A stretch of DNA of 64,000 bases from positions 62,001 to 126,000 of the forward strand of contig NZ_PYWI01000008.1 in NCBI RefSeq assembly GCF_003049575.1. The letters run 5' to 3'. The notes below the pieces were generated by a model. The model searched no databases. It worked only from the letters and a program-made list of their open reading frames with translations, and was not told the origin of the DNA. Source of the stretch: Lysinibacillus parviboronicapiens (GTDB lineage: Bacteria > Bacillota > Bacilli > Bacillales_A > Planococcaceae). Shown in pieces: positions 1 through 64,000 of this stretch; the first letter of the stretch is position 1, and each line of letters opens with the position of its first letter. Both the position numbers and the translations under genes were made by a program.

Positions 1-612
1 CAAGCAGAAGAGGAGCTTGCTGCGGCTTTTACTAGCAAAAGACATGCAATGCAGAAGAAGCTAAATGCGTTAGCCTATACCGTCAAACAAATGAGCACAG
101 ATATTCTCAATTTAGAGCAGGGTATACCCATTATGTCTTACCTTGACAAAATTGACGTCCAGCTTGTTGAAACGCAGCCGATGACTCTTCTTTATAGCCG
201 TCAACGAATGACGAGTGCTGACTTTGAGACAGGATATGGGACATATTTTAGCAAGCTCTATGAAAAGATTGCTATCGATAAACTTACCTTGCTTGGGAAG
301 CCAATGACTTTTTATCATAGTCCAGAGTTCAATCCTGTCGGCAATGATACAGAGTTTGCAATCCCAATTAAGGAGGCTGTAACAGGAACGAGAGATGTGC
401 CTGGTACCCTTTGTGCGAAATCGGTTTTAAAGGGGGCATATCCAGAATTGACATCAGTATACGCAAACTTGATGGAATGGCTAGCAAATGAGGGCTATGA
501 ATTGGTGAAATCACCGTATGAAGTGTATATAACCAACCCTAATGAAGTCACTGTTCCTGAGGAGATCATTACCGAGGTGTATTTTCCTGTAAAGAAAATA
601 GCGACAACATAA
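1..612 (+). CDS. MerR-type transcriptional regulator with GyrI-like effector domain (5' partial)
   Basis: The frame is already open at base 1, so the N-terminal part lies outside the window and the first ATG at 49 is internal. The visible start is a charged helix typical of the dimerisation coiled coil of MerR proteins. From about codon 57 (position 169) a GyrI/effector-binding fold follows, beginning at VQLVETQPMTLLYSR and ending at EVYFPVKK, as in multidrug-sensing MerR regulators such as BmrR. The DNA-binding winged helix would be in the missing part, so the family call rests on the C-terminal half. The stop is followed by a beta-lactamase-fold gene 40 bp downstream, probably co-transcribed. 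Confidence 0.75.
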   Translation, partial: QAEEELAAAFTSKRHAMQKKLNALAYTVKQMSTDILNLEQGIPIMSYLDKIDVQLVETQPMTLLYSRQRMTSADFETGYGTYFSKLYEKIAIDKLTLLGKPMTFYHSPEFNPVGNDTEFAIPIKEAVTGTRDVPGTLCAKSVLKGAYPELTSVYANLMEWLANEGYELVKSPYEVYITNPNEVTVPEEIITEVYFPVKKIATT

Positions 613-652
613 AAAATCTATTAAAACCAAAACGTCTTTAGGAGGACTTCTC

Positions 653-1675
653 ATGCAAAAAAATGTTGAGCCAACTACAACATGGCAAGCCGTAGACCCT
701 GAAATGGAGAAAATGGACACGGCAAAGCTTGCAGAGCTTGAACAGAAAATACAATCCGAGTACAGCAATATCAATGGTATGGTTGTGGTAAGAAATGGCA
801 GTATTGCTTATGAAAGATACTATAATGGCTTTGGTCCAGATGACACGTATCATGTGGCATCTGTAACAAAAAGTATCCTATCAGCGCTCATCGGTATTGC
901 TATCCATGCAGGATATATTCACAATGTAGATCAGAAAGTGCTAGATTTTTTCCCGGAATATGTGGCTAATGCTGCTGACAAGCAGAAACATCAAATTACT
1001 ATACGCCACCTTCTGACGATGACTGCGCCCTATCCATTTGAAGACTGGCATGAGCCATTAGATAAGTTGTGTCAACAAGCAGATTGGGTAAAATATACTC
1101 TTGATATGTTAGGTGAACAAGGTAAAATCGGTGTGTTTAAATATGCCACATCAGGAGCACATCTACTTTCAGCGATTATCACACGTAGTACAGGCAAGAA
1201 TGCCCGAGTGTTTGCCAATGAGCATCTATTCAGCGCTATTGGCATGAAAGTAATCCCTCAGTATGCTATGACATCATTTGGCTTTGAAGATTTATTTGGA
1301 CATAATGTAAAAGGCTGGGTGGAAGACCCCAATGGCCATGCCACTGGAGGATGGGGACTTACCCTCAGCGCACGTGATATGGCTCGTTTTGGCACGCTCT
1401 ATTTGAACGGTGGTCAGTGGGACAGTCAACAAATTATTCCGACATCATGGATTAGTGAATCCACTGCGATGAATCCCAATAATTATGGCTATCTCTGGTG
1501 GTTAAGAGAGGAGGACGGTGTTTCTGCCTACTTAGCACTAGGTGATGGTGGCCATGTCATTTGTTGCATCCCAGCAAAAGACTTAGTGATAGCCATCGCC
1601 TCTACCTTCATCATGAATCCCCGTGATAGATGGACACTGATTAAGGAACAGATTCTGCCGGCAGTAATTGATTAA
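653..1675 (+). CDS. Serine hydrolase of the beta-lactamase / penicillin-binding-protein fold
   Basis: 340 residues with a good ribosome site (AGGAGG, 641-646) ahead of the ATG. The class C beta-lactamase/DD-peptidase signature is visible: S-V-T-K at residues 70-73 carries the nucleophilic serine and general-base lysine, Y164-A-T is the second motif, and a late GDGG motif precedes the last strand, where many family members have a K-T-G or H-x-G triad. There is no signal peptide, so the enzyme is probably cytosolic, like 6-aminohexanoate-dimer hydrolases and related esterases. The substrate cannot be told from the sequence. It follows the MerR-type gene by 40 bp, which suggests a sensor/enzyme pair. 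Confidence 0.8.
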   Translation: MQKNVEPTTTWQAVDPEMEKMDTAKLAELEQKIQSEYSNINGMVVVRNGSIAYERYYNGFGPDDTYHVASVTKSILSALIGIAIHAGYIHNVDQKVLDFFPEYVANAADKQKHQITIRHLLTMTAPYPFEDWHEPLDKLCQQADWVKYTLDMLGEQGKIGVFKYATSGAHLLSAIITRSTGKNARVFANEHLFSAIGMKVIPQYAMTSFGFEDLFGHNVKGWVEDPNGHATGGWGLTLSARDMARFGTLYLNGGQWDSQQIIPTSWISESTAMNPNNYGYLWWLREEDGVSAYLALGDGGHVICCIPAKDLVIAIASTFIMNPRDRWTLIKEQILPAVID

Positions 1676-1851
1676 ATATATTTTCTCTAAGTTTGGCAAA
1701 GAGGAGAGTAGAAAAGTAAAAGGTGCCTGTTTAAAAAGTACTGATTTGAGTTTTAGGATTGCCTAACAGATATTAATTGTAAATGTAAGGACAATACTTT
1801 CATGCGGAGTTCGTTATAATGGATACAGTGATTTAGGAAAGGGATGTAAAC

Positions 1852-2979
1852 ATGAAGAAAGTCATTGTTATTGGATCAGGAATTCTTGGGGCATCGACAG
1901 CATACCAGTTAGCCAAGATGGGTGCGGATGTTCTAATTGTAGATCGCAAAGATAAAGGACAGGCTACAGATGCCGCTGCTGGTATTATTTGCCCTTGGTT
2001 ATCACAGCGACGCAATCAAGCTTGGTACCAGTTGGCTAAGGCCGGCGCGCGTTTTTACCCGGGGTTGATTAAAGAGCTCGAAAGGGAGGGCGAAGCAGAA
2101 ACAGGCTATGCTCAAGTTGGTGCAATTAGTATCCATGACGATTTGGAGAAAATAAAAAGGATGGGAGAGCGGGCACAATTACGAAAAGTGGATGCACCGG
2201 AAATCGGTGAAATTACCCAGCTTAATGAAAAAGAAACCCATGAGCGTTTTCCTTTGTTAACAGAAGATTATCATTCTGTTCATATTAGCGGTGCTGCACG
2301 GGTAGATGGTCGTGCGCTACGCGATGCATTGCTTCGATCAGCCCAAAGGAACGGTGCTGTCCTGATAAACGGGGATGCAAGGCTTCAATATCAGTCGAAC
2401 CGAATTACAGGAGTAATCGTCGGTGATACAAGCTTCTCGTCTGACATGGTGGTTGTTTGTGCAGGTGCCTGGGCCAATCAACTGCTGCAGCCATTAGGCA
2501 TTCACTTTAAAGTTAGCTTTCAAAAAGCACAAATTATGCATCTACAAGTACCTGATAGACAAGACACAGGCACTTGGCCTGTAGTCATGCCGCCATCTGA
2601 TCAATACCTGCTTTCTTTTGATAACCAGAAGATTGTTATAGGAGCGACTCACGAAAATGAAATGGAAGGCTACGATACAAGAATCACAGCAGGAGGAATA
2701 CAAGAAATTCTGAATAAAGGGTTAGATATAGCACCTGATTTAGCAAATAGCATTTTTCAGGAGGTAAGAGTTGGTTTTCGTCCTTTTACACCTGGTTTTC
2801 TACCGGTGATAGGGGCTATTCCTGGCTGGGATGGTCTAATAACGGCGAACGGACTAGGTGCGTCCGGATTGACGATGGGCCCCTTTATTGGAGGGCAGCT
2901 AGCAAAGATGGCACTAGGAATAGCTCTGGATATCAATCTAAACGATTATGATATTCGAAAAGCTCTGGATGAAAGTTGA
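1852..2979 (+). CDS. FAD-dependent oxidoreductase of the D-amino acid oxidase (DAO) family
   Basis: 375 residues. The N-terminus VIVIGSGILGASTAYQLAKM is a textbook dinucleotide-binding beta-alpha-beta fold (GxGxxG), followed by an acidic strand end (VDRKD) that should bind the FAD ribose. The C-terminal GFRPFTPGFLPVIGAIPG and GLGASGLTMGP motifs are those of DadA/glycine-oxidase-like enzymes that oxidise the C-N bond of small amino acids. The substrate is not determinable. The ribosome site is GAAAGGGATG and a TATAAT (1815-1820) lies in the 176-bp upstream gap without a convincing -35. It stands alone, with no thi or dad genes nearby, so ThiO is unlikely. Confidence 0.8.
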   Translation: MKKVIVIGSGILGASTAYQLAKMGADVLIVDRKDKGQATDAAAGIICPWLSQRRNQAWYQLAKAGARFYPGLIKELEREGEAETGYAQVGAISIHDDLEKIKRMGERAQLRKVDAPEIGEITQLNEKETHERFPLLTEDYHSVHISGAARVDGRALRDALLRSAQRNGAVLINGDARLQYQSNRITGVIVGDTSFSSDMVVVCAGAWANQLLQPLGIHFKVSFQKAQIMHLQVPDRQDTGTWPVVMPPSDQYLLSFDNQKIVIGATHENEMEGYDTRITAGGIQEILNKGLDIAPDLANSIFQEVRVGFRPFTPGFLPVIGAIPGWDGLITANGLGASGLTMGPFIGGQLAKMALGIALDINLNDYDIRKALDES

Positions 2980-3172
2980 ACTTTTTCAAATTAATTGAAA
3001 AGAGTGATTGAAATACATCTAGCGCTCGGGTAGTGTGAAATCAACTGTGAACAAGCATGGAAATCAACACACAACAATGATATTGCACATATTTTAAATA
3101 CTTAAAAGTCCATAATATCCAAAATTTTCGAAAATATGATAAAATAGTAGCGAGAAAAAGGGGGATGATGGC

Positions 3173-4669
3173 ATGGCCGTTCAACGATTTATAGATTATG
3201 TGAAGAAAATGGAACATTATGAAGAAGCGCTCAGTGTAATTTATTGGGATATGCGCACGGGGGCACCTAAGAAGGGACTCGCTCAGCGCTCAGAAGTGAT
3301 TGGGACGCTATCAGCCTCACTATTTGACATGCAAACGAGTGAAGAATTAGGGGAGTTACTTACGGTACTTGAAGCGCAGAAGGAAGAGCTGGATTATGTC
3401 ACACTGCGCTTAGTCGAGGAAGTGCGCAAAAACTACGACAATAATAAAAAAATTCCAGCGCATGAGTACAAGGAATTTGTAATCTTGCAATCGAAAGCAG
3501 AAGCCGTTTGGGAAGAGGCAAAAGCAGAAAATAATTTTGCGCTATTTTTACCATACCTCGAAGAAATCATTGCTTGGCAAAAGAAATTTATCGGTTATTG
3601 GGGCATGAAAAACGGCTCTCCATACAACACATTACTGGACCAATATGAGCCAGAAATGACGACGGAAATTTTAGACCGCGTTTTTGGCGAGTTACGTACA
3701 ACGATTGTGTCACTGGTACAAAAAATTGCTGCATCATCAAATAAACCAGATACCAGCGTTTTATTTAAGCATTTCCCGCGAGAGGAACAACGAGCGCTGT
3801 CACTAGAAATTTTAGCGCAACTTGGCTATGATTTTGATGCGGGTCGCTTAGACGAAAGTGTCCATCCATTTATGATCGGTTTAAATCATGGGGATAACCG
3901 GATTACTACGAAATATGATGAAGCGGATTTCCGTTCGGCGATATTTGGTACAATTCATGAGTGTGGACATGCCATGTATGAACAAAATATTGACGCCAAG
4001 CTTGATGGTTTACCATTAGCACAAGGCACATCAATGGGCATACACGAATCCCAATCATTGTTTTATGAAAACTTTGTCGGTCGAAACGAAAAATTCTGGG
4101 AGCATAATTATGAGCGTCTGCAAAAGTATTCGCCCGCACAATTTGGTGAAGTTGCATTAGCCGATTTCTTACGTGCCATTAATATGGTGGAACCGTCACT
4201 TATCCGTATTGAAGCAGATGAGCTAACGTATGCGCTGCATATTATGATTCGTTATGAGATTGAGCGCGACTTGTTCAATGGTGATTTACAAGCAAAAGAT
4301 TTACCGCAAGTATGGAATGCTAAGTACGAGGAATACTTAGGTATTCGACCTGAGACAGATGCACAAGGGGTACTGCAAGATATGCACTGGTCAGGTGGCA
4401 TGTTTGGTTATTTCCCATCTTATGCTTTAGGTCTGATCTATGCGGCACAGTGGAAGCATGCGATGGACAAGGATATTCCAAACTTTGATGACCTGCTAGC
4501 AAATGGCGAGCTACTGCCTATTCGTGAATGGCTAAGCGATAAGGTGCATCAATATGGTGCATTGAAAAAACCTTTCGAGCTGCTCCAAGCGGCGACAGGG
4601 GAAGGCTTGAATGGCCACTATCTAGCAAACTATTTACAAGACAAATATACAAAACTGTATCAGCTATAA
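3173..4669 (+). CDS. Carboxypeptidase Taq / M32 family metallocarboxypeptidase
   Basis: 498 residues, the usual length for M32. Zinc ligands lie in H262-E-C-G-H266 (HExxH), with the family-specific HPF at 231-233 and D241-N-R-I-T245 (DxRxT) just before it. M32 enzymes remove C-terminal residues from peptides in the cytoplasm. No signal peptide is present, in agreement. The ATG follows a GGGGGATGATGGC ribosome site. It is monocistronic and ends two bases before a terminator hairpin. It may feed amino acid recycling together with the peptide-uptake cluster further downstream, but nothing links them directly. Confidence 0.93.
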   Translation: MAVQRFIDYVKKMEHYEEALSVIYWDMRTGAPKKGLAQRSEVIGTLSASLFDMQTSEELGELLTVLEAQKEELDYVTLRLVEEVRKNYDNNKKIPAHEYKEFVILQSKAEAVWEEAKAENNFALFLPYLEEIIAWQKKFIGYWGMKNGSPYNTLLDQYEPEMTTEILDRVFGELRTTIVSLVQKIAASSNKPDTSVLFKHFPREEQRALSLEILAQLGYDFDAGRLDESVHPFMIGLNHGDNRITTKYDEADFRSAIFGTIHECGHAMYEQNIDAKLDGLPLAQGTSMGIHESQSLFYENFVGRNEKFWEHNYERLQKYSPAQFGEVALADFLRAINMVEPSLIRIEADELTYALHIMIRYEIERDLFNGDLQAKDLPQVWNAKYEEYLGIRPETDAQGVLQDMHWSGGMFGYFPSYALGLIYAAQWKHAMDKDIPNFDDLLANGELLPIREWLSDKVHQYGALKKPFELLQAATGEGLNGHYLANYLQDKYTKLYQL

Positions 4670-4670
4670 A

Positions 4671-4702
4671 AAAGTGATATCTCTATTACGGAGAAATCGC
4701 TT
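4671..4702 (+). terminator. Intrinsic terminator copy A, after the M32 gene
   Basis: Imperfect hairpin: AAGTGATATCTC pairs with GAGAAATCGCTT (11 of 12 pairs) around a short ATTACG-type loop. It starts just after the M32 stop codon. The same 33-nt hairpin occurs again at 5193-5225 with 29 of 33 identities. Confidence 0.6.
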
Positions 4703-4714
4703 CAGTTTGACGAT

Positions 4715-4752
4715 AAAAGGCATTCAGAATGATGATATTCTGAATGCCTTTT
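4715..4752. terminator. Perfect 16-bp hairpin, probably a bidirectional terminator
   Basis: AAAAGGCATTCAGAAT (4715-4730) is the exact reverse complement of 4737-4752, with a 6-nt GATGAT loop. The A-run on the left and T-run on the right let it work in both directions. It is the most stable hairpin in the convergent gap between the M32 gene and the oxidase operon. Confidence 0.8.
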
Positions 4753-4821
4753 CCATTGCGCTTAAAATTCCACGAACTACTACGAATTCAACTATTATGC
4801 CATTTCTGGACTTCGCTATAT

Positions 4822-4887
4822 TCAGTTAGCAAGTTTCTTCAAAGTCATTGCAGCAAAAGTAAGTATTATCTGCATGACCAGCTTTGA
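4822..4887 (-). pseudogene. C-terminal scrap of an IS1182-like transposase
   Basis: Read on the minus strand, this stretch gives SKLVMQIILTFAAMTLKKLA then N and a stop (TGA at 4822-4824). It resembles, from memory, the extreme C-terminus of IS1182/IS5-type transposases. The minus-strand sequence further upstream (to about 4985) looks like degraded coding sequence rich in Lys and Ile but is not in one clean frame. No terminal inverted repeats are seen, so this is a relic rather than an element. The family assignment rests on about 20 residues. Confidence 0.45.
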
Positions 4888-5028
4888 GGGTTATCCAATG
4901 CTTCTTTTGCAATGTATAAAACACAATCCAGCGTTTTCTTAGCGATGCGCTTAAATTTGTTTATTATTTTGACGATGTTCATGATTTAAATTTTCAGTCA
5001 TCCTATCCATCACCTTTAAATTATAGCT

Positions 5029-5160
5029 GACGCCATTCGCCTTTCGCTACAGAGCAAAGTTTCCAGCGAGAATCGCAAGAGCTAAAGGCTTCGAGAGGAT
5101 ATAGCAACGAGGAGACTGAAGCCATGCCTATGAAAAGCGTCCGCCGTAGCGGAAATCAAC
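5029..5160. repeat. Structured intergenic repeat-like element
   Basis: A GC-richer block in an AT-rich gap. Its ends pair (TTTCGCTAC near 5042 with GTAGCGGAAA at 5146-5155). It contains phrases such as GAAAAGCGTCCGCCGTAGCG, which I recall from intergenic repeats of Lysinibacillus and relatives. Only one copy lies in this window, so repeat status is from memory and not shown here. No open frame of note. Confidence 0.4.
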
Positions 5161-5192
5161 GGGTTCATCTAGATACTTCTATTTTAAAAGAA

Positions 5193-5225
5193 AAAGCGAT
5201 TTCTCTATTACAGAGAAATCGCTTT
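5193..5225 (-). terminator. Intrinsic terminator copy B, end of the oxidase operon
   Basis: Perfect 14-bp stem (5193-5206 with 5212-5225), loop ATTAC. On the minus strand it is followed by a T-rich tract (TTCTTTTAAAAT) and sits 27 bp past the stop of the oxidase subunit I gene. Near-duplicate of the hairpin at 4671-4702. Confidence 0.85.
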
Positions 5226-5251
5226 AATAAAGAAGATGCGGGATGCATGAG

Positions 5252-6913
5252 TTACCAAAGTTTATAGCCTTTTGAGCCAGGAGGTGAGTTGGAAATAATA
5301 TCAATCAGTGGAACAGTGTAAGCAAATAATATTAATGCGACTAAAATAACAACCCATAGTTTAAAGTTTTCTAAAATGGCTGGTGTTTTGCCACTGTGTT
5401 CATGTACGTCACTTACTGGGAACTCTTCGTCACCTTTTGGTGCGAACCATGCTAGTTTTACAACGATATACATAATTACTAGGATGGCGATGAACAAAAT
5501 TGTACCACCAACTGCTTGTGCAATTTGATATGGAATCCAATCATATGCTTGTTGGGCGCCACCGTACTCAGAGTAATCTGAACGACGAGGTGCACCGATA
5601 AGACCTGCGATATGCATAGCAGAAGACATGATTGTCATACCAACTGCCCATAAAATCCCTGCGAAGTTACCAAGATTGTTTAATGATTTTGTGAGCGTAC
5701 GACCTGTTAAATGCGGAATTAACCAGAATGCCGCACCGAAGTAAGTTAACACGACAGCCGTAGCGATTGTTAAATGGAAATGTCCCGTTACCCAAATGGT
5801 GTTATGGATTAATTGGTTCATTTGATAAGAAGCATTGACGATCCCGCCAGCACCACCAGGAATGAACGACACCATACCGATGAAAGGTACAAAGAAACGT
5901 ACATCAGTCCACGGTAATTTTTTGAACCAACCGAAGAGACCTTTTCCACCTAATTCACGTCCACGTAATTCAAACATAGCGAACATGGAGAAGGCTGTCA
6001 TTAAGGATGGCACAATAACGGCAAATGTTAAAACAACTTGAATGAATTTCCATGTACCATCAATACCTGGTTCAGTTAATTGGTGATGAATCCCAACAGG
6101 TACAGAGAATAATAAGAAAAGAATAAATGCCAGTCTAGCTAGAGAATCAGAGAAAATTTTCCCGCCAATAATCTTTGGAATCATTGTATACCAAACCATA
6201 TAAGCTGGTAATAACCAGAAGTATACAAGGGCATGCCCGAAATACCAGAATAATGTACGAGATAAGGCTACATCAACACGTTCGATGAAACCTAATGACC
6301 AAGGCAGTAGCTGGAATAATACAGAAACGGCTACACCTAGCGTGGCAACAAACCACATCAGATTGTTAACAACAACCATAAATGATAGTAGGGGACTCGG
6401 TTGCCCACTTGCTTTATTTTCTTTACGCCATTGTGCATAACGTAAAATTTGACCTGCACCGCCAACCCAAGAACCTACAACGACTAAGGTTAAGCCTAAG
6501 TAGAAAATCCAGTGTGCTTGAAGAGGAGCATAGAACGTATAGAGAACGGTTGCTTTATTGAGTAACACCATAGTTGCTGCCGCAGCTGTACCAATCGTCA
6601 TTAACCAGAAACCAATCCAGCCAAGACGACGTTGAGCAGCTGAGAACGTGCCAGAAGTACGGCTTACACTGGCTATTTGGAAACCAAAAATAAAGTACGT
6701 TGTTAAAATAAGACCGAGTAACACACCGTGTACTGTTAAAACTTGATAATAACCAATACCTGCTGGTAACGTGAATTGTCCAGAGCGTACAAACACTTGT
6801 AATAAACCTGCAAGGCCACCTAATAATAATGCGATAAATGCGACATAAATATGCGCCATTGCAAGCTTCGCGTCACGACGATCCACCTTTGTCAAATTAT
6901 TATTCAGACTCAT
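5252..6913 (-). CDS. cbaA: b(o/a)3-type cytochrome oxidase subunit I
   Basis: 553 residues with about 12-13 membrane segments. This is the haem-copper oxidase catalytic subunit, type B: it reduces O2 to water and pumps protons in the cytoplasmic membrane. The CuB/haem signature GHALVYFWLLPAY matches the ba3 form rather than the A-type GHPEVY. IHHQ supplies the two other CuB histidines and GHFHL the haem ligands. The start overlaps the end of the subunit II gene by 14 bp, indicating translational coupling. Subunits IIA, II and I are in the order known for Thermus ba3 oxidase. It ends in a strong hairpin terminator. Confidence 0.95.
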   Translation of the reverse strand: MSLNNNLTKVDRRDAKLAMAHIYVAFIALLLGGLAGLLQVFVRSGQFTLPAGIGYYQVLTVHGVLLGLILTTYFIFGFQIASVSRTSGTFSAAQRRLGWIGFWLMTIGTAAAATMVLLNKATVLYTFYAPLQAHWIFYLGLTLVVVGSWVGGAGQILRYAQWRKENKASGQPSPLLSFMVVVNNLMWFVATLGVAVSVLFQLLPWSLGFIERVDVALSRTLFWYFGHALVYFWLLPAYMVWYTMIPKIIGGKIFSDSLARLAFILFLLFSVPVGIHHQLTEPGIDGTWKFIQVVLTFAVIVPSLMTAFSMFAMFELRGRELGGKGLFGWFKKLPWTDVRFFVPFIGMVSFIPGGAGGIVNASYQMNQLIHNTIWVTGHFHLTIATAVVLTYFGAAFWLIPHLTGRTLTKSLNNLGNFAGILWAVGMTIMSSAMHIAGLIGAPRRSDYSEYGGAQQAYDWIPYQIAQAVGGTILFIAILVIMYIVVKLAWFAPKGDEEFPVSDVHEHSGKTPAILENFKLWVVILVALILFAYTVPLIDIISNSPPGSKGYKLW

Positions 6914-7391
6914 TTGGATCCACCACCTTTAGCATAGAGTGCATCATCGTATGTCCTGTACCGCAGTACTCGTTACAGACGATTAAAAACTCTCCTACTT
7001 TATTTACTTCTGTCACATATTCGGAAATATACCCAGGTTCAAGCATCATATTAATATTTGTGCCGGCAACCTCAAAGCCGTGCATTACATCTTCACTTGT
7101 ACCGATAAACTTCACTTTTGCCCCAAGTGGAACTTCGATTTCAGGGGGATTGTAATAGAACGCAGAAGCTAAAACAACGACTTCATAATCCCAATCCTTG
7201 CCCTCTACTTTATGGACACCAGGGTTATCAAATGGTGCAATTTCTTTTGCTTTCTCGTAATCTAGTGTTTTTTTACCGTTGTTCGGATGTGAGCCTTGAT
7301 GGAATGCACCAATGCCGAGAATAACGAGAAATGCCACTAAAGTAGTGACGCCAAACACTAGCCAATATTTCTCATACTTATGTAAGTGCAT
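6900..7391 (-). CDS. cbaB: b(o/a)3-type cytochrome oxidase subunit II (CuA subunit)
   Basis: 163 residues: one N-terminal membrane helix (about residues 10-30), then a periplasm-side cupredoxin domain. The CuA ligands are visible as H in VMHGFEV and the C-terminal cluster CNEYCGTGHTMMHSM (two Cys, His and Met). It accepts electrons from cytochrome c and passes them to subunit I. The short length and single helix are characteristic of B-type oxidases; A-type subunit II has two helices. It overlaps cbaA and follows cbaD by 166 bp. Confidence 0.95.
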   Translation of the reverse strand: MHLHKYEKYWLVFGVTTLVAFLVILGIGAFHQGSHPNNGKKTLDYEKAKEIAPFDNPGVHKVEGKDWDYEVVVLASAFYYNPPEIEVPLGAKVKFIGTSEDVMHGFEVAGTNINMMLEPGYISEYVTEVNKVGEFLIVCNEYCGTGHTMMHSMLKVVDPNESE

Positions 7392-7557
7392 ATATCTCTG
7401 TCCCTTCTTTCTAAAATTAATGACATCTTGCTGAAATGTTCATCCCGCTGCTTGGCATTGGGCTAAACGCATAGGTAAATATTTACAGACTTTAACGTGA
7501 ATTAACTGCTTTTGTCATACTGAACACCGAATGAAAAAGGTAATTTACGGTGATAAG

Positions 7558-7680
7558 TTAAAAGCGGCCGATGAATAAATTGAAGCAGTATACCCACAGT
7601 AAAATAATAATGATGCCGACTCCAAATACTGCATAGAGTGAACCTTTAAGATTATCTTCTGACTTCTTTTTATTTGCCAT
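7558..7680 (-). CDS. cbaD: Cytochrome oxidase subunit IIA-like single-helix protein
   Basis: Short gene of 40 residues: MANKKKSEDNLKGSLYAVFG followed by a hydrophobic helix ending in FIGRF. AGGAGG lies 8 bp before the ATG. A charged N-terminus and one helix are what the subunit IIA (CbaD) family looks like. Its place directly upstream of subunits II and I matches the cbaD-cbaB-cbaA order. In ba3 oxidase this helix fills the position of the first helix missing from subunit II. The assignment rests on context and topology, as the sequence family is weakly conserved. Confidence 0.85.
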   Translation of the reverse strand: MANKKKSEDNLKGSLYAVFGVGIIIILLWVYCFNLFIGRF

Positions 7681-7754
7681 TGTTGCTCCCTCCTACGCTT
7701 TCTTAGTGGACTTTCTTAATGTCATCATATAGAAATTTATGTCGATTTGATGTG

Positions 7755-7786
7755 AAAAAAATCACACTTTCTCGGTCAAAGTGTGA
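7755..7786 (-). terminator. Terminator or leader attenuator upstream of the oxidase operon
   Basis: TCACACTTT (7762-7770) and AAAGTGTGA (7778-7786) form a perfect 9-bp stem. On the minus strand seven T residues follow directly. No minus-strand gene lies between this hairpin and the cheX terminator, so it either ends a short RNA or sits in the leader of cbaD as an attenuator. Confidence 0.65.
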
Positions 7787-7981
7787 AAAAAATGTGAAAT
7801 ATAGAGCGAAAACAAAAGAAGGTATCTTACGAATAGGTAAAAAGACAGTTTAGTAGTCATTCGCTCAAAGGTGTCAATCAAAAAAATAAATAAACGTTCT
7901 GAGCATTGAGACCTAATCTTGTAGTTCGACGATTGATAGCTTTGAGATGGATGTGCGTGGTCGTTCAGCAGTAGTTTGCAC

Positions 7982-8033
7982 AAAAATAAGAGGGCAACCC
8001 CTAAGTGATGTATGTATCACTAGGGGCTGCCCT
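7982..8033 (-). terminator. Intrinsic terminator of the cheX gene
   Basis: Long stem (about 18 pairs, 7991-8009 with 8016-8033). The one mismatch on the plus strand becomes a G-U pair on the minus strand, and the T-run (CTTATTTTTG) follows on the minus strand. It therefore serves the minus-strand gene at 8120-8581. Confidence 0.85.
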
Positions 8034-8119
8034 CCTATTTAGCGAATGCCAAATTTTATGCATAAATGTTTGATGCGATGGCATAAGATGTATCGTTTGC
8101 AAGATCAGAATCTAGTTAG

Positions 8120-8581
8120 TTATGCTTCTTCTTCAATGGTTAATAGAACCGTTAGTGCACCAATGTCTGGAATCGTAACAGGGAGGACAAAGGCTTTCTC
8201 AAACCCATATAACTTCGTGTTTCCCACCATTACAGTTGGTGGCGTAATATCAATTTCAAGGTTTTGTTGTCCGACAGCCGTACATAAGTTACCTGCAATC
8301 ATGTTTCCGAATTCACCTGTAAAGGATTCTAACATTTCTCCTTCAAGAGGCATACCAAACATCGTGTTGCCAATGCCACTGAATATTTCAGGAGAGGAAT
8401 CGATAATAACACGGCCCTTTAAATCTCCAATAAGCCCAATTAATACGCCCATTTGTTGCTGTTGAAAAGGTTCAGAAATAATACTTGGCGATTTCACCTG
8501 GATGTCCATGGGTAGTATCGATTTTAATGCATGGATTGTCCCGTTTAAAATAGTTTGAAAGTACTTCGAATTACTCATCAT
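8120..8581 (-). CDS. CheX-type chemotaxis phosphatase
   Basis: 153 residues. The CheC/CheX/FliY active-site motif E-x-x-N is visible in GEFGNMIAGN, in the family's usual position at the start of the long helix. CheX dephosphorylates CheY-P to end the motility signal. Only one E-x-x-N helix is present, as in CheX rather than the two of CheC. The ATG-ATG start follows AAAGGATGCGGT. A 9-bp inverted repeat (8609-8617/8628-8636) lies in the upstream region. It is alone, away from the main che/fli cluster. Two chemoreceptor genes later in this window are both disrupted. Confidence 0.8.
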   Translation of the reverse strand: MMSNSKYFQTILNGTIHALKSILPMDIQVKSPSIISEPFQQQQMGVLIGLIGDLKGRVIIDSSPEIFSGIGNTMFGMPLEGEMLESFTGEFGNMIAGNLCTAVGQQNLEIDITPPTVMVGNTKLYGFEKAFVLPVTIPDIGALTVLLTIEEEA

Positions 8582-8646
8582 TACCGCATCCTTTTTCCGA
8601 CTTTTCTACATCTTACCATGTTAAAAGGGTAAGATGAAAGTATGTC

Positions 8647-8695
8647 TTGACGAAATAGGCTGAAATTTATATTATATTAGTGAGAATGATTTTCA
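8647..8695 (+). promoter_or_regulatory. Sigma-A promoter with Fur-box-like operator
   Basis: TTGACG (8647-8652), 17 bp, then TATTAT (8670-8675) is a good promoter. TGAGAATGATTTTCA (8681-8695) differs from the 7-1-7 Fur box TGATAATNATTATCA at only two positions and covers the expected transcription start. The next gene is the 29-residue membrane microprotein. Confidence 0.6.
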
Positions 8696-8765
8696 AATTC
8701 AATAAGATAGTGCAAAAGTTTTCGTTTTTAAGTTGAAGTATCTATAAGAAAAGGAGCGGTCAGCA

Positions 8766-8855
8766 ATGACATTCGTATTCATTGGAGTAACAGTGGCGAT
8801 CTATATTGGCGTGGGGAAATACGTCATGAAACAAGCGACTGCACATATAAAATAG
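8766..8855 (+). CDS. 29-residue single-helix membrane microprotein
   Basis: Short gene: MTFVFIGVTVAIYIGVGKYV then MKQATAHIK. It is one hydrophobic helix with a basic tail, inside-positive at the C-terminus. AAAGGAG stands 9 bp before the ATG, a Fur-box-like promoter lies upstream and a strong terminator downstream, so it is a complete single-gene unit. The function is unknown. B. subtilis has Fur-controlled small proteins (FbpA, FbpB, FbpC), but this sequence is not visibly one of them. An iron-transport accessory peptide is possible, and this is inference only. Confidence 0.65.
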   Translation: MTFVFIGVTVAIYIGVGKYVMKQATAHIK

Positions 8856-8903
8856 TAAAGTTTGTATTTTAGCTGTTGCCATATAAAATGATTATTTTAA
8901 TAA

Positions 8904-8946
8904 AGAGAGTATGACACAAAGTTCTTTTGAGTCATACTCTTTTTTT
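8904..8946 (+). terminator. Intrinsic terminator of the microprotein unit
   Basis: AGAGTATGAC (8906-8915) pairs with 8931-8940, with an inner CAAA/TTTG helix, followed by a run of seven T. Confidence 0.9.
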
Positions 8947-9197
8947 GTGCGAAAAAATCAACATTTGTAAAATGATTTATCAACGAAATCCCTTGGTTAT
9001 ATGTAAAGTGGAAATCTGCAAAAGCCTATTTATTCGACAAAAAATAAGAAAAATAGAGAAAAAGTATTTATTTTTATAGAATAATTTTATTAAACTAAAT
9101 ATTTATTTTTTTCTGAAAACTATTGAAATAGGTTATTTTTTTATGTAGAATTTTAAAAAATGGAATCGCTTTTCATATATTGGAACGGAGGTTAAAA

Positions 9198-10184
9198 ATG
9201 GCTGTCAACATTTTGGAAGTCAAAGATTTGAAAATAGGATTTGAACAAGACAAAAAAGACATTGCGATTGTCAATGGCGTGTCATTACAACTTGAAAAAG
9301 GAAAAACTTTAGGGATTGTTGGCGAATCAGGCTGTGGTAAAAGTATGACGTCGCTATCACTAATGGGATTGTTACCTTCTGGAGTGGATTGGCAAAATGG
9401 AGACATTTACATAGACCAAATGCAAATTAACAAAAAATCAAAAAAAGAATGGCGAAACGTTCGAGGGAAAAAAATAGCAATGATTTTCCAAGAACCGATG
9501 AGTTCGTTAAATCCAGTTTATAAAGTTGGTTCTCAAATAGTTGAAATGATTCTTAGTCATGAGCATATATCCAAAAAAGAGGCGCTGCAACGTGCTGTTG
9601 ACATGCTTCAACTTGTTGGAATTCCTCGCCCAGAAAGAGTAGTGAATGAGTATCCTCATCAATTATCAGGTGGGATGCGTCAACGAGTCATGATTGCCAT
9701 GGCATTAGCATGTGGTCCAGAAATATTAATTGCAGATGAACCTACTACTGCATTAGACGTGACGATTCAGGCCCAAATTCTCGAATTGATGAAAGACCTG
9801 CAAGAGAAATTACAGATGTCTATCATTATCATCACGCATGATCTTGGCGTCGTTGCTGAAATTTGCGAACGAGTAGTCGTCATGTACGCAGGAGAAATAG
9901 TTGAAGAAGCGACTGTTTTAGATCTTTTTAATCATCCTCTCCATCCTTATACACAGGGTCTATTGAATTCCTTGCCAGATATTGAGACAGAGCAGGAGTA
10001 TTTGCCTTCAATTGAGGGAGTTGTACCAGCCCCAGCGGATATGCCAGCAGGTTGTAGATTTTTCGATCGATGTGAGTATGCAACAGGAAAATGTAAGAAT
10101 AAACCAAATTTGTTTACAACAAATATTGGCAGTACAGTGCGTTGCTGGCTTTATGAGAGCGGAGAATTAATAGGGGGGATGTAA
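9198..10184 (+). CDS. Peptide ABC transporter ATP-binding protein, OppD/DppD type
   Basis: 328 residues from the ATG at 9198, chosen because GGAGG (9187-9191) is ideally spaced for it; an upstream in-frame TTG at 9180 precedes the ribosome site. Walker A GESGCGKS, signature LSGGMRQR and Walker B ILIADEPTTALD are all present. The C-terminal oligopeptide-transporter extension ends with a Cys-rich AGCRFFDRCEYATGKC, the site where Fe-S-binding DppD/OppD members have four Cys. It powers peptide import with the partner ATPase immediately following (stop and start adjacent). First gene of an eleven-gene cluster. Confidence 0.92.
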   Translation: MAVNILEVKDLKIGFEQDKKDIAIVNGVSLQLEKGKTLGIVGESGCGKSMTSLSLMGLLPSGVDWQNGDIYIDQMQINKKSKKEWRNVRGKKIAMIFQEPMSSLNPVYKVGSQIVEMILSHEHISKKEALQRAVDMLQLVGIPRPERVVNEYPHQLSGGMRQRVMIAMALACGPEILIADEPTTALDVTIQAQILELMKDLQEKLQMSIIIITHDLGVVAEICERVVVMYAGEIVEEATVLDLFNHPLHPYTQGLLNSLPDIETEQEYLPSIEGVVPAPADMPAGCRFFDRCEYATGKCKNKPNLFTTNIGSTVRCWLYESGELIGGM

Positions 10185-11141
10185 ATGGTCAGTCCATTAT
10201 TAGAAGTAAAACACTTGAAAAAATATTTCAACTTAAAAGGATCACGGGCAGATTATTTAAAAGCAGTAGATGATATTTCATTTACTGTAAATGAAGGAGA
10301 GGTTTTAGGCATAGTTGGTGAATCAGGCTGTGGAAAGTCTACGATGGGAAAAACACTCATTCAATTACTTACACCAACAGAGGGTGAAATTTTATTAAAC
10401 GGAGAAAATATTGCAAACCTGAGCCCGAAAAAGGTACGTGAAAAACGCCGAGACATGCAAATTATTTTCCAAGATCCTTTTTCTTCCCTTAATCCTCGAA
10501 TGAAGGTCTATAAAATCATTGAAGAACCATTGGTTAATTTTAAGATTGGTACAAAAGAAGAAAGAAAACAACGAGTTTATGAAGTAGCTAAACAGGTGGG
10601 ACTGACACAAAAGCAATTAGATCGTTTCCCACATGAATTTTCAGGTGGTCAAAGACAACGAATAGGCATTGCGAGAGCACTTGTTTCAAATCCTAAGCTC
10701 ATTATAGCGGACGAGCCTGTATCTGCACTTGATGTATCGATTCAATCTCAAGTATTGAACATCATGAAAGACTTAAAGAAGGAAATGAATCTTACCTATA
10801 TCTTCATTTCACATGATTTAAGTGTCGTCCATCATTTTTGTGATCGTATTGGTGTTATGTACTTAGGGAAATTAGTGGAAGTAGCGGATAAGCATGAATT
10901 GTTTAGTAATCCAAAACATCCCTATACAAAAGCGTTACTATCGGCATTACCAAAATCGCATCCTTCGAGAAAAAAAGAGCGTATTGTCCTGAGAGGAGAT
11001 GTTCCAAATCCTGCAAACCCACCTAGTGGATGTACATTCCATACAAGATGTCCTAATTGTATGGACATATGCACAGTGACGCCTCCTACCCTAAAAAGAA
11101 TGGGTGAGAAGCATGATGTATCCTGCTTACTTTATGAATAA
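10185..11141 (+). CDS. Peptide ABC transporter ATP-binding protein, OppF/DppF type
   Basis: 318 residues. Walker A GESGCGKS, signature FSGGQRQRIGIARAL, Walker B LIIADEPVSALD, then the oligopeptide-transporter C-terminal domain with SGCTFHTRCPNCMDIC. It starts at the base after the stop of the OppD-type gene, behind a G-rich ribosome site inside that gene's end. Forms the heterodimeric motor with it. The gene following is an IclR regulator rather than a permease, which is unusual within an opp-type operon. Confidence 0.92.
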   Translation: MVSPLLEVKHLKKYFNLKGSRADYLKAVDDISFTVNEGEVLGIVGESGCGKSTMGKTLIQLLTPTEGEILLNGENIANLSPKKVREKRRDMQIIFQDPFSSLNPRMKVYKIIEEPLVNFKIGTKEERKQRVYEVAKQVGLTQKQLDRFPHEFSGGQRQRIGIARALVSNPKLIIADEPVSALDVSIQSQVLNIMKDLKKEMNLTYIFISHDLSVVHHFCDRIGVMYLGKLVEVADKHELFSNPKHPYTKALLSALPKSHPSRKKERIVLRGDVPNPANPPSGCTFHTRCPNCMDICTVTPPTLKRMGEKHDVSCLLYE

Positions 11142-11155
11142 AAAATGGAGCGATT

Positions 11156-11950
11156 ATGATGAGTAAAACAATAGAAAAAGGCATTAACATTTTGACATTA
11201 TTTACGGAAGAAAAACCTTCCTGGCGTTTAGATGAACTGGCACATGAAACAGACATTCCAAAGCCTACCTTACTTAGATTTCTGAAGACATTCACAGAAT
11301 TAGGGGTGTTAAAACGCCCATATATTCAAAGTGGTGGTCAACTAGTGTTGAGTGATCATTATTTTCTTGGACATAAATTAATTGAATTGGGGGCTATTGC
11401 TGCTAATTCCATTGAAATTCGTTCACTTGCTATACCACATATGAAAATGTTACAGCAGAAATTTGACTTAGCTGTTCAGTTAATCGTGATGGACGATACA
11501 GATGGTCTATACATTGAAAAAATAGAAAGTCTAAAACCGGTATTACTTTATACAAGAGTAGGGAGAAGGGCGCCACTGTACGCAGGTGCTTGTTCACGTA
11601 TTATCTTATCTTTCCAATCAGAAGAAAAAATACAAGAAGTTTTACAAAAAACACGTAAAAAATATGCCAGTGGAACACCGGTAACAGACGAAGAAATCTA
11701 TGAATTGATTGAATTTGGAAAAAACAATGGCTATGCCTACAGTGTTTCCGAACTAGAAGAGGGCACCATTTCAATAGCTGTACCAATTTTTAATAGCAAT
11801 CGTGAAGTAGAATATTCCATCAGTATCGCTGGAATAGATTCGTTATTACCTAAAGAAAAAGTAAATGGTTTTTTAGAGGGGCTTTGGGCCACAGCGGCTT
11901 CAATATCAGCTGAATTAGGTTATTCGTTGCCATATCCATATGGTGTATAA
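11156..11950 (+). CDS. IclR-family transcriptional regulator
   Basis: 264 residues. N-terminal winged helix (KGINILTLFTEEKPSWRLDE to PKPTLLRFLKTFTELG), then the IclR effector domain with LAVQLIVMDDTDGLYIEKIE and PLYAGACSRIILSF. The regulator KipR of B. subtilis, which sits next to the pxp (kip) genes, is also IclR-type, which supports it controlling this cluster in response to a peptide or 5-oxoproline. It lies between the ATPase genes and the binding-protein gene with gaps of 14 and 28 bp, so it is co-transcribed. No clear palindromic operator was found in the AT-rich leader (9000-9197). Confidence 0.88.
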   Translation: MMSKTIEKGINILTLFTEEKPSWRLDELAHETDIPKPTLLRFLKTFTELGVLKRPYIQSGGQLVLSDHYFLGHKLIELGAIAANSIEIRSLAIPHMKMLQQKFDLAVQLIVMDDTDGLYIEKIESLKPVLLYTRVGRRAPLYAGACSRIILSFQSEEKIQEVLQKTRKKYASGTPVTDEEIYELIEFGKNNGYAYSVSELEEGTISIAVPIFNSNREVEYSISIAGIDSLLPKEKVNGFLEGLWATAASISAELGYSLPYPYGV

Positions 11951-11978
11951 ATAGCAAACAACAAAGGGGATGTCGTAT

Positions 11979-13562
11979 ATGAAAAAATACAAATTGTTCA
12001 CGTTGTTACTTGTATGTATGCTGCTCGTATTAACAGCATGTAGTGGTGACACATCAGAAAGTGGTAATAAAGAAAAAAACAATGGAAAAGTGAAGGGTGA
12101 AAATCCAGCAATAGCCCGTGGCAACGAATTAGTCATTCGTGTTCCGGGAGATCCACAAAACTGGGATCCAATTGATACATATCTATTGGCTTGGAGTATG
12201 GTTGGAACTTCCGTATTTGAAGGTTTAGTTAGTCGTTCACTTGACTTAGAAATTCAACCCGGCTTAGCAGAGTCTTGGGAATATGTAGATGATAAGACAC
12301 TCGTATTCCAATTGCGTAATGGCGTTACATTCCACAATGGCGAACCATTTAACGCAGAAGCAGTTAAATTTACATTTGACCGTTTACTTGGTGAAGAGGG
12401 GCAAAAGGGGCCTCAATATTCAAACTATACATCGATTGATCGTGTAGAAGTAACTGGCGATTATGAAGTAACAATGTATTTAAAGGCAATTGACCCAGTG
12501 TTATTAACGAAATTATCTGGTTACGGTGCAGTCATCGTTCCACCAAAATACATTACTGAACAGGGTGCAGAGAATTTTGATATGAAACCTGTCGGAACAG
12601 GTCCATTCAAGATGACGGATTACCAACGTGATAAAGAAGTGGTCGTGGAGCGTTATGCAGATTATTGGAATAAAGACGCAATTAAGCTAGATAAAGTAAC
12701 GTTTAAAGTCATTCCAGAAACTGCGACAGCATTAGCAGAATTACAAACAGGTAACATTGATATTATGACACGCTTAGAAGTTGCTCAAGCAGCAACCGCA
12801 GAAGGTACTGACTTCATCACTTTAATGGATGTACCTACTCCTACAGCATACTCGATACGCTTTGATACAGCGAAAGCACCTGTAGACGATGTACGAGTTC
12901 GACAAGCAATCAACTTTGCCATTGATAAGGAAACAATCGTGAAAGAAATCTTAGGTGGTTATGGAAAACTTATCAGCTCATTCCAAAGTGAACTTTCATT
13001 TGGCTATAACAAAGATTTACAACCATATCCATATGATCCTGAAAAGGCAAAAAAACTTCTTGCTGAGGCAAATGTTGCTGAAGGAACAACATTAGAATTC
13101 TATATTCCGGGTACTGATGGAACATTTAAAGAAATTGCACAAGCAGTCGCTTTCTATTTACAAGAAGTGGGCTTAAAAGTATCTATTAATAGTGTAGAAA
13201 ATACAACCTTCCAATCAGAATTAATACCAAAAGGCGACGCTGGTCATATGTATAAAAATGGTTGGGGTGGTTGGACTTTAGACTTTGATAATACTGCCTA
13301 TTTAATGTATCACGAAGGAGAATTTTGGAATCCAACTTATAAAAACGATAAAGTTGAACAATTGTTAACTGCGGAACGTGCGACGAATGATAGTACGGAA
13401 CGTGAAAAAATCTTTAAAGAACTGACAGACGTATTATATGAAGATGCAGCAGAAGTGAATTTATATTCAGAAGTTGAAATATACGGAGTGAATAAGCGAG
13501 TAAAAGATTTCCAACCACCACATGATGGTCGCTTTAGATTTGAAGGGGTTACTGTCGAGTAA
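11979..13562 (+). CDS. Peptide-binding lipoprotein of the ABC transporter (SBP family 5)
   Basis: 527 residues from the ATG at 11979, preferred over 11970 because AAAGGGG abuts the earlier ATG. A lipoprotein signal peptide ends in the lipobox L-T-A-C (Cys at about residue 22), so the protein is anchored outside the membrane. The family 5 extracellular solute-binding motif is seen at GLAESWEYVDDKTLVFQLRN and the following FHNGEPFNAEAVKFT. It captures peptides and delivers them to the two permeases. A hairpin follows at 13574-13605, as often seen after highly expressed binding proteins. Confidence 0.92.
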   Translation: MKKYKLFTLLLVCMLLVLTACSGDTSESGNKEKNNGKVKGENPAIARGNELVIRVPGDPQNWDPIDTYLLAWSMVGTSVFEGLVSRSLDLEIQPGLAESWEYVDDKTLVFQLRNGVTFHNGEPFNAEAVKFTFDRLLGEEGQKGPQYSNYTSIDRVEVTGDYEVTMYLKAIDPVLLTKLSGYGAVIVPPKYITEQGAENFDMKPVGTGPFKMTDYQRDKEVVVERYADYWNKDAIKLDKVTFKVIPETATALAELQTGNIDIMTRLEVAQAATAEGTDFITLMDVPTPTAYSIRFDTAKAPVDDVRVRQAINFAIDKETIVKEILGGYGKLISSFQSELSFGYNKDLQPYPYDPEKAKKLLAEANVAEGTTLEFYIPGTDGTFKEIAQAVAFYLQEVGLKVSINSVENTTFQSELIPKGDAGHMYKNGWGGWTLDFDNTAYLMYHEGEFWNPTYKNDKVEQLLTAERATNDSTEREKIFKELTDVLYEDAAEVNLYSEVEIYGVNKRVKDFQPPHDGRFRFEGVTVE

Positions 13563-13573
13563 TTAGTAAGTTA

Positions 13574-13605
13574 AGAGATAGTATGCTTACATACTATCTC
13601 TTTCA
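13574..13605 (+). terminator. Attenuating hairpin after the binding-protein gene
   Basis: AGAGATAGTATG (13574-13585), loop CTTA, exact complement 13590-13601, then TTCATTTC. The weak T-run suggests partial read-through, giving more binding protein than permease. Confidence 0.75.
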
Positions 13606-13628
13606 TTTCAAACTAGGAGGATGGAATT

Positions 13629-14561
13629 ATGCTTTCCTATATACTGAGACGTTTATCGCATACGGTGCTGGTGATTATGGCCGTTTCATTAATCATATTT
13701 TTCTCTATCCGTTTAACAGGAGACCCAGTAAGTATTATGTTCGGTGCTGGTGAACCAAGTCAGCAGGCCGTAGAAGAGTTAACTGCTAAATTAGGTTTAG
13801 ATAAGCCGGTGTGGGAACAATATATCATTTTTATGAAAGATTTATTCATGCTTGATTTTGGTACGTCGTATCGCTCCAATAGCCCCGTTCTGGATATGCT
13901 GATAGAACGTGCATGGCCAACGATTGCACTTGCTTTAGGTGGTATGACTGTGGCGTTATTAATCGCTGTTCCTATTGGCATTCTATCAGCTGTGTATAAA
14001 GGAAAATCAATTGATATATTTGGTCGTATCTTCTCGCTACTAGGTATCTCATTTCCAAACTTTTGGTTAGCCTTTATGTTAATTTTAATCTTTGCTGTAC
14101 AGCTAAAATGGCTACCTGTATCAGGTTTTGATGGCTTGAGTTCGTTAATATTGCCATCCATCGCATTAGGACTTATTTTATCAGGTATTTTAGTGCGTTT
14201 AATTCGATCATCGATGCTTGAGGTACTTAAAATGCAATATGTCACGACAGCAAGATCTAAAGGAATTAGAGAATGGCTCGTCATTGTAAGGCATGCATTC
14301 CGAAATGCGTTATTGCCAACGGTGACATTTGTTGGTTTGCAGTTTGGTGGGCTATTAGGTGGTGCGGTTATAGTAGAGCAAGTATTTTCTTGGCCAGGCA
14401 TTGGTCGTTTAATTGTTGACTCCATCAATCAACGGGATTATCCAGTTGTACAAGGTGGCATTATTCTTCTGGCATTATTAATGATCATGGTCAATTTGAT
14501 GGTAGATTTATGCTACTCATTGATTAACCCGAAAATTCGGACAGGAAGAGGTGACAATTAA
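13629..14561 (+). CDS. Peptide ABC transporter permease, DppB/OppB type
   Basis: 310 residues, six predicted membrane helices. The inner-membrane-component signature EAA loop is visible as YVTTARSKGIREWLVIVRHA, which contacts the ATPases. The N-terminus MLSYILRRLSHTVLVIMAVS is the usual DppB start. GGAGGATGGAATT precedes the ATG. Its stop overlaps the start of the second permease (TAATG). Confidence 0.93.
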   Translation: MLSYILRRLSHTVLVIMAVSLIIFFSIRLTGDPVSIMFGAGEPSQQAVEELTAKLGLDKPVWEQYIIFMKDLFMLDFGTSYRSNSPVLDMLIERAWPTIALALGGMTVALLIAVPIGILSAVYKGKSIDIFGRIFSLLGISFPNFWLAFMLILIFAVQLKWLPVSGFDGLSSLILPSIALGLILSGILVRLIRSSMLEVLKMQYVTTARSKGIREWLVIVRHAFRNALLPTVTFVGLQFGGLLGGAVIVEQVFSWPGIGRLIVDSINQRDYPVVQGGIILLALLMIMVNLMVDLCYSLINPKIRTGRGDN

Positions 14562-15463
14562 TGACACAGGCGATTGAGACTGAAATAGTAGCGGCTAAAA
14601 AGACAAGTAAAATGATGCAGATTTTAAAGTATATCAAAGCGAACTTGACAGGGATGATCGGATTAGTGCTAGTAGTAGCCGCCATATTTTGTGCCATTTT
14701 TGCGCCATATATCGCGCCATATGATCCAGGTGCTGCCAGTTTAGGGCAACGCCTAGATATGCCTAAATGGTTGGATGAAACAGGGGAATCACAATATTTA
14801 CTTGGAGGAGACCAAGTAGGACGTGATTTGTTGAGTAGAATTATTTATGGGGCACGTATTTCTTTATTGGTTGGTATTTGCGGGGTTGCCATTTCTCTTG
14901 TGTTAGGCACGGTTTTAGGACTTGTTTCTGGTTATTTTGGGAAATGGTTGGATGATTTAATTATGCGTTTGGCAGAAGTTCAATTAGGGCTGCCTTTTAT
15001 ATTATTAGCGATTGTTATTATGAGTGTATTTGGTACAGGCATTGAGAAAATCATTATTATTTTAGGTCTTACGTATTGGGTAAGTTTTGCCCGATTAATA
15101 CGCGGAGAAATTTTGGCCTTAAAAGAACAAGAGTATATTCAAGCGGCGAAAGCTATTGGAGGAACTCATTTCAAAATAATCGTTAAGCATATTCTGCCAA
15201 ATGTTGCGTCTTCTATTTTAGTATTAGCTACTATGTGTATTGCAGAGTTTATTTTATTAGAGGCTTCCCTGACATTTTTAGGATTAGGCGTTGAACCAAC
15301 TGTACCTTCATGGGGCGGCATGCTAGCCGATAGTCGGAACTATATGACATCGGCATGGTGGATTTCTGTATTCCCAGGTATTGCAATTATGTTAACAGTA
15401 TTAGGCTTTAACTTATTAGGGGATTGGCTGCGTGACCGCTTAGATCCGAATATGAAAGTTTAG
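14561..15463 (+). CDS. Peptide ABC transporter permease, DppC/OppC type
   Basis: 300 residues. N-terminal cytoplasmic tail, then helix 1 (MIGLVLVVAAIFCAIFAPYI) and the DppC hallmark YDPG, followed by LLGGDQVGRDLLSRIIYGAR. The EAA loop is YIQAAKAIGGTHFKIIVKHI. It forms the transmembrane channel with the preceding permease. It ends only a few bases before the M14 peptidase start, in one polycistronic unit. Confidence 0.93.
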   Translation: MTQAIETEIVAAKKTSKMMQILKYIKANLTGMIGLVLVVAAIFCAIFAPYIAPYDPGAASLGQRLDMPKWLDETGESQYLLGGDQVGRDLLSRIIYGARISLLVGICGVAISLVLGTVLGLVSGYFGKWLDDLIMRLAEVQLGLPFILLAIVIMSVFGTGIEKIIIILGLTYWVSFARLIRGEILALKEQEYIQAAKAIGGTHFKIIVKHILPNVASSILVLATMCIAEFILLEASLTFLGLGVEPTVPSWGGMLADSRNYMTSAWWISVFPGIAIMLTVLGFNLLGDWLRDRLDPNMKV

Positions 15464-15472
15464 GTGATGAAT

Positions 15473-18295
15473 ATGAATACAACTATTTTCACAAGTTTAT
15501 TTAGTATGCATCAACCGTTAAAAAAACCTTCCTTATATATTGAATTACCGTCTCATCTTGCACCTGTTGGATTAATCGACTTTTGTGTGAGATTGGGCTT
15601 GGAAGCAAATGAACTTGATTTTAATTTATTTCAACCAGCCAACCAAACTTTCTCAATGATTTTTCAACACCATGATGCCACGTATGTGATGAAAAAAAAT
15701 TCAACATTTATCTTTTATTATGAGACAGAGGAGTCATTATCGGCATTGTTAAGCGCTGTTGCGTGTGAGGGTATGCCAGATACAAGTGAAACGATTCCTG
15801 CTATCTATTATGAAAGTTTAAGTCATCTGTGGTCAGCTTATGGTACTGGTGAAAAAGATGAGGCCCATCCTTTACAACATCTAAGTGTACAAATGCATTT
15901 GCAAGAAGCAGTGCAAAGTCATGCACTCTTGAAAGAAGTTTGTTATCTTGGGCTACGACTAGGCTTATATTCAACGACAGCTTCTTTTCCTGTTGTGACA
16001 CAAGAAGAACGTAATTTGTCCATTGTCATTAAACTAGGGACCGAAAATATTATGGAACTAGTCGCTCCGAACGCCATTCATATAATGGGTACGAAAGTAA
16101 GTCTACCAACTGTTCTTCATACGATTACAAAAGAAAAGCACGTCACTGAAGGTGGTTTACTTGGTATTTGGGAATTAAACGACAAGCAAGTTAATGAAGC
16201 TCAACTGCTATACGAAGAAAAGTGGCAAGATGAATCAGAAGCTACATCGATTATGAATGCATTACAAATGGAAACACAACTAGAAGTAGATGCCGAAATA
16301 TATATAACGGCATCAAAAGAAAAACGAGATAACTATCGTTTAGATTTAGTTGATAAATTTCCCACTCTAAAGACTATCTATGTGCGCTCGGCATTTAAAA
16401 CAGGATTGTACTGGATATTAGAAGAAGTACTGCCGTCAGTTCAAACACCTTTTACACAGGTGAAAATTGTTTGTAAGGATGGCAGCAAGCAAAAAGGTTT
16501 AGAATTACGCAATCGATGGATTATGGAACTATATCCGATTGACGAATTGATTGAAGCGCAATATGGGGTTCCGAAGGAGAATGTTCATTTTGAACTATCG
16601 TCCACACAACATCACGTTTATCGTGTCTATGTAGATGAACAATTGATAGCGGTATTAAACCCGTTAATTAGTGAATTGGATTATGTAGCTGGAGATAAAA
16701 AAGCGTATCCGACTACAGCAGGATACAGATTATTTAAAGATGAAGATTGTATTCAAGAAAAAGCCATATTGTCTGATCGAGAACGCTTTTATAAATACTA
16801 TATAGATAGATTTTTACCACATGTCGTGGATCGATTAGTTATTGATAAAAGTAGTAGCAGTCAAGGGGAACTGTATCCGCTTTTTGACCGAATTGAAATA
16901 GACTTTACCTCTTCTGGAATTGAAGAGGAACTCTCTATTAAACAAGAAGCAAATTCATCCTTTGAGGCGTTGTATGAGGATATATATTTCAACACGCTGG
17001 ACTATTTTTATGCATTGGGCGACCGACTAGTGAATCGACCTTATAAGGCGCCAGGAGGTGTTGTACCTTTTATCCATATGCAGGAGGATATCTATGCGCC
17101 CATTAATAGCTTGCTAAAGTTGTATCAGTGGCGTGAACAAGCATATATAGCCTCTACAACAAAGCGAATACTATTTGATGATAACGGACGGATGGACCGT
17201 GTAGAAATGCTCGTTGGCCAAAAACGTCAAGTTGTTGCAGTAGAACAACCATTAAAACACAAAATAAAAGATGACTTTCAGCTATTAAGTAGATATAACA
17301 CCATGCCAGAAGTCAAAATCAATACTGCGGATTTGTCGTATAAAGGGAACTTGATACCCTTTATCGAAGTGACAGAACCGATTACTAGTGACTATTTTTC
17401 GGGGCTCAAGAAATCTAATGACAAGCATACGATTGTTTTTGAAGCGGGGCATCATCCAAATGAAGTTTCGAGTACACCTGCTATATTAGAACTAGTGGAA
17501 GATGTTATTCGTCAGCACCCAGAGATTTTAAAGAAAATCAATATGATTGTGATTCCACTAGCGAACCCGGATGGTTATGAGCTGATGAAGACTTTGACAC
17601 AAGAGCATCCAAAATGGAAACATCATGCAGCCAGATACAATGCAGTTGGATTAGAATTTGCGCATGTGAAATTCCAAAAAAGTGTATTTGGTGAGGCAAA
17701 TGTTTTACCAATGATATTAAAAAAATGGGCACCTGATATTGTACTAGATGATCATGGGATTCCTGCGCGTGAATGGGTACAGCCTTTTGCTGGCTATGCT
17801 TGCCCACCTATTTTTCCAGTCTCCTATACATTGCCAAGCGCAAAAATATATGGGATTGGTCGTTATGCAGATAGTGGGACAAGGGAGATTCAGGCAAAAA
17901 ATTTAGAACATGTAGCTGAAAAAGTGAATGCTATTTTTGAAGACACAACCTTTGCTGAAGAAAATACTTATTGGCGTCATCGTTATTATAAGTATGGTAC
18001 GAAGTGGGAACCTCAAAAATACCCAATTGAAGAAATGGGCAATATTAATTTCTACCGGGGGATGGAAGTGACACCAACATACTCTTCTGTAAGTATTTTA
18101 CGTTACCCCCAATGGGTGGCACTTGATATAATATCAGAAGTGGCAGACGAAATTGTGTATGATGAGGAATTAAATTCATGTATTCAGGCTCATAAGTTAT
18201 TCAATCAGGCAATTATCGAGGCGGTTGTCTCGACACCAGTCAATAAACAAAATCAAAATGGGCGGATCATCAAACAACGTCCAATAGAAATCTAG
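15473..18295 (+). CDS. Large M14-type zinc metallopeptidase with long N-terminal extension
   Basis: About 940 residues from the ATG at 15473, chosen for its AGGTGATG ribosome site; GTG 15464 and ATG 15467 overlap that site. Only the last third is recognisable. FEAGHHPNEVSSTPA holds the M14 zinc motif H661-x-x-E664, NPDGYEL is the substrate-carboxylate region, and H761 in LDDHGIP is the likely third zinc ligand. Residues 1 to about 600 match nothing I recognise. No signal peptide is present, so it should act in the cytoplasm on imported peptides. Its position between the transporter and pyroglutamyl peptidase suggests it trims or deblocks peptides. Most M14 enzymes are 300-450 residues. Confidence 0.75.
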   Translation: MNTTIFTSLFSMHQPLKKPSLYIELPSHLAPVGLIDFCVRLGLEANELDFNLFQPANQTFSMIFQHHDATYVMKKNSTFIFYYETEESLSALLSAVACEGMPDTSETIPAIYYESLSHLWSAYGTGEKDEAHPLQHLSVQMHLQEAVQSHALLKEVCYLGLRLGLYSTTASFPVVTQEERNLSIVIKLGTENIMELVAPNAIHIMGTKVSLPTVLHTITKEKHVTEGGLLGIWELNDKQVNEAQLLYEEKWQDESEATSIMNALQMETQLEVDAEIYITASKEKRDNYRLDLVDKFPTLKTIYVRSAFKTGLYWILEEVLPSVQTPFTQVKIVCKDGSKQKGLELRNRWIMELYPIDELIEAQYGVPKENVHFELSSTQHHVYRVYVDEQLIAVLNPLISELDYVAGDKKAYPTTAGYRLFKDEDCIQEKAILSDRERFYKYYIDRFLPHVVDRLVIDKSSSSQGELYPLFDRIEIDFTSSGIEEELSIKQEANSSFEALYEDIYFNTLDYFYALGDRLVNRPYKAPGGVVPFIHMQEDIYAPINSLLKLYQWREQAYIASTTKRILFDDNGRMDRVEMLVGQKRQVVAVEQPLKHKIKDDFQLLSRYNTMPEVKINTADLSYKGNLIPFIEVTEPITSDYFSGLKKSNDKHTIVFEAGHHPNEVSSTPAILELVEDVIRQHPEILKKINMIVIPLANPDGYELMKTLTQEHPKWKHHAARYNAVGLEFAHVKFQKSVFGEANVLPMILKKWAPDIVLDDHGIPAREWVQPFAGYACPPIFPVSYTLPSAKIYGIGRYADSGTREIQAKNLEHVAEKVNAIFEDTTFAEENTYWRHRYYKYGTKWEPQKYPIEEMGNINFYRGMEVTPTYSSVSILRYPQWVALDIISEVADEIVYDEELNSCIQAHKLFNQAIIEAVVSTPVNKQNQNGRIIKQRPIEI

Positions 18296-18304
18296 GTGAA
18301 TAAA

Positions 18305-18919
18305 ATGACAAAAATATTAATAACAGGGTTTGTGCCATTTCTTGACTATACAATGAATCCAACCATGCAAATTGTAGAAGCTTTGGATGGAAAGGTAATG
18401 GATGATTATGAGATTGCTGGACGCATATTGTCTGTAGATTTTCAGCAATCTGCCCAGCAGTTGCAACAACATATTGCTGAAGTAGAGCCTAAAATCATCA
18501 TCTCATTAGGATTAGCTGGAGGACGTTTTAAGATTACACCAGAGCGAATTGCCATTAATGTGAAAGATGGCGAGGTTGATAATAATGGTTATACACCAGT
18601 GGATGAAAGCATTCTTGACGGTGGAGTCGATGCCTATCTAACGAATTTGCCTATCCGCAACATGGTGAACCGCTTACACAACGAAGTCTATCCTGCCGAA
18701 ATTTCAAATACAGCAGGTACCTATTTATGCAATAATATTATGTATGAAGGGCTACGTTACGCACAGCAACATGAAGGAGTTCTCGCTGGATTCATCCATA
18801 TTCCTGCTTCCTTTGAGTTGGCCATTCAGCATGGCAAAATACCAGGATGGAATAGCCAAGATTTAATCGCCAGTATCGAAATCTGCATCAAAGAGGCAAT
18901 TTGTGCGGCGAATAATTAA
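18305..18919 (+). CDS. pcp: Pyroglutamyl-peptidase I (cysteine peptidase C15)
   Basis: 204 residues from the ATG at 18305 (AGGTGA 5 bp upstream); the in-frame GTG at 18296 lies inside the ribosome site. LITGFVPFLDYTMNP matches the C15 N-terminus. The catalytic triad is recognisable as E in TPERIAIN, C in TYLCNNIMYEG and H in FIHIPAS. It releases N-terminal 5-oxoproline (pyroglutamate) from peptides. It overlaps pxpB by 17 bp, whose product belongs to the enzyme that opens 5-oxoproline, giving a direct functional link. Confidence 0.93.
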   Translation: MTKILITGFVPFLDYTMNPTMQIVEALDGKVMDDYEIAGRILSVDFQQSAQQLQQHIAEVEPKIIISLGLAGGRFKITPERIAINVKDGEVDNNGYTPVDESILDGGVDAYLTNLPIRNMVNRLHNEVYPAEISNTAGTYLCNNIMYEGLRYAQQHEGVLAGFIHIPASFELAIQHGKIPGWNSQDLIASIEICIKEAICAANN

Positions 18920-19598
18920 TTTCCCTCATACTATGTGGATTAGCCAATACACAGTTCGTTTTGCATTTAATGAAGTAATATCCCAAGAAAATTTTCAAGC
19001 TGTACAAAAATTTAATTGGTTTCTGCAAAAAAATCTACAGCACAAGTTAGTTGAAACAGTTGCTAGCTATCACACAGTTACGGCATATATCCATCAAAAA
19101 ATTGATATAAAGTGTTTACAAAAGCAATGGCTTGCTATGCAAATGTCTACAACAAACGAAGAAATACCAAGTCGCCATTTACAAATTCCAATTTGCTATG
19201 ATGAAGAATTTGCCTTAGATATGCAACGTGTTATGGATTATACGCGCTTAACGTATGAAGAGGTAAAAGTAATGCACATGTCTAAGGCATACCTTGTGTA
19301 TTTAATTGGATTTTTACCGGGATTTCCTTATTTGGGTGATTTACATGAACAATTGTTTGTACCACGCTTGAAGAAGCCAAGAAAATCAGTATCAGCAAGC
19401 TCAGTTGGCATTGGTGGTGCACAGACAGGGATTTATCCACTCGATTCACCAGGTGGTTGGAATATTATTGGCAAAACACCATTTACTTTATTTGATGTAC
19501 ACGAGAAGAACAGTTTTTTATTTTCTCTAGGGGATCAAGTACAGTTTTATGAAATCACAAAGCAGGAGTATAGTGAAATAAAGAGCAAAGGAGTGTAG
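18903..19598 (+). CDS. pxpB: 5-oxoprolinase subunit B (KipI family)
   Basis: 231 residues. FLPGFPYLGDLHEQLFVPRL and VGIGGAQTGIYPLDSPGGWN are hallmarks of PxpB/KipI (allophanate hydrolase subunit 1 fold). With PxpA and PxpC it hydrolyses 5-oxoproline to glutamate using ATP. The GTG at 18903 gives a 17-bp overlap with pcp, with AAAGAGGC upstream; ATG at 18933 is possible but has no ribosome site. B. subtilis KipI was first described as a sporulation-kinase inhibitor, so a side role in signalling cannot be excluded. Confidence 0.93.
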   Translation: MRRIINFPHTMWISQYTVRFAFNEVISQENFQAVQKFNWFLQKNLQHKLVETVASYHTVTAYIHQKIDIKCLQKQWLAMQMSTTNEEIPSRHLQIPICYDEEFALDMQRVMDYTRLTYEEVKVMHMSKAYLVYLIGFLPGFPYLGDLHEQLFVPRLKKPRKSVSASSVGIGGAQTGIYPLDSPGGWNIIGKTPFTLFDVHEKNSFLFSLGDQVQFYEITKQEYSEIKSKGV

Positions 19599-19601
19599 CA
19601 G

Positions 19602-20474
19602 TTGAAGCCACTTCTTATAGTGAAAAAGCAAGGTGTATATGGTAGCATGCAAGACCAAGGGAGATACGGCTATCGGGCATACGGTATTCCTCGATCTGGA
19701 CCTATGGATAAAGTATCATTCCAAGCAGCTCATTATATTTTAAATAACGACAAAAACCAAACTTCATTTGAAGTATTTATTGGTGGGTTTGAATTTGAGG
19801 CATTAACTGGAGGTACTTATGTATTGACAGGGGCACAAAGCGAATGTTGCGTGAATGGTGTACCTGTCGAAATGTGGAAGACCTTTCAATTAGCACAGGG
19901 AGATCGGTTAACGATAAAAAATGTCAGTTGTGGGTCAATCGTGTATCTAACGCCTAAAGGTGGATTTCAAACAGCGCAAATACTGGCCAGTAATTCGTGT
20001 TTTCCCTTAGGGACCATAGGTGATTCGGTAAGGAAAGGTAGCATATTGTATGGGCATGAAACTGAGTCATCTGCGTCCATGCCATTTACAAGGGGTCTAT
20101 ATGCACCATTTCGTCCGACATTTAAAGACGCCATAACAGTAAGCGTTTTTAAAGGCCCTCATTTTGATTTATTTACCGAAGAAAGTCAACAGCAATTATT
20201 GCAGCATTCGTTCCAATTGACAGGGGGAAATCGGATGGGCTATTACTTGAAAGGTTCTGTGCTGCAGTTGAAGGAAAAGAAAGATATTCTTTCGGAGGCA
20301 ACACAATTTGGAACAATTCAAGTGCCACAAAATGGGGAGCCAATCGTATTAATGGCAGATGCACAAACGGTTGGTGGCTATCCAATAATTGCTACAATTC
20401 ATGAAGAGGACTTACATAAAATTGCTCAAATGCGTGTGTTTAACACTGTGAAATTTGCACTATCGGAGGGATAG
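19602..20474 (+). CDS. pxpC: 5-oxoprolinase subunit C (KipA family)
   Basis: 290 residues, TTG start with GGAGTG upstream. The N-terminal GSMQDQGRYGYRAYGIPRSG followed by PMD is the conserved signature of the PxpC/KipA (biotin-dependent carboxylase-like) domain. GNRMGYYLKG and LMADAQTVGGYP are typical C-terminal motifs. Partner of PxpB; together they form the catalytic complex with PxpA. Gaps to the neighbouring genes are 3 and 2 bp. Confidence 0.93.
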   Translation: MKPLLIVKKQGVYGSMQDQGRYGYRAYGIPRSGPMDKVSFQAAHYILNNDKNQTSFEVFIGGFEFEALTGGTYVLTGAQSECCVNGVPVEMWKTFQLAQGDRLTIKNVSCGSIVYLTPKGGFQTAQILASNSCFPLGTIGDSVRKGSILYGHETESSASMPFTRGLYAPFRPTFKDAITVSVFKGPHFDLFTEESQQQLLQHSFQLTGGNRMGYYLKGSVLQLKEKKDILSEATQFGTIQVPQNGEPIVLMADAQTVGGYPIIATIHEEDLHKIAQMRVFNTVKFALSEG

Positions 20475-20476
20475 CT

Positions 20477-21202
20477 ATGCCATTTGATATAAATTGTGAT
20501 ATGGGTGAAAGCACGGATGCTTTTAGATTAGACAATGATGATGCAATTTTAGATTATGTGACGTCCATTAATATTGCATGTGGCTATCATGCTGGTAATC
20601 ATACAATAATGCATCGTACTGTAAGAAATGCCATCCGAAAAAATGTCCATATTGGCGCACACCCAGGTTATCCTGATGTCGAAGGATTTGGTCGTCGTAA
20701 TCGGGATTTTAGTGCACAGGAAATTTACAATATGGTCGTCTATCAAATAGGGGCATTACAAGCTTTTGTTACTGTAGAAAATGGAACACTCCATCATGTC
20801 AAGCCGCATGGGGCGCTTTATAATCAAAGTGCAAATGATATCGAAAAGGCAACAGCGATTGTCAAGGCGGTATATGACGTAAACCCAGCATATATTTTAT
20901 ATTGCTTGTCTGGCAGTAAGATGGCCACTATTGCAAAAGAACAAGGATTACTGGTGTACGAGGAAGCTTTTTCAGATCGTAATTACAATGATGACGGTAC
21001 ATTAGTGAGTAGATTGGAACCAAATGCGCTGATTCACACAGAGGCGGAAATGCTAGTACATGTCAAAGGTATTTTCACAACGAATGAGGTAATGTCTGTG
21101 CAACAAAAGAAAATCAAAATTTCCGCCCAAACACTGTGTATACACGGGGACGGCCCACATGCACTCGCCTTTGCCAAAAAAATATATGAGCTGAATCGTT
21201 AA
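20477..21202 (+). CDS. pxpA: 5-oxoprolinase subunit A (LamB/YcsF family)
   Basis: 241 residues, a normal length. INCDMGES at the start, SINIACGYHAGN and GAHPGYPDVEGFGRR are the invariant LamB/YcsF motifs that line the metal/substrate site. It completes PxpABC in the order B-C-A. The stop is followed by no recognisable terminator; the gap downstream is decayed sequence. Last gene of the peptide-salvage cluster that starts at 9198. Confidence 0.95.
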   Translation: MPFDINCDMGESTDAFRLDNDDAILDYVTSINIACGYHAGNHTIMHRTVRNAIRKNVHIGAHPGYPDVEGFGRRNRDFSAQEIYNMVVYQIGALQAFVTVENGTLHHVKPHGALYNQSANDIEKATAIVKAVYDVNPAYILYCLSGSKMATIAKEQGLLVYEEAFSDRNYNDDGTLVSRLEPNALIHTEAEMLVHVKGIFTTNEVMSVQQKKIKISAQTLCIHGDGPHALAFAKKIYELNR

Positions 21203-21583
21203 GTAAGGTAAGTTTGACAACTTAGAAAGAAAATGACGCCTAAGCCAAGCTGATTGGTGTGGTAATCGAGGAAAATGAATGAACAGCCGACTTTTACTTC
21301 GGGCACCATGCCAATTATTCCTTTGATTTTTTTAAGCGGGCAATAACACCCAGGTGAATGGAAGGCGTTAAAAGGCAGTCCCATTGGTGACTTTGGTTTC
21401 AATCGTGTTAGCAGTCACTGTGGTGATTCATGGACTAGTCTTTAAATGCCTTCTCTTTTTTATGTTCATCTATAAATCGTTACGTTTACTAAAACACGTA
21501 CCACTTGTTGAGGGGCTTGTTATACCTATGTACCTATGTATCTATAAAGTAAAATTTGTTTAATAAAGTAGTGGTAATGTCCA
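21203..21583 (+). other. Gap without a supported gene; coding-like scraps
   Basis: No open frame with a ribosome site. Short plus-strand pieces look coding but are in different frames (for example HPGEWKALKGSPIGDFGFNR near 21350-21410, and a hydrophobic VTLVSIVLAVTVVIHGLVF near 21389-21445). This pattern suits a decayed gene I cannot name. Confidence 0.35.
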
Positions 21584-21942
21584 TCAATTTACTTTCTTAT
21601 ATGTAAATGTGTATTCATAATAGCTGATTGCATCCAGTTTTTTTTGTGCATTTTGGGATGAAGTTTCCATGATATCAAGAATGCCTTCTGCGACTTTAAT
21701 TGGTACATAAAGATAGGTCTCTGGCAATTCTGCAATAAAGCATACATACAGCCAAAGTAGGTAATATCCTTCAGTGCGATGGCTGTTGTTCTATAATGTC
21801 TCGTAAAGCGCCAGCTAGTGGTGTTACGTTCTTCTCTATCTTTCCACCTACGCCATTCCAAGCCCCATCCATTCAGAAAAATCCCTATATAGCCATACTA
21901 TTTGGTCACCCTCTTCACAAAACAACTTGTAAATGCTACCAA
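21584..21942 (-). pseudogene. Decayed Nudix hydrolase
   Basis: On the minus strand a TTG (21940-21942) follows GGAGG (21950-21954) but is interrupted after 14 codons. Further on, one frame reads AWNGVGGKIEKNVTPLAGAL then RDIIEQ, which is a Nudix box (GGK-E-x7 type) with the second half damaged. After a frameshift comes LPETYLYVPIKVAEGILDIM and a C-terminus ending at the TGA at 21584-21586. At least two frame disruptions and one internal stop are present. The final Nudix-box glutamates (REx2EE) read as RDIIEQ, so catalysis would be lost even without the frameshifts. Confidence 0.7.
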
Positions 21943-22066
21943 TTACATTCCTCCTTTTGTTTAGCAAAGCGAAAAAAATCAAGCACATGAATGTGGTGAT
22001 TCCAGCCATTAACCGCTCTTGAATGCTCCGCATGAAATGAATCGATGATAAAAACTAACATTTAAA

Positions 22067-22136
22067 TGTTCAAAGTAAACAAAAAGTTATTGACTTAATT
22101 ATCAGAAAAGTGCATAATTTGTTCAAAGTGAACAAA
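22067..22136 (+). promoter_or_regulatory. Promoter and palindromic operators of the sugar-acid operon
   Basis: TTGACT (22090-22095), 17 bp, CATAAT (22113-22118) forms a strong promoter. TTTGTTCA-AAG-TGAACAAA (22118-22136) is a perfect 8-bp palindrome just downstream of the -10. A second, imperfect copy TGTTCA-AAG-TAAACA (22067-22081) lies upstream of the -35. Two sites flanking the promoter fit repression by the DeoR-type protein encoded next, possibly with looping. Confidence 0.8.
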
Positions 22137-22165
22137 TGATTTTTAGGTACAGAAAGGGAACTACT

Positions 22166-22927
22166 ATGACACCTTTAAAACGAAAGAAAAAAATTATTGA
22201 TGAAATTCAGAAAAAAGGCAGGGTAGAAATTTTAGAATTAGTTGAGATGCTTGGTGTGTCTGCCATGACAATTCGTCGGGATTTAGATGAACTTGAAAAA
22301 CATAAAAAGCTTATTCGTACACATGGCGGTGCAACACATGCTCAAACTATTATGACAGAAGTAAGTTACAATCAAAAACTTTCTGAAGCACGTTCACAAA
22401 AAATAGAAATTGCAGAAAAAGCAGTGTCACTTGTTAAAGAAGACATGAAAGTTTTTTTAGATTCTGGCACAACCAATTTAGAAATTGCACGCCAGTTAAA
22501 ATCAAGACAACCCCTAACGATTGTAACGAACGATATTATAATTGCTGCTGAATTGATGGATAGTGAGCACGAATTAGTATTACTCGGTGGCATTGTTCAA
22601 AAAAATGTAGGCGCTGTGTTCGGGGTAACAGCTGATGAAATGTTGCGAAATATTCATGTAGATATCGCATTTATAGGTGCACATGCAGTACATGCCAATT
22701 TAGGAATCATGTCGACTACCTTTGAAAAGGCTTCTTTGAAAAAGCGTGTTATTGACGCTTCTGAATCAGTTTATCTAGTAGTCGATTCTAGTAAGTTTGA
22801 AAAGAAAGCGTTTGCAAAAATTGCTAAAGTAGACAGCGTAACGGGAATTATTACGGATCATCTTTTGCCAGAGGATATCAAAGAGCTTTATAAGGAATAT
22901 TCAATATTCATAGAAGAGGTGAGTTAA
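22166..22927 (+). CDS. DeoR-family transcriptional repressor
   Basis: 253 residues from the ATG at 22166 (AAGGGA 6 bp upstream); the earlier ATG at 22136 overlaps the operator and has no ribosome site. The N-terminal HTH RVEILELVEMLGVSAMTIRR followed by DLDELE and THGGA is diagnostic of DeoR. The C-terminal DeoR sensor domain has the DSGTTNLEIA and GIVQKNVGAVFG motifs that bind a phosphorylated sugar intermediate. The likely effector is the product of the adjacent kinase. It overlaps the kinase gene by one base. Confidence 0.92.
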   Translation: MTPLKRKKKIIDEIQKKGRVEILELVEMLGVSAMTIRRDLDELEKHKKLIRTHGGATHAQTIMTEVSYNQKLSEARSQKIEIAEKAVSLVKEDMKVFLDSGTTNLEIARQLKSRQPLTIVTNDIIIAAELMDSEHELVLLGGIVQKNVGAVFGVTADEMLRNIHVDIAFIGAHAVHANLGIMSTTFEKASLKKRVIDASESVYLVVDSSKFEKKAFAKIAKVDSVTGIITDHLLPEDIKELYKEYSIFIEEVS

Positions 22928-24231
22928 TGAAAATCGGCGTAATTGCAGATGACCTAACAGGAGCTAATGCAACGGGCGTGTGTTTATCAAAAAAGGCGTT
23001 TCGTAGTGCTACTGTAGTATTCGGTGGAGAAATCCCTAAAAATAGCTCGCTTAATGCGCTATGTTTCGATACAGATAGTCGTTATGTGCAACCACAAATT
23101 GCTGCACAGCGCGTCCTCCGTGTTCAAAAGCAGCTAGATATGTGGGGAGCAGATGTTATTGCGAAACGAATTGATAGTACTGTACGTGGAAATTTGGGGA
23201 GTGAGATTGATGCATTATTAGAGATCAAAGCAAATCGAATTGCGGTTGTCATCGTGACGTATCCGGACTCTGGTCGTTCCGTAACAGGTGGTTATTTACT
23301 AGTAGATGGGGTTCCTGTTGAAAAAACAGATGTTGCAAAAGACCCGATGAATCCAATTACGGATTCCCATGTACCGTCTATTTTACAAAAGCAAAGCTAT
23401 CATAAAGTTACACATATTACTTTATCATGTGTGTTACAAGGACAACTAGCATTACGTGAACAACTAGTACAACAGATTGAAGAAGGTAGTCGTATTATCG
23501 TGATAGATGCTATATCGAATGAAGATATTGATGTCATCGCTGAGGCAATGATGACTATTAAAGATTTCGATGTAATGCCTGTCGATCCTGGGCCATTAAC
23601 AGCGGCATACGGCTATGCCAAGACCGCCCAATCTGTCAAAAATAATAAAATTATCGTGACAGTTGGAAGCATTACCTCATTAACAGGTTGCCAGTTACAA
23701 TACGTCATTGATAAACGCAATGCCAACCCAGTTTACGTCAATCCTCAACAACTTGCCTCCGTTTCATCTAGCTGGGACGAGGAAATTGCACGTGCTACAG
23801 CGGAAGCATTCGAAAAGCTATTTAGTGAAGATGTATTAATCATCACGACCTATTCACCACGAACAGAAAAATTAGACTTATGGACGCTTGCAAAGGAACA
23901 AAATGTCCCAGAAGAAATAGTAGCAAAACGGATTACAGAGGGCTTAGCCATGATAACAAATCAAGTTGTACAACATGCGAAATCTCGTATTAGCGGTTCG
24001 TTTTCTAGCGGCGGGGATGTTACAGCGGCTATTTGTGCAATCAGTGGTGCAGAAGCGATTCAACTATATGACGAAGTGCTACCACGGGCAGCATTTGGGC
24101 GATTTATCGGTGGTACATTCGATGGGATTCCTGTCGTAACAAAAGGCGGAACAGTGGGTGACAAGCATTCGATTGATGAGTGCATTCAATATTTAATAAA
24201 TAACAAGGAAGAAGGTCGAGTAACAATATGA
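22927..24231 (+). CDS. Four-carbon sugar-acid kinase (DUF1537 family), probable D-threonate kinase
   Basis: 434 residues. The N-terminus [17 protein letters not shown] is the substrate-binding start of the DUF1537 kinase family (OtnK, LtnK, DtnK). The C-terminal nucleotide site is visible as [15 protein letters not shown] and [20 protein letters not shown]. Pairing with a PdxA2-type dehydrogenase is the arrangement established for D- or L-threonate catabolism: phosphorylation at O4, then oxidation and decarboxylation to dihydroxyacetone phosphate. Which threonate isomer is used cannot be read from the sequence; D-threonate (DtnK) is likelier since a GntP carrier and no LtnD-like gene is present. 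Confidence 0.85.
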
Positions 24232-25244
24232 CAACAACTATTAGAGAAATTATCGCTATTCCAATGGGCGATGCAGCAGGAATTGGGCCAGAAATTACTG
24301 TGAAATCTTTAGCAAAGGAAGAGATTTATACAATGTGCAAGCCATTAGTAGTCGGTGATGCAGGCATTGTTCAAAAAGCCATCGATGTAACGGGCGTACA
24401 ATTGTCAGTCAATGTGGTTTCCACACCATTAGATGGTAAATATCAATTCGGTACCATTGATATCATCGATTTAGCCAACGTCGATATGGATGCATTTGAA
24501 CCGGGTCAAGTATCAGCTCAAAATGGTAGGGCGTCTTTTGAATTTATTAAAAAATCAGTAGAACTAGCAATGAATGGTGAAGTCAAAGCTTTAGCAACTA
24601 CACCGATTAATAAAGAATCATTAAAAGCTGGAAAAGTGCAGTATATCGGACATACAGAAATGCTGGAAGACTTAGCACAATCCAAAGATCCACTAACAAT
24701 GTTTCAAGTAAAGGGGATGCGTATTTTCTTCTTAACACGTCATTTATCTGTTGCGGATGCCATTAAACAAATGACAAAAGAACGTGTATACGATTACTTA
24801 GTGCGTTGTGACAAAGCATTAGCACGTTTAGGTGTTGAAAGTCGTAAATTTGCAGTAGCGGGTTTAAACCCACATGCTGGTGAAGGGGGGTTATTCGGAA
24901 TGGAGGAAGTAGAAGAAATCAAACCAGGCATTGAATTAGCAGTCGCTGCTGGTATCGATGCCGTTGGGCCTGTTCCGGCAGACTCTGTTTTTTATCAGGC
25001 ACTAAATGGTCGCTATGATGCTGTTCTGTCTTTATATCACGACCAAGGACATATCGCTGCAAAAATGACGGACTTCCACCGTACAATTTCAATTACAAAT
25101 GGTTTACCGTTTTTACGTACATCCGTAGATCACGGAACAGCATTTGATATTGCTTGGAAAAATATAGCTTCGGAAGTAAGTATGTATGAATGCATCAAGC
25201 TTGCTGCTGAATATGCACCGAAATTTACAAGACAATCACTTTGA
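24228..25244 (+). CDS. pdxA2: PdxA2-type 4-phosphothreonate dehydrogenase
   Basis: 338 residues. Motifs of the PdxA family: [12 protein letters not shown] at the start, [22 protein letters not shown] with metal-ligand His, [12 protein letters not shown], and [15 protein letters not shown] plus [11 protein letters not shown] at the end. PdxA itself acts in vitamin B6 synthesis, but Bacillales make PLP by PdxS/PdxT, and the operon with a DUF1537 kinase points to the PdxA2 role of oxidising 4-phosphothreonate. It overlaps the kinase gene by 4 bp, so translation is coupled. A terminator follows. Confidence 0.88.
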
Positions 25245-25256
25245 TTAAAAAGAAAT

Positions 25257-25282
25257 GAGGGAATATTCCTTTCCTCTTTTTT
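25257..25282 (+). terminator. Terminator between pdxA2 and the permease gene
   Basis: GAGGGAA (25257-25263) with TTTCCTC (25270-25276), loop TATTCC, then TTTTTTC. The permease gene has no strong promoter of its own, so this is probably leaky. Confidence 0.65.
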
Positions 25283-25310
25283 CTTATATAAAAATGAAAG
25301 GGGTTACAAT

Positions 25311-26684
25311 ATGACAACAGAAACAACGATTTTACTAGGTCTTATTATTGGCGTAATCTTATTAGTATTTCTAGTTGTGAAAACAAAGATTCATGTTTTT
25401 TTAGCATTAATTATTTCAGCGGCAACTACAGGGATTATTGGTGGAATGGCACCAAAAGCTGTTTCAGATGCTATAGTTAGTGGATTTGGCAGTACGCTTG
25501 GTTCAATAGGTATTGTTATTGGTTTTGGCGTAATGATGGGACGTATTTTAGAAGTATCAGGAGCAGCAGAACGATTAGCTTATGAATTGATTCGTTTTGT
25601 TGGTAGAAAAAAAGAAGAATGGGCGATGGCTTTGGCGGGCTACATCGTGGCAATCCCAATCTTCGTTGATTCTACATTTATTATTCTAACACCATTAATT
25701 AAATCTGTCGCACGAAACACTGGTAAATCTGTAGTAGCTATCGGGATTCCATTAGCAATTGGTGCAGCGGCAACACACCATGCGGTTCCTCCTACACCTG
25801 GTCCATTAGGGGTTGCAGGGATTTTCAATGTTGATGTTGGACAAATGATTATTTATGGATTGATTTTTGCTGTGCCAATAATGCTTGTCGGTATTTTCTA
25901 TGGGAAATGGCTCGGTAAGCGCATCAATCAAATTCCAAACGAAGATGGGACGGATTGGATTCGACAAGACGAAGAATATACGTATCAAGATTTTGTTAAA
26001 TTATCAGATGAGCGTAATAAAGAATTACCATCATTGTTCCGTTCAATTTTTCCAATCTTATTACCAATCGTGTTAATTTTCTTAAATACAACGTTATCAG
26101 CTTTTAAAATTACCGGTGGCATTTTTGACTATTTAATCTTCTTAGGTCAACCAATTATTGCAGTTGGTTTAGCAGTAATTGCTTCGATTTATACATTAGC
26201 TAGTCAATGGGATCGTAAAGAAGTTTTAGGTCGTTTGGAAGAAGGTATGAATAGTGCCGGGGTTATATTATTAATTACTGGTGCGGGAGGAGCGTTTGGT
26301 TTCGTATTACGTGAAAGTGGTGCTGGCGATTATATCGGTAATTCAGTAGCCTCTCTTCCATTGCCAGCTGTCTTAATTCCATTCATTATCGCTTCACTTG
26401 TTCGATTGATTCAAGGAAGTGGTACTGTTGCTATGATAACAGCCGCTTCAATTTCAGCACCAATTTTAATGGCTATTCCAGATGTTAACATGGTATTAGC
26501 TGCACAAGCTGCTGCATTAGGCGCTATGGTGTTCTCATACTTCAGTGATACATTATTCTGGGTAGTCAACCGTTCGCTTGGCATTACAGATACGAAAGAG
26601 CAAATTATGGTATGGTCTGTACCAACAACTTTAGCTTGGCTAGTATCATTGATTATGATTTTAGTTACAGATTTTATTGTATAA
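25311..26684 (+). CDS. GntP-family sugar-acid:H+ symporter
   Basis: 457 residues with about 12 membrane helices. GntP family marks: GGMAPKAVSDAIVSGFGSTL near the start, PIFVDSTFIILTPL, the loop HHAVPPTPGPLGVAGIFNVD, and SYFSDTLFWVVNRSLGIT near the end. GntP carriers import gluconate and related aldonic acids with protons. Its place after the kinase and dehydrogenase makes threonate or another C4 acid the probable cargo. AAAGGGG lies ahead of the ATG. Confidence 0.92.
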   Translation: MTTETTILLGLIIGVILLVFLVVKTKIHVFLALIISAATTGIIGGMAPKAVSDAIVSGFGSTLGSIGIVIGFGVMMGRILEVSGAAERLAYELIRFVGRKKEEWAMALAGYIVAIPIFVDSTFIILTPLIKSVARNTGKSVVAIGIPLAIGAAATHHAVPPTPGPLGVAGIFNVDVGQMIIYGLIFAVPIMLVGIFYGKWLGKRINQIPNEDGTDWIRQDEEYTYQDFVKLSDERNKELPSLFRSIFPILLPIVLIFLNTTLSAFKITGGIFDYLIFLGQPIIAVGLAVIASIYTLASQWDRKEVLGRLEEGMNSAGVILLITGAGGAFGFVLRESGAGDYIGNSVASLPLPAVLIPFIIASLVRLIQGSGTVAMITAASISAPILMAIPDVNMVLAAQAAALGAMVFSYFSDTLFWVVNRSLGITDTKEQIMVWSVPTTLAWLVSLIMILVTDFIV

Positions 26685-27409
26685 ATAACCGTAACACATC
26701 ATGCAAAAATATCGTTGCCGTATCAAGTGAAAGTAAAACAAACTGGAACAACCTAACGATTTCGTTTAATGAATTACTGAGGTAAGCGAACCTGACAAAT
26801 GCTAAAAGGCGCTACGCTCAGTTTATATCAAGATATCATATCTCAACTTGTAACTTTAGCTGAAGAATGTACACTGCACAGTAATCAAGGTTCAGTGTAC
26901 ACATTCTATTAGTCGTATTCATTATCAAAAAAAGGGCATGGTCATAAGCATAATACGTTACCATACGGCCACTGATAATGCCCTATCTTGCACTAAAGTC
27001 TGAACCATTCTTCTAAGTCGATTTAAGAAATACTACAACAGCAAACGTCTAACTATATTTGAATACAAGTGAAACTAAACAACCAGTTGCCGGTTCAATA
27101 CCGACAACTGGTTGGATGATTGTTTACCTTTGTCTTATATATCGGGTCAGTCCCTTGGTCACTGACCAGCTTATCCTACATCAATCGCTACGTTCTACTC
27201 ACACTTTTGTCGCGAAGATGATTCTAGCGGCAGCGATTAATTTCTGTTTATCTATCCGTTTGTAGAAAACCGAGGTCACTTTCTGGACGTCCAAGTTCCG
27301 CAGTCGTTTTGTGTGAATCATTTTCTAATAATAATGCGCAGGAATCTTAGTGATTTCATTATATGATGGTTATCAAACAGCATAACGAAACCCAAATAAA
27401 GCTTGCCAG
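26685..27409. other. 725-bp gap with three hairpins and no supported gene
   Basis: No frame with a ribosome site. Hairpins: AGAATGTACACTG (26864-26876) with 26893-26907 (2-nt bulge), an AGGGCAT/ATGCCCT arm pair spanning about 26934-26985, and AACCAGTTG-x-CGGT (27081-27094) with 27100-27113, loop TCAAT. The last could end transcripts from the DUF4183 genes on the minus strand, which have no other terminator. Confidence 0.45.
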
Positions 27410-27730
27410 TTAAGTTGTTGTCACAAATTCTACAGCCTCAACTACCAATGGCGTGCCAGCAGAAATAGTGCCTGTAACCGTGTTAAAGGTTAACTCGGTT
27501 GTAGAAATTGTATACGATTCGCCCTCTTGTAAGACACCATTAACATAGAAGTTATAGTAACCATTCGTTACGACTGGAAAAGCAGTTGCGGCAACCCCAC
27601 TATCATCTAGGAAGGCAGTAGCAGGGATAGTGGTACCGTCAGCAACTGTTAAAGTTGTAGCTAATATATTAAAAAATCTTGTCGAAGTGCCAGTCACATT
27701 GACATTAATATTAATTATGGAAAGTGCCAT
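27410..27730 (-). CDS. DUF4183 domain protein
   Basis: 106 residues from the ATG at 27730, preferred because GGAGGTGAAAA lies just upstream. Nearly the whole protein is the DUF4183 domain: TIPATAFLDDSGVAATAFPV, NGYYNFYVNGVLQEGESYTI, then a C-terminal GTPLVVEAVEF. It is beta-rich with many Thr/Val. In Bacillaceae such proteins are small surface or spore-layer components of unknown role. It lies 32 bp after a paralogue of the same family. Confidence 0.85.
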   Translation of the reverse strand: MALSIININVNVTGTSTRFFNILATTLTVADGTTIPATAFLDDSGVAATAFPVVTNGYYNFYVNGVLQEGESYTISTTELTFNTVTGTISAGTPLVVEAVEFVTTT

Positions 27731-27762
27731 TTTTTCACCTCCTTTCATGCTAGCGGCAGCCA

Positions 27763-28197
27763 TCATGTCGTTGTGAATCCGAGGGACTCCAAGATAATCG
27801 GAGTCCCTGCAAAAATGGTCGTAGCATAAGGATTTAATGTTAAGGAATCTGTCGTGACTGTGTAAATCCCACCTTCTTGCATAACAGCATTGATGTAAAG
27901 ATTCACATATCCATTTGGACGAAAAAGCATAAATTCAGTTACTGGATTGCCATCATCCCCATAAAATAAATTCGCAGGTATTGTGACGCCATTTGTTAAA
28001 TCAATATCTTCCTCTGGAATATAAAAGTATCTATTTATGATGGGGATGATATTTCCCTCAGCGTTATTCCCTGGGGGAGGGTTGCTGATGCATGCAGCGT
28101 TCACTGCTATGATACGCTGCATGCAAGGCATGCTCTCTTCACATGAATGATCTTCTAAATCCCGCACTCTTTTCATATGCTTTTTTTGTTTTTTCAT
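27763..28197 (-). CDS. DUF4183 domain protein with Cys-containing N-terminus
   Basis: 144 residues. The first 50 residues are basic then carry several Cys (DHSCEESMPCMQ and VNAACISNPPPG). The rest is DUF4183: TIPANLFYGDDGNPVTEFML, NGYVNLYINAVMQEGGIYTV, ATTIFAGTPIILESLGF. The ATG follows GGAGG at 13 bp, longer than ideal. It pairs with the downstream paralogue, which lacks the N-terminal part. The N-terminal Cys suggest cross-linking in a spore or surface layer, which is inference. Confidence 0.8.
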   Translation of the reverse strand: MKKQKKHMKRVRDLEDHSCEESMPCMQRIIAVNAACISNPPPGNNAEGNIIPIINRYFYIPEEDIDLTNGVTIPANLFYGDDGNPVTEFMLFRPNGYVNLYINAVMQEGGIYTVTTDSLTLNPYATTIFAGTPIILESLGFTTT

Positions 28198-28556
28198 AGG
28201 TTAATCACTTCCTCCCTCTTATTGATAAGCCAACAATGTATAGTTTCCTTGAAGCGTTCTCCTGTAAGGGCGAGAATCAGTCTGTCATACACTAACAAAT
28301 CTATCGGACAAAAATATTCATTAACTTAGAGTATGATGGAAACTCTTATTATGATTGGTTGTGCATCAAAATTTTAAAGATTTACCTGCCAAATCATACT
28401 TTTTTATGCAGTATCTTGTATGAAAGGAAAGACGAATATTGCGTCTAAAACCTTGATATATATGCTTTTTAAAGTAAATTAGTGTTATACTTTGAATGTC
28501 GAATAAGGTAGAATACTAAATATGAATAACTAAAGGGTAAAGGAGTTACTGTTTTT
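28198..28556 (+). other. Divergent promoter region, 359 bp
   Basis: Separates the DUF4183 genes (minus) from dynA (plus). TATACT (28486-28491) is a plausible -10 for dynA, without a good -35 at the right spacing. Nothing else could be supported. Confidence 0.3.
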
Positions 28557-31500
28557 ATGAAAGAATTTGATCAACAACTTGAGGGGCTTTTAAAGCAAGC
28601 TTCATTACAATACATAATATATCAGCATAATGGTGATACAGAGCGCATGGAGAAAACATCGCTTTTTGCACGAAAATTACAGCAGAAAGAATATGTCATT
28701 GGCTTTGCCGGCCATTTCTCTGCGGGTAAATCGAGCATGATTAATGCCTTATCTGGCGAAGATTTATTGGCTTCCAGTCCGATTCCGACAAGTGCCAACA
28801 TCGTAAAGGTCCATAAATCGGATGAAGATTATGCGATTGTTTACATGCATAATGAAAAGCCTGTAAAATTTGAAGCAGGCTATGATTTTAAAACGGTAAA
28901 AGAGCTAAGCAAAAATGGTGATTTGGTATCACAGATTGAGATTGGCCATAGCACTTCGACATTACCAAGTGGCGTAACCGTTATGGATACACCAGGTGTT
29001 GACTCAACAGATGATGCCCACCGCATGTCTACAGAATCAGCACTTCATATTGCTGATATTGTATTTTATACAATGGACTACAATCACGTTCAATCCGAGT
29101 TGAACTTTCAATTTACTAAGCAATTAATGAAATACAATCCCAATGTCTATTTAATCGTCAATATGATTGATAAGCATAAAGAGAATGAATTAAGCTTTGA
29201 AGAGTTTAAGGCCACTGTTCATCACTCCTTTTCTGCATGGGGCGTTGAGCCAAAGGGTGTATTTTTCACGTCTTTAAGAGAACCTGAGCATCCAAATAAT
29301 GATTTTGAAGCCGTCAAGAAAATCGTGATGGATAGTATGAATGATTGGCAAGATCAACTTGTGCAAACAGCAACAAATACGCTACGTTTATTGCAAAGTG
29401 AGCATGACAATTATTTAATAGAAGAAAGACAAGATCGTTTAGATTTAGATGAAGACATTTTAAGCGCCGATGATTGGGCAAACCATCAAGATATATTAGA
29501 ACAATACAATAAGCTGAATCGTCAGGTTGAATTATTCTCCATTGAAGCATGGAATGAAACGTTTGAAGAAGAACGCAAAGAGTTACTTGCGAATGCAGCG
29601 ATTATGCCGGCAGATTTACGTGATAAATTACGTCTTTATCTAGAAAGTAAGCAGGAAGGCTTTAAGGTCGGAGGCTTATTTTCAGCGAAGAAAAAAACCG
29701 AGGAAGAGCGCAATCGCCGTAAAGAGGAAGCGTTTAGTAGCTATCAAACAGTCGTACATGCCCAAATAACTGGTCATTTAAAAGGACTGATGAAAAAGGC
29801 GTTAAAGGATGTAGGCGCCTTAAGTGAAGAGCGTGCAGAGGCTATTGATGGCTATGTGTTTGACTTGCCATTTTCGCTGATTGAACAGCAAGTGCAAATC
29901 GGTGCGCTATTAACAGGGGATGCCGTGTTGAACTTTGCTAACCGTGTAGCAGAGGCGACTAAACGCTATTATATTCAGGAAACGGATAAGTGGAAAGATA
30001 CGCAAGCTACAACGTTAGAAGCGGTCGCTACTGAAACTGCCGCACCAGCAAAATTAAAAATGGCTGGCATGCAAGATAAAGTAGATGCCATCAATGCGGT
30101 ATTAGAAATCGAAGGTTACCAACAATATAGTGCAGGCGTCATGCATCAGGCAAGCAATGAAATTCGTAAGGAAGCGAATAACCAGTTGACTTTCTGGGAA
30201 AAAGCATTTGCACAGGCATTAGCCGAAATCCGCTTATTTGATGAGTCAATGTTAAAACCAAAAGAAGTAGCACTTCAGGAAGAAGAAATACAGCAAGTTG
30301 TTAGTGCTACAAGCCTACCAATCGATGGTGTAATTAAACGTGCACTTCATACGGCCAATGCAGTCAAAGAGGTACAGGGCTTTGCTGAGGTAGCAAGTTA
30401 TCTAGAAAATAAAGTGGAACGCTTACAAAAGAAAGACTTTACCATTGCGTTATTTGGTGCGTTTAGTGCGGGGAAATCATCCTTCTCGAATGCATTAATG
30501 GGTGCAAAGGTTTTACCAGTATCACCAAATCCAACGACAGCAGCCATCAATAAAATTCGCCCTGTCACAGCAGAACATCCGCATGAAACAGCAGATGTGC
30601 AGTTGAAAACAGCGGCACAAATGTTAGAGGATATTCAAAGCTCATATGCTGCAATCGGCTTATCGGTTGCTTCGCTAGATGAAGCCCTAAATCGTGCAGA
30701 TGAAGGCCTTGCGGTACAACTATCAGATGAACGATTAAACGTCCATAAATCATTTATTCGTGCTTATAAGGAAGGCTATCCTACATTTAAAACGGAGCTT
30801 GGCAAAGTGTTACGTGTCGAGCGCGAAGAATTTGAGAAATTTGTTGCGCAAGAAAACAAATCTTGCTTTGTAGATAATATCGATTTCTATTATGATAGTC
30901 CGTTGACACGCATGGGTGTGACGTTAGTGGATACACCAGGAGCAGATTCCATCAATGCACGTCATACAGGCGTTGCGTTTGAATATATTCGTAATGCAGA
31001 TGCCATTTTATTTATTACGTACTATAATCATGCCTTTGCCAAAGCTGACCGTGAGTTTTTAATCCAGCTCGGGCGAGTTAAGGATGCTTTTGAGCTAGAT
31101 AAGATGTTCTTTATTGTCAATGCCATTGATTTGGCGACAACTGAAGAAGAGCAAGAGGATGTCAAAGGCTATGTACGTTCAGAGCTACAACGCTTTGGTA
31201 TTCGTTTCCCGCGTCTATATGGCGTGTCAAGCTTAATGGCACTGAAGGAAAAGGTAGAGGGTGCTGATTTTGCATCAGGCATGCCACCATTTGAAGAGAA
31301 TTTCCATACCTTCTTAAATGATGAGCTGAGTGCATTGGCAGTGCAAGCTCTGGCGGAGGAAGTCGACAAAACAGAACAACGTTTAGGGGATTTAATTGCG
31401 CAAACGGAAGATAACTTAAAGCGTAAGGATGAGCGATTAGCCGAACTGACAACTCTTGAACAGCACATAAAAACGAAATTTAGTGCACTGAATACAAGCA

Positions 31501-32168
31501 TGATGGAAAGTGAGACAAAGCAGGAATTAGATGAATTACTGTATTACGTCTTACAGCGTGTCTACTATCGCTACCCGGAATTCTTTAAAGAAGGCTACAA
31601 TCCGTCAACCTTTGCGGCGATGCCAGCACAGCAAGCATTAGAGCATGCCTTAAAAGAAGTACTGCAAAGTCTTCGTTTTGATTTTACACAGGAAATGCGT
31701 GTCACGAACTTCCGTTTATCGCAGTTCATTAGCAAGAAGTTGCAAGTACGCTTTAAAGATGAAGTACGTGAGCTGAAAGAATTAAACCGTAGCTTCTCAT
31801 TTTTAGGCTTTGAATCATCTGAGCCCGATTTACTTAATTTTGAAGGACCTTTTGCAGAAATGGCGAAATATACTGGAGTGAAGTCACACTTCCGCAATCA
31901 AAAGGCTTTCTTTGAGAAGAATGAAAAAATGAAGTTAAGTGAAGCGCTGGAAACATTAACGAAGCCAGATGCTCAAAACTATTTAGACGGTCAAAAGGTT
32001 TCGCTAATGACATGGGCCATTACCTATATCGGTGAGGAAGCTGAGCGATTACGTCTGCACATTTACCATCAGGCATTAGAGCAAATCGCGACAGAGCGAC
32101 TTGTGCTTCAAGAGGAAAGTCGTTTAGCATCATGGAAATCAATTTACGCACAATTACAATATGCATGA
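28557..32168 (+). CDS. dynA: Tandem bacterial dynamin-like GTPase
   Basis: 1203 residues, the size of B. subtilis DynA (two fused dynamins). GTPase 1: P-loop GHFSAGKSS at residues 52-60 and G3 DTPGVDS. GTPase 2: P-loop GAFSAGKSS at 634-642 and G3 DTPGADS. Each is followed by a long helical stalk. DynA tethers and fuses membranes, aids membrane surveillance and confers resistance to phage and pore-forming stress. AAAGGAG precedes the ATG. It overlaps the region of the sulfurtransferase start, so the two are probably one transcript. Confidence 0.95.
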   Translation: MKEFDQQLEGLLKQASLQYIIYQHNGDTERMEKTSLFARKLQQKEYVIGFAGHFSAGKSSMINALSGEDLLASSPIPTSANIVKVHKSDEDYAIVYMHNEKPVKFEAGYDFKTVKELSKNGDLVSQIEIGHSTSTLPSGVTVMDTPGVDSTDDAHRMSTESALHIADIVFYTMDYNHVQSELNFQFTKQLMKYNPNVYLIVNMIDKHKENELSFEEFKATVHHSFSAWGVEPKGVFFTSLREPEHPNNDFEAVKKIVMDSMNDWQDQLVQTATNTLRLLQSEHDNYLIEERQDRLDLDEDILSADDWANHQDILEQYNKLNRQVELFSIEAWNETFEEERKELLANAAIMPADLRDKLRLYLESKQEGFKVGGLFSAKKKTEEERNRRKEEAFSSYQTVVHAQITGHLKGLMKKALKDVGALSEERAEAIDGYVFDLPFSLIEQQVQIGALLTGDAVLNFANRVAEATKRYYIQETDKWKDTQATTLEAVATETAAPAKLKMAGMQDKVDAINAVLEIEGYQQYSAGVMHQASNEIRKEANNQLTFWEKAFAQALAEIRLFDESMLKPKEVALQEEEIQQVVSATSLPIDGVIKRALHTANAVKEVQGFAEVASYLENKVERLQKKDFTIALFGAFSAGKSSFSNALMGAKVLPVSPNPTTAAINKIRPVTAEHPHETADVQLKTAAQMLEDIQSSYAAIGLSVASLDEALNRADEGLAVQLSDERLNVHKSFIRAYKEGYPTFKTELGKVLRVEREEFEKFVAQENKSCFVDNIDFYYDSPLTRMGVTLVDTPGADSINARHTGVAFEYIRNADAILFITYYNHAFAKADREFLIQLGRVKDAFELDKMFFIVNAIDLATTEEEQEDVKGYVRSELQRFGIRFPRLYGVSSLMALKEKVEGADFASGMPPFEENFHTFLNDELSALAVQALAEEVDKTEQRLGDLIAQTEDNLKRKDERLAELTTLEQHIKTKFSALNTSMMESETKQELDELLYYVLQRVYYRYPEFFKEGYNPSTFAAMPAQQALEHALKEVLQSLRFDFTQEMRVTNFRLSQFISKKLQVRFKDEVRELKELNRSFSFLGFESSEPDLLNFEGPFAEMAKYTGVKSHFRNQKAFFEKNEKMKLSEALETLTKPDAQNYLDGQKVSLMTWAITYIGEEAERLRLHIYHQALEQIATERLVLQEESRLASWKSIYAQLQYA

Positions 32169-32178
32169 GGTGATTCAA

Positions 32179-32988
32179 ATGGGAAAAGTATTCAAAACAG
32201 TTGAGGAAATTCAGCTTGATGGTGTCCGTTTTGTGGATGCACGCTTTGATTTGCAGAACAAAGAAGCAGGCAAATTATTGTTTGAAGAAGGACATGCACC
32301 TGGCGCTATTTTTATGGACTTAGAGCAGGATTTATCGGATATGGAAAGTAGCAATGGTCGCCATCCGATGCCCAGTAAGGAAAAGCTAGCGTCTGTTTTT
32401 CAAGGACTAGGATTACGTTATGAGGATGAGATTGTTGTCTATGATCAGGGCGCATCACCCTTCGCACCGCGAGCTTGGTGGATGCTAACATATGCGGGCT
32501 TCCCGAATGTTGTGATTGTCAACGGTGGCGTGGGCGCTCTAGAGAAGAAAGTAACATTTACGCAGGATATTGTGAGATATGCACCGACGATCATTGATTT
32601 TGATTGGCAGGATCACCTGTATGCACCGCGAGAGGCGGTAAAAGCCATCGTGGATGGTGATGTTCAAGCAACATTGCTAGATGCCCGTGCCGCAGCTCGC
32701 TATCGCGGGGAAGTGGAGCCACTGGATAAGGTTGCAGGACATATCCCAAGTGCTAAAAACTTTGACTGGGAGCAGTTGCAGGCAGACAGTACATTACAAG
32801 CAAATGATGCGCTACGTGCGAAGGTGGCACATGACGAGCACGTGGTCGTATACTGTGGCAGTGGTGTCACAGCCTCTCCGTTGTATGCCGTGTTAGCAGA
32901 TGAGGGCTATGAACATATTCAACTGTATACAGGCAGCTTTAGTGACTGGATTACCACATATGATGTAGAAAAAGGAACAAACGAATAA
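32179..32988 (+). CDS. Two-domain rhodanese-type sulfurtransferase
   Basis: 269 residues from the ATG at 32179, chosen because GAGGTG (32167-32172) is at ideal distance; 32161 lies inside dynA. Two rhodanese domains: an inactive N-terminal one (ARFDLQ, HAPGAIFMDL) and the catalytic C-terminal one with active loop C226-G-S-G-V-T. The CGSGVT loop is that of 3-mercaptopyruvate sulfurtransferases (SseA type) rather than the CRKGVT of thiosulfate rhodanese. It moves sulfane sulfur between donors and thiols in the cytoplasm. Confidence 0.9.
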   Translation: MGKVFKTVEEIQLDGVRFVDARFDLQNKEAGKLLFEEGHAPGAIFMDLEQDLSDMESSNGRHPMPSKEKLASVFQGLGLRYEDEIVVYDQGASPFAPRAWWMLTYAGFPNVVIVNGGVGALEKKVTFTQDIVRYAPTIIDFDWQDHLYAPREAVKAIVDGDVQATLLDARAAARYRGEVEPLDKVAGHIPSAKNFDWEQLQADSTLQANDALRAKVAHDEHVVVYCGSGVTASPLYAVLADEGYEHIQLYTGSFSDWITTYDVEKGTNE

Positions 32989-33002
32989 CAAATTTTTTCT
33001 TG

Positions 33003-33030
33003 AAACGCTCACCTCGGTGAGCGTTTTTTT
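33003..33030 (+). terminator. Intrinsic terminator after the sulfurtransferase
   Basis: AAACGCTCACC pairs with GGTGAGCGTTT (33003-33026) and runs into eight T. Confidence 0.9.
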
Positions 33031-33050
33031 TGCTATGGAAGCGGGGTGAG

Positions 33051-33220
33051 TCGAAGTGGCGAATAGACCGTGCGAAGTGGCGGATAGACCGTGCGAAATG
33101 ACGGATAGAGCATGCGAAGTGCGGATAGAACCCGCGAAATGACGGATAGAATCGGCGAAATGTTGGATAGAGCATGCGAAGTGACGGCTAGAGACCGCGA
33201 ACCTTATGGATAGAGCGTAG
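33051..33220. repeat. About eight tandem 21-nt repeats
   Basis: Degenerate copies of GCGAAGTGACGGATAGAGC-like units, each 21 nt (one of 20), running from a terminator to just before the acyl-CoA dehydrogenase leader. The conserved core is CGAA(G/A)TG-CGGATAGA. Because 21 is a multiple of three, the reverse strand stays open and reads as SIRHFA-type heptads, but no ribosome site supports a gene. The unit is GC-richer than its surroundings. Confidence 0.85.
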
Positions 33221-33315
33221 AATATCCAAATCGCACACAAAAATAAACGGTGTTTACTTTGTTGTTTTATAGTGTTAAAATATTTTTAAAATTTAGTAAA
33301 TGGGGTGTTGTTTTG

Positions 33316-34887
33316 GTGCGTGTTACAGAAAAAACGTATAGTTTTCGAGAATTTATTGACGAAAGAGATAAATTGAATGATTTGGATAATCCATTTCTAC
33401 AGCAGGTATTGCAACAATTTTGCCTTGGTACGTGGGATGAAATGCTGCCTCGGCTAGAGCCCTTTGTGCAAAAAGTAACAACGGATTGGCGCACGCTATC
33501 GGCTGAAAATGCACGTCCTGAAAATCAGCCTAGAGTAAGGCATTATAATGCGTATAATGAACGGATTGATCGCATTATACGGTCCTCTGACATGCAACAC
33601 ATGGAGCAGGAGATTTTTGGTTACGGCTTGTTTTCCCACCACCAACTAAAAAATGAAGGTATTATTAAGCGCTATTTTTTGCATGGGAATGGGGAAGCTG
33701 GCATCACGTGTCCATTAGCATGTACAGACGGTCTGGTCTCATTAATTGAGCATTTCATGGATGATGCCTCCGCCGAAATACAAAACATTTATCAGCATGT
33801 CACGGCAGGAATCGGCGGGGATTTCGGTATTGGCGCACAGTATATGTCTGAAATTCAAGGGGGGTCTAATATTCCTGCCAATATATTAACAGCTCAGCCA
33901 GAAGGTGAACATTATCGATTATTTGGCAATAAATTTTTCTGTTCCGCTGTGCATGCTGACTATTCTGTCGTGACTGCGCGCATAGAACATACCGATGATG
34001 TGGCAGTTTTCATCGTGCCCACTTGGTTGCAGGGGGATAAGGTAAAAGAGAAACGAAATCATCATGTGATTAATCGGTTAAAATGGAAAATAGGGACAGC
34101 AGAATTGCCTTCTGCGGAAATTGATTATCAGGGGGCAATTGCTTATCGCATTGGACCTCAAAATCGTGGAGTGGCTTTAGCTGTAGGTATTGTATTAACA
34201 CGTTCAAGACTGGATATTGGGTTTGCGAGTGGCGCCTTTTTGATGAGAGTGGCTCGTGAGGCCAAGTTATATGCGCGCTTTCGAACGGTATTTGATCGTC
34301 AAATCGATGAATTCCCAATGGCTGCCGCTCAACTTGAAGATTTAGAACATGCAGCAAAACGCGTTGTGGGTACAGCATTTTTCATTTATACGGCATTTAA
34401 TCGAACACAAGAAAATCCTCATACAACAGAGGCTTATGTCGTACGGGAATTGATTTTGCTCCAAAAAATCTTTGCATCAAAAGAAGCGGTTGATAAGCTA
34501 AGGTTGGCGATTTCTATTTTTGGTGGGCATGGGGCGATAGAAGACTTTTCGGCCGTGCCAAGATTGTTTAGAGATAGCCTGGTAAATGAATTGTGGGAGG
34601 GGCCACGCAATGTCTTACTTGCGCAAATTTATCGAGATATTATGAAGATGCGCAAGCAAATTTCTGTTGAAGAATTGCTGTCTAATATTTTAACAGCTTG
34701 TTCAGCGCAAGAAATTCAGCACTTTGTGGAACAAATTGAACAGTTATTGCAGGTGGATTTAACGGCATTACCGAATGCAGAAAATAGACGTGCTGCGCGA
34801 AGATGGGAACAAACTTGGGAAGAAATCTTTACGTTATTCCAAGAGCAAACGATTAAAGAAATACAAGATTACCCGATTTTACCTTAA
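33316..34887 (+). CDS. AidB-like acyl-CoA dehydrogenase family protein
   Basis: 523 residues from the GTG at 33316 (GGGGTG 8 bp upstream); the longer GTG at 33250 would add an unlikely hydrophobic tail. The FAD-binding region QYMSEIQGGSNIPANI and the C-terminal GGHGAIEDFSAVPRLFRDSL then NELWEGPRNVLL match the AidB/isovaleryl-CoA-dehydrogenase-like branch, which carries an extra C-terminal part, hence the length above the usual 380. An acyl-CoA ligase follows by 69 bp, so a fatty-acyl substrate is more likely than a DNA-repair role. A TetR regulator is encoded convergently beyond the ligase. Confidence 0.85.
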   Translation: MRVTEKTYSFREFIDERDKLNDLDNPFLQQVLQQFCLGTWDEMLPRLEPFVQKVTTDWRTLSAENARPENQPRVRHYNAYNERIDRIIRSSDMQHMEQEIFGYGLFSHHQLKNEGIIKRYFLHGNGEAGITCPLACTDGLVSLIEHFMDDASAEIQNIYQHVTAGIGGDFGIGAQYMSEIQGGSNIPANILTAQPEGEHYRLFGNKFFCSAVHADYSVVTARIEHTDDVAVFIVPTWLQGDKVKEKRNHHVINRLKWKIGTAELPSAEIDYQGAIAYRIGPQNRGVALAVGIVLTRSRLDIGFASGAFLMRVAREAKLYARFRTVFDRQIDEFPMAAAQLEDLEHAAKRVVGTAFFIYTAFNRTQENPHTTEAYVVRELILLQKIFASKEAVDKLRLAISIFGGHGAIEDFSAVPRLFRDSLVNELWEGPRNVLLAQIYRDIMKMRKQISVEELLSNILTACSAQEIQHFVEQIEQLLQVDLTALPNAENRRAARRWEQTWEEIFTLFQEQTIKEIQDYPILP

Positions 34888-34956
34888 GAGATTGGGCACA
34901 CGCGGTATCCAATGATGCATGTATGTTAAATAAAAAATTGTTAAGGGGTGGCAATT

Positions 34957-36459
34957 ATGAACATCAATATTGGGAAGTTATTGCAAAATCGTGCTGTTTT
35001 AATGGGGGACAAAGAGGCATTTATTCATCACAGTAAGCGTTGGACTTTTCAACAGATGAATGCTCGAGCAAATGGATTTGCTAATTATTTAACTAAGCTT
35101 GGCTATGCAAAAGGGGATCGCATTGCCTTACTATGTAAGAATAACGAAGACTTTATTGCTGTTTTAATGGGGTCAGCTAAAATTGGGGTCATCACAGTTG
35201 TCCTGAATTGGCGCTTACAAGTGGCGGAACTACAATATATTGTGGCACACAGTCAAGTGAAAATGATTGTGCATGATGTGGAATTTGAGCCGGTAATTAA
35301 CGCCCTACAGGAGCAAATAGCGCTTGATTTTACTATTTCCAATGAAACAGTACCTTCTTTACAGGGGATTTTCGACGAAGATGTCAAGGAACCACAGTAC
35401 AATGCCAGTAATGATGATGTGGCACTTATTATGTATACGTCCGGCACTACGGGTAAACCAAAGGGAGCTATGATTTCTCATCACAATTTATTTGGGGCTG
35501 GCATTGGCTTATCCCAAACAATTGATTGGTGGGAGGAGGATCGTTTCTTAATGGTGGCACCATTTTTCCACATTGGGGGGATTGCGCCGCTCATTACGAA
35601 TGTAATGAGTGGCTGTACAATGGTGCTGATGGAGACTTTTGAACCGATGGCTGCATGGAGGTTGATTGAACAGGAAAAGATTACGACGATGATGACGGTG
35701 CCAACCATGCTGGCCTACTTATTAAAAACGTATGAGGGAGCAAGTGTTGATGCCTCTTCTGTGCGCAATATTACGTGTGGCGCTTCTTCGGTACCCGCCC
35801 CACTCATTCTCGGTTTTCGCCAGTTAGGCATTCCTGTTCAACAGGTCTACGGCATTACGGAATATACGGGTGCTGTTACGATGTGGAAGGAACAAATGGA
35901 TAAAGAAAAATTTGATTCAATGGGGAAATCTGTCATGCATGGTGAATTGAAAATTATAGATGTCCAGACAGAGGAAGAATTGCCGGCTGGACAGGTAGGC
36001 GAAATTATTTTACGAGGGCCTCAAGTTTTCGTTGGTTACTTTGATAATGCAGAAGCTACGCATAATGTCTTGAAAAATGGCTGGTATGCCACAGGGGATG
36101 TGGGGTATATCGATAATGAGGGCTATTTGTATGTCGTCGATCGTATGAAAGATATGATTATTAGTGGTGGTGAAAACATATATTCCGCTGAATTAGAATT
36201 AGTACTCGCTGCACATCCGAGCGTAGCAGATGTAGCTGTCATTGGTGTGCCTGATGAAAAATGGGGTGAGATTCCAAAAGCCTATATCGTCATAAAACCA
36301 CAGGCTTCCATTACTGAAACAGAAATCATTCATTTCTGTAAGGAAAAATTAGCCTCCTATAAAGTAGTGAAGGAAGTCACTTTTGTCGAGCAGCTTCCTC
36401 GCAATGCCGTTGGAAAGTTACTCAAGCATCAGTTGAAACAAGCAGTCGTGCAAGGATGA
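34957..36459 (+). CDS. Acyl-CoA ligase (AMP-binding, ANL superfamily)
   Basis: 500 residues from the ATG at 34957 (AGGGG 8 bp upstream; the GTG at 34948 overlaps it). Motifs: ATP loop YTSGTTGKPKGAMISH, A5-type YGITEYTG, YATGDVGY, and the C-terminal hinge DRMKDMIISGGENIY. The catalytic Lys lies in RNAVGKLLK. It activates a carboxylic acid, probably medium or long chain, to its CoA ester. Likely partner of the preceding acyl-CoA dehydrogenase. No hydrophobic anchor. Confidence 0.9.
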   Translation: MNINIGKLLQNRAVLMGDKEAFIHHSKRWTFQQMNARANGFANYLTKLGYAKGDRIALLCKNNEDFIAVLMGSAKIGVITVVLNWRLQVAELQYIVAHSQVKMIVHDVEFEPVINALQEQIALDFTISNETVPSLQGIFDEDVKEPQYNASNDDVALIMYTSGTTGKPKGAMISHHNLFGAGIGLSQTIDWWEEDRFLMVAPFFHIGGIAPLITNVMSGCTMVLMETFEPMAAWRLIEQEKITTMMTVPTMLAYLLKTYEGASVDASSVRNITCGASSVPAPLILGFRQLGIPVQQVYGITEYTGAVTMWKEQMDKEKFDSMGKSVMHGELKIIDVQTEEELPAGQVGEIILRGPQVFVGYFDNAEATHNVLKNGWYATGDVGYIDNEGYLYVVDRMKDMIISGGENIYSAELELVLAAHPSVADVAVIGVPDEKWGEIPKAYIVIKPQASITETEIIHFCKEKLASYKVVKEVTFVEQLPRNAVGKLLKHQLKQAVVQG

Positions 36460-36498
36460 AAGACCTGCTCTATAGAATGTCGATAAAGTTTTGAGCGT

Positions 36499-36607
36499 AA
36501 AAAATTTCGCTGCCGTTGCTCGGACAAGCCGCAAGCCTCATCGTTAGATTACTATAACTAAGAGTGTCTGGTGGGTCGTTTTGTGCGAAACGGTCGCGAA
36601 ATTTTTT
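36499..36607. repeat. 109-nt long imperfect hairpin element with perfect 12-bp ends
   Basis: AAAAAATTTCGC (about 36499-36510) and GCGAAATTTTTT (36596-36607) are exact inverted repeats. The interior also pairs along much of its length (CCGTT/AACGG, CTTAG-type centre near 36544-36573). It lies between two convergent genes and could be a bidirectional terminator, but its size and ends also suit a small non-autonomous mobile element. Confidence 0.6.
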
Positions 36608-36633
36608 AACCTAGTGTCAGAAAAAAGCGCCTT

Positions 36634-37248
36634 TTATTCCGGATAGGCCCTCTTTATAGTTGCTACTAATACCTCTACTAAATGCTCGATATGCTGCCAT
36701 GTCGCTTCCTGTGAGCGCCCTGGCAAGTTTTTATAAGTAATTAAAATACCATTTAAGGAAGCAAAAAAGAGCTGGGCAGCACTTTTTAATTGTTTTTCAG
36801 GTAGATGTTTGCTTAAAGCTTCTCGAAAAATTGCAAATAAGTCATCTGTGATGTCACGCAGTCCTGCCGAAACACTTCCATGATGGTCGTTTTCCAACAT
36901 AAAATAAGTCATCATTTGATATAAATTATCATGTCTGAACATGTAGTCTATATATTTACGCGCTATTACTGCCAATTGGTCATCTTGTATTTCTATTGTT
37001 TGGCGTAATGCATTTAATAAATTCGTACTTTCAATTTTAAAGGCGGTCATAAAAAGATGTTGTTGATCATCGAAATATTGATAGATGAGTCCAGGCGAAA
37101 CATTGGCGTCTTTGGCAATAGCCCGCATGCTTACCTCAGAAAACGGCTTTGAACTAAATAGTTGGATTGCTGCATTAATGATGTTTTGTCTATTTAATTG
37201 TTTTTTCTGTTCACGCTTGGAGAATGTTTGTATTTCTTTTTCTTCCAT
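36634..37248 (-). CDS. TetR/AcrR-family transcriptional regulator
   Basis: 204 residues from the ATG at 37248, behind GAAGGTG (6-bp spacing). The N-terminal HTH INAAIQLFSSKPFSEVSMRA followed by NVSPGLIYQYFDDQQHLF is a standard TetR domain. The C-terminal ligand domain is of the type found in fatty-acid regulators. It points toward the acyl-CoA ligase/dehydrogenase pair and may control it. No palindromic operator was recognised in the acyl-CoA dehydrogenase leader. Confidence 0.88.
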   Translation of the reverse strand: MEEKEIQTFSKREQKKQLNRQNIINAAIQLFSSKPFSEVSMRAIAKDANVSPGLIYQYFDDQQHLFMTAFKIESTNLLNALRQTIEIQDDQLAVIARKYIDYMFRHDNLYQMMTYFMLENDHHGSVSAGLRDITDDLFAIFREALSKHLPEKQLKSAAQLFFASLNGILITYKNLPGRSQEATWQHIEHLVEVLVATIKRAYPE

Positions 37249-37429
37249 AATAGGCACCTTCTCATTTTTTCACTTTAATGTTATATAAGATTCTATAAAA
37301 AACGGGGCAAATATACAATATGAAGTTTTGCAGAAAAATGATAGACTTTTTGGAAATCACAATTATTATTTTGAAGCGAAAGCTAAATTTATTATTTGCC
37401 AGTCTAATAGATAAAGGAAGGGGAGCATC

Positions 37430-37546
37430 GTGCAGGATATACTCGTCCAACGAGCGAAAGAGGGAGATGCAGCATGTACGTTTATTGCTCCATATATTAT
37501 CTTTACGAAAGCATTGAAAAAAGTCATTTGTTGTACGTTCACCTGA
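37430..37546 (+). pseudogene. Truncated N-terminus of an ECF-type sigma factor
   Basis: A GTG with a very strong ribosome site (GGAAGGGGAG) starts MQDILVQRAKEGDAACTF, the opening of region 2 of many ECF sigma factors. It continues in an unrelated sequence and stops after 38 codons. No region 2.4 or region 4 follows in any frame before the MBL gene. A real 38-residue product cannot be excluded. Confidence 0.45.
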
Positions 37547-37606
37547 AAATGACTCACCATTCATTTTGTGCTACACTCTTTTTATAAAGGGAAAAGGGGG
37601 AAAATC

Positions 37607-38437
37607 GTGTATAAACTAGAGAAAAGCATTGAAATTGGACAGAATCGTGATGTGCACTGTGCACATGGCAAGGTAGCCGTTCAGGGTATTGGTATGAGTG
37701 TCTATAGCTTCTTTGTAGACGGCCTACTAATTGATACGGGTTCTAACTCGCTGTCGCAGGAGTTCCAATCGTTTTTTAACGAGCTGGCGATTGAGCAGGT
37801 GGCGCTGACACATGCACATGAGGATCATTCAGGAAATGCAGCATGGATACAGCAACAGCGTAATGTACCTATCTATATACATCGCGAGTCTGTAGATATT
37901 TGTGCACAGGATGGCGATTATCCATTGTATCGAGAGGCTCTGTGGGGCAAGAGGCCCGCGTTTGTGGCGCAGCCATTTGGCGACACACTACAAACGAAGT
38001 CGGCTACCTGGGATATTATCTCGACACCTGGACATACCACAGACCATCTATCGTTTTACAATCGGGCAAGCGGTGCCATGTTTACAGGAGATTTATATAT
38101 ACAGACGAAAACGAAGGTTGTGCTGGATGAAGAAAACATCGTACATACCTTGGCGTCGTTAAAGAAACTACTAAACTATGATTTTGAAACAGTTTATTGC
38201 TGTCATGCTGGCTTTTTAGCAGATGGCCGAGCAAGAATACAAGAGAAAATTACGTACTTAGAAGAATTAGAGGGCGAGGTCCGAAAACTTTATGACCAAG
38301 GGCACACAGTGGATGAAATAACAAAAACTATCTTCCGTCGCGATTATCCCATTACGAAAGCTTCGGGGGAGCAGTGGTCTTCAAAACATATTATCACGGC
38401 CTTGACACAACATTTTATGCAAGAGTCCTTACGCTAA
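37607..38437 (+). CDS. MBL-fold metallo-hydrolase
   Basis: 276 residues from the GTG at 37607 (AAGGGGG 6 bp upstream). The metallo-beta-lactamase motif THAHEDHSG is intact, with later ligands in TPGHTTDHLSFY, TGDLY and CCHAG. This binds two metals and hydrolyses an unknown substrate, commonly a thioester or phosphodiester in this fold. A C-terminal helical domain (residues about 215-276) is as in glyoxalase II-like relatives. The stop codon lies inside its terminator hairpin. Confidence 0.88.
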   Translation: MYKLEKSIEIGQNRDVHCAHGKVAVQGIGMSVYSFFVDGLLIDTGSNSLSQEFQSFFNELAIEQVALTHAHEDHSGNAAWIQQQRNVPIYIHRESVDICAQDGDYPLYREALWGKRPAFVAQPFGDTLQTKSATWDIISTPGHTTDHLSFYNRASGAMFTGDLYIQTKTKVVLDEENIVHTLASLKKLLNYDFETVYCCHAGFLADGRARIQEKITYLEELEGEVRKLYDQGHTVDEITKTIFRRDYPITKASGEQWSSKHIITALTQHFMQESLR

Positions 38438-38451
38438 GGGCTCTTTTTTTG
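38422..38451 (+). terminator. Intrinsic terminator of the MBL gene
   Basis: AGAGTCCTTA pairs with TAAGGGCTCT (one G-T pair), followed by seven T. Overlaps the last codons of the gene. Confidence 0.85.
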
Positions 38452-38592
38452 TGTCGTGGCTGAGGGAGTTGTTCGCTCGGGTGCATGGGAGGACCGCTCT
38501 GACTCTGTCTAAAAAAATAAATTTACTTAGACGAAGGAAACAATAATGGTTTCGTTGCAATAATAAAAATGATTGTGAAAAAATATGAAGAA

Positions 38593-38631
38593 ATTGTGAC
38601 AAAGTAAGGCGTCACAATGGATGCGCTTACA
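38593..38631 (+). promoter_or_regulatory. Operator candidates upstream of the malic enzyme gene
   Basis: ATTGTGAC (38593-38600) and GTCACAAT (38611-38618) form a perfect inverted repeat with a 10-bp spacer. Directly after, 38618-38631 read on the minus strand is TGTAAGCGCATCCA, which matches the CcpA cre consensus TGWAARCGNTWNCW at 13 of 14 positions. Several further TTGTGA half-sites (38573, 38637, 38758) lie in the 470-bp leader. Carbon and perhaps redox control of malate use is suggested. Confidence 0.45.
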
Positions 38632-38920
38632 TCAGTTTGTGAAATTCTTCTCATTTACTGAAGAAAAATACTATGTGAAAAGTTGAACAGGTTAAAAAGC
38701 GTTATACGTACATTTTCACGAAAGGTTTTCGTTGTATTAATTATGTTGAAATAATTGATTGTGAAAGTTATAACAAGACGAAAAAATGACTTTAATGATA
38801 AATAAAGGCGTATTTTCAAAGATAAAATATAATTATCAGAATTTTTCGTTGACTATGTTTTCACAAAGTATTATGATTCTAGAATACAAAGAAAACTTAA
38901 AGGGAAAAGGATGGGGTCGA

Positions 38921-40123
38921 ATGGATATTATGAAAAAGGCATTAGATATGCATGCGCATTATAGTGGGAAATTAGAGGTTATTTCAAAGGTGCCGATGCA
39001 GGATTCCTATGATCTCAGCCTTGCTTACTCACCAGGTGTAGCTGCTCCATGTGTGGAGATTGAAAAAAATCCATCGTTAGTTTATGACTATACAATGAAG
39101 GGGAATATGGTGGCGATTGTGTCGGATGGGACGGCAGTGCTTGGCTTAGGAGATATTGGACCAAAAGCGGCGTTACCTGTTATGGAGGGAAAGGCTATTT
39201 TATTAAAGCGTTTTGCCAATGTTGATGCTTTTCCAATTTGTTTAGATACGAAAAGTACGGATGAAATCGTCAGCATTGTGAAGGCGCTTGCCCCAACATT
39301 TGGCGCTGTGAATTTAGAAGATATTTCGGCACCACGATGCTTTGAAATAGAAGACCGTCTGCGTCAGGAATGTGATATTCCTGTGTTCCACGATGATCAG
39401 CATGGGACGGCTATTGTCGTAGGGGCAGGAATGATGAATGCCAATCGTATCGTGAAAAAAGATGTGGAGACAATGAAGATTGTCATTAATGGTGCGGGGG
39501 CTGCGGGCATTGCGATCCTCAGAATTCTTGTGCAAATGGGCTATAAAAACCTTTATATGTGTGATACCAAGGGCCTTATTTATGAAGGGCGTGTAGAAGG
39601 CATGAATCCGATTAAAGAGACAGTTGCCCATTTAACAAATCCACAAAAAGTACACGGTACATTGGAGGATGCACTCGTAGGTGCTGATGTCTTTATCGGC
39701 GTATCCGTTGCAAATTTACTGACAGAAGCGCATATTGCTTCCATGAATGAAAATCCAGTTGTCTTTGCACTAGCCAATCCACATCCGGAAATTACGTATG
39801 ACAATGCAAAAGCTTGGGGCGTCCGTATTATGGGAACAGGACGTTCAGATTATCCAAACCAAATTAATAATGTTCTTGCTTTCCCGGGTATTTTCCGTGG
39901 GGCATTGGATGTTCGAGCAACAGATATTAATGAAGCGATGAAGTTAGCGGCAGTGGAAGCCATTGCGTCACTTGTAAGTGATAAAGAATTGAATGAAGAA
40001 TATATCGTACCGAAATCATTAGATGATAGAGTTGTAGAAATCGTTTCACGTGCTGTTAGCGGCGCGGCTGTTGAATCAGGCGTATCTGAGCTATTCCAGC
40101 AAACGACAGTTCTCACAGTATAA
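38921..40123 (+). CDS. NAD(P)-dependent malic enzyme (oxaloacetate-decarboxylating)
   Basis: 400 residues from the ATG at 38921 (AAAAGGA upstream), where family homology starts; longer in-frame extensions are unlike the family. Motifs: AYSPGVAAPC, DYTMKGNMVAIVSDGTAVLG, VNLEDISAPRCFEIE, PVFHDDQHGTAIVVGAG and the nucleotide fold NGAGAAGIAILR. This is the short bacterial form (YtsJ type): malate plus NAD(P)+ gives pyruvate plus CO2. The unusually long leader carries a cre-like site and an inverted repeat. Confidence 0.93.
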   Translation: MDIMKKALDMHAHYSGKLEVISKVPMQDSYDLSLAYSPGVAAPCVEIEKNPSLVYDYTMKGNMVAIVSDGTAVLGLGDIGPKAALPVMEGKAILLKRFANVDAFPICLDTKSTDEIVSIVKALAPTFGAVNLEDISAPRCFEIEDRLRQECDIPVFHDDQHGTAIVVGAGMMNANRIVKKDVETMKIVINGAGAAGIAILRILVQMGYKNLYMCDTKGLIYEGRVEGMNPIKETVAHLTNPQKVHGTLEDALVGADVFIGVSVANLLTEAHIASMNENPVVFALANPHPEITYDNAKAWGVRIMGTGRSDYPNQINNVLAFPGIFRGALDVRATDINEAMKLAAVEAIASLVSDKELNEEYIVPKSLDDRVVEIVSRAVSGAAVESGVSELFQQTTVLTV

Positions 40124-40154
40124 ATAACTATAAATAAATGAGAGATACCTAGAG

Positions 40155-40186
40155 GGAGGCCATCAAGCAGATGGTCTCCTTTTTTT
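40155..40186 (+). terminator. Intrinsic terminator of the malic enzyme gene
   Basis: GGAGGCCATC (40155-40164), loop AAGCA, GATGGTCTCC (40170-40179), seven T. Confidence 0.92.
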
Positions 40187-40427
40187 GGTAGCTCGAAAGT
40201 AGTTATTTTTTGTTAGTAATGTCTATATTGTGCTCGAAAAGTGTTGTTTTATGTCTAGTTGTGTACTAAAATGAGTATTATGTAATAATCAGTGTAATAA
40301 ATTAGATAGCCATTATAATTATGAAATAAAAAATAACTATCATTATAGTTAAAAAGAATTGTTACTATAATTGGTTTTTGTAGATAAAAAGTTTTATATA
40401 AATAATACGACAAAGGAGTGAGCCAAT

Positions 40428-42175
40428 TTGAAATCCATTATAAAATTTCATTCCATAAAAACAAAGCTTATCCTGTTCTCATTATTCCTTTTAATGATGC
40501 CATTAGTAGCTTTGAGTTTTTTTAGCTATCAACAAAGTAAGTCTAGTTTAGAGGCTGTCGGAAAAGAGAATTTAAAAAACAGCGTAGAAATAACACATGA
40601 AATGATTAAAATGTTACATAAAGAGGTTGAAACAGGAAGGTTACCATTGGCAGAAGCGCAAGAGACAGTAAAGGTAGCGATATTAGGTGAAAAAACGGCT
40701 GAGGGGAAAAGACCACTCAATGAAAACATTAACCTCGGTGACAACGGGTATATTTTCGTTATCAATCAGGTGGGGGATACACTTGCCCATCCCACTAATG
40801 AAGGAATGAATGTTTGGGATTTAGTTGATAGTAAGGGGTTGCGGTGGATTCAAGAAACCGTTAAAGTCGCTAACAAAGGCGGGGATTTTGTCACTTATGA
40901 ATGGCCTTTGCCAAATACAGAGACGCCTGCGAAGAAAATTGTCTATGCAAAATTGGATCCACATTGGGGTTGGGTCATTGGGGCAAGTACATATACGGAA
41001 GAATTTGATAGGCCGGCTGATTATATATTAAAACTAACCTTAATCGTCATGGGTATAACATTTGCTTTGGGGATTATAATTATTTGGAAATATGCGAGTG
41101 GTATGGCAAGGCCAATTAATCAAGTAGCGGAGGCAATGGTTCTTTTTGCAGAAGGGGACTTATCGCGTGAAAATATTGATATTAAATCAACTGATGAAAT
41201 TGGCAAATTAGCAAGTGCGATGAATCAAATGCACAACAAAATAAAAAATATGATTGATAAAATTTTGCAAGCATCAGACCTCATTAGTCGCTCGAGTGAT
41301 GAGCTATCACAATCGGCGATTGAAGTGAAAACGGGGACGGAACAAGTAGCAGTAACGATGCTTGATTTAGCAACGGGCGCAGAAAAGCAAGCCCATCATT
41401 CAAGTGAATTAACGTCTTTCATGGAAAACTTCACTGCTGATTTACACGAAACACATAAACACGGTGAGCATATTCGCCAGGCATCCATTGAGGTATTGAA
41501 TCTTACTAATGATGGTAGCCGTTTAATGACTTCTTCAAATGAACAAATGGCAAAGATCGATGACATTGTTCAAAATGCCGTCGAAAAAGTCAAAAAATTA
41601 GACGCTAGTCTCGGGAAATTTCGAAATTAGTGATCGTCATCAAAGATATAGCCAATCAAACGAATTTATTGGCTTTAAATGCCGCTATTGAGGCGGCAAG
41701 AGCTGGTGAGCATGGCAATGGTTTTGCGATTGTTGCAGATGAAGTAAGGAAACTTGCTGAGCAAGTAGCCTTTTCGGTGAATGATATTACAGACATTGTC
41801 ACGAACATCCAACAAGATTTTGGTGTAGTAACTGGCTCGTTAGAGAATGGCTATAAAGAGGTAAAACAAGGTTCAGAACAAATTAAAGCAACGAGTGAAA
41901 CCTTTAATACGATTAGTGATGCCATTACGGATGTTGTAGAAAGCGTTAAGTTGATTTCCACGAATTTATCGATGGTAGCGCAAGATGGCCAAAAAATGAA
42001 TAGCTCCATTCAGGAGATTGCGGCAGTTGCCGAACAATCAGCAGCGGGCATTGAACAAACGACAGCTACAACCGAGCAGACCAGTACTTCAATGGAAGAG
42101 ATGTCTGGAAAAACAGCACAGCTTGCTGAATTAGCACAAAACATGAATGCGCTAATTACTCATTTTAAACTGTAG
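40428..42175 (+). pseudogene. Methyl-accepting chemotaxis protein, frameshifted
   Basis: TTG start with AAAGGAG. First frame (40428-41629): helix 1, a single-Cache-type sensor (GDNGYIFVINQVGDTLAHPT), helix 2 at about residues 200-222, a HAMP domain and the start of the signalling coiled coil, ending abruptly at LGKFRN. The rest (about 41620-42175) is in another frame with the invariant hairpin tip [20 protein letters not shown]. Adding one A in the run GGGAAATTT (41613-41621) would restore [16 protein letters not shown]. The tip that contacts CheA/CheW is therefore lost unless a frameshift or sequencing error explains it. Confidence 0.88.
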
Positions 42176-42210
42176 AAAACTTGGGAAAATCAATTATTGC
42201 AAAATAAAAA

Positions 42211-42250
42211 AATCTCCCGCACTCATCGTTGAGCGGGGAGGTTTTTTTAC
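42211..42250. terminator. Bidirectional terminator between convergent genes
   Basis: CTCCCGC (42214-42220) and CTCA pair with TGAG and CGGGGAG (to 42240), with an A-run before and a T-run after. Confidence 0.8.
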
Positions 42251-42897
42251 ATTAAGCCGACACCAATTATGCCAATAACGAGAACCATAATCAGGATAAA
42301 GAACACGATGCCTAAAATAATGGTAGGAATAAAGATAGTAAAGAATGCCTTCCAATTTGAAATTTGGTGTGCTTCTCCTACAACGCCGACAGTGACAACA
42401 ACAGACCAAATCGTAACAACCAAAGTTGCTAATAACGTTGGCCAAAAAATCCACGGTATTGATCCGATAAAATTCGCATCCATTAAAGATTCTGGTGAAG
42501 TAAATAACCAAATTAAATAAAAAGGAATCAAGGCGATAAATGGAACGGCGCTTAAGCTCAGTGCTTTAAATAATCCGGAGAATGTTGCCGTCCCTTTAAA
42601 TAGTTTCCCGAATATCCAAAAGATAAAAGCGGAGATGGCAGTACCAATAATTCCAGCAATCGGTGCTAAAATCACACAAAATAGCGCGATAATCCAAGGG
42701 GATAATTCTGGCATAAAATTACTATCTATAAGGCCAGAAAGCAATGAACCGATATAACCGATTGACAATACAAGAATCGCAAAGCCAGTGGATTTAACAT
42801 CAATCATAAAACGTGCTGTTTGTTTAGGATGCATCCATACATGCAAAAACGGATTAACATTTTGCCTATCTTGCGGTGTATCCTTATAGTTTTCCAT
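42247..42897 (-). CDS. YIP1-family integral membrane protein
   Basis: 216 residues. A short soluble N-terminus (NVNPFLHVWMHPKQTARFMI) is followed by five or more hydrophobic helices, including WIIALFCVILAPIAGIIGTA and WPTLLATLVVTIWSVVVTVG, the Yip1 domain layout. Bacterial YIP1 proteins have no settled function. It is monocistronic and convergent with the chemoreceptor gene, sharing its terminator. Confidence 0.82.
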   Translation of the reverse strand: MENYKDTPQDRQNVNPFLHVWMHPKQTARFMIDVKSTGFAILVLSIGYIGSLLSGLIDSNFMPELSPWIIALFCVILAPIAGIIGTAISAFIFWIFGKLFKGTATFSGLFKALSLSAVPFIALIPFYLIWLFTSPESLMDANFIGSIPWIFWPTLLATLVVTIWSVVVTVGVVGEAHQISNWKAFFTIFIPTIILGIVFFILIMVLVIGIIGVGLM

Positions 42898-43047
42898 TAA
42901 ACTACCTCCAAAAATAATAGAATAATTGCATATTGCGTATAGTTAATATACGACAGGGGTGATGAAAAGTTTCATAAAAAAGGAAAGAAGATGATCTAAG
43001 GCTTCTGCCAGTCAACATCTTCAGCTACACGACGGCTTAAATGAAAT

Positions 43048-43074
43048 ATAAAAAGAGCCGCATCACAGCGGCTC
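43048..43074 (-). terminator. Terminator of purC
   Basis: GAGCCGC (43055-43061), loop ATCACA, GCGGCTC (43068-43074). The T-run (TTTTTATAT) follows on the minus strand. Confidence 0.88.
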
Positions 43075-43086
43075 CGTTCAGCTTTG

Positions 43087-43773
43087 TTATTCAGCTAGCA
43101 TCATTTTTTCAAGTTCTAATGGTTCGATGTATTGTTCGCCTTTGTAAGCACGCATATTTCCACCTGAAATTTCATCAATCAATAAAATTTCATTTGTTTG
43201 TGCATCGCGACCAAATTCTAATTTAATATCGTAAAGTGTTAAACCCTTTTTCGCAAGCTCTGCGCCAACGAATGTTGAAATTTCAATCGTGCGTTGCTTT
43301 AAGATAGCATATTCTTCATGAGTTAACAGGTTTAACATAGCTAAAGCATCTTCAGAAATAGGAGGATCTAGGCGATCGTCATCTTTAATTGTTACTTCAA
43401 CGAAAGAATCTAAATCTTGTCCTTCTTGTACGTAAGCACCATAGCGGCGTAAGAAAGAACCAACAGCTTTGAAGCGGCAAATTACTTCTAACCCTTTACC
43501 GAAAACTGTTGCAGGTTTTACAGTCATTGTTGCATCGTCGAAGTTTGCATCTACGTAGTGAGTAGGGACACCTTGTTCGTTTAGTTTTGAGTAGAAATAA
43601 GAAGTTAAGCGAAGACCAGCAAGACCAGCACCGTCAATTGTTAAACCTACAGTGTTTGCGCCCGGATCGAATACGCCGTTTTCACCAGTTACATCATCTT
43701 TGAATTTTAATAAGTAATGACCATCTTCTAGTTTGAACACATTTTTCGTTTTACCTGTATACAATAATTCCAC
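43087..43773 (-). CDS. purC: Phosphoribosylaminoimidazole-succinocarboxamide synthase (SAICAR synthase)
   Basis: 228 residues from the GTG at 43773, which follows GGAGGG by 7 bp; the ATG at 43794 precedes that site. Motifs: LLYTGKTKNVF, RRYGAYVQEG, EVTIKDDDRLDPPI and the ATP-site LYDIKLEFGRDAQTNEILLI followed by DEISGG. It makes SAICAR from CAIR, aspartate and ATP in purine synthesis. It is alone, outside a pur operon, with its own PurBox-like sites and terminator. A second copy in the main operon or relocation from it cannot be distinguished here. Confidence 0.95.
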   Translation of the reverse strand: MELLYTGKTKNVFKLEDGHYLLKFKDDVTGENGVFDPGANTVGLTIDGAGLAGLRLTSYFYSKLNEQGVPTHYVDANFDDATMTVKPATVFGKGLEVICRFKAVGSFLRRYGAYVQEGQDLDSFVEVTIKDDDRLDPPISEDALAMLNLLTHEEYAILKQRTIEISTFVGAELAKKGLTLYDIKLEFGRDAQTNEILLIDEISGGNMRAYKGEQYIEPLELEKMMLAE

Positions 43774-43810
43774 TAAAAACCCTCCAATATTCATAGTACC
43801 TTATGATTAT

Positions 43811-43854
43811 AACACGAATGTTTTAAATGTTTAATATAAAAAACGTTCGTTTTA
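43811..43854 (-). promoter_or_regulatory. Pair of PurBox-like operators upstream of purC
   Basis: AACACGAATGTTT (plus, from 43811) and AAAACGAACGTTT (minus, about 43841-43853) are oppositely oriented, each with the CGAA(C/T) core of the B. subtilis PurR box (AWWWCCGAACWWT, two or three mismatches). Inner spacing is about 17 bp, as required for PurR binding. Confidence 0.5.
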
Positions 43855-43890
43855 ATCAATAATTTCTCTGTTTTTGATCTCGTAATCTAC

Positions 43891-43980
43891 AAAAAAATAA
43901 GATGATAACGAATGATCGCTATCATCTTGGTGGAATTAAGAAAATTTAAACTTTTTCCGGTAGGCGTGTGCTACCGGAAA
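43891..43980 (-). terminator. Two tandem terminators after gdhA
   Basis: Hairpin 1: TTTCCGGTAG (43954-43963) with 43971-43980. Hairpin 2: AAGATGATA (43899-43907) with 43920-43928, followed on the minus strand by ATTTTTTTG. Together they insulate purC from gdhA transcription. Confidence 0.85.
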
Positions 43981-44021
43981 GGTCCAATTCCATCAGAGGC
44001 TAAATTGAAAAAAGACTGTAC

Positions 44022-45395
44022 TTAATAGACACCTTCAGATAGCATACCATCTGCAACTTTGATGAAACCAGCGATGTTTGCACCCACAACAAGGTTACCA
44101 GGGAAGCCATATTTATCAGCAGCTGCTTTACTATCCGCATAAATGTCTTTCATAATTTGGTGTAGTTTAGCATCTACTTCTTCAAATGACCAGAATACAC
44201 GGCTAGAATCTTGTGCCATTTCAAGTGCAGATACAGCAACACCGCCAGCATTTGCTGCTTTCGCAGGACCGAATAATACACCAGCTTCTAAAAATTCATT
44301 AATTGCTTCAAGGTCAGATGGCATGTTTGCACCTTCACCAACTGCTTGCACACCATTTGAAATTAAAGTACGAGCCGCGTCGCCATTAATTTCGTTTTGT
44401 GTAGCACATGGTAGTGCGATATCACACGGAATTGACCAGATACCTGTGCAACCTTCTGTGAATGTAGCATTTGGACGATAGTTTAGGTATGTTGAGATAC
44501 GATCACCTTTTACTTCCTTGATTTCCTTAATGGCATCAAGGTCTAAACCGTCTGGATCGTAAACATAGCCTGAAGAGTCAGAGCAAGCTACTACTTTTGC
44601 ACCGTATTGCTGCGCTTTTTCGATTGCGTAAGTTGAAACGTTACCTGAACCTGAAACGACAACAGTTTTGCCCTCGAATGAATCATTGGCATCTTGTAGC
44701 ATTTCTTTTACAAAGTATACTGTACCATAACCAGTAGCTTCTTTACGCGCTAATGAACCACCGTAACCAGGAGTTTTACCAGTTAAAACACCCGATTCGT
44801 TTGCTTTTGTTAAACGTTTGTATTGACCCCATAAATAGCCCACTTCACGAGCACCTACACCAATATCACCAGCAGGAACATCGACATCTGGACCGATATG
44901 ACGGTATAATTCAGTCATGAATGCTTGACAGAAGCGCATGATTTCTGAGTCTGATTTTCCTTTAGGATTGAAGTTAGAGCCACCTTTACCACCACCGATT
45001 GGTTGGCCAGTTAACGCATTTTTGAAAATTTGTTCAAAACCTAAGAATTTAATGATTGATTCGTTTACGGAAGGGTGGAAGCGAAGACCACCTTTATACG
45101 GGCCCATTACGTTGCTGTATTGCACACGGTAACCACGGTTTACTTGAACTTGGTTGTGATCATCTTGCCATGCTACGCGGAAGGAAATAATGCGATCTGG
45201 TTCCACGATTCGAGATAAGATATTTGCTTTAATATATTCAGGGTGTTGTGCAAATACAGGCACTAATGAGATGAAAATCTCTTCAGCTGCTTGTAAGAAC
45301 TCCGCTTGATGACTGTTTTGTTGTTTCAATTGCTCGAATACGCCATCTACGTATTCTTTCGCTAATTGCTCGTTGCTTACAGTTGTTGTTGTCAT
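44022..45395 (-). CDS. gdhA: NADP-specific glutamate dehydrogenase
   Basis: 457 residues from the ATG at 45395, behind GGAGG; the ATG at 45410 lies before that site. Motifs of the 450-residue hexameric (biosynthetic) class: GPYKGGLRFHPSVNESIIKF, PIGGGKGGSNFNPKGKSD (residues 132-149), VPAGDIGVGAREVGYLWGQY and the nucleotide fold VVSGSGNVSTYA. It assimilates ammonium onto 2-oxoglutarate. Many Bacilli have only the catabolic RocG/GudB type of about 420 residues, so this gene adds an ammonium-assimilating route beside glutamine synthetase/GOGAT. No TnrA/GlnR site was recognised. Confidence 0.95.
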   Translation of the reverse strand: MTTTTVSNEQLAKEYVDGVFEQLKQQNSHQAEFLQAAEEIFISLVPVFAQHPEYIKANILSRIVEPDRIISFRVAWQDDHNQVQVNRGYRVQYSNVMGPYKGGLRFHPSVNESIIKFLGFEQIFKNALTGQPIGGGKGGSNFNPKGKSDSEIMRFCQAFMTELYRHIGPDVDVPAGDIGVGAREVGYLWGQYKRLTKANESGVLTGKTPGYGGSLARKEATGYGTVYFVKEMLQDANDSFEGKTVVVSGSGNVSTYAIEKAQQYGAKVVACSDSSGYVYDPDGLDLDAIKEIKEVKGDRISTYLNYRPNATFTEGCTGIWSIPCDIALPCATQNEINGDAARTLISNGVQAVGEGANMPSDLEAINEFLEAGVLFGPAKAANAGGVAVSALEMAQDSSRVFWSFEEVDAKLHQIMKDIYADSKAAADKYGFPGNLVVGANIAGFIKVADGMLSEGVY

Positions 45396-45581
45396 AGTGA
45401 AAACCTCCAAATGTTTGATAGGTGTATCGTATATCTATTTTTCACACTATTCAATAAAATACTTTTTCCAAGGACGTAAAGTTTGTGAAAAAATGAGCAA
45501 GTAGGGTGTGGAAATTATTATATTAAAATAATTAAAAGATGATTAATTCATCTGATTGTGAGAAGGGAATGATGCCTTATT

Positions 45582-46055
45582 GTGAAGTTATTAATTGATG
45601 CAGATGCCTGTCCAGTCGTGGATTTAGCGCTATCTATATCATCTGAGTATGAGATTGAAACTATCTTGTTTTGCGATACATCCCACCGTATTGAACGTGA
45701 TAATGTAATAACAATTATGGTACCCAAGGGTCCAGATTCGGTTGATTTCACGCTAGTGAATGCGCTTTCAAAATACGATATTGTCATTACACAGGATTAT
45801 GGTTTAGCTGCCATGGTTTTGGCGAGGGGTGGCTATCCAATCGATCAAAATGGACGGGAAATGTCAGATGAAAACATCGAACGTTTGCTCGATATGCGCC
45901 ATGTTGGACAGAAAATCAGGCGTGCAGGTGGACGAACCAAGGGACCAAAAAAACGAACGCAAGAAAACAATATTTCGTTCGAATTGAAATTTCGACAAAT
46001 TTGTGAACGAGCACTTTTAGCGAAGAAAATGGAGGCGTCAGCAGATGAAAAATGA
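45582..46055 (+). CDS. YaiI/YqxD family protein (DUF188)
   Basis: 157 residues. The start [20 protein letters not shown] and the later [20 protein letters not shown] plus [17 protein letters not shown] are invariant in this PIN-like family. Asp residues in DADAC and QDYGLA suggest a metal site and a nuclease-like fold; no activity is established. The GTG start has a distant ribosome site (GAAGGGA, about 13 bp). Its end overlaps dsdA by 11 bp, so the two are translationally coupled. Confidence 0.9.
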
Positions 46056-47361
46056 ACGAAAACACGAACTATTTAAGCGACATCCGTTATTAAAAAACAT
46101 GGCAAAAGCCGATACTGTCTTTTGGGAAAATACAAAATGGCAGAAAAAGGCGAGGACTGAGCTCTTTTCGATGAAGGAGGTAGAGGATGCGGAAGAAACG
46201 CTTAAACGCTTTTCTTCCTATTTAATAGTGGCTTTCCCTGAACTTGCGAAAAGTGGGGGACTTATTGAATCAGCTATAAAAGAGATACCGGCTATGAAAG
46301 AAGCACTTGAACAAAAATATCACCTATTGATTGCTGGCCGTTTCCTATTGAAATGTGATAATACATTACCGATTTCAGGCTCTATTAAAGCTCGTGGTGG
46401 TATTTATGAAGTACTAAAACATGCGGAGCGACTTGCCATAGCTCATGGGAAACTTAAAAAAGAGGATGATTATGCTGTTTTAGCTACGGAAGAACTACGC
46501 GCGTTTTTCCAACAGTACACGATTGCAGTAGGTTCTACAGGTAATTTGGGGTTAAGTATCGGCATTATGGGTAAAAAACTCGGCTTTAATGTCGTTGTAC
46601 ATATGTCGAGTGACGCAAAAGAGTGGAAGAAGGCGTTGCTGAAAGAAAAAGGTGCGACTGTTATTGAATATGAAGCAGATTATAGTGTAGCTGTTGAACA
46701 AGGACGTCAGGAAGCCGAACAAGATCCACTGTGCCATTTTATTGATGACGAGAACTCAAAAGACTTATTTGCCGGTTATGCAGTGGCCGCAAAGCGTTTA
46801 AAGGTGCAATGTGAAAAGACGAACATTATAGTGGATGATGCACATCCATTGTTCGTGTATTTGCCTTGTGGTGTTGGTGGTGGACCAGGTGGGGTAGCGT
46901 ACGGTTTACGTGAAATTTTCGGAGAACACGTCCATATTTTCTTTGCTGAACCAGTGGCGTCTCCTTGCATGACAATTGGGCTGATGACAGGCTTACATGA
47001 CGCCATTAGCGTAGAAGATATCGGTCTGGACAATAAAACAGAAGCAGATGGATTAGCTGTGGGGCGTGCCTCAAAATTTGTGGGGAAAGTGATGGAAACG
47101 TATATAAATGGTTGCTATACAGTGAAAGATGAAGAATTATTTACTGCACTTAGATTAGCGCTGGCGTCGGAAGAGTTGTTTTTAGAGCCATCAGCCCATG
47201 CAGGAATGTTTGGTCCCATTCAATTGATGAAAAATGGGCAAGCTTATTTAGAGAAGCATGGATTAACGGAGAAAATGGCACAAGCGACGCATCTTGTATG
47301 GGCGACTGGCGGTAGTATGGTGCCACAAGAAATGCGCGAAGAGTATTTGAAAAAGGCATAA
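46045..47361 (+). CDS. dsdA: D-serine ammonia-lyase
   Basis: 438 residues. The PLP lysine is K115 in [12 protein letters not shown]. The PLP-phosphate cradle is [14 protein letters not shown], with [20 protein letters not shown] and [13 protein letters not shown] as family hallmarks. Converts D-serine to pyruvate and ammonia, which protects against D-serine and feeds carbon and nitrogen metabolism. It overlaps the DUF188 gene and has no DsdC/DsdX partner nearby. No clear terminator immediately follows. Confidence 0.95.
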
Positions 47362-47660
47362 AGTTGTTAAAATGTGAAAATTTATTTAAATTGAGATTAG
47401 AGGGCCACTGACCGTTCATGCGGGATAAATTTTTCATGATGTAAACCCTCCAAATATACCACCAGTGAAAATGAGCGTGCTAAGCTATTTTGACTGATGG
47501 TGTATTAGGGAGGATTGTAATTCAGAATTTTCAAGATGAATGTCAATCTTTAGAGAAGTGACAAAATGCAAGAGTATTTTCTCAAAGATTGTTGCTGTTA
47601 AAACACAAGTTAATATTTCGTAAATCGAATCTTCAACTAAAGCCTCGTTAGTTCAAGATA
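47362..47660. other. About 300-bp gap between dsdA and a lipoprotein gene
   Basis: An imperfect hairpin spans about 47459-47503 (CACCA-GT-GAAAAT-AGC pairing with GCT-ATTTT-AC-TGGTG). On the minus strand GGAGGG precedes an ATG (47437) that opens a frame running antisense into dsdA; its codons are those of the dsdA shadow, so it is not called. Confidence 0.35.
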
Positions 47661-48137
47661 TCACTGAATTAAGACATTCCCAACGTATTGAGCAGATCCT
47701 TTTTCACTTATAAATTCAACTACTAAAACATATCTTCCTTTGTTAGTTGGGAATCGAAATTCACTAAAATCATTTATTTCGAGTTTGGTTCGTTGTTTAT
47801 CTTTCAGAAGGGCAACTAATATTTGGGTTTCGGGATCTGTCCAAATATCTCCGCCATTTTCTTCGTTCTCTTCAAATTCTACAGTAGCTTGTTCATTCGC
47901 AAAAATCTTTATTTCATCTTGTGATAATCCGAATTTCTGAATATCTTCTATTGTTTGATGGACATCTTCACTTGATGCACCCCAGTTGATATTTGCTTCG
48001 GTTAATTGCACAGATGGGGTAAAGCTTTCAACATGTAAATGAGCAGTTGGCACACCAACATCATAATCTTCTCCTATGCATCCTGTCAGTATAAAAACTA
48101 AGAACATCCCTGTAAATAATTTCATAAATACTTTCAT
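47661..48137 (-). CDS. Hypothetical lipoprotein
   Basis: 158 residues. The signal peptide MKVFMKLFTGMFLVFILTGC ends in the lipobox L-T-G-C (Cys20). A strong GGAGGG ribosome site precedes the ATG. The mature part is acidic (FEENEENGGDIWTDPETQ) and beta-rich (YVLVVEFISEKGSAQYVGNV), with no domain I recognise. It should be tethered to the outer face of the membrane. It is transcribed alone and away from the YkuS gene. Confidence 0.8.
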   Translation of the reverse strand: MKVFMKLFTGMFLVFILTGCIGEDYDVGVPTAHLHVESFTPSVQLTEANINWGASSEDVHQTIEDIQKFGLSQDEIKIFANEQATVEFEENEENGGDIWTDPETQILVALLKDKQRTKLEINDFSEFRFPTNKGRYVLVVEFISEKGSAQYVGNVLIQ

Positions 48138-48279
48138 TTCGACCCTCCTTTGTCGGTTTCTCTAGTCCATCATTAAAGATTATTTATATACTACATCCAT
48201 GAGTATAGAGCAAAAAAGTGAATGAGGTGAATAATAAGCCATCCAAAATGACACATTACATATAGGAGGTGGAAGAATA

Positions 48280-48525
48280 TTGTCTAGAATAATTGGTGTT
48301 GAGCAATCATTATCAAATGTTGAAGAAGCATTAAAAGCACAAGGTTATGAAGTGCTACAGCTTCGCCATGAAGAGGATGCAAAAAAATGTGATGCCTGTG
48401 TAATCACAGGACAAGACAAAAATGTAATGGGCATTAGCGACCCTGTCATGGCAGGGCCTATCATTGATGCGAATGGTCTTTCGGCTGACGAAGTTATACA
48501 GCGTGTAGACAAATTTTTTAACTAA
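48280..48525 (+). CDS. YkuS family protein (UPF0180)
   Basis: 81 residues, TTG start behind TAGGAGGTGG. The whole protein matches the small UPF0180/YkuS family of Bacillales: [53 protein letters not shown]. It contains two Cys (CDAC). The function is unknown. It is followed at once by its own terminator. Confidence 0.9.
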
Positions 48526-48533
48526 ATGATGAA

Positions 48534-48583
48534 CAAGATGCTATCTGCGGAGTCTTTTTTGACTGCAATGGTAGCATCTTTTG
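48534..48583 (+). terminator. Intrinsic terminator of the YkuS gene
   Basis: AAGATGCTA (48535-48543) with TAGCATCTT (48572-48580), long loop with inner pairing (AGTC/GACT), then TTTGCTTT. Confidence 0.75.
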
Positions 48584-48747
48584 CTTTGTACCACAACGTC
48601 CTTGAGGGACATAGTAGTAAACCCGTTGCTGTACATAATGTGGACCAAAATTATTTTTGCTATTATGCCAAACCAAGGGCAAAATTTCACAAATAAGAGA
48701 AAATAGATTATACTGAACTAATAAACGTATTAAAAGGGGGATTTTCC

Positions 48748-48942
48748 ATGACCGAGAACCATCAATCAGAAGCACCAAAAAAGAAAATTAGTCTGCAAGA
48801 AGCAGTGAAGCAGCAGCTTGAAAACAAAAAGAATCAGTCTTCAGCGAATAAAGGCAAACAGAATGCAGACCTTTCAACTAAGAAAATGAAAAGTCAGCAA
48901 CCGAAAAAAACAAGTAATACTCGTAGAAAAATGGGTGTTTAA
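48748..48942 (+). CDS. Small basic Lys/Gln-rich protein
   Basis: 64 residues, very basic and low complexity: SLQEAVKQQLENKKNQSSAN then KGKQ and a C-terminal SQQPKKTSNTRRKMGV. AAAAGGGGG stands ahead of the ATG. No domain is recognised. Composition suggests nucleic-acid binding or a disordered tail. The strong ribosome site and a terminator downstream support a real gene. Confidence 0.65.
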   Translation: MTENHQSEAPKKKISLQEAVKQQLENKKNQSSANKGKQNADLSTKKMKSQQPKKTSNTRRKMGV

Positions 48943-49028
48943 TGCACGCACAACATCGGGCATCCATCCCCGTGCTTTTTATAGTTAGCTAACAGATGGT
49001 CAGGAAACGCACTCTAAATACAAGAAGA

Positions 49029-49072
49029 GAAAAAGCATTCAAGGGACAGTTTGTTCCGAGAATGCTTTTTTA
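49029..49072. terminator. Bidirectional terminator between convergent genes
   Basis: AAAAAGCATTC (49030-49040) with GAATGCTTTTT (49060-49070), inner GGGAC/GTTCC pairing. Serves the small basic protein (plus) and the aminotransferase (minus). Confidence 0.85.
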
Positions 49073-49088
49073 GTAGTTCAATTTTTAA

Positions 49089-50252
49089 TTATTTGCGTTG
49101 CGCGGTTAAAAATACTTCGTGGGCTGCGCGCACGCCCGCACCTGGCTCAAAATCATAAGAAAAGTCTTGCAATGCTGCTTCCATTAAAGAAACGGCCTGT
49201 AACACATCGCTCGGAAAGCAATAGCCCATATGGCCAAATCTGAACATTTGTCCTTGTAAATGACCAAGTCCGCCAGCAAAATCTAAATGGTAGTGTTGTT
49301 TTAGATGCGTCAAGAAATCACCTAGTGCAATGCCTGTTGGTGCCATGATGGCTGTAATCGTTGGTGATGCGTATTCGTCAGTTGTTAACAAATCGATATT
49401 AAGGGCTTTCATAGCACTGCGCACCATATTTTTCATGAGTTCATGACGGGCTACAGTTTTGGCAAAGCCTCCTTCTGCCTCGATGAGTGTGCACACCTCA
49501 TGTAGCCCATAAATAAGTGTGATGGCAGGGGTATTCGGTGTCATGCCTTTTTCTGCCCAACTACGATAGCTTGCTAAATTTAAGTAATAAGAAGGTGCTT
49601 GATTTTCTTCAATCACTTGCCATGCTCTTTCGCTGACACTAACTAGTGAAAGCCCAGGCGGTAGCATCAGCGCTTTTTGTGAGCCAGTAACGAGAATATC
49701 CACGCCCCAGGCATCCATTTCAGCGGGGGCGCCGCCAATGCAGCTAACGCCGTCCACAATCAATAATGCGTCACTTTCCTCACGCACAACCTGTGCCAAT
49801 TCAGCAATTGGGTTTAAAATACCCGTTGACGTTTCGTTGTATGTGATAAAAACAGCTTTAATATGTTGTAATGGCTGTAAAAATTCACGTAATTCCTGTG
49901 CTGTGCAGGCTTGTCCCCATTGTTTTTCTAGCTTATGTACGTGAAAGCCATATTGTTCGCAAATCGAAACGAAGTAGTCGCCGAATGCACCAACTGTAAT
50001 GACAACAACCTCTTCTCCAGCAGCAACGGTATTGACTGCTGCAGCTTCCAATGCGGCTGTACCGCCTGAGGGCAGGAGTAAAATTTCTTGCTTTGTCCCA
50101 AAAATCGGCTTAACAAGTTCAATGGTTTCGCGGTAAAGCTCAACAAATTCAGTGCTCCGATGGCTGAAGATATCCCGATTCATGGCAAGTTGAACTTTTT
50201 TCGGAATAGGCGTTGGCCCTGGATGTCTTAAAATATTTTCATACATAGTCAT
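49089..50252 (-). CDS. Class V pyridoxal-phosphate aminotransferase (alanine-glyoxylate / serine-pyruvate type)
   Basis: 387 residues. PGPTPIPKKVQLAMNRDIFS HR begins the class V fold, LLLPSGGTAALEAAAVN holds the phosphate site, VDGVSCIGGAPAEMDAWGVD the PLP-ring Asp, and VTGSQKALMLPPG the Schiff-base lysine. Such enzymes act on alanine, serine, glyoxylate or phosphonates (the AGT/PucG branch). The substrate is not determinable. AAGGGG precedes the ATG at 50252; ATG 50246 is an equally possible start. Confidence 0.88.
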   Translation of the reverse strand: MTMYENILRHPGPTPIPKKVQLAMNRDIFSHRSTEFVELYRETIELVKPIFGTKQEILLLPSGGTAALEAAAVNTVAAGEEVVVITVGAFGDYFVSICEQYGFHVHKLEKQWGQACTAQELREFLQPLQHIKAVFITYNETSTGILNPIAELAQVVREESDALLIVDGVSCIGGAPAEMDAWGVDILVTGSQKALMLPPGLSLVSVSERAWQVIEENQAPSYYLNLASYRSWAEKGMTPNTPAITLIYGLHEVCTLIEAEGGFAKTVARHELMKNMVRSAMKALNIDLLTTDEYASPTITAIMAPTGIALGDFLTHLKQHYHLDFAGGLGHLQGQMFRFGHMGYCFPSDVLQAVSLMEAALQDFSYDFEPGAGVRAAHEVFLTAQRK

Positions 50253-50554
50253 GGATCCCCTTTGCAGATGAAATTCTAAATTTTCTAACTATAATATAGC
50301 ATATTTTTCCTTCAATTGACCTATTTTTTTGACATAGGGTAGGAGGACAAGGCACTTACCTTAGTTTTGGGGAGGTGAAAAATTTTTTTGCATTTAACAC
50401 AGTCAAAAAGTAAAAAGGGGCAACCTTCAGTTTGCGAACTGTCGGCTGTCCCTTTCTAAGAAAATAAACGGTATTATCATTGAAGATGCCAAAGAAGGGC
50501 GGCAAGACCAGACTGGAACAGGCATTATTTAGGTGAATTTGAGTGCTAAACAAC
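50253..50554. other. About 300-bp gap with a minus-strand terminator
   Basis: A hairpin (AAAGGGGCAACC 50414-50425 with 50444-50455, inner CAGTT/AACTG) is followed on the minus strand by TTACTTTTTG. No gene lies directly before it on that strand, since the membrane-protein gene has its own terminator. No coding region supported. Confidence 0.5.
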
Positions 50555-50596
50555 AAAAAATCCTCTTCTTCTTAAGAGAAAAAAGAGGATTTTTTG
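50555..50596 (-). terminator. Terminator of the membrane-protein gene
   Basis: AAAAAATCCTCTT pairs with AAGAGGATTTTTT around an AT-rich loop. Sits 25 bp past the stop on the minus strand. Confidence 0.85.
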
Positions 50597-50620
50597 ACTG
50601 CACTTTATGTGTGCAAGTAA

Positions 50621-51112
50621 TTAAACCTTGAATGGACGATTCATGCGCATTAAGCCATAAATCATAAAGAATAAACCACCCGTGATAATCGATAAAATAA
50701 TGTAAAGTATAGCTTTCCCAGATTCACCTGACCAACGATACATTAAACGATAGGAGTAGTAAATCACATAGCCCAGCATGGCAAGTGAAGCGATAATACC
50801 CACTAATGGGACAAATGAAACAATAAATAATCCCGCATAAATCAGTGTAGTCTTTTTCGCGGCTGCACGGACTGTAGCATCATCCTCACCATTTGCCGTC
50901 AAGAGGAAAAGGCTGTATACGTTAATGATGGGAATCCATGCAATGTAAGCAACATCGCTAAAGCCATTCGTTTTGGACGCCATAAAATAGATCAGTGAAC
51001 TAATAATATAACCGATAATAGCCAATACAAGGCACACCAAAAGGAAAATTAATAGGAAACCACCAAAGACCGCATCATAATCACTGTAATAAGGATCATA
51101 ATAATTCATCAA
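50621..51112 (-). CDS. Small integral membrane protein
   Basis: 163 residues. A Tyr/Asp-rich N-terminus (MMNYYDPYYSDYDAVF) is followed by four membrane helices: FLLIFLLVCLVLAIIGYIIS, a mid-region around YIAWIPIINVYSLFLL, IYAGLFIVSFVPLVGIIASL and AILYIILSIITGGLFFMIYG. The layout resembles small DUF4870/DUF5684-like proteins with an A-W-I-P-I motif. Function unknown. AGGAGG precedes the ATG. Confidence 0.75.
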   Translation of the reverse strand: MMNYYDPYYSDYDAVFGGFLLIFLLVCLVLAIIGYIISSLIYFMASKTNGFSDVAYIAWIPIINVYSLFLLTANGEDDATVRAAAKKTTLIYAGLFIVSFVPLVGIIASLAMLGYVIYYSYRLMYRWSGESGKAILYIILSIITGGLFFMIYGLMRMNRPFKV

Positions 51113-51607
51113 AAAACCTCCTTTTCTTAAAAATGCTTTTTAATCATAACAAATACTAGAATAGTAAAGCTATACCACTTTTTGCGTAATTTTTAGTTAA
51201 TTTCCCAGTAAATCCCTGGGAATCTTTAGAGAATACTAGACTATCTTATGTAGGTATACTTTCACTGATGAATGTAAAATTTGATAAAAAATACAATTAT
51301 GTTAGAAGCCGTTGGTATACTTCTCTAAAAGAAACATCGACAAAGGATATGCCAGCTCACAAAAAACTAGAACATTGCATTACGACAGTTGAATAAAGTG
51401 GCAGTGTAAGCCATTGACTATCTTACAGGGGACGTGTTTGGTAAGATCTTTATTTTAGCGGGAACGTCAATGATGAAAACGAACGCTCTTTTTTCAGCAA
51501 TAGGGGCTATTATTAAAGCAACAAAGCCTAATTTCTCGGTATTGTATGCGAGAAATTAGGCTTTTTCTTTGAAAAGCTAGTTAGTGGTCGGTGTAGGCGA
51601 TCATGCA
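51113..51607 (+). other. 495-bp gap ending in an orphan terminator
   Basis: No complete gene. A plus-strand coding-like frame (about 51426-51555: GDVFGKIFILAGTSMMKTNA then LFSAIGAIIKATKPNF) ends inside a hairpin, with no ribosome site or upstream domain. It could be the tail of a decayed membrane-protein gene. Confidence 0.35.
51523..51570 (+). terminator. Perfect 16-bp terminator without an assigned plus-strand gene
   Basis: AAAGCCTAATTTCTCG (51523-51538) is the exact complement of 51549-51564, then TTCTTTG. T-rich only on the plus side. Confidence 0.8.
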
Positions 51608-51889
51608 TTATAGCTTAACCTTTACCTCAGTACCGTCCTTAGCTTTGACATCTACTAGCACGATTCCTTTATAATTTTGGAGTTCCTTGACAATAGGTAT
51701 TAGCGTTTGTTTGTCTATGAGTGGAAAGGTAAAGTCCAGTTTTTTTCTTTCGAAATACTCTTTTGTCCATTTGTTTGCATATTTCTGTAACAATTTTGAC
51801 GACAAAATGGAAATAACAATGTTTAAAATAGCATATGGAACTGGGATGGTAAACCGAATGTCTTTTGCTTTCACTTTTACATGCATCAT
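51608..51889 (-). CDS. Small hypothetical protein of the DUF2089 operon
   Basis: 93 residues from the ATG at 51889, 10 bp after the stop of the preceding gene. It starts MMHVKVKAKDIRFTIPVPYA and ends LVDVKAKDGTEVKVKL, a repeat of the KVKAKD phrase at both ends. One hydrophobic stretch (YAILNIVISILSS). Its sequence style matches the C-terminal half of the upstream protein (IDIKSANGDTVSVII), so the two may share an ancestor. Ribosome site weak; translation probably coupled. Confidence 0.7.
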   Translation of the reverse strand: MMHVKVKAKDIRFTIPVPYAILNIVISILSSKLLQKYANKWTKEYFERKKLDFTFPLIDKQTLIPIVKELQNYKGIVLVDVKAKDGTEVKVKL

Positions 51890-51899
51890 AAGTAAATCA

Positions 51900-52289
51900 C
51901 TAATCAATGATAACCGAAACGGTATCCCCGTTTGCCGATTTAATATCAACGATTTGGCCATCTAATTCGTTTTCAATTGCTTCCATAATAAGGCCTATGT
52001 CTATATCTTTCACGTATTTTTCCGCTTGAGGAATACTCGCTGCGATACTGTGTCCAGCCATTAGTACTACTTTGACAAGTTTTATCGGCAAATTAACCGT
52101 GACGTTATCATTTTCGGCTGAGACAACACGAACTTTTAACATTTTATCTAAATATTTAGTCGGTTTTTCCAAAAGTTTATTTGCTGTTTCTTCTTTTCCT
52201 TGTAGTATCTCAATCAGTTCTGATCCCTTATCTGCATCAATCTTGCCTTCTTGAACCATTGTTAACACTCTTGTAATTTCATCTTTCAT
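51900..52289 (-). CDS. YvlB-like N-terminal (SHOCT-like) domain protein
   Basis: 129 residues. The N-terminal EITRVLTMVQEGKIDADKGS then ELIEIL is the short helical pair found at the start of YvlB-type proteins and at the end of DUF2089 regulators, where it mediates protein contacts. The C-terminal part (MLKVRVVSAENDNVTVNLPI) is beta-rich. It follows the DUF2089 gene by 13 bp with AGGAGG upstream. Possibly the membrane-stress sensing partner of the regulator; this is inference. Confidence 0.75.
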   Translation of the reverse strand: MKDEITRVLTMVQEGKIDADKGSELIEILQGKEETANKLLEKPTKYLDKMLKVRVVSAENDNVTVNLPIKLVKVVLMAGHSIAASIPQAEKYVKDIDIGLIMEAIENELDGQIVDIKSANGDTVSVIID

Positions 52290-52302
52290 GATAAATTCCT
52301 CC

Positions 52303-52671
52303 TTATTCCTCTTTTAAGAGCTTAATGGCTTCCTCTGGTGTAATTTCGCCATTTTCCAACATAGTAACAATCTTTTTCTCGTCTACCTCATTTTTCTTCT
52401 TCTTCTGCACATAGCCAAGGGATGAAATGATGTCTGTTAGCTTGCCACGAACTGTTGGATACGAAATCCCGAGTTCTTTTTCAACATCTTTGATATTCCC
52501 TCTGCATGTTAGAAATACTTCCACAAAATGAAGCTGATCCTGTGATAAGGAGGCCAGCTTAGATAATTCAAACTCATTTTCAATCGTCGTGTGACAATGA
52601 GTGCACTGCAACTTTGTAATTTTCAATGTTTTACTGCAGACAGGACAATTTGTGATTACTTTATAAGCCAT
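52303..52671 (-). CDS. DUF2089 family regulator with zinc ribbon and HTH
   Basis: 122 residues. An N-terminal zinc ribbon with four Cys/His ligands (CPVCSKT and CTHCHTT) precedes an HTH-like region (NIKDVEKELGISYPTVRGKL), and a C-terminal helical hairpin (MLENGEITPEEAIKLLKEE) matches the one in the downstream protein. DUF2089 proteins are probable transcription regulators. The AT-rich leader holds a 12-bp inverted repeat that could be its own operator. Confidence 0.85.
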   Translation of the reverse strand: MAYKVITNCPVCSKTLKITKLQCTHCHTTIENEFELSKLASLSQDQLHFVEVFLTCRGNIKDVEKELGISYPTVRGKLTDIISSLGYVQKKKKNEVDEKKIVTMLENGEITPEEAIKLLKEE

Positions 52672-52754
52672 AATGAAATTCCTTTCCTTTGGTTGATTCG
52701 ATTATATAACAAGAAATTTAAAAAATAAATAATAAAATTAAATTTTTTTATATA

Positions 52755-52798
52755 AATAATCAATAATATTAATTTGTTGTTTAATTTTATTGATTATT
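52755..52798 (-). promoter_or_regulatory. Inverted repeat upstream of the DUF2089 operon
   Basis: AATAATCAATAA (52755-52766) is the exact complement of TTATTGATTATT (52787-52798), spacer 20 bp. It lies 84 bp upstream of the DUF2089 start in a region that is almost pure A/T. Confidence 0.45.
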
Positions 52799-53306
52799 AG
52801 ATAGCGATCACAATCATTTGACCTAAGAGATGCAGAAAACCTTCTCGGCAATGCCAAATGCCTTCACATCCTTATTGGAGAGATAAATCCCGTCGTATAT
52901 AAAAAATACAGAAAATTGAAAATGTTGAAGAGAAAATGCTCTCTTTGTGCTACATTAAAATGAATATACTGAATGAAGGAATGAATGTGCAAGGGCGGCA
53001 AGAGACATGAGGGATATGTCATTTGCGAGGAACATACCAAATTGTAATAGGGAGTTCATTGCTTCATAAGTCACCATCGATAACAGCTTCTCTTATGAAA
53101 GAAAGTGCCGACGGACCGCGCGCTATATGTACAACGCATCTCGAATGTTATGCAGGCTTAGGCTATTCTGAGTGACGCTGTGGTGCGATAGAATTTAAGG
53201 TTCCGAGTACATCGAAGCGTGTAGATTTATGGTGGCGGGGGACTGGCATCTAGACGTTACATACATCTAGATGCCTTTGTTGTTCCTACATTCTCACTGT
53301 AATGGG
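52799..53306. other. About 500-bp gap without a supported gene
   Basis: Mixed composition; the part from about 53100 is more GC-rich than neighbouring gaps. A perfect 10-bp hairpin GGCATCTAGA (53245-53254) with 53266-53275 stands just past the end of the alkA gene. No frame with start and ribosome site. Confidence 0.4.
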
Positions 53307-54218
53307 TTAGTAGAGCACACGCCATAAATAAAAGGTCGCGTAGGATTGCCAATTGTTCCAGGGAGAGGACAGTTTCAAGATTTCATCTTTTGTAGGCTTG
53401 CGGTCCATGTGACAGCTATCCTTTATAGCATTAATGAGTCCGACATCATCGATTGGAAAAGCTGTTGGGAATCGGAGGCAGCGCATGAGCACGTAATTGG
53501 CTGTCCAGGGACCGATGCCACGTATCTGAATTAAGTTTTTTTCAGCCTCGTCAAAGCGCATGTTCATTAATTTCTCCTTTGACACTTCACCACTTACCAT
53601 CAACTTTGCGATGCCAATGATATATTCGCTTTTTTTGACGGTCATTTTTATACTGGATAGGTCGGAAGGTGTTAACTGTGCGATGCGTTCATAGGTTGGG
53701 AAAATCCAGTATTTTTTACCACCCCATTCAATGCAATCGCCAAATGCCTCCACAAACTGTTTCTTTAATGTGTACGCAAAGGCTAAGTTTATTTGCTGTC
53801 CTAAAACACCCCAACATAAAGCCTCGAATAAGTCGGGGATACCAAGAAGACGCAAGCCATAGAAATTTTTAACTGGTGTTTTCAGTAATGAATCTGTCTG
53901 TGCCAATTCATAAAATGGCGCAATATCGTTATCAAGATCAAACCATGCACGAATATATTGGACAATCTCTTGTCGTTGCCAATCCTTCGTAGGTCTCGCA
54001 TCACCTAAAAATCCAACGACCATTTCTTGATTAGCAATTACCCGTAGCTGTACTAAAAACCCAGTGTCTCCAATGACAATGACTCTTGTAAGTAAATCAT
54101 TGTCGACTTCGTACATGCATTCATTCTTCTCCCTTGTTAAATAGTCAAAGTTTGCTTTCATGTCAAACTCTTTCGGTAATGTAATGACAAGTTCTTCCTG
54201 TATGTTATGTGTTATCAA
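53307..54218 (-). CDS. alkA: DNA-3-methyladenine glycosylase (AlkA family)
   Basis: 303 residues, TTG start behind AGAGGTG. N-terminal AlkA_N-like domain, then the HhH-GPD fold: GQQINLAFAYTLKKQFVEAF, hairpin IRGIGPWTANYVLMRCL and the catalytic aspartate in PIDDVGL. It excises alkylated bases (3-methyladenine and similar). Divergent from the oxygenase-adaA-adaB genes, with a 163-bp shared promoter region, which fits co-control by the methylated AdaA protein. Confidence 0.92.
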   Translation of the reverse strand: MITHNIQEELVITLPKEFDMKANFDYLTREKNECMYEVDNDLLTRVIVIGDTGFLVQLRVIANQEMVVGFLGDARPTKDWQRQEIVQYIRAWFDLDNDIAPFYELAQTDSLLKTPVKNFYGLRLLGIPDLFEALCWGVLGQQINLAFAYTLKKQFVEAFGDCIEWGGKKYWIFPTYERIAQLTPSDLSSIKMTVKKSEYIIGIAKLMVSGEVSKEKLMNMRFDEAEKNLIQIRGIGPWTANYVLMRCLRFPTAFPIDDVGLINAIKDSCHMDRKPTKDEILKLSSPWNNWQSYATFYLWRVLY

Positions 54219-54381
54219 TGGTCATTCACCTCTTGTTGATTTATCAAAATGCATATTGACTGTACCCAATCATAATCTTTTATTTGTTTTGTTATCTTGC
54301 TATTACATTCTAAAAGCCTTATTTTTTTGATTTCATGGGGTTATAGTGTTAGTTATCCAGATGATAATAGGAGGATGAAAC

Positions 54382-55095
54382 ATGGTCAAGGATATAGCAT
54401 TGCGTATACAAAGTCTCGATTGGGCATCCATTCAAAATGACTTAGATGCAAGCGGATTTGCAAAGCTGCCAGTAATTTTAACGCCACAAGAGTGTGAATT
54501 CTTTATGGAGCTGTATAGTGGAGAAGCGTCATACAGAACGACAATCAACATGACAAGATATCGTTTTGGCAATGGACAGTACAAATATTTTTCCTACCCA
54601 TTACCTGAACTAATCCAAAATTTAAGAGAATCTTTTTATCCGCCATTAGCCAAGACAGCAAATCGATGGTTGCATTATTTAAAAAAATCGCAACCTTTTC
54701 CAGAGACTCTTCAAGATTTTTTGAAAATATGCGCACAATATGAACAACTAAGACCGACCCCCTTACTATTAAAATATCAACAAGGTGGGTATAATTGCTT
54801 GCATCAAGATTTATATGGCGATGTATTTTTTCCTTTTCAAGTAGTATTTGTATTAAATCAACGAGAGAAAGATTATACCGGTGGTGAATCCCTCTTAGTA
54901 GAACAAATTCCGCGTGCTCAAAGCAGGGGGCATGTAATTACGTTAGAACAGGGCAGTGCGCTTATTTTTCCTACTCATTATCGCCCTGTCCTTGGTAAAA
55001 GAGGGTACTATAAAAATACGGTACGTCATGGCGTAAGTACAGTTACTTCTGGTGAGAGGTATGGTCTAGGCATTATTTTTCATGATGCAAAATAA
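54382..55095 (+). CDS. 2OG-Fe(II) oxygenase of the COG3826 type
   Basis: 237 residues. Iron ligands are probably H and D in CLHQDLYGD and the distal H in NTVRHGVSTV; the 2-oxoglutarate-binding Arg follows in SGERYGLGI. FQVVFVLNQREKDYTGGESL is typical of this dioxygenase branch. Between alkA and adaA it is expected to remove alkyl groups from DNA or RNA oxidatively, as AlkB does, but it is not an AlkB orthologue. Good AGGAGG site. It precedes adaA by 56 bp. Confidence 0.85.
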   Translation: MVKDIALRIQSLDWASIQNDLDASGFAKLPVILTPQECEFFMELYSGEASYRTTINMTRYRFGNGQYKYFSYPLPELIQNLRESFYPPLAKTANRWLHYLKKSQPFPETLQDFLKICAQYEQLRPTPLLLKYQQGGYNCLHQDLYGDVFFPFQVVFVLNQREKDYTGGESLLVEQIPRAQSRGHVITLEQGSALIFPTHYRPVLGKRGYYKNTVRHGVSTVTSGERYGLGIIFHDAK

Positions 55096-55151
55096 AGTAA
55101 CATTTCAAGTAGCAGGGTTGAAGGAATTTTTATGAAAGGAGAGGTGAGTAA

Positions 55152-55754
55152 ATGGAAAGCATTCAAGACAACGACGATTATGGCGTAATGACCGATGAAA
55201 AATGGCAAGCCATTATTAGCAATGATGCTTCGTACAATAATATATTTTTCTATGCGGTCAAGACCACGAAAATTTTCTGTAAACCATCTTGCAAATCGCG
55301 TGTGCCGAATAAAGAAAATGTCTGTATTTTTCATAATGCGCAGCAAGCCTTAGCCGCAAAATTCCGTCCATGTAAACGGTGCAAGCCAACGAACGAGCGA
55401 TTGCCTGACAGTGAATGGGTAACGCAAGTCACACAATACATCGATAAAAATTTCACAGAAAAATTAACACTTGAAACATTGGGAGACATCGCGCATGGCA
55501 GTCCCTATCATTTACAGCGAACGTTCAAAAAGTTGAACGGCATTACGCCTGTAGAATATATCCAGCATCTTCGATTAAGTGCAGCTAAAGAGTATTTGAG
55601 GCAGACGAATAAATCAATTGAAGAAATCGCTACATGTGTGGGAATAACGAATACGCCCTATTTTATAACTTTATTTAAAAAGAAAATCGGTCATACACCC
55701 GCACAATATCGCCAAATGATTAAAGGGGGAGAGATAATTGATGAGAAAGGATAA
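55152..55754 (+). CDS. adaA: AdaA: methylphosphotriester-DNA methyltransferase and transcription activator
   Basis: 200 residues. The Ada zinc site is C43-x3-C47 and C74-x2-C77, where C43 takes the methyl group from DNA phosphotriesters. The C-terminal AraC-type double HTH follows (LTLETLGDIAHGSPYHLQRT and ITNTPYFITLFKKKIGHTPA). Methylated AdaA activates the adaptive-response genes. Overlaps adaB by 14 bp, as in B. subtilis adaAB. No firm Ada box was identified. Confidence 0.95.
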   Translation: MESIQDNDDYGVMTDEKWQAIISNDASYNNIFFYAVKTTKIFCKPSCKSRVPNKENVCIFHNAQQALAAKFRPCKRCKPTNERLPDSEWVTQVTQYIDKNFTEKLTLETLGDIAHGSPYHLQRTFKKLNGITPVEYIQHLRLSAAKEYLRQTNKSIEEIATCVGITNTPYFITLFKKKIGHTPAQYRQMIKGGEIIDEKG

Positions 55755-56259
55755 GCCAACCATTTATTGGTCTCAATTACAGGTAAAAGAGTGGCGTCTC
55801 TATCTTGCTTGCACTTCTAAAGGCCTGGCGTTTGTTGGTTCCCCCAACAAACCCTTTGACGAATTAGCTGAATGGGTGCTGAAACATTATCCAGCAAGCC
55901 CGCTTGTGGAAGATGAACAACAGCTTAGCCCTTATGCACATGAAATCATGGAGTATCTAGAAGGAACACGACAAATCTTTACAGTTCCATGTGATTACCA
56001 TGGTACAGCATTCCAACTTGCCGTTTGGCATACACTTTGTGGGATTCCCTATGGACAGACGAAGTCCTATTCGGATATTGCCAATGCCATCAATAAACCG
56101 AAAGCTGTTCGTGCTGTCGGAGCGGCGATTGGCGCTAATCCAGTTTTAATGACTGTTCCATGTCACCGTGTGGTAGGCAAGAATGGCTCATTAACCGGCT
56201 ATCGAGGTGGATTGGACATGAAGACGCAACTTTTAGATATGGAAAGCCGGGAATCCTAG
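55741..56259 (+). CDS. adaB: AdaB: methylated-DNA-[protein]-cysteine S-methyltransferase
   Basis: 172 residues from the ATG at 55741 (GGGGGAG 9 bp upstream). The alkyl-acceptor motif V-P-C141-H-R-V is intact, preceded by the helix-turn-helix GIPYGQTKSYSDIA and AVRAVGAAIGANP. It removes O6-methylguanine and O4-methylthymine lesions in a suicide reaction. Coupled to adaA by overlap. A radical SAM gene follows 37 bp later. Confidence 0.95.
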   Translation: MRKDKPTIYWSQLQVKEWRLYLACTSKGLAFVGSPNKPFDELAEWVLKHYPASPLVEDEQQLSPYAHEIMEYLEGTRQIFTVPCDYHGTAFQLAVWHTLCGIPYGQTKSYSDIANAINKPKAVRAVGAAIGANPVLMTVPCHRVVGKNGSLTGYRGGLDMKTQLLDMESRES

Positions 56260-56296
56260 CAGTAAATGAATTTTTCTACATGGAGGAGGGAGCGAT

Positions 56297-57115
56297 TTGA
56301 AAAGTGAATTGTTCTATAAAAATCCGAAAACAATACTTAATAAAGGGACAGGCTTTCTTGCGGGATACACGCATTCTCTCAATCCATATACGGGCTGTTC
56401 CTTTGGTTGTTCTTATTGCTATGTACGGCAAATGCCTGTAGCTCTCTTTCGAGAAGGCCAATGGGGGCATTGGGTGGATGTCAAACAGGGAGCAGCTACT
56501 CTACTTGCTAAAGAGCTTCGTAGAGCGAAAGAAAAGGGGAAAGTTACTATTTTTATGTCATCAAGTACCGACCCCTATCAACCGATAGAATATCAGGAAA
56601 AAGTGACACGCTCTTTATTAGAGGTGATGGCACAAAATCCGCCCGATTTCTTATTAGTACAAACGAGAAGCCCACTTGTCAGTCGCGATATTGATGTATT
56701 ACAGCGCTTTAAAGATAAAGTTCGAGTAAGCATGACCATTGAAACCGATTCGGAAACCATGCGCAGGCATTTTACACCCGAGGCACCACCTATTCAAGCA
56801 CGTTTAAAAACCCTGCAAAAATTGGCGGATGCAGGCATAGCTACCCAAGTGGCAATAGCGCCTGTTTTACCAAGTAGCGAATATTTTCCTGATAAATTAA
56901 AGCCACTCGTCAATCGAATATGCATTGATGATTATTTTATGGGAGATGGCAGTGGGGGCAAACGCACAAAAAAATTAGGCATTGATAAATTATATGCAGA
57001 GCTAGGGTTAGAAGATTGGTATGGAGCGCACGCCTATAAAGAAGTACAGCAGCGATTTTTACGTATTTTTCCGGAAAATCAAATTTATATTAACCAAGCC
57101 GGATTCGAGCCATAG
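56297..57115 (+). CDS. Spore-photoproduct-lyase-like radical SAM protein
   Basis: 272 residues, TTG start behind GGAGGAGGGAG. The radical SAM cluster motif is C34-x3-C38-x2-C41 in YTGCSFGCSYCYVR. FMSSSTDPYQPIEYQEKVTR and LLVQTRSPLVSRDIDVL are typical of the SPL-like (Rv2578c) family; it is shorter than true SplB (about 340) and lacks its C-terminal radical-relay part as far as I can see. The family is of unknown function, with DNA repair proposed. Being the last gene of the ada operon strengthens a role at damaged bases. The hairpin at 57096-57131 overlaps its stop. Confidence 0.85.
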   Translation: MKSELFYKNPKTILNKGTGFLAGYTHSLNPYTGCSFGCSYCYVRQMPVALFREGQWGHWVDVKQGAATLLAKELRRAKEKGKVTIFMSSSTDPYQPIEYQEKVTRSLLEVMAQNPPDFLLVQTRSPLVSRDIDVLQRFKDKVRVSMTIETDSETMRRHFTPEAPPIQARLKTLQKLADAGIATQVAIAPVLPSSEYFPDKLKPLVNRICIDDYFMGDGSGGKRTKKLGIDKLYAELGLEDWYGAHAYKEVQQRFLRIFPENQIYINQAGFEP

Positions 57116-57131
57116 AGAATCTGGCTTTTGC
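57096..57131 (+). terminator. Terminator of the ada operon
   Basis: AAGCCGGATTC (57096-57106) with GAATCTGGCTT (57117-57127), then TTGCTTTTG. Overlaps the radical SAM stop codon. Confidence 0.75.
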
Positions 57132-57347
57132 TTTTGCAAGTAAATAACAATGACGATAAAGAGGTTTTATTGTCAAAATACCTTTGACGGTTACAGGAAT
57201 TCTCCCAGATTTGACTGCTCCGAAGTGTTTAGCTCCTTTCTCAAGATTTGTACAAAAAGTTACAAAAAATTAAAATAAAATACCTTTCTGCCATGTATAC
57301 AATAGATGAAAATAGAAGGGAAAATTACTTTTACGGGGGGAAGGGAA

Positions 57348-59378
57348 ATGAGGAAGCTATTAGGAAATCTCAAGCTTATGGCGAAAATCGGTATTCTTAT
57401 TCCAATTATTGCAGTATTTTTAGGGAGCATGTCCATGATTAGCTATTTCAGCTCATCAAATGAACTGGAAAAATCAATAGAAAATGAAATGTCTTTATTG
57501 GCAGAAGATGTCACTAATTCTGTGGAAAATAAAATACGTTCGCACAATCAGCTTATTCGTAGCGTGAAATCGACGATAGAAACAGCTGATACCATAATGT
57601 CAAGGGAACAATTCAAACGCTATATCGAGCAATTACTTCCATTAAATAAAGAAACATATGGGATGGGACTGTGGCTTGAAAAGGGCGAAGCAAATGGAGA
57701 ATTTTTTGGTCCGTACATCTATAAGGACGGTGAAAAAATTATCTATACGGATGTGTATCAAGACCCGTCCTATAATTTCCATACACAGGAGTGGTATACA
57801 AATAGTTTACAATCCACTGAAGTGATACATACAGAACCTTATTTCGATGAAAGTTTAGGAGAAATGTTTATTTCATTTGGAATCCAAGTAGTTGATGGCA
57901 CAACGCCGATTGGGGTTATTACAGGTGATTACGTGCTAGATTCTATACAATTCGTTGTTTCCGATGTCAAAATTAGAGACAGTGGTTATGCTTTTTTAAT
58001 AGATGACAGTGGTAAATTTTTAACACATCCTGACGTTGAAAAAGTCAATAATGAGACGATTCAAAATCTGTTAAACATTCCGCTCGAACAGTTATCAGAC
58101 AAAGAAAAGTTAATTCACGCAGCCATTAATGGCGAAGATTATACCGTAAAATACAAGCAAATAAACGATATGCCTTAGAAGCTAGTTTTACTTGTCCCAA
58201 CGAGTGAGTTAACTAGTGAAGTACAAGCAACGCTCTACCAGCAAACTATCATTAGTGTTGTTTTAATATTACTTATTGCATTGATTATCTATTTACTGGC
58301 ACGCTATATCCGTGGTGAAGTACAAATTATGATTGAGCATTTAGGTAGTCTTGCAACAGGTGATTTAACGCAAACGATGTCAATCGATACAAAAGACGAA
58401 TTTGGTGAGATGGCCCAACATTATAATCATTCCTTAGAAGCATTGGGGGGGATGATGAAACATATTTTGTCAGAATCAGAAACTGTCGCTTCGACTGCGG
58501 AGGAGCTGACAGCAAGTGTGCAAGAAGTCAATCTATCCGTGACGGATGTAGCAACCTCTATGCAAGAAGTTGCAGAAAATACTATGAAACAACAACAAGT
58601 CAGTGACCAATTAGAATCTGAAACTACACAACTAACGGATGACATGCATGGTGTCATTCATACCTTAGAAAGGGCAGTCCAACAATCTGTAACAACTTCA
58701 CATATTGCAGCTGACGGCTCGAAGCAAATTCGTTCATTCGTGGACGAAATTGTCCATCTACATACGCAGGTAGAGAACAGTGCAAAATTAGTAAGTAGCT
58801 TGAAAAATCAGTCTGCACAAATTGAAAAGATGAGCCAACTTATTTCTTCCATAACAGATCAAACAAATTTGTTATCATTAAATGCAGCGATTGAAGCAGC
58901 ACGTGCTGGGGAAGCAGGCAAAGGTTTTGCCGTAGTAGCAGGAGAAGTGAAGGTCCTTGCAGAGCAAACAGGTCATGCCTCGCAGGACATTGCCACACTT
59001 GTTCACAATATTCAAAATCAAATGAATGAAGTTGTTACGGTAATGGAGCAAAGTCGTACAATTGCTCATAACGGTATTGATTCTGTGCAACAAGCAGGAG
59101 TAACATTTGATACAATTGCAAATGCTATTGAAGATTTGAAACAAACGATGGTAGAGACAAGCTCTAATACAACAGAAGCTTACGGAAAGCTTACCGAAGT
59201 GACTTCAAACGTTCAGGCCATAAGTAAACAAGCGATGGCAACAAATGAGCACACCTTAAACGTGTCGGCAATTACAGAGGAACAAGCCTCTACAATGAAT
59301 GAAATGGCGTCAGCTTCTGAGCAGTTAGCCAAACTTGCCACAAACCTTCAAGAAGAATCAGGGAAATTTAAGGTGTAA
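57348..59378 (+). pseudogene. Methyl-accepting chemotaxis protein interrupted by an amber codon
   Basis: Start ATG 57348 (GGGGGGAAGGGAA upstream). Helix 1 (MAKIGILIPIIAVFLGSMSM), a double-Cache sensor domain, then TAG at 58176-58178. The same frame continues at once with [11 protein letters not shown], helix 2 ([20 protein letters not shown]), HAMP and the intact tip [20 protein letters not shown] to 59378. The context DMP-stop-KLVLLVP points to a former Trp (TGG to TAG, one G to A change). Without suppression, only the membrane sensor half is made. The rest of the reading frame is undamaged, so the event is recent or is a sequencing error. Confidence 0.9.
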
Positions 59379-59548
59379 AAAGTAGGTCTTCCATTTCTTT
59401 TATGAAAAAATTGAGGCTTTAGTATAACATGGCAGCCAGTCAACGAGGCGGGCAATCAACTGTCTTGGTTTATTTACTAATCAGTGAGAGATGAAGAAAA
59501 CTTTCACTGATTGGAGTTTCGTTTTGTAGTTAAAATAGAACGTATGTG

Positions 59549-59557
59549 TGTTATAAT
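59549..59557 (+). promoter_or_regulatory. Extended -10 promoter of the toxin mRNA
   Basis: TGTTATAAT: consensus TATAAT with the upstream TGn extension, about 65 bp before the toxin start. TTGTAG (59524-59529) is too far to be a normal -35, which the extended -10 can tolerate. Confidence 0.6.
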
Positions 59558-59624
59558 TGAAAGATAATAGTTAGGTGACTCAAGGGTGGTTGGCTCACTC
59601 CCATGTTGAAAGGGGGTGGTGCCA

Positions 59625-59708
59625 TTGACAGTATTTGAAGCATTGATGTTTGCGCTTACGTTCGCTGCATTGATTGTGTCAATTCTTTCATTTAACCATA
59701 AAAAATAA
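59625..59708 (+). CDS. Type I toxin (putative holin-like toxin family)
   Basis: Short gene of 27 residues: TTG start read as MTVFEALMFALTFAALIVSI followed by LSFNHKK. AAAGGGGGTGG is a very strong ribosome site. One hydrophobic helix with a basic tail and the MTVFEAL start match the holin-like toxins found in Firmicutes type I toxin-antitoxin loci. The mRNA has a long leader and trailer with 5'-3' complementarity (ACTCAAGG 59578-59585 with CCTTGAGT 59714-59721). A minus-strand TATAAT lies beyond its 3' end. The peptide would damage or depolarise the membrane if over-expressed. Confidence 0.8.
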   Translation: MTVFEALMFALTFAALIVSILSFNHKK

Positions 59709-59786
59709 CCCATCCTTGAGTTAACGGCTCAGATGGGTTAGCTAACCTATAAGTAGCCAGTCCCTTTGAGGGAACCTGCTATTATA
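59706..59786 (-). ncRNA. Candidate antisense RNA antitoxin of the type I locus
   Basis: On the minus strand a TATAAT (complement of 59781-59786) could start an RNA running toward and under the toxin 3' region. TAACCCATC (59706-59714) and GATGGGTTA (59732-59740) give a stable hairpin within it, as does CCCTTTGAGGG near 59762. The -35 region is poor and no end could be fixed, so coordinates are only the clearest part. Confidence 0.35.
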
Positions 59787-59791
59787 TTTGG

Positions 59792-59826
59792 CTGATTGAT
59801 GTACCACCATCAATCAGTCTTTTTAA
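59792..59826 (+). terminator. Terminator of the toxin mRNA
   Basis: CTGATTGATG (59792-59801), loop TACCAC, CATCAATCAG (59808-59817), then TCTTTTTAA. Confidence 0.88.
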
Positions 59827-59938
59827 TTTATTCAATTCTTATATTTATTATACTTTTGTGAGGTCTTTTTTACAAGTTGAACAACGCCATAAAAAATGAT
59901 GGTCATGATTAATGCATGCAAAAAGGTCACACTTTCCA

Positions 59939-61183
59939 TTATCTAAATTTAAAGGCTTCATAGTTGAGGTCGACATCACGATTGTGGGATTTGAATTGCT
60001 TTGCGTAGCGTTTTACCATTTTTTCAGGGCCACACATGAAGATGCTAGTATGGGCGGGCACACTGTAATCAGCAAAACAGGGCCTGTCCATTTGCGTCGT
60101 ATCAATCAAATTCACTTTGAAGTGTTCATTGTTTTTTGCATAGTCTTGTAAAAACTCTGTGTGGATGGCGTCGTCCTGACCGCGATAACTGTAAAATAAT
60201 TCAATATTTTGAGTCGAGGGTGCCGATGTTAGATACGATAAAAAGGGCGTAATGCCTACGCCACCAGCAATCCATAGTTGTTGTTGTTGGCCAGCTTCAA
60301 AGTTTAAATATCCATAGGGACCTTCAATCGCTATGGGTGTATTTAATTGAATCATAGTATTCACTTTTTTTGTGAAATCGCCGAGAGCCTTAATGGTGAC
60401 GACTATTTTTTGCCCATCTCCAGCCGTTATGGAGAAGGGGTGTGGTGCTTCTTCTAACCCCTCTTGAAAAATTTTCAAAAAGATAAATTGACCATGGCGG
60501 TAAGGTAGTTTGTTATCGAGTGTCAATTGTAATTCAACAGCGCTTGGAGCAATTTTTCGAATGCCTGTAATTTTACCGGTGTGCTTAAAGCGCATGTCTT
60601 GATACATTGTCAGCATGTACAGGGCTGACATAAATCCGATGGTGGCAGTGCTCGCAGTAAAAATGCCTAAAGGCGTTGGCTGTAGTAAATCATAGCGACT
60701 TGAAAAATAGACATGATACAGGCCGAATGCGTAAGGGATCAGTAATAGTCGATGGATGATGCGCCAATGCTCATATTTTAGGAATTTAGCAAAAAGTGCG
60801 ATTAAAATAAGGGCGATAAAGCCATATTGAGCGATTTCTCCAAAGTTTTTAGCCAATTCAGTGAGTGGCGTTTTTTGCACTTTATCCCAGTTTGGTACCA
60901 TCTTTTGTAATTGTCCATGTAAGATCGCGAACACCAAAGATAAAATAGCCAGATATTTATGGTAAACATAGACATGCTCTAGGCCGTGGAACCAGCGTTC
61001 AATGATTTTAATTCTTGTAGATAATAAAAATACAAGAAAGAATCCGGTAATCGCCAAGCCTGCAATCATATGACTGAGTTTGTTAAGTACATGAATGGGT
61101 GCTATGGGCTTCGCAAAATACCAAAGGAAAGCACTGCTACACATGATAATGATGATAAATAAAATGCCTTTAAAAGATTTCAT
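59939..61183 (-). CDS. Ferric-reductase-like transmembrane protein with ferredoxin-NADP reductase domain
   Basis: 414 residues. Six helices in the first 210 residues form the ferric-reductase-like haem domain; haem His candidates are in HKYLAILSLVFAILHGQL and IIHRLLLIPYAFGLYHVYF. The rest is an FAD/NAD(P)H module: HPFSIT binds FAD, IAGGVGITPFLSYL the nucleotide, and FMCGPEKMVKRY the nicotinamide end. It would carry electrons from NAD(P)H across the membrane to Fe(III), O2 or another acceptor, similar to a small bacterial NADPH oxidase. It is alone on the minus strand. Confidence 0.88.
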   Translation of the reverse strand: MKSFKGILFIIIIMCSSAFLWYFAKPIAPIHVLNKLSHMIAGLAITGFFLVFLLSTRIKIIERWFHGLEHVYVYHKYLAILSLVFAILHGQLQKMVPNWDKVQKTPLTELAKNFGEIAQYGFIALILIALFAKFLKYEHWRIIHRLLLIPYAFGLYHVYFSSRYDLLQPTPLGIFTASTATIGFMSALYMLTMYQDMRFKHTGKITGIRKIAPSAVELQLTLDNKLPYRHGQFIFLKIFQEGLEEAPHPFSITAGDGQKIVVTIKALGDFTKKVNTMIQLNTPIAIEGPYGYLNFEAGQQQQLWIAGGVGITPFLSYLTSAPSTQNIELFYSYRGQDDAIHTEFLQDYAKNNEHFKVNLIDTTQMDRPCFADYSVPAHTSIFMCGPEKMVKRYAKQFKSHNRDVDLNYEAFKFR

Positions 61184-61253
61184 AATAACCTCCAGTACTT
61201 ATTTTTATCTTTTCTCCTACTAGATATACAATAAATTCCTGAATTGTTGTGGA

Positions 61254-62168
61254 TTATGACTTTTGACTGGTCAATTTGTTTAGTATTTTTTGACGCTCTG
61301 CCTCAAAATCACTAGGAAGTACACGATTCACAGGGAAATGTCCGTTGTGACGCTTATGAAACCAATGTGGCATGATTTCGCTGTGTTGTTTGTACTGTAA
61401 CGCTTGTTTTTTGGTGTGAAAGGATTGCTTATAAAATAATGCTTCCGCCACCGTTGTAAGTTGTTGTTGCCGCCAATCCTTTAACACAGATTCAACATAG
61501 CTCCATTTCGGGACATTGTTGTCGATAGCTGTTGTCATGGCAAATAGCACTAATTCCTCGGTTAATTCTTTTTTCCAATAAGCTATTTTGTCAGTGACAT
61601 AAGGATGTAAACGACCAAAGCCGTTGTGACTATAAAAGTGTTCGGCTGTTGGCGCAGATGCATCGTTACGCTGTACATCTAATGAGGAATTCTCTGTTGT
61701 ATTTTCTGTGTAATCTATTGGTATTGGTGATGTCACATTGCAATCAACCATGATCTCATTTTGCCGAGATGCAAGCTTTGAAGTTTCATGTGTGGATGCC
61801 GTCATTTCGCAGGTTTGCATGTCCTCATCTTGCGTAGGGAAATCAGCACAAAGGTCATCAATCGCCTGTTGATTGACACGATACCATTTGGTACGATCTG
61901 TTTTCATGCGATTATAATGGCCGACAACGATTAGCTGTTGTTCCTCCAGTTTTCGAATTGTCCGCTCAAGTGTACTTTTTGACCAAAATGGAAATTCCTT
62001 ATGCCAGTCCTCTAATGTTTTATACATCCATTTATGACCGTCTCTATAATTTTTAGATAAGCGCAACCAATAATGCATTTGCTGTAAAACAAGGGCTTGA
62101 TTTAGTCCGATTTTTACCGCGAGTGAGGGCAACAGTTGTAGAGGGGATTCTTTTATAAGTAAGTTCAT
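61254..62168 (-). CDS. DnaD / replisome-organiser-like DNA-binding protein
   Basis: 304 residues from the ATG at 62168, behind AAAAGGAG; the ATG at 62258 is too far upstream. The N-terminal part is a winged helix (LQQMHYWLRLSKNYRDGHKW, WSKSTLERTIRKLEEQQLIV) like replication-initiator proteins of phages and plasmids. A Ser/Thr/Glu-rich linker follows, then a C-terminal DnaD-like domain (ELVLFAMTTAIDNNVPKWSY then VESVLKDW). It may be a domesticated phage or plasmid replication protein. No other phage genes surround it. Confidence 0.7.
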   Translation of the reverse strand: MNLLIKESPLQLLPSLAVKIGLNQALVLQQMHYWLRLSKNYRDGHKWMYKTLEDWHKEFPFWSKSTLERTIRKLEEQQLIVVGHYNRMKTDRTKWYRVNQQAIDDLCADFPTQDEDMQTCEMTASTHETSKLASRQNEIMVDCNVTSPIPIDYTENTTENSSLDVQRNDASAPTAEHFYSHNGFGRLHPYVTDKIAYWKKELTEELVLFAMTTAIDNNVPKWSYVESVLKDWRQQQLTTVAEALFYKQSFHTKKQALQYKQHSEIMPHWFHKRHNGHFPVNRVLPSDFEAERQKILNKLTSQKS

Positions 62169-62403
62169 ACTCGTCACATCTCCTTTTAGTCTATTTGTGA
62201 GCTGAGAAATGCCAGATGAGGCATTTTTCATTTCACTTAATATATATCGTTTGTGCACTAAAAGAGGGACATGATTTGAAAAAATATTGATGTAGAAAAT
62301 AATACGAGTGTATGTTCGGAATGTGTGTTCTCTTTTTAGGTGAAGTGTGTTAAATTAGGAAAGTAGAATTTTATCCATACATAAGGAGAGGAAGTTAATA
62401 ATT

Positions 62404-62892
62404 ATGCAAGGGAATACACATATCGTTGGGGGCATCACTGCAAGCCTTGCCTTTGCACAAATTTCCAATGATAATCCATTCGTCTTAGTAGGAGCGGGCA
62501 TTGTCGGTGCATTACTTCCGGATATATGCCATGGCGGTAGTAAAATCGGGCGCACGTTTCCCATTATTTCAAAAATCGTCAATAAGCTATTTGGTCATCG
62601 TTCCTTCACACATAGTTTGCTTTTCTTATTTCTAGTCATGACCATGCTGCATTCCTTTATTCCCTATGACGCCATTACCGCAGGAATCTTAGTCGGAATG
62701 GTCAGTCATATCCTGCTCGATATGGGCACAAAACAAGGGGTGAAATTATTTTTCCCCATCAAAATTCCGGTGCGTTTTCCACTCACAACGAAAACGGGTG
62801 GCAAAGTAGAGCAAGTCGTGTTAGCACTATTATCAGGACTTTCACTCTATTTTGGCTATGAAATCATTAGTAAATTCATAACTGTCATGTGA
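62404..62892 (+). CDS. YdjM-like membrane metal-dependent hydrolase (DUF457)
   Basis: 162 residues. MQGNTHIVGGITASLAFAQ, LLPDICHGGSKIGRTFP, FGHRSFTHSLLFLFLVM and SHILLDMGTKQGVKLFFPIK carry the conserved His/Asp residues of the family; four membrane helices run through the protein. E. coli YdjM is membrane-bound and SOS-induced. The true reaction is not known; phospholipid-type substrates have been considered. AGGAGAGG lies ahead of the ATG. Confidence 0.88.
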   Translation: MQGNTHIVGGITASLAFAQISNDNPFVLVGAGIVGALLPDICHGGSKIGRTFPIISKIVNKLFGHRSFTHSLLFLFLVMTMLHSFIPYDAITAGILVGMVSHILLDMGTKQGVKLFFPIKIPVRFPLTTKTGGKVEQVVLALLSGLSLYFGYEIISKFITVM

Positions 62893-62898
62893 AAAGTA

Positions 62899-62924
62899 AA
62901 AAACCCCTGCGCCCAGGGGTTTTT
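62899..62924. terminator. Bidirectional terminator
   Basis: AAAAACCCCTG (62899-62909) with CAGGGGTTTTT (62914-62924), loop of 4 nt. Serves the YdjM-like gene and the convergent squalene/phytoene-synthase homologue. Confidence 0.92.
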
Positions 62925-62930
62925 GCATGT

Positions 62931-63779
62931 TTATGAATTGTCGTGAATTGTTTGAGTGCCAGGCACCTGAATCTCTTCCACTGTTTGCTCCACCTCGGCG
63001 CGTGTCATCTTTTCACGGCCATCTTGCATTGCTTTCAACGTTTTATGTGCTAATGCAAGGGGAAGGCGGCAGAACAATAAGACCGTACGTTTATTAATAT
63101 CCTTCATATACAAGTCAGCCTTCGCCAAGTTTTCCTCCGCATAGGCAAATAAATCATCGCGGGTCCATCCATCTGGCACGAAACTCACGCCGCGTTCGTT
63201 CATATCCTCGTGTTGATTGCGTAATATATTGACGGCTTGTAGCCCACGCCCATAGCCAATTGCCAACTCACGATCTGTTTGAATGTCTGCACCCCACGCC
63301 CAAAGCTCTGATAGCATTGTACCAACCAGCCCTGCCACGTAGTATGTATAATCATCCAAATCCTCACGTGTATGCACTTGCCAGTTTGCTTTTGCCCATT
63401 TTGCCATCCCAAAGGCCATTTCACTTGTGGACGCTTGGACAATGTTACGTGCGCCTTCTGGGCAAAAAATCAGCCAATCAGCTAAACGTAGTGATACTTC
63501 AGGCAATTGCTCAGCATAAGGAGCTAATAATGCAGCATATGCTTCCGCATCGAAGTCTGTATTTAATAATTCACTCGTAGCTGTAAGTAAATCGAATTTT
63601 ATATCGTTGGACAGCATTTCATGGTCTTCGATTTCATCAATCGCACGCATCGCCAAATAAGCCGCCGCAACGGACATTTTTAAATCATTTTTTAAAAATG
63701 TAATCGGTATATAAAATGTGCGACTCGTTTCTTTTAACACGTGCATCGCTTCTTTATAGAGTGTTTTTTGATCTTTCAC
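62931..63779 (-). CDS. Squalene/phytoene-synthase family protein
   Basis: 282 residues from the GTG at 63779, behind GGAGG; the ATG at 63797 precedes that site. First Asp-rich motif is D48-E-I-E-D52 in AMRAIDEIEDHE. The second, normally NxxRDxxED, reads NILRNQHED, so its first Asp is Asn. SRTFYIPITFL at the start matches the head-to-head prenyl transferase fold. The usual job is joining two farnesyl diphosphates. The altered second motif leaves room for a different reaction, such as the phosphatase activity known for B. subtilis YisP. No other carotenoid or hopanoid gene is nearby. Confidence 0.85.
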   Translation of the reverse strand: MKDQKTLYKEAMHVLKETSRTFYIPITFLKNDLKMSVAAAYLAMRAIDEIEDHEMLSNDIKFDLLTATSELLNTDFDAEAYAALLAPYAEQLPEVSLRLADWLIFCPEGARNIVQASTSEMAFGMAKWAKANWQVHTREDLDDYTYYVAGLVGTMLSELWAWGADIQTDRELAIGYGRGLQAVNILRNQHEDMNERGVSFVPDGWTRDDLFAYAEENLAKADLYMKDINKRTVLLFCRLPLALAHKTLKAMQDGREKMTRAEVEQTVEEIQVPGTQTIHDNS

Positions 63780-64000
63780 TTGTATTCCTCCGTTCAATTG
63801 GTACCACTTCTATAGTATATCGTATCGCAAAAGTGTGGAAAGATAAAACAGATTGTTCAATTTACGATCATATTCTTTGTAAACACTCAAAAAAAGTGAT
63901 AAAGTTTAATTGTAAACTATTTAAGTGTATACATTATATTGATAAACAAAAATGTGAAGCTTAAAGCAATTGGCGGTTGTTATCGAGTGTCAAGTCACCA

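Follow-up and report, generated by a model that had tools for sequence, protein, structure and literature searches.

A conserved gene unit in Lysinibacillus and related bacteria links a family 5 ABC importer to pyroglutamyl peptidase and probably serves the salvage of pyroglutamyl peptides

Within a 64,000-nucleotide stretch of Lysinibacillus parviboronicapiens DNA (here called the window), positions 9198-21202 carry eleven genes on the plus strand, whose frames contain no internal stops (ORF check) and which are spaced, in gene order, by 0, 14, 19, 66, -1, 0, 0, -17, 3 and 2 bases. Pfam searches of the eleven proteins recovered two ABC ATPases with the oligopeptide C-terminal domain, IclR, SBP_bac_5 and permeases B and C, as well as Peptidase_M14, Peptidase_C15, CT_C_D, CT_A_B and LamB_YcsF. 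By these matches, the locus encodes a complete family 5 (Dpp/Opp-type) ABC importer (i.e., a binding protein, two permeases and two ATPases), and no secondary transporter of the PxpT/YcsG-type family was detected among the eleven. The regulator gene lies within the operon, with dppF on one side and the binding-protein gene on the other. The frames and the Pfam and NCBIfam matches bear out a preliminary description of this DNA as a same-strand, eleven-gene cluster with a full importer, an IclR regulator, an M14 peptidase, pcp and PxpB-PxpC-PxpA.

Table 1. Genes and predicted control sites of the cluster (window positions).
Feature	Position	Strand	Basis or remark
Predicted promoter TTGAAA, 17-base spacer, TAGAAT	9123..9151	+	Consensus scan
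Three-box IclR-type operator TGGAA-N5-TTTCA-N5-TGGAA (predicted)	9161..9185	+	12 bases upstream of dppD start codon
DppD-type ATPase	9198..10184	+	PF00005, PF08352
DppF-type ATPase	10185..11141	+	PF00005, PF08352; NF008453 410.8 vs cut-off 408
IclR-family regulator	11156..11950	+	HTH_IclR + IclR_C; best solved relative 1mkm, E 7.9e-23
Family 5 substrate-binding lipoprotein	11970..13562	+	PF00496; lipobox LTAC by eye
DppB-type permease	13629..14561	+	PF00528; Opp2B 361.1 vs cut-off 350
DppC-type permease	14561..15463	+	PF00528, OppC_N
M14-type metallopeptidase, 943 residues, C-terminal carboxypeptidase fold	15464..18295	+	
Pyroglutamyl peptidase I (C15), pcp	18296..18919	+	PF01470
5-oxoprolinase subunit PxpB	18903..19598	+	TIGR00370 above cut-off
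5-oxoprolinase subunit PxpC	19602..20474	+	PF02626; solved relative YbgK 5dud
5-oxoprolinase subunit PxpA	20477..21202	+	PF03746; NF003814 above cut-off

All three Pxp subunits are encoded together, and PxpABC is predicted to be an ATP-dependent 5-oxoprolinase. PxpB (170.5 versus 145.55) and PxpA (311.9 versus 226) exceeded their NCBIfam cut-offs, and PxpC stayed below those of its models (182.8 versus 500; 223.3 versus 230.2). Pcp matched PF01470 with 183.7 bits, scored above the cut-off of PRK13197 (241.2 versus 199) and under that of TIGR00504 (188.8 versus 201.75), and its E83, C145 and H168, which we take to be the Glu/Cys/His catalytic triad, align to residues of solved Pcp. The assignment of the M14 enzyme in the preliminary description held in that Peptidase_M14 matched, but the match covers only residues 618-726 of 943. 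H664, E667 and H764 (an HxxE...H pattern), by motif presumably the zinc ligands, were invariant in 20 homologs. The stretch resembling GVDxNRN, in which M14 carboxypeptidases presumably carry the Asn-Arg pair that binds the substrate C-terminus, reads GLEFAHV by eye, in a poor part of the model. In the first member, Pfam gave no match to the N-terminal 600 residues, and AstE_AspA and ILEI each gave a weak match in one of 20 members. The cluster offers a candidate function for a large M14 family, most of which has no assigned family.

Importer, M14 and pcp occur together in 41 of 77 M14-bearing loci, which are related by descent and cannot be counted as independent, in several gene orders and in 16 genera named in the record titles. 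Because the gene set recurs across genera, with conservation extending beyond one strain, and because pcp lies at most 7 kb from the binding-protein gene in 13 of 14 genomes when the latter is used as anchor, the association is more than chance. The M14 gene was also found beside other binding proteins in loci without pcp. Adjoining pxp genes were present in 25 of the 41 loci and not adjacent in 16, all 16 of which encode pxpB elsewhere in the genome. In 8 of 21 Lysinibacillus relatives, conversely, pcp-pxpBCA is retained where importer, IclR and a full M14 are missing, which argues that Pcp and Pxp work without the importer. The recurrent unit is thus importer, IclR, M14 and pcp, with pxp as a separable module; calling the cluster a "dedicated pathway island", as had been done at first, overstates the role of pxp. 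These comparisons support a conserved unit that links a family 5 importer to pyroglutamyl peptidase and, often, to 5-oxoprolinase. On one contig outside the 77 loci (G113:C268), the order is iclR-pxpB-pxpC-pxpA-Nramp-pcp-sbp-dppB-dppC, followed by a cut-off frame resembling the M14 N-terminus.

Upstream of dppD, the promoter bases TTGAAA and TA..AT showed no variation among 9 Lysinibacillus upstream regions, although promoter-like sites as such are not enriched in the region (46 versus a shuffle mean of 48.6, consensus scan); terminator-like sites there showed no excess over shuffles. The regulator belongs to the IclR family by its HTH_IclR and IclR_C domains, and one described class of IclR operators has three half-sites at the promoter, successive ones pointing in opposite directions (PMC8222616). 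The window site, a predicted operator judged from sequence, matches this class. Across 31 loci with the order dppD-dppF-iclR-sbp5 (687 kb, both strands), the consensus TGRAA-N5-TTYCA-N5-TGRAA was exact in 25 and had at most one mismatch in 28, and no further exact three-box copy was found on either strand elsewhere in those 687 kb. The genome of the window itself holds two exact copies, the second at C27:47717; allowing up to one mismatch gave 12/7 matches versus 3/7 in the control, and a two-box search was not informative (110/114 versus 82/80). Nine loci have iclR as the first gene (seven from Brevibacillus and one each from Bacillus and Tepidibacillus); six of them, all Brevibacillus, carry a related TTYCRTAWTWYGGGA site upstream of iclR in place of the three-box motif.

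The three-box motif, with up to one mismatch, was not found on either strand at 16 stand-alone pxp operons, so we rejected IclR as a general pxp controller. Two-box matches in these regions comprised one 91 bases before pxpB (L279) and one elsewhere (L283). The predicted operator is therefore likely to belong to the importer promoter and not to stand-alone pxp operons. Among 13 importer-less Lysinibacillus pcp loci, a single one (L027) had a one-mismatch three-box match, and a search of 18.6 kb per locus with the IclR protein of the window (E 1e-10) found no iclR close to pcp in any of them. By comparison, 62 M14 loci with enough flank had both IclR and pcp in 43 cases, neither in 18, pcp only in one and IclR only in none. 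IclR is thus tied to the M14-pcp combination and not to pcp as such.

The binding protein fell below the cut-off of every listed NCBIfam equivalog (best GsiB, 200.9 versus 594), and structure comparison placed it closest to general family 5 proteins, GsiB and DppA among them. DppA is reported to bind the dipeptide ends through R383 and D436, and reversing both abolished binding (PMC12136057). This pair of Arg and Asp anchors is absent from the window protein: the Arg383 position is a gap, and Asp436 aligns with Trp435, which is unchanged across 40 aligned homologs. A first reading of the amino-anchor Asp as present (WTLD) was ruled out because DppA aligns in the gap-free register GW...DN. The modelled protein has a pLDDT of 89.6 overall, with the Trp435 loop (residues 431-440) as the lowest block of the mature protein (pLDDT 65). 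Alignment showed the anchor Asp in E. coli DppA, OppA and MppA, in none of 60 M14-adjacent binding proteins (44 WGGWT-type and 16 other) and in 3 of 7 other family 5 proteins of the same genome that align there. Its loss alone is unspecific, since GsiB, NikA and the other 4 of those 7 also lack it. However, the invariant Trp at the D436 position together with the missing carboxylate-binding Arg speaks against a classical dipeptide importer, as judged from alignment, and is consistent with, though no proof of, N-blocked ligands. Of the earlier proposal that the importer serves N-blocked or Glu/Gln-rich peptides, the first half is thus compatible with the anchor loss, and we found no evidence for Glu/Gln-rich specificity. 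Loci with a WGGWT-type protein beside M14 contained pcp in 39 of 44 cases, versus 1 of 16 for the other alignable proteins. Four of the five exceptions are in Alicyclobacillus, a Chloroflexota and a Bacillota MAG; the fifth, Sporosarcina L166, has pxp. The L212 locus carries genes for an M20 peptidase, a D-serine-dehydratase-like protein and an Asp/Glu racemase.

We propose that the cluster is an inducible operon by which peptides with a blocked N-terminus, chiefly pyroglutamyl peptides, are taken up and degraded, and we assign this reading a probability of about 0.55. The lipoprotein would capture blocked peptides outside the cell, and DppBC-DppDF would import them at the cost of ATP, as is typical of the family. 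In the cytoplasm, the M14 enzyme would attack the body of the peptide; with the amino end blocked, it would probably work inward from the free C-terminus. Pcp, whose catalytic residues are present, would remove pyroglutamate, and PxpABC, whose genes adjoin pcp here and lie apart in other genomes, would convert 5-oxoproline to glutamate with ATP, both as expected for their families. IclR would bind at the dppD promoter, to the three-box site recognized by comparison, and would switch the operon in response to the substrate taken up or its product. One regulated gene set would probably allow Lysinibacillus and many of its relatives to import pyroglutamate-capped peptides and recycle them to glutamate. 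N-terminal glutamine gives rise to pyroglutamyl peptides spontaneously. Protein hydrolysates and fermented foods are reported to contain such peptides, the short ones of which withstand endo- and exopeptidases (PMC6779755). At somewhat below even odds, we tentatively extend this proposal to a joint reading in which WGGWTLDFDNTA binding proteins form an ABC-importer class for N-terminally blocked peptides, with Trp435 packing the pyrrolidone ring where the DppA/OppA Asp holds the amino group; the 900-1,070-residue M14 would be a new intracellular peptidase for blocked peptides, the operon's own IclR and three-box operator would control it, and DUF969-DUF979 would be an exchangeable transporter. 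The cluster offers one candidate binding protein, one residue, one operator and one peptidase, each open to testing by a single experiment.

Alternatively, the importer could serve small free-amino peptides in general, with Pcp and Pxp clearing the pyroglutamate to which N-terminal Gln or Glu gives rise, either following uptake or in the cell. The fold, nearest to general proteins including GsiB and DppA, and the importer-less pcp-pxpBCA of 8/21 relatives suit this model, but both DppA terminus anchors are gone, one replaced by an invariant Trp, and pcp accompanies the importer in 13/14 binding-protein-anchored genomes, leaving it rather unlikely. Slightly less probable again is that free 5-oxoproline, or some other small derivative of glutamate, is the cargo, the importer standing in place of DUF969-DUF979 or PxpT transporters. 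In its favor, DUF969-DUF979, suggested to move 5-oxoproline (PMC12795558, PMC11467057), is present in 5/5 M14-IclR-pcp loci without the ABC importer, a presence that we also count for the preferred reading. Yet free 5-oxoproline would need neither Pcp nor M14, the most constant partners, 16/41 importer loci have no nearby pxp, and one arrangement has ABC importer genes plus an Nramp-like gene.

Glutathione or other gamma-glutamyl peptides, with the glutamyl part cyclised to 5-oxoproline inside, would agree with GsiB being both the best NCBIfam match, if far under cut-off, and among the closest structures. Pcp, however, is not known to act on gamma-glutamyl bonds, and none of the eleven proteins matched a cyclotransferase or gamma-glutamyl transferase family in Pfam, so we consider this cargo improbable. 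We give equally little weight to other N-blocked compounds (N-acyl amino acids, modified or D-peptides) with secondary recruitment of pcp: the WGGWT proteins without nearby pcp in Alicyclobacillus, a Chloroflexota and a Bacillota MAG, and the peptidase, dehydratase-like and racemase genes of L212, point that way, but such cases number 4 of 44 if L166, which has pxp, is set apart, and the remaining 39 have pcp.

With the preferred reading of uptake and degradation of pyroglutamyl peptides, the cluster adds a variant to known 5-oxoproline salvage clusters; some clusters of the present kind may already be shown by Niehaus et al. 2017, who reportedly named PxpABC. We found no paper on a dedicated bacterial importer of pyroglutamyl peptides in the open-access literature searched. 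E. coli DppABCDF shares the subunit plan and binding-protein fold of the window importer, whose binding protein differs in lacking R383/D436 and in being clustered with peptidases and IclR. The E. coli mppA-mpaA region likewise places a family 5 binding protein near MpaA, presumably an M14-type enzyme, but MppA keeps the Asp anchor and serves murein peptides, and the 10 kb shown there contain no pcp or pxp. To our knowledge, neither pcp nor M14 nor a Dpp-type importer is part of the B. subtilis pxp operon. The contrast first drawn with that operon needs a caveat, because pxpA-ycsG(mntG)-pxpB-pxpC-kipR also includes the regulator KipR, whose Thermotoga homologue is described as an IclR-family protein; the transporter does differ, ycsG being of secondary type, reassigned to manganese import (PMC10448178), versus ABC in the window. 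In Corynebacterium glutamicum pxpTABC/pxpR, a transporter and a regulator likewise join pxpABC for 5-oxoproline use, as described in PMC13274462, but these are a secondary PxpT and a GntR-type 5-oxoproline-binding protein, whereas the window has an ABC importer and IclR, plus pcp and M14. DUF969-DUF979-pcp clusters resemble the window in setting pcp beside a putative 5-oxoproline transporter and differ in that this is a secondary-type pair. The swap of DUF969-DUF979 for the ABC importer provides a genetic argument about the role of DUF969-DUF979, which lies beside pcp in 15 of the best-scoring 30 pcp loci.

All eleven reading frames of the operon are present as described, with families assigned by Pfam and NCBIfam profiles and the identities of Pcp and PxpC backed by solved structural relatives, which confirms the eleven-gene cluster of the preliminary description. 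It is a variation on already known 5-oxoproline salvage clusters. Within Lysinibacillus, the source of all named close relatives of the window's M14 protein, full-length M14 was found in 10 of 32 genomes searched (counting the window's own 4.75-Mb genome, where it spans 62001-126000 of contig 106); genome G006 holds M14 remnants only. The eleven genes stand in identical order in all ten M14-bearing genomes (the window itself and loci L110, L028, L029, L030, L032, L033, L037, L043 and L044). The last eight of these loci are included in the 21 same-genus pcp loci that we fetched, among which the complete set occurred eight times, pcp-pxpBCA lacking importer, IclR and full M14 eight times (one with an M14 remnant and one with ~1.5 kb separating pxpB and pxpC), and pcp without the pxp set five times. 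The same-order sets and the importer-less loci therefore indicate that importer, IclR and M14 were gained or lost jointly and that pcp-pxp is separable.

Scanning the species collection with an M14 alignment yielded 77 named loci, 41 of which have four importer subunits, the family-5 binding protein, M14 and pcp; IclR is also present in 40 of these 41 and pxp in 25. By record title, they belong to Lysinibacillus, Sporosarcina, Planomicrobium, Cytobacillus, Paenisporosarcina, Neobacillus, Bacillus, Ureibacillus, Rossellomorea, Evansella, Halobacillus, Halalkalibacterium, Brevibacillus, Tepidibacillus, Mesobacillus and Sporolactobacillus. Gene order varies, with IclR first or third and pxp arranged BCA or BAC, in front, or absent. 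Among 62 M14 loci flanked by 6 kb or more upstream and 5 kb or more downstream, importer (at least two of dppBCDF) and pcp were both present in 39 and both missing from 14, with pcp only in 5 and importer only in 4; because M14 loci share descent, these numbers are descriptive and not a test. In Oceanobacillus, Geomicrobium and a further Bacillaceae strain (L173, L175, L189, L190, L193 and L194), relatives of M14 lie beside a family-5 binding protein of a different type (GWVTGTGDADY or similar where aligned), without pcp. Three longer M14 homologs (P0028, P0033 and P0156) carry near their start a D-x-N-x-D-G-x-x-D stretch that by eye resembles an EF-hand calcium loop and is absent from the window protein.

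Anchoring the search on the binding protein removed the selection for M14. A close relative (E at most 1e-110, up to three candidates scored per genome) was found in 14 of 398 class genomes, and coordinate comparison placed pcp within 7 kb of it in 13 (in G080 via L098 and L315), against a pcp background of 199/398. The lone remaining genome is an Alicyclobacillus MAG (G255, locus L212). In G113 the order is iclR-pxpB-pxpC-pxpA-Nramp-like-pcp-sbp5-dppB-dppC, and the cluster runs to the contig edge, where the last frame resembles the M14 N-terminus. Four loci from Alicyclobacillus, a Chloroflexota and a Bacillota MAG (L209, L212, L213 and L218) combine a WGGWT-type binding protein and M14 with no pcp nearby; L212 additionally encodes an M20 peptidase, a D-serine-dehydratase-like protein and an Asp/Glu racemase.

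A block common to nine Lysinibacillus sequences lies upstream of dppD; it ends at the ribosome-binding site and contains TGRAA-N5-TTYCA-N5-TGRAA, a set of three half-sites that are spaced at ten bases and alternate in orientation. Of 31 loci with the order dppD-dppF-iclR-sbp5, 25 carry this motif exactly in the 70 bases preceding the dppD match, 3 carry it with one mismatch and 3 lack it. No exact copy occurred elsewhere on either strand of the same 687,437 bases, and one-mismatch copies numbered two forward and five reverse (reverse matches overlapping the operator itself excluded). Two boxes preceded dppD in 26/31 loci, versus 0.035 expected from background. The window's genome has two exact three-box copies, one being the predicted operator. 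According to PMC8222616, three-box sites are a described IclR-family operator class, and PcaU, PobR and HmgR use an additional direct half-site. In the 16 genomes where importer, M14 and pcp occur without pxp beside them, pxpB always lies elsewhere, and no three-box site with up to one mismatch was found at these stand-alone pxpB genes. The IclR regulator therefore seems to be reserved for importer, M14 and pcp. In C. glutamicum, the 5-oxoproline sensor belongs to a different family, GntR (PMC13274462).

Five loci carry M14, IclR and pcp but lack the ABC importer (Brevibacillus fulvus, centrosporus and thermoruber, Alicyclobacillus suci and Paenibacillus sp. BSR1-1). Each of them has a DUF969-DUF979 pair (identified by Pfam from L195), which was detected in none of the 41 ABC-importer loci. 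This exchange speaks for a transport function of the ABC set. In Alicyclobacillus herbarius (L198), M14 occurs with DUF969-DUF979, and pcp was not found. PMC12795558 and PMC11467057 describe the pair as a suspected 5-oxoproline transporter and report, from a preliminary experiment, that a C. jejuni mutant in these genes lost growth on 5-oxoproline. Our own comparison places the pair next to pcp in 15 of the 30 best-scoring pcp loci (of 199 class genomes with pcp). The exchange also lends weight to a less likely rival reading, in which the ABC set would carry free 5-oxoproline. The preliminary description instead proposed a pathway for pyroglutamyl peptides, which held in part: importer and pcp are genuinely linked, and in many genomes, and the binding site differs from that of peptide importers in the way the proposal would predict, but pxp is not always next to them. 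Importer specificity for pyroglutamyl peptides is a candidate reading, and no evidence was found for the Glu/Gln-rich peptide specificity also proposed.

Features located in the window and in related loci
Feature	Location	Remark
M32 carboxypeptidase (Taq type) gene	window 3173-4669	same strand as operon; ~4.5 kb upstream of it
DeoR regulator, D-threonate-kinase-like protein, PdxA-type dehydrogenase, GntP permease	window 22136-26684	in a row
1203-residue protein	window 28557-32168	matches dynamin-type GTPase strongly, over two stretches
DUF969-DUF979 instead of ABC importer	L195, L197, L203, L206, L207	beside M14, IclR, pcp
Tepidibacillus pcp match	L098 8337-8926; L315 825-1426	two overlapping pieces, different reading frames
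Interval between pxpB match and pxpC	L045 ~13192-14669	G005, Lysinibacillus; ~1.5 kb

The stretch of over 900 bases that separates pxpA from the DeoR gene (window 21203-22135) contains no reading frame of at least 120 residues and is possibly decayed sequence. The row of genes that begins with DeoR probably serves the catabolism of a sugar acid of the D-threonate type.
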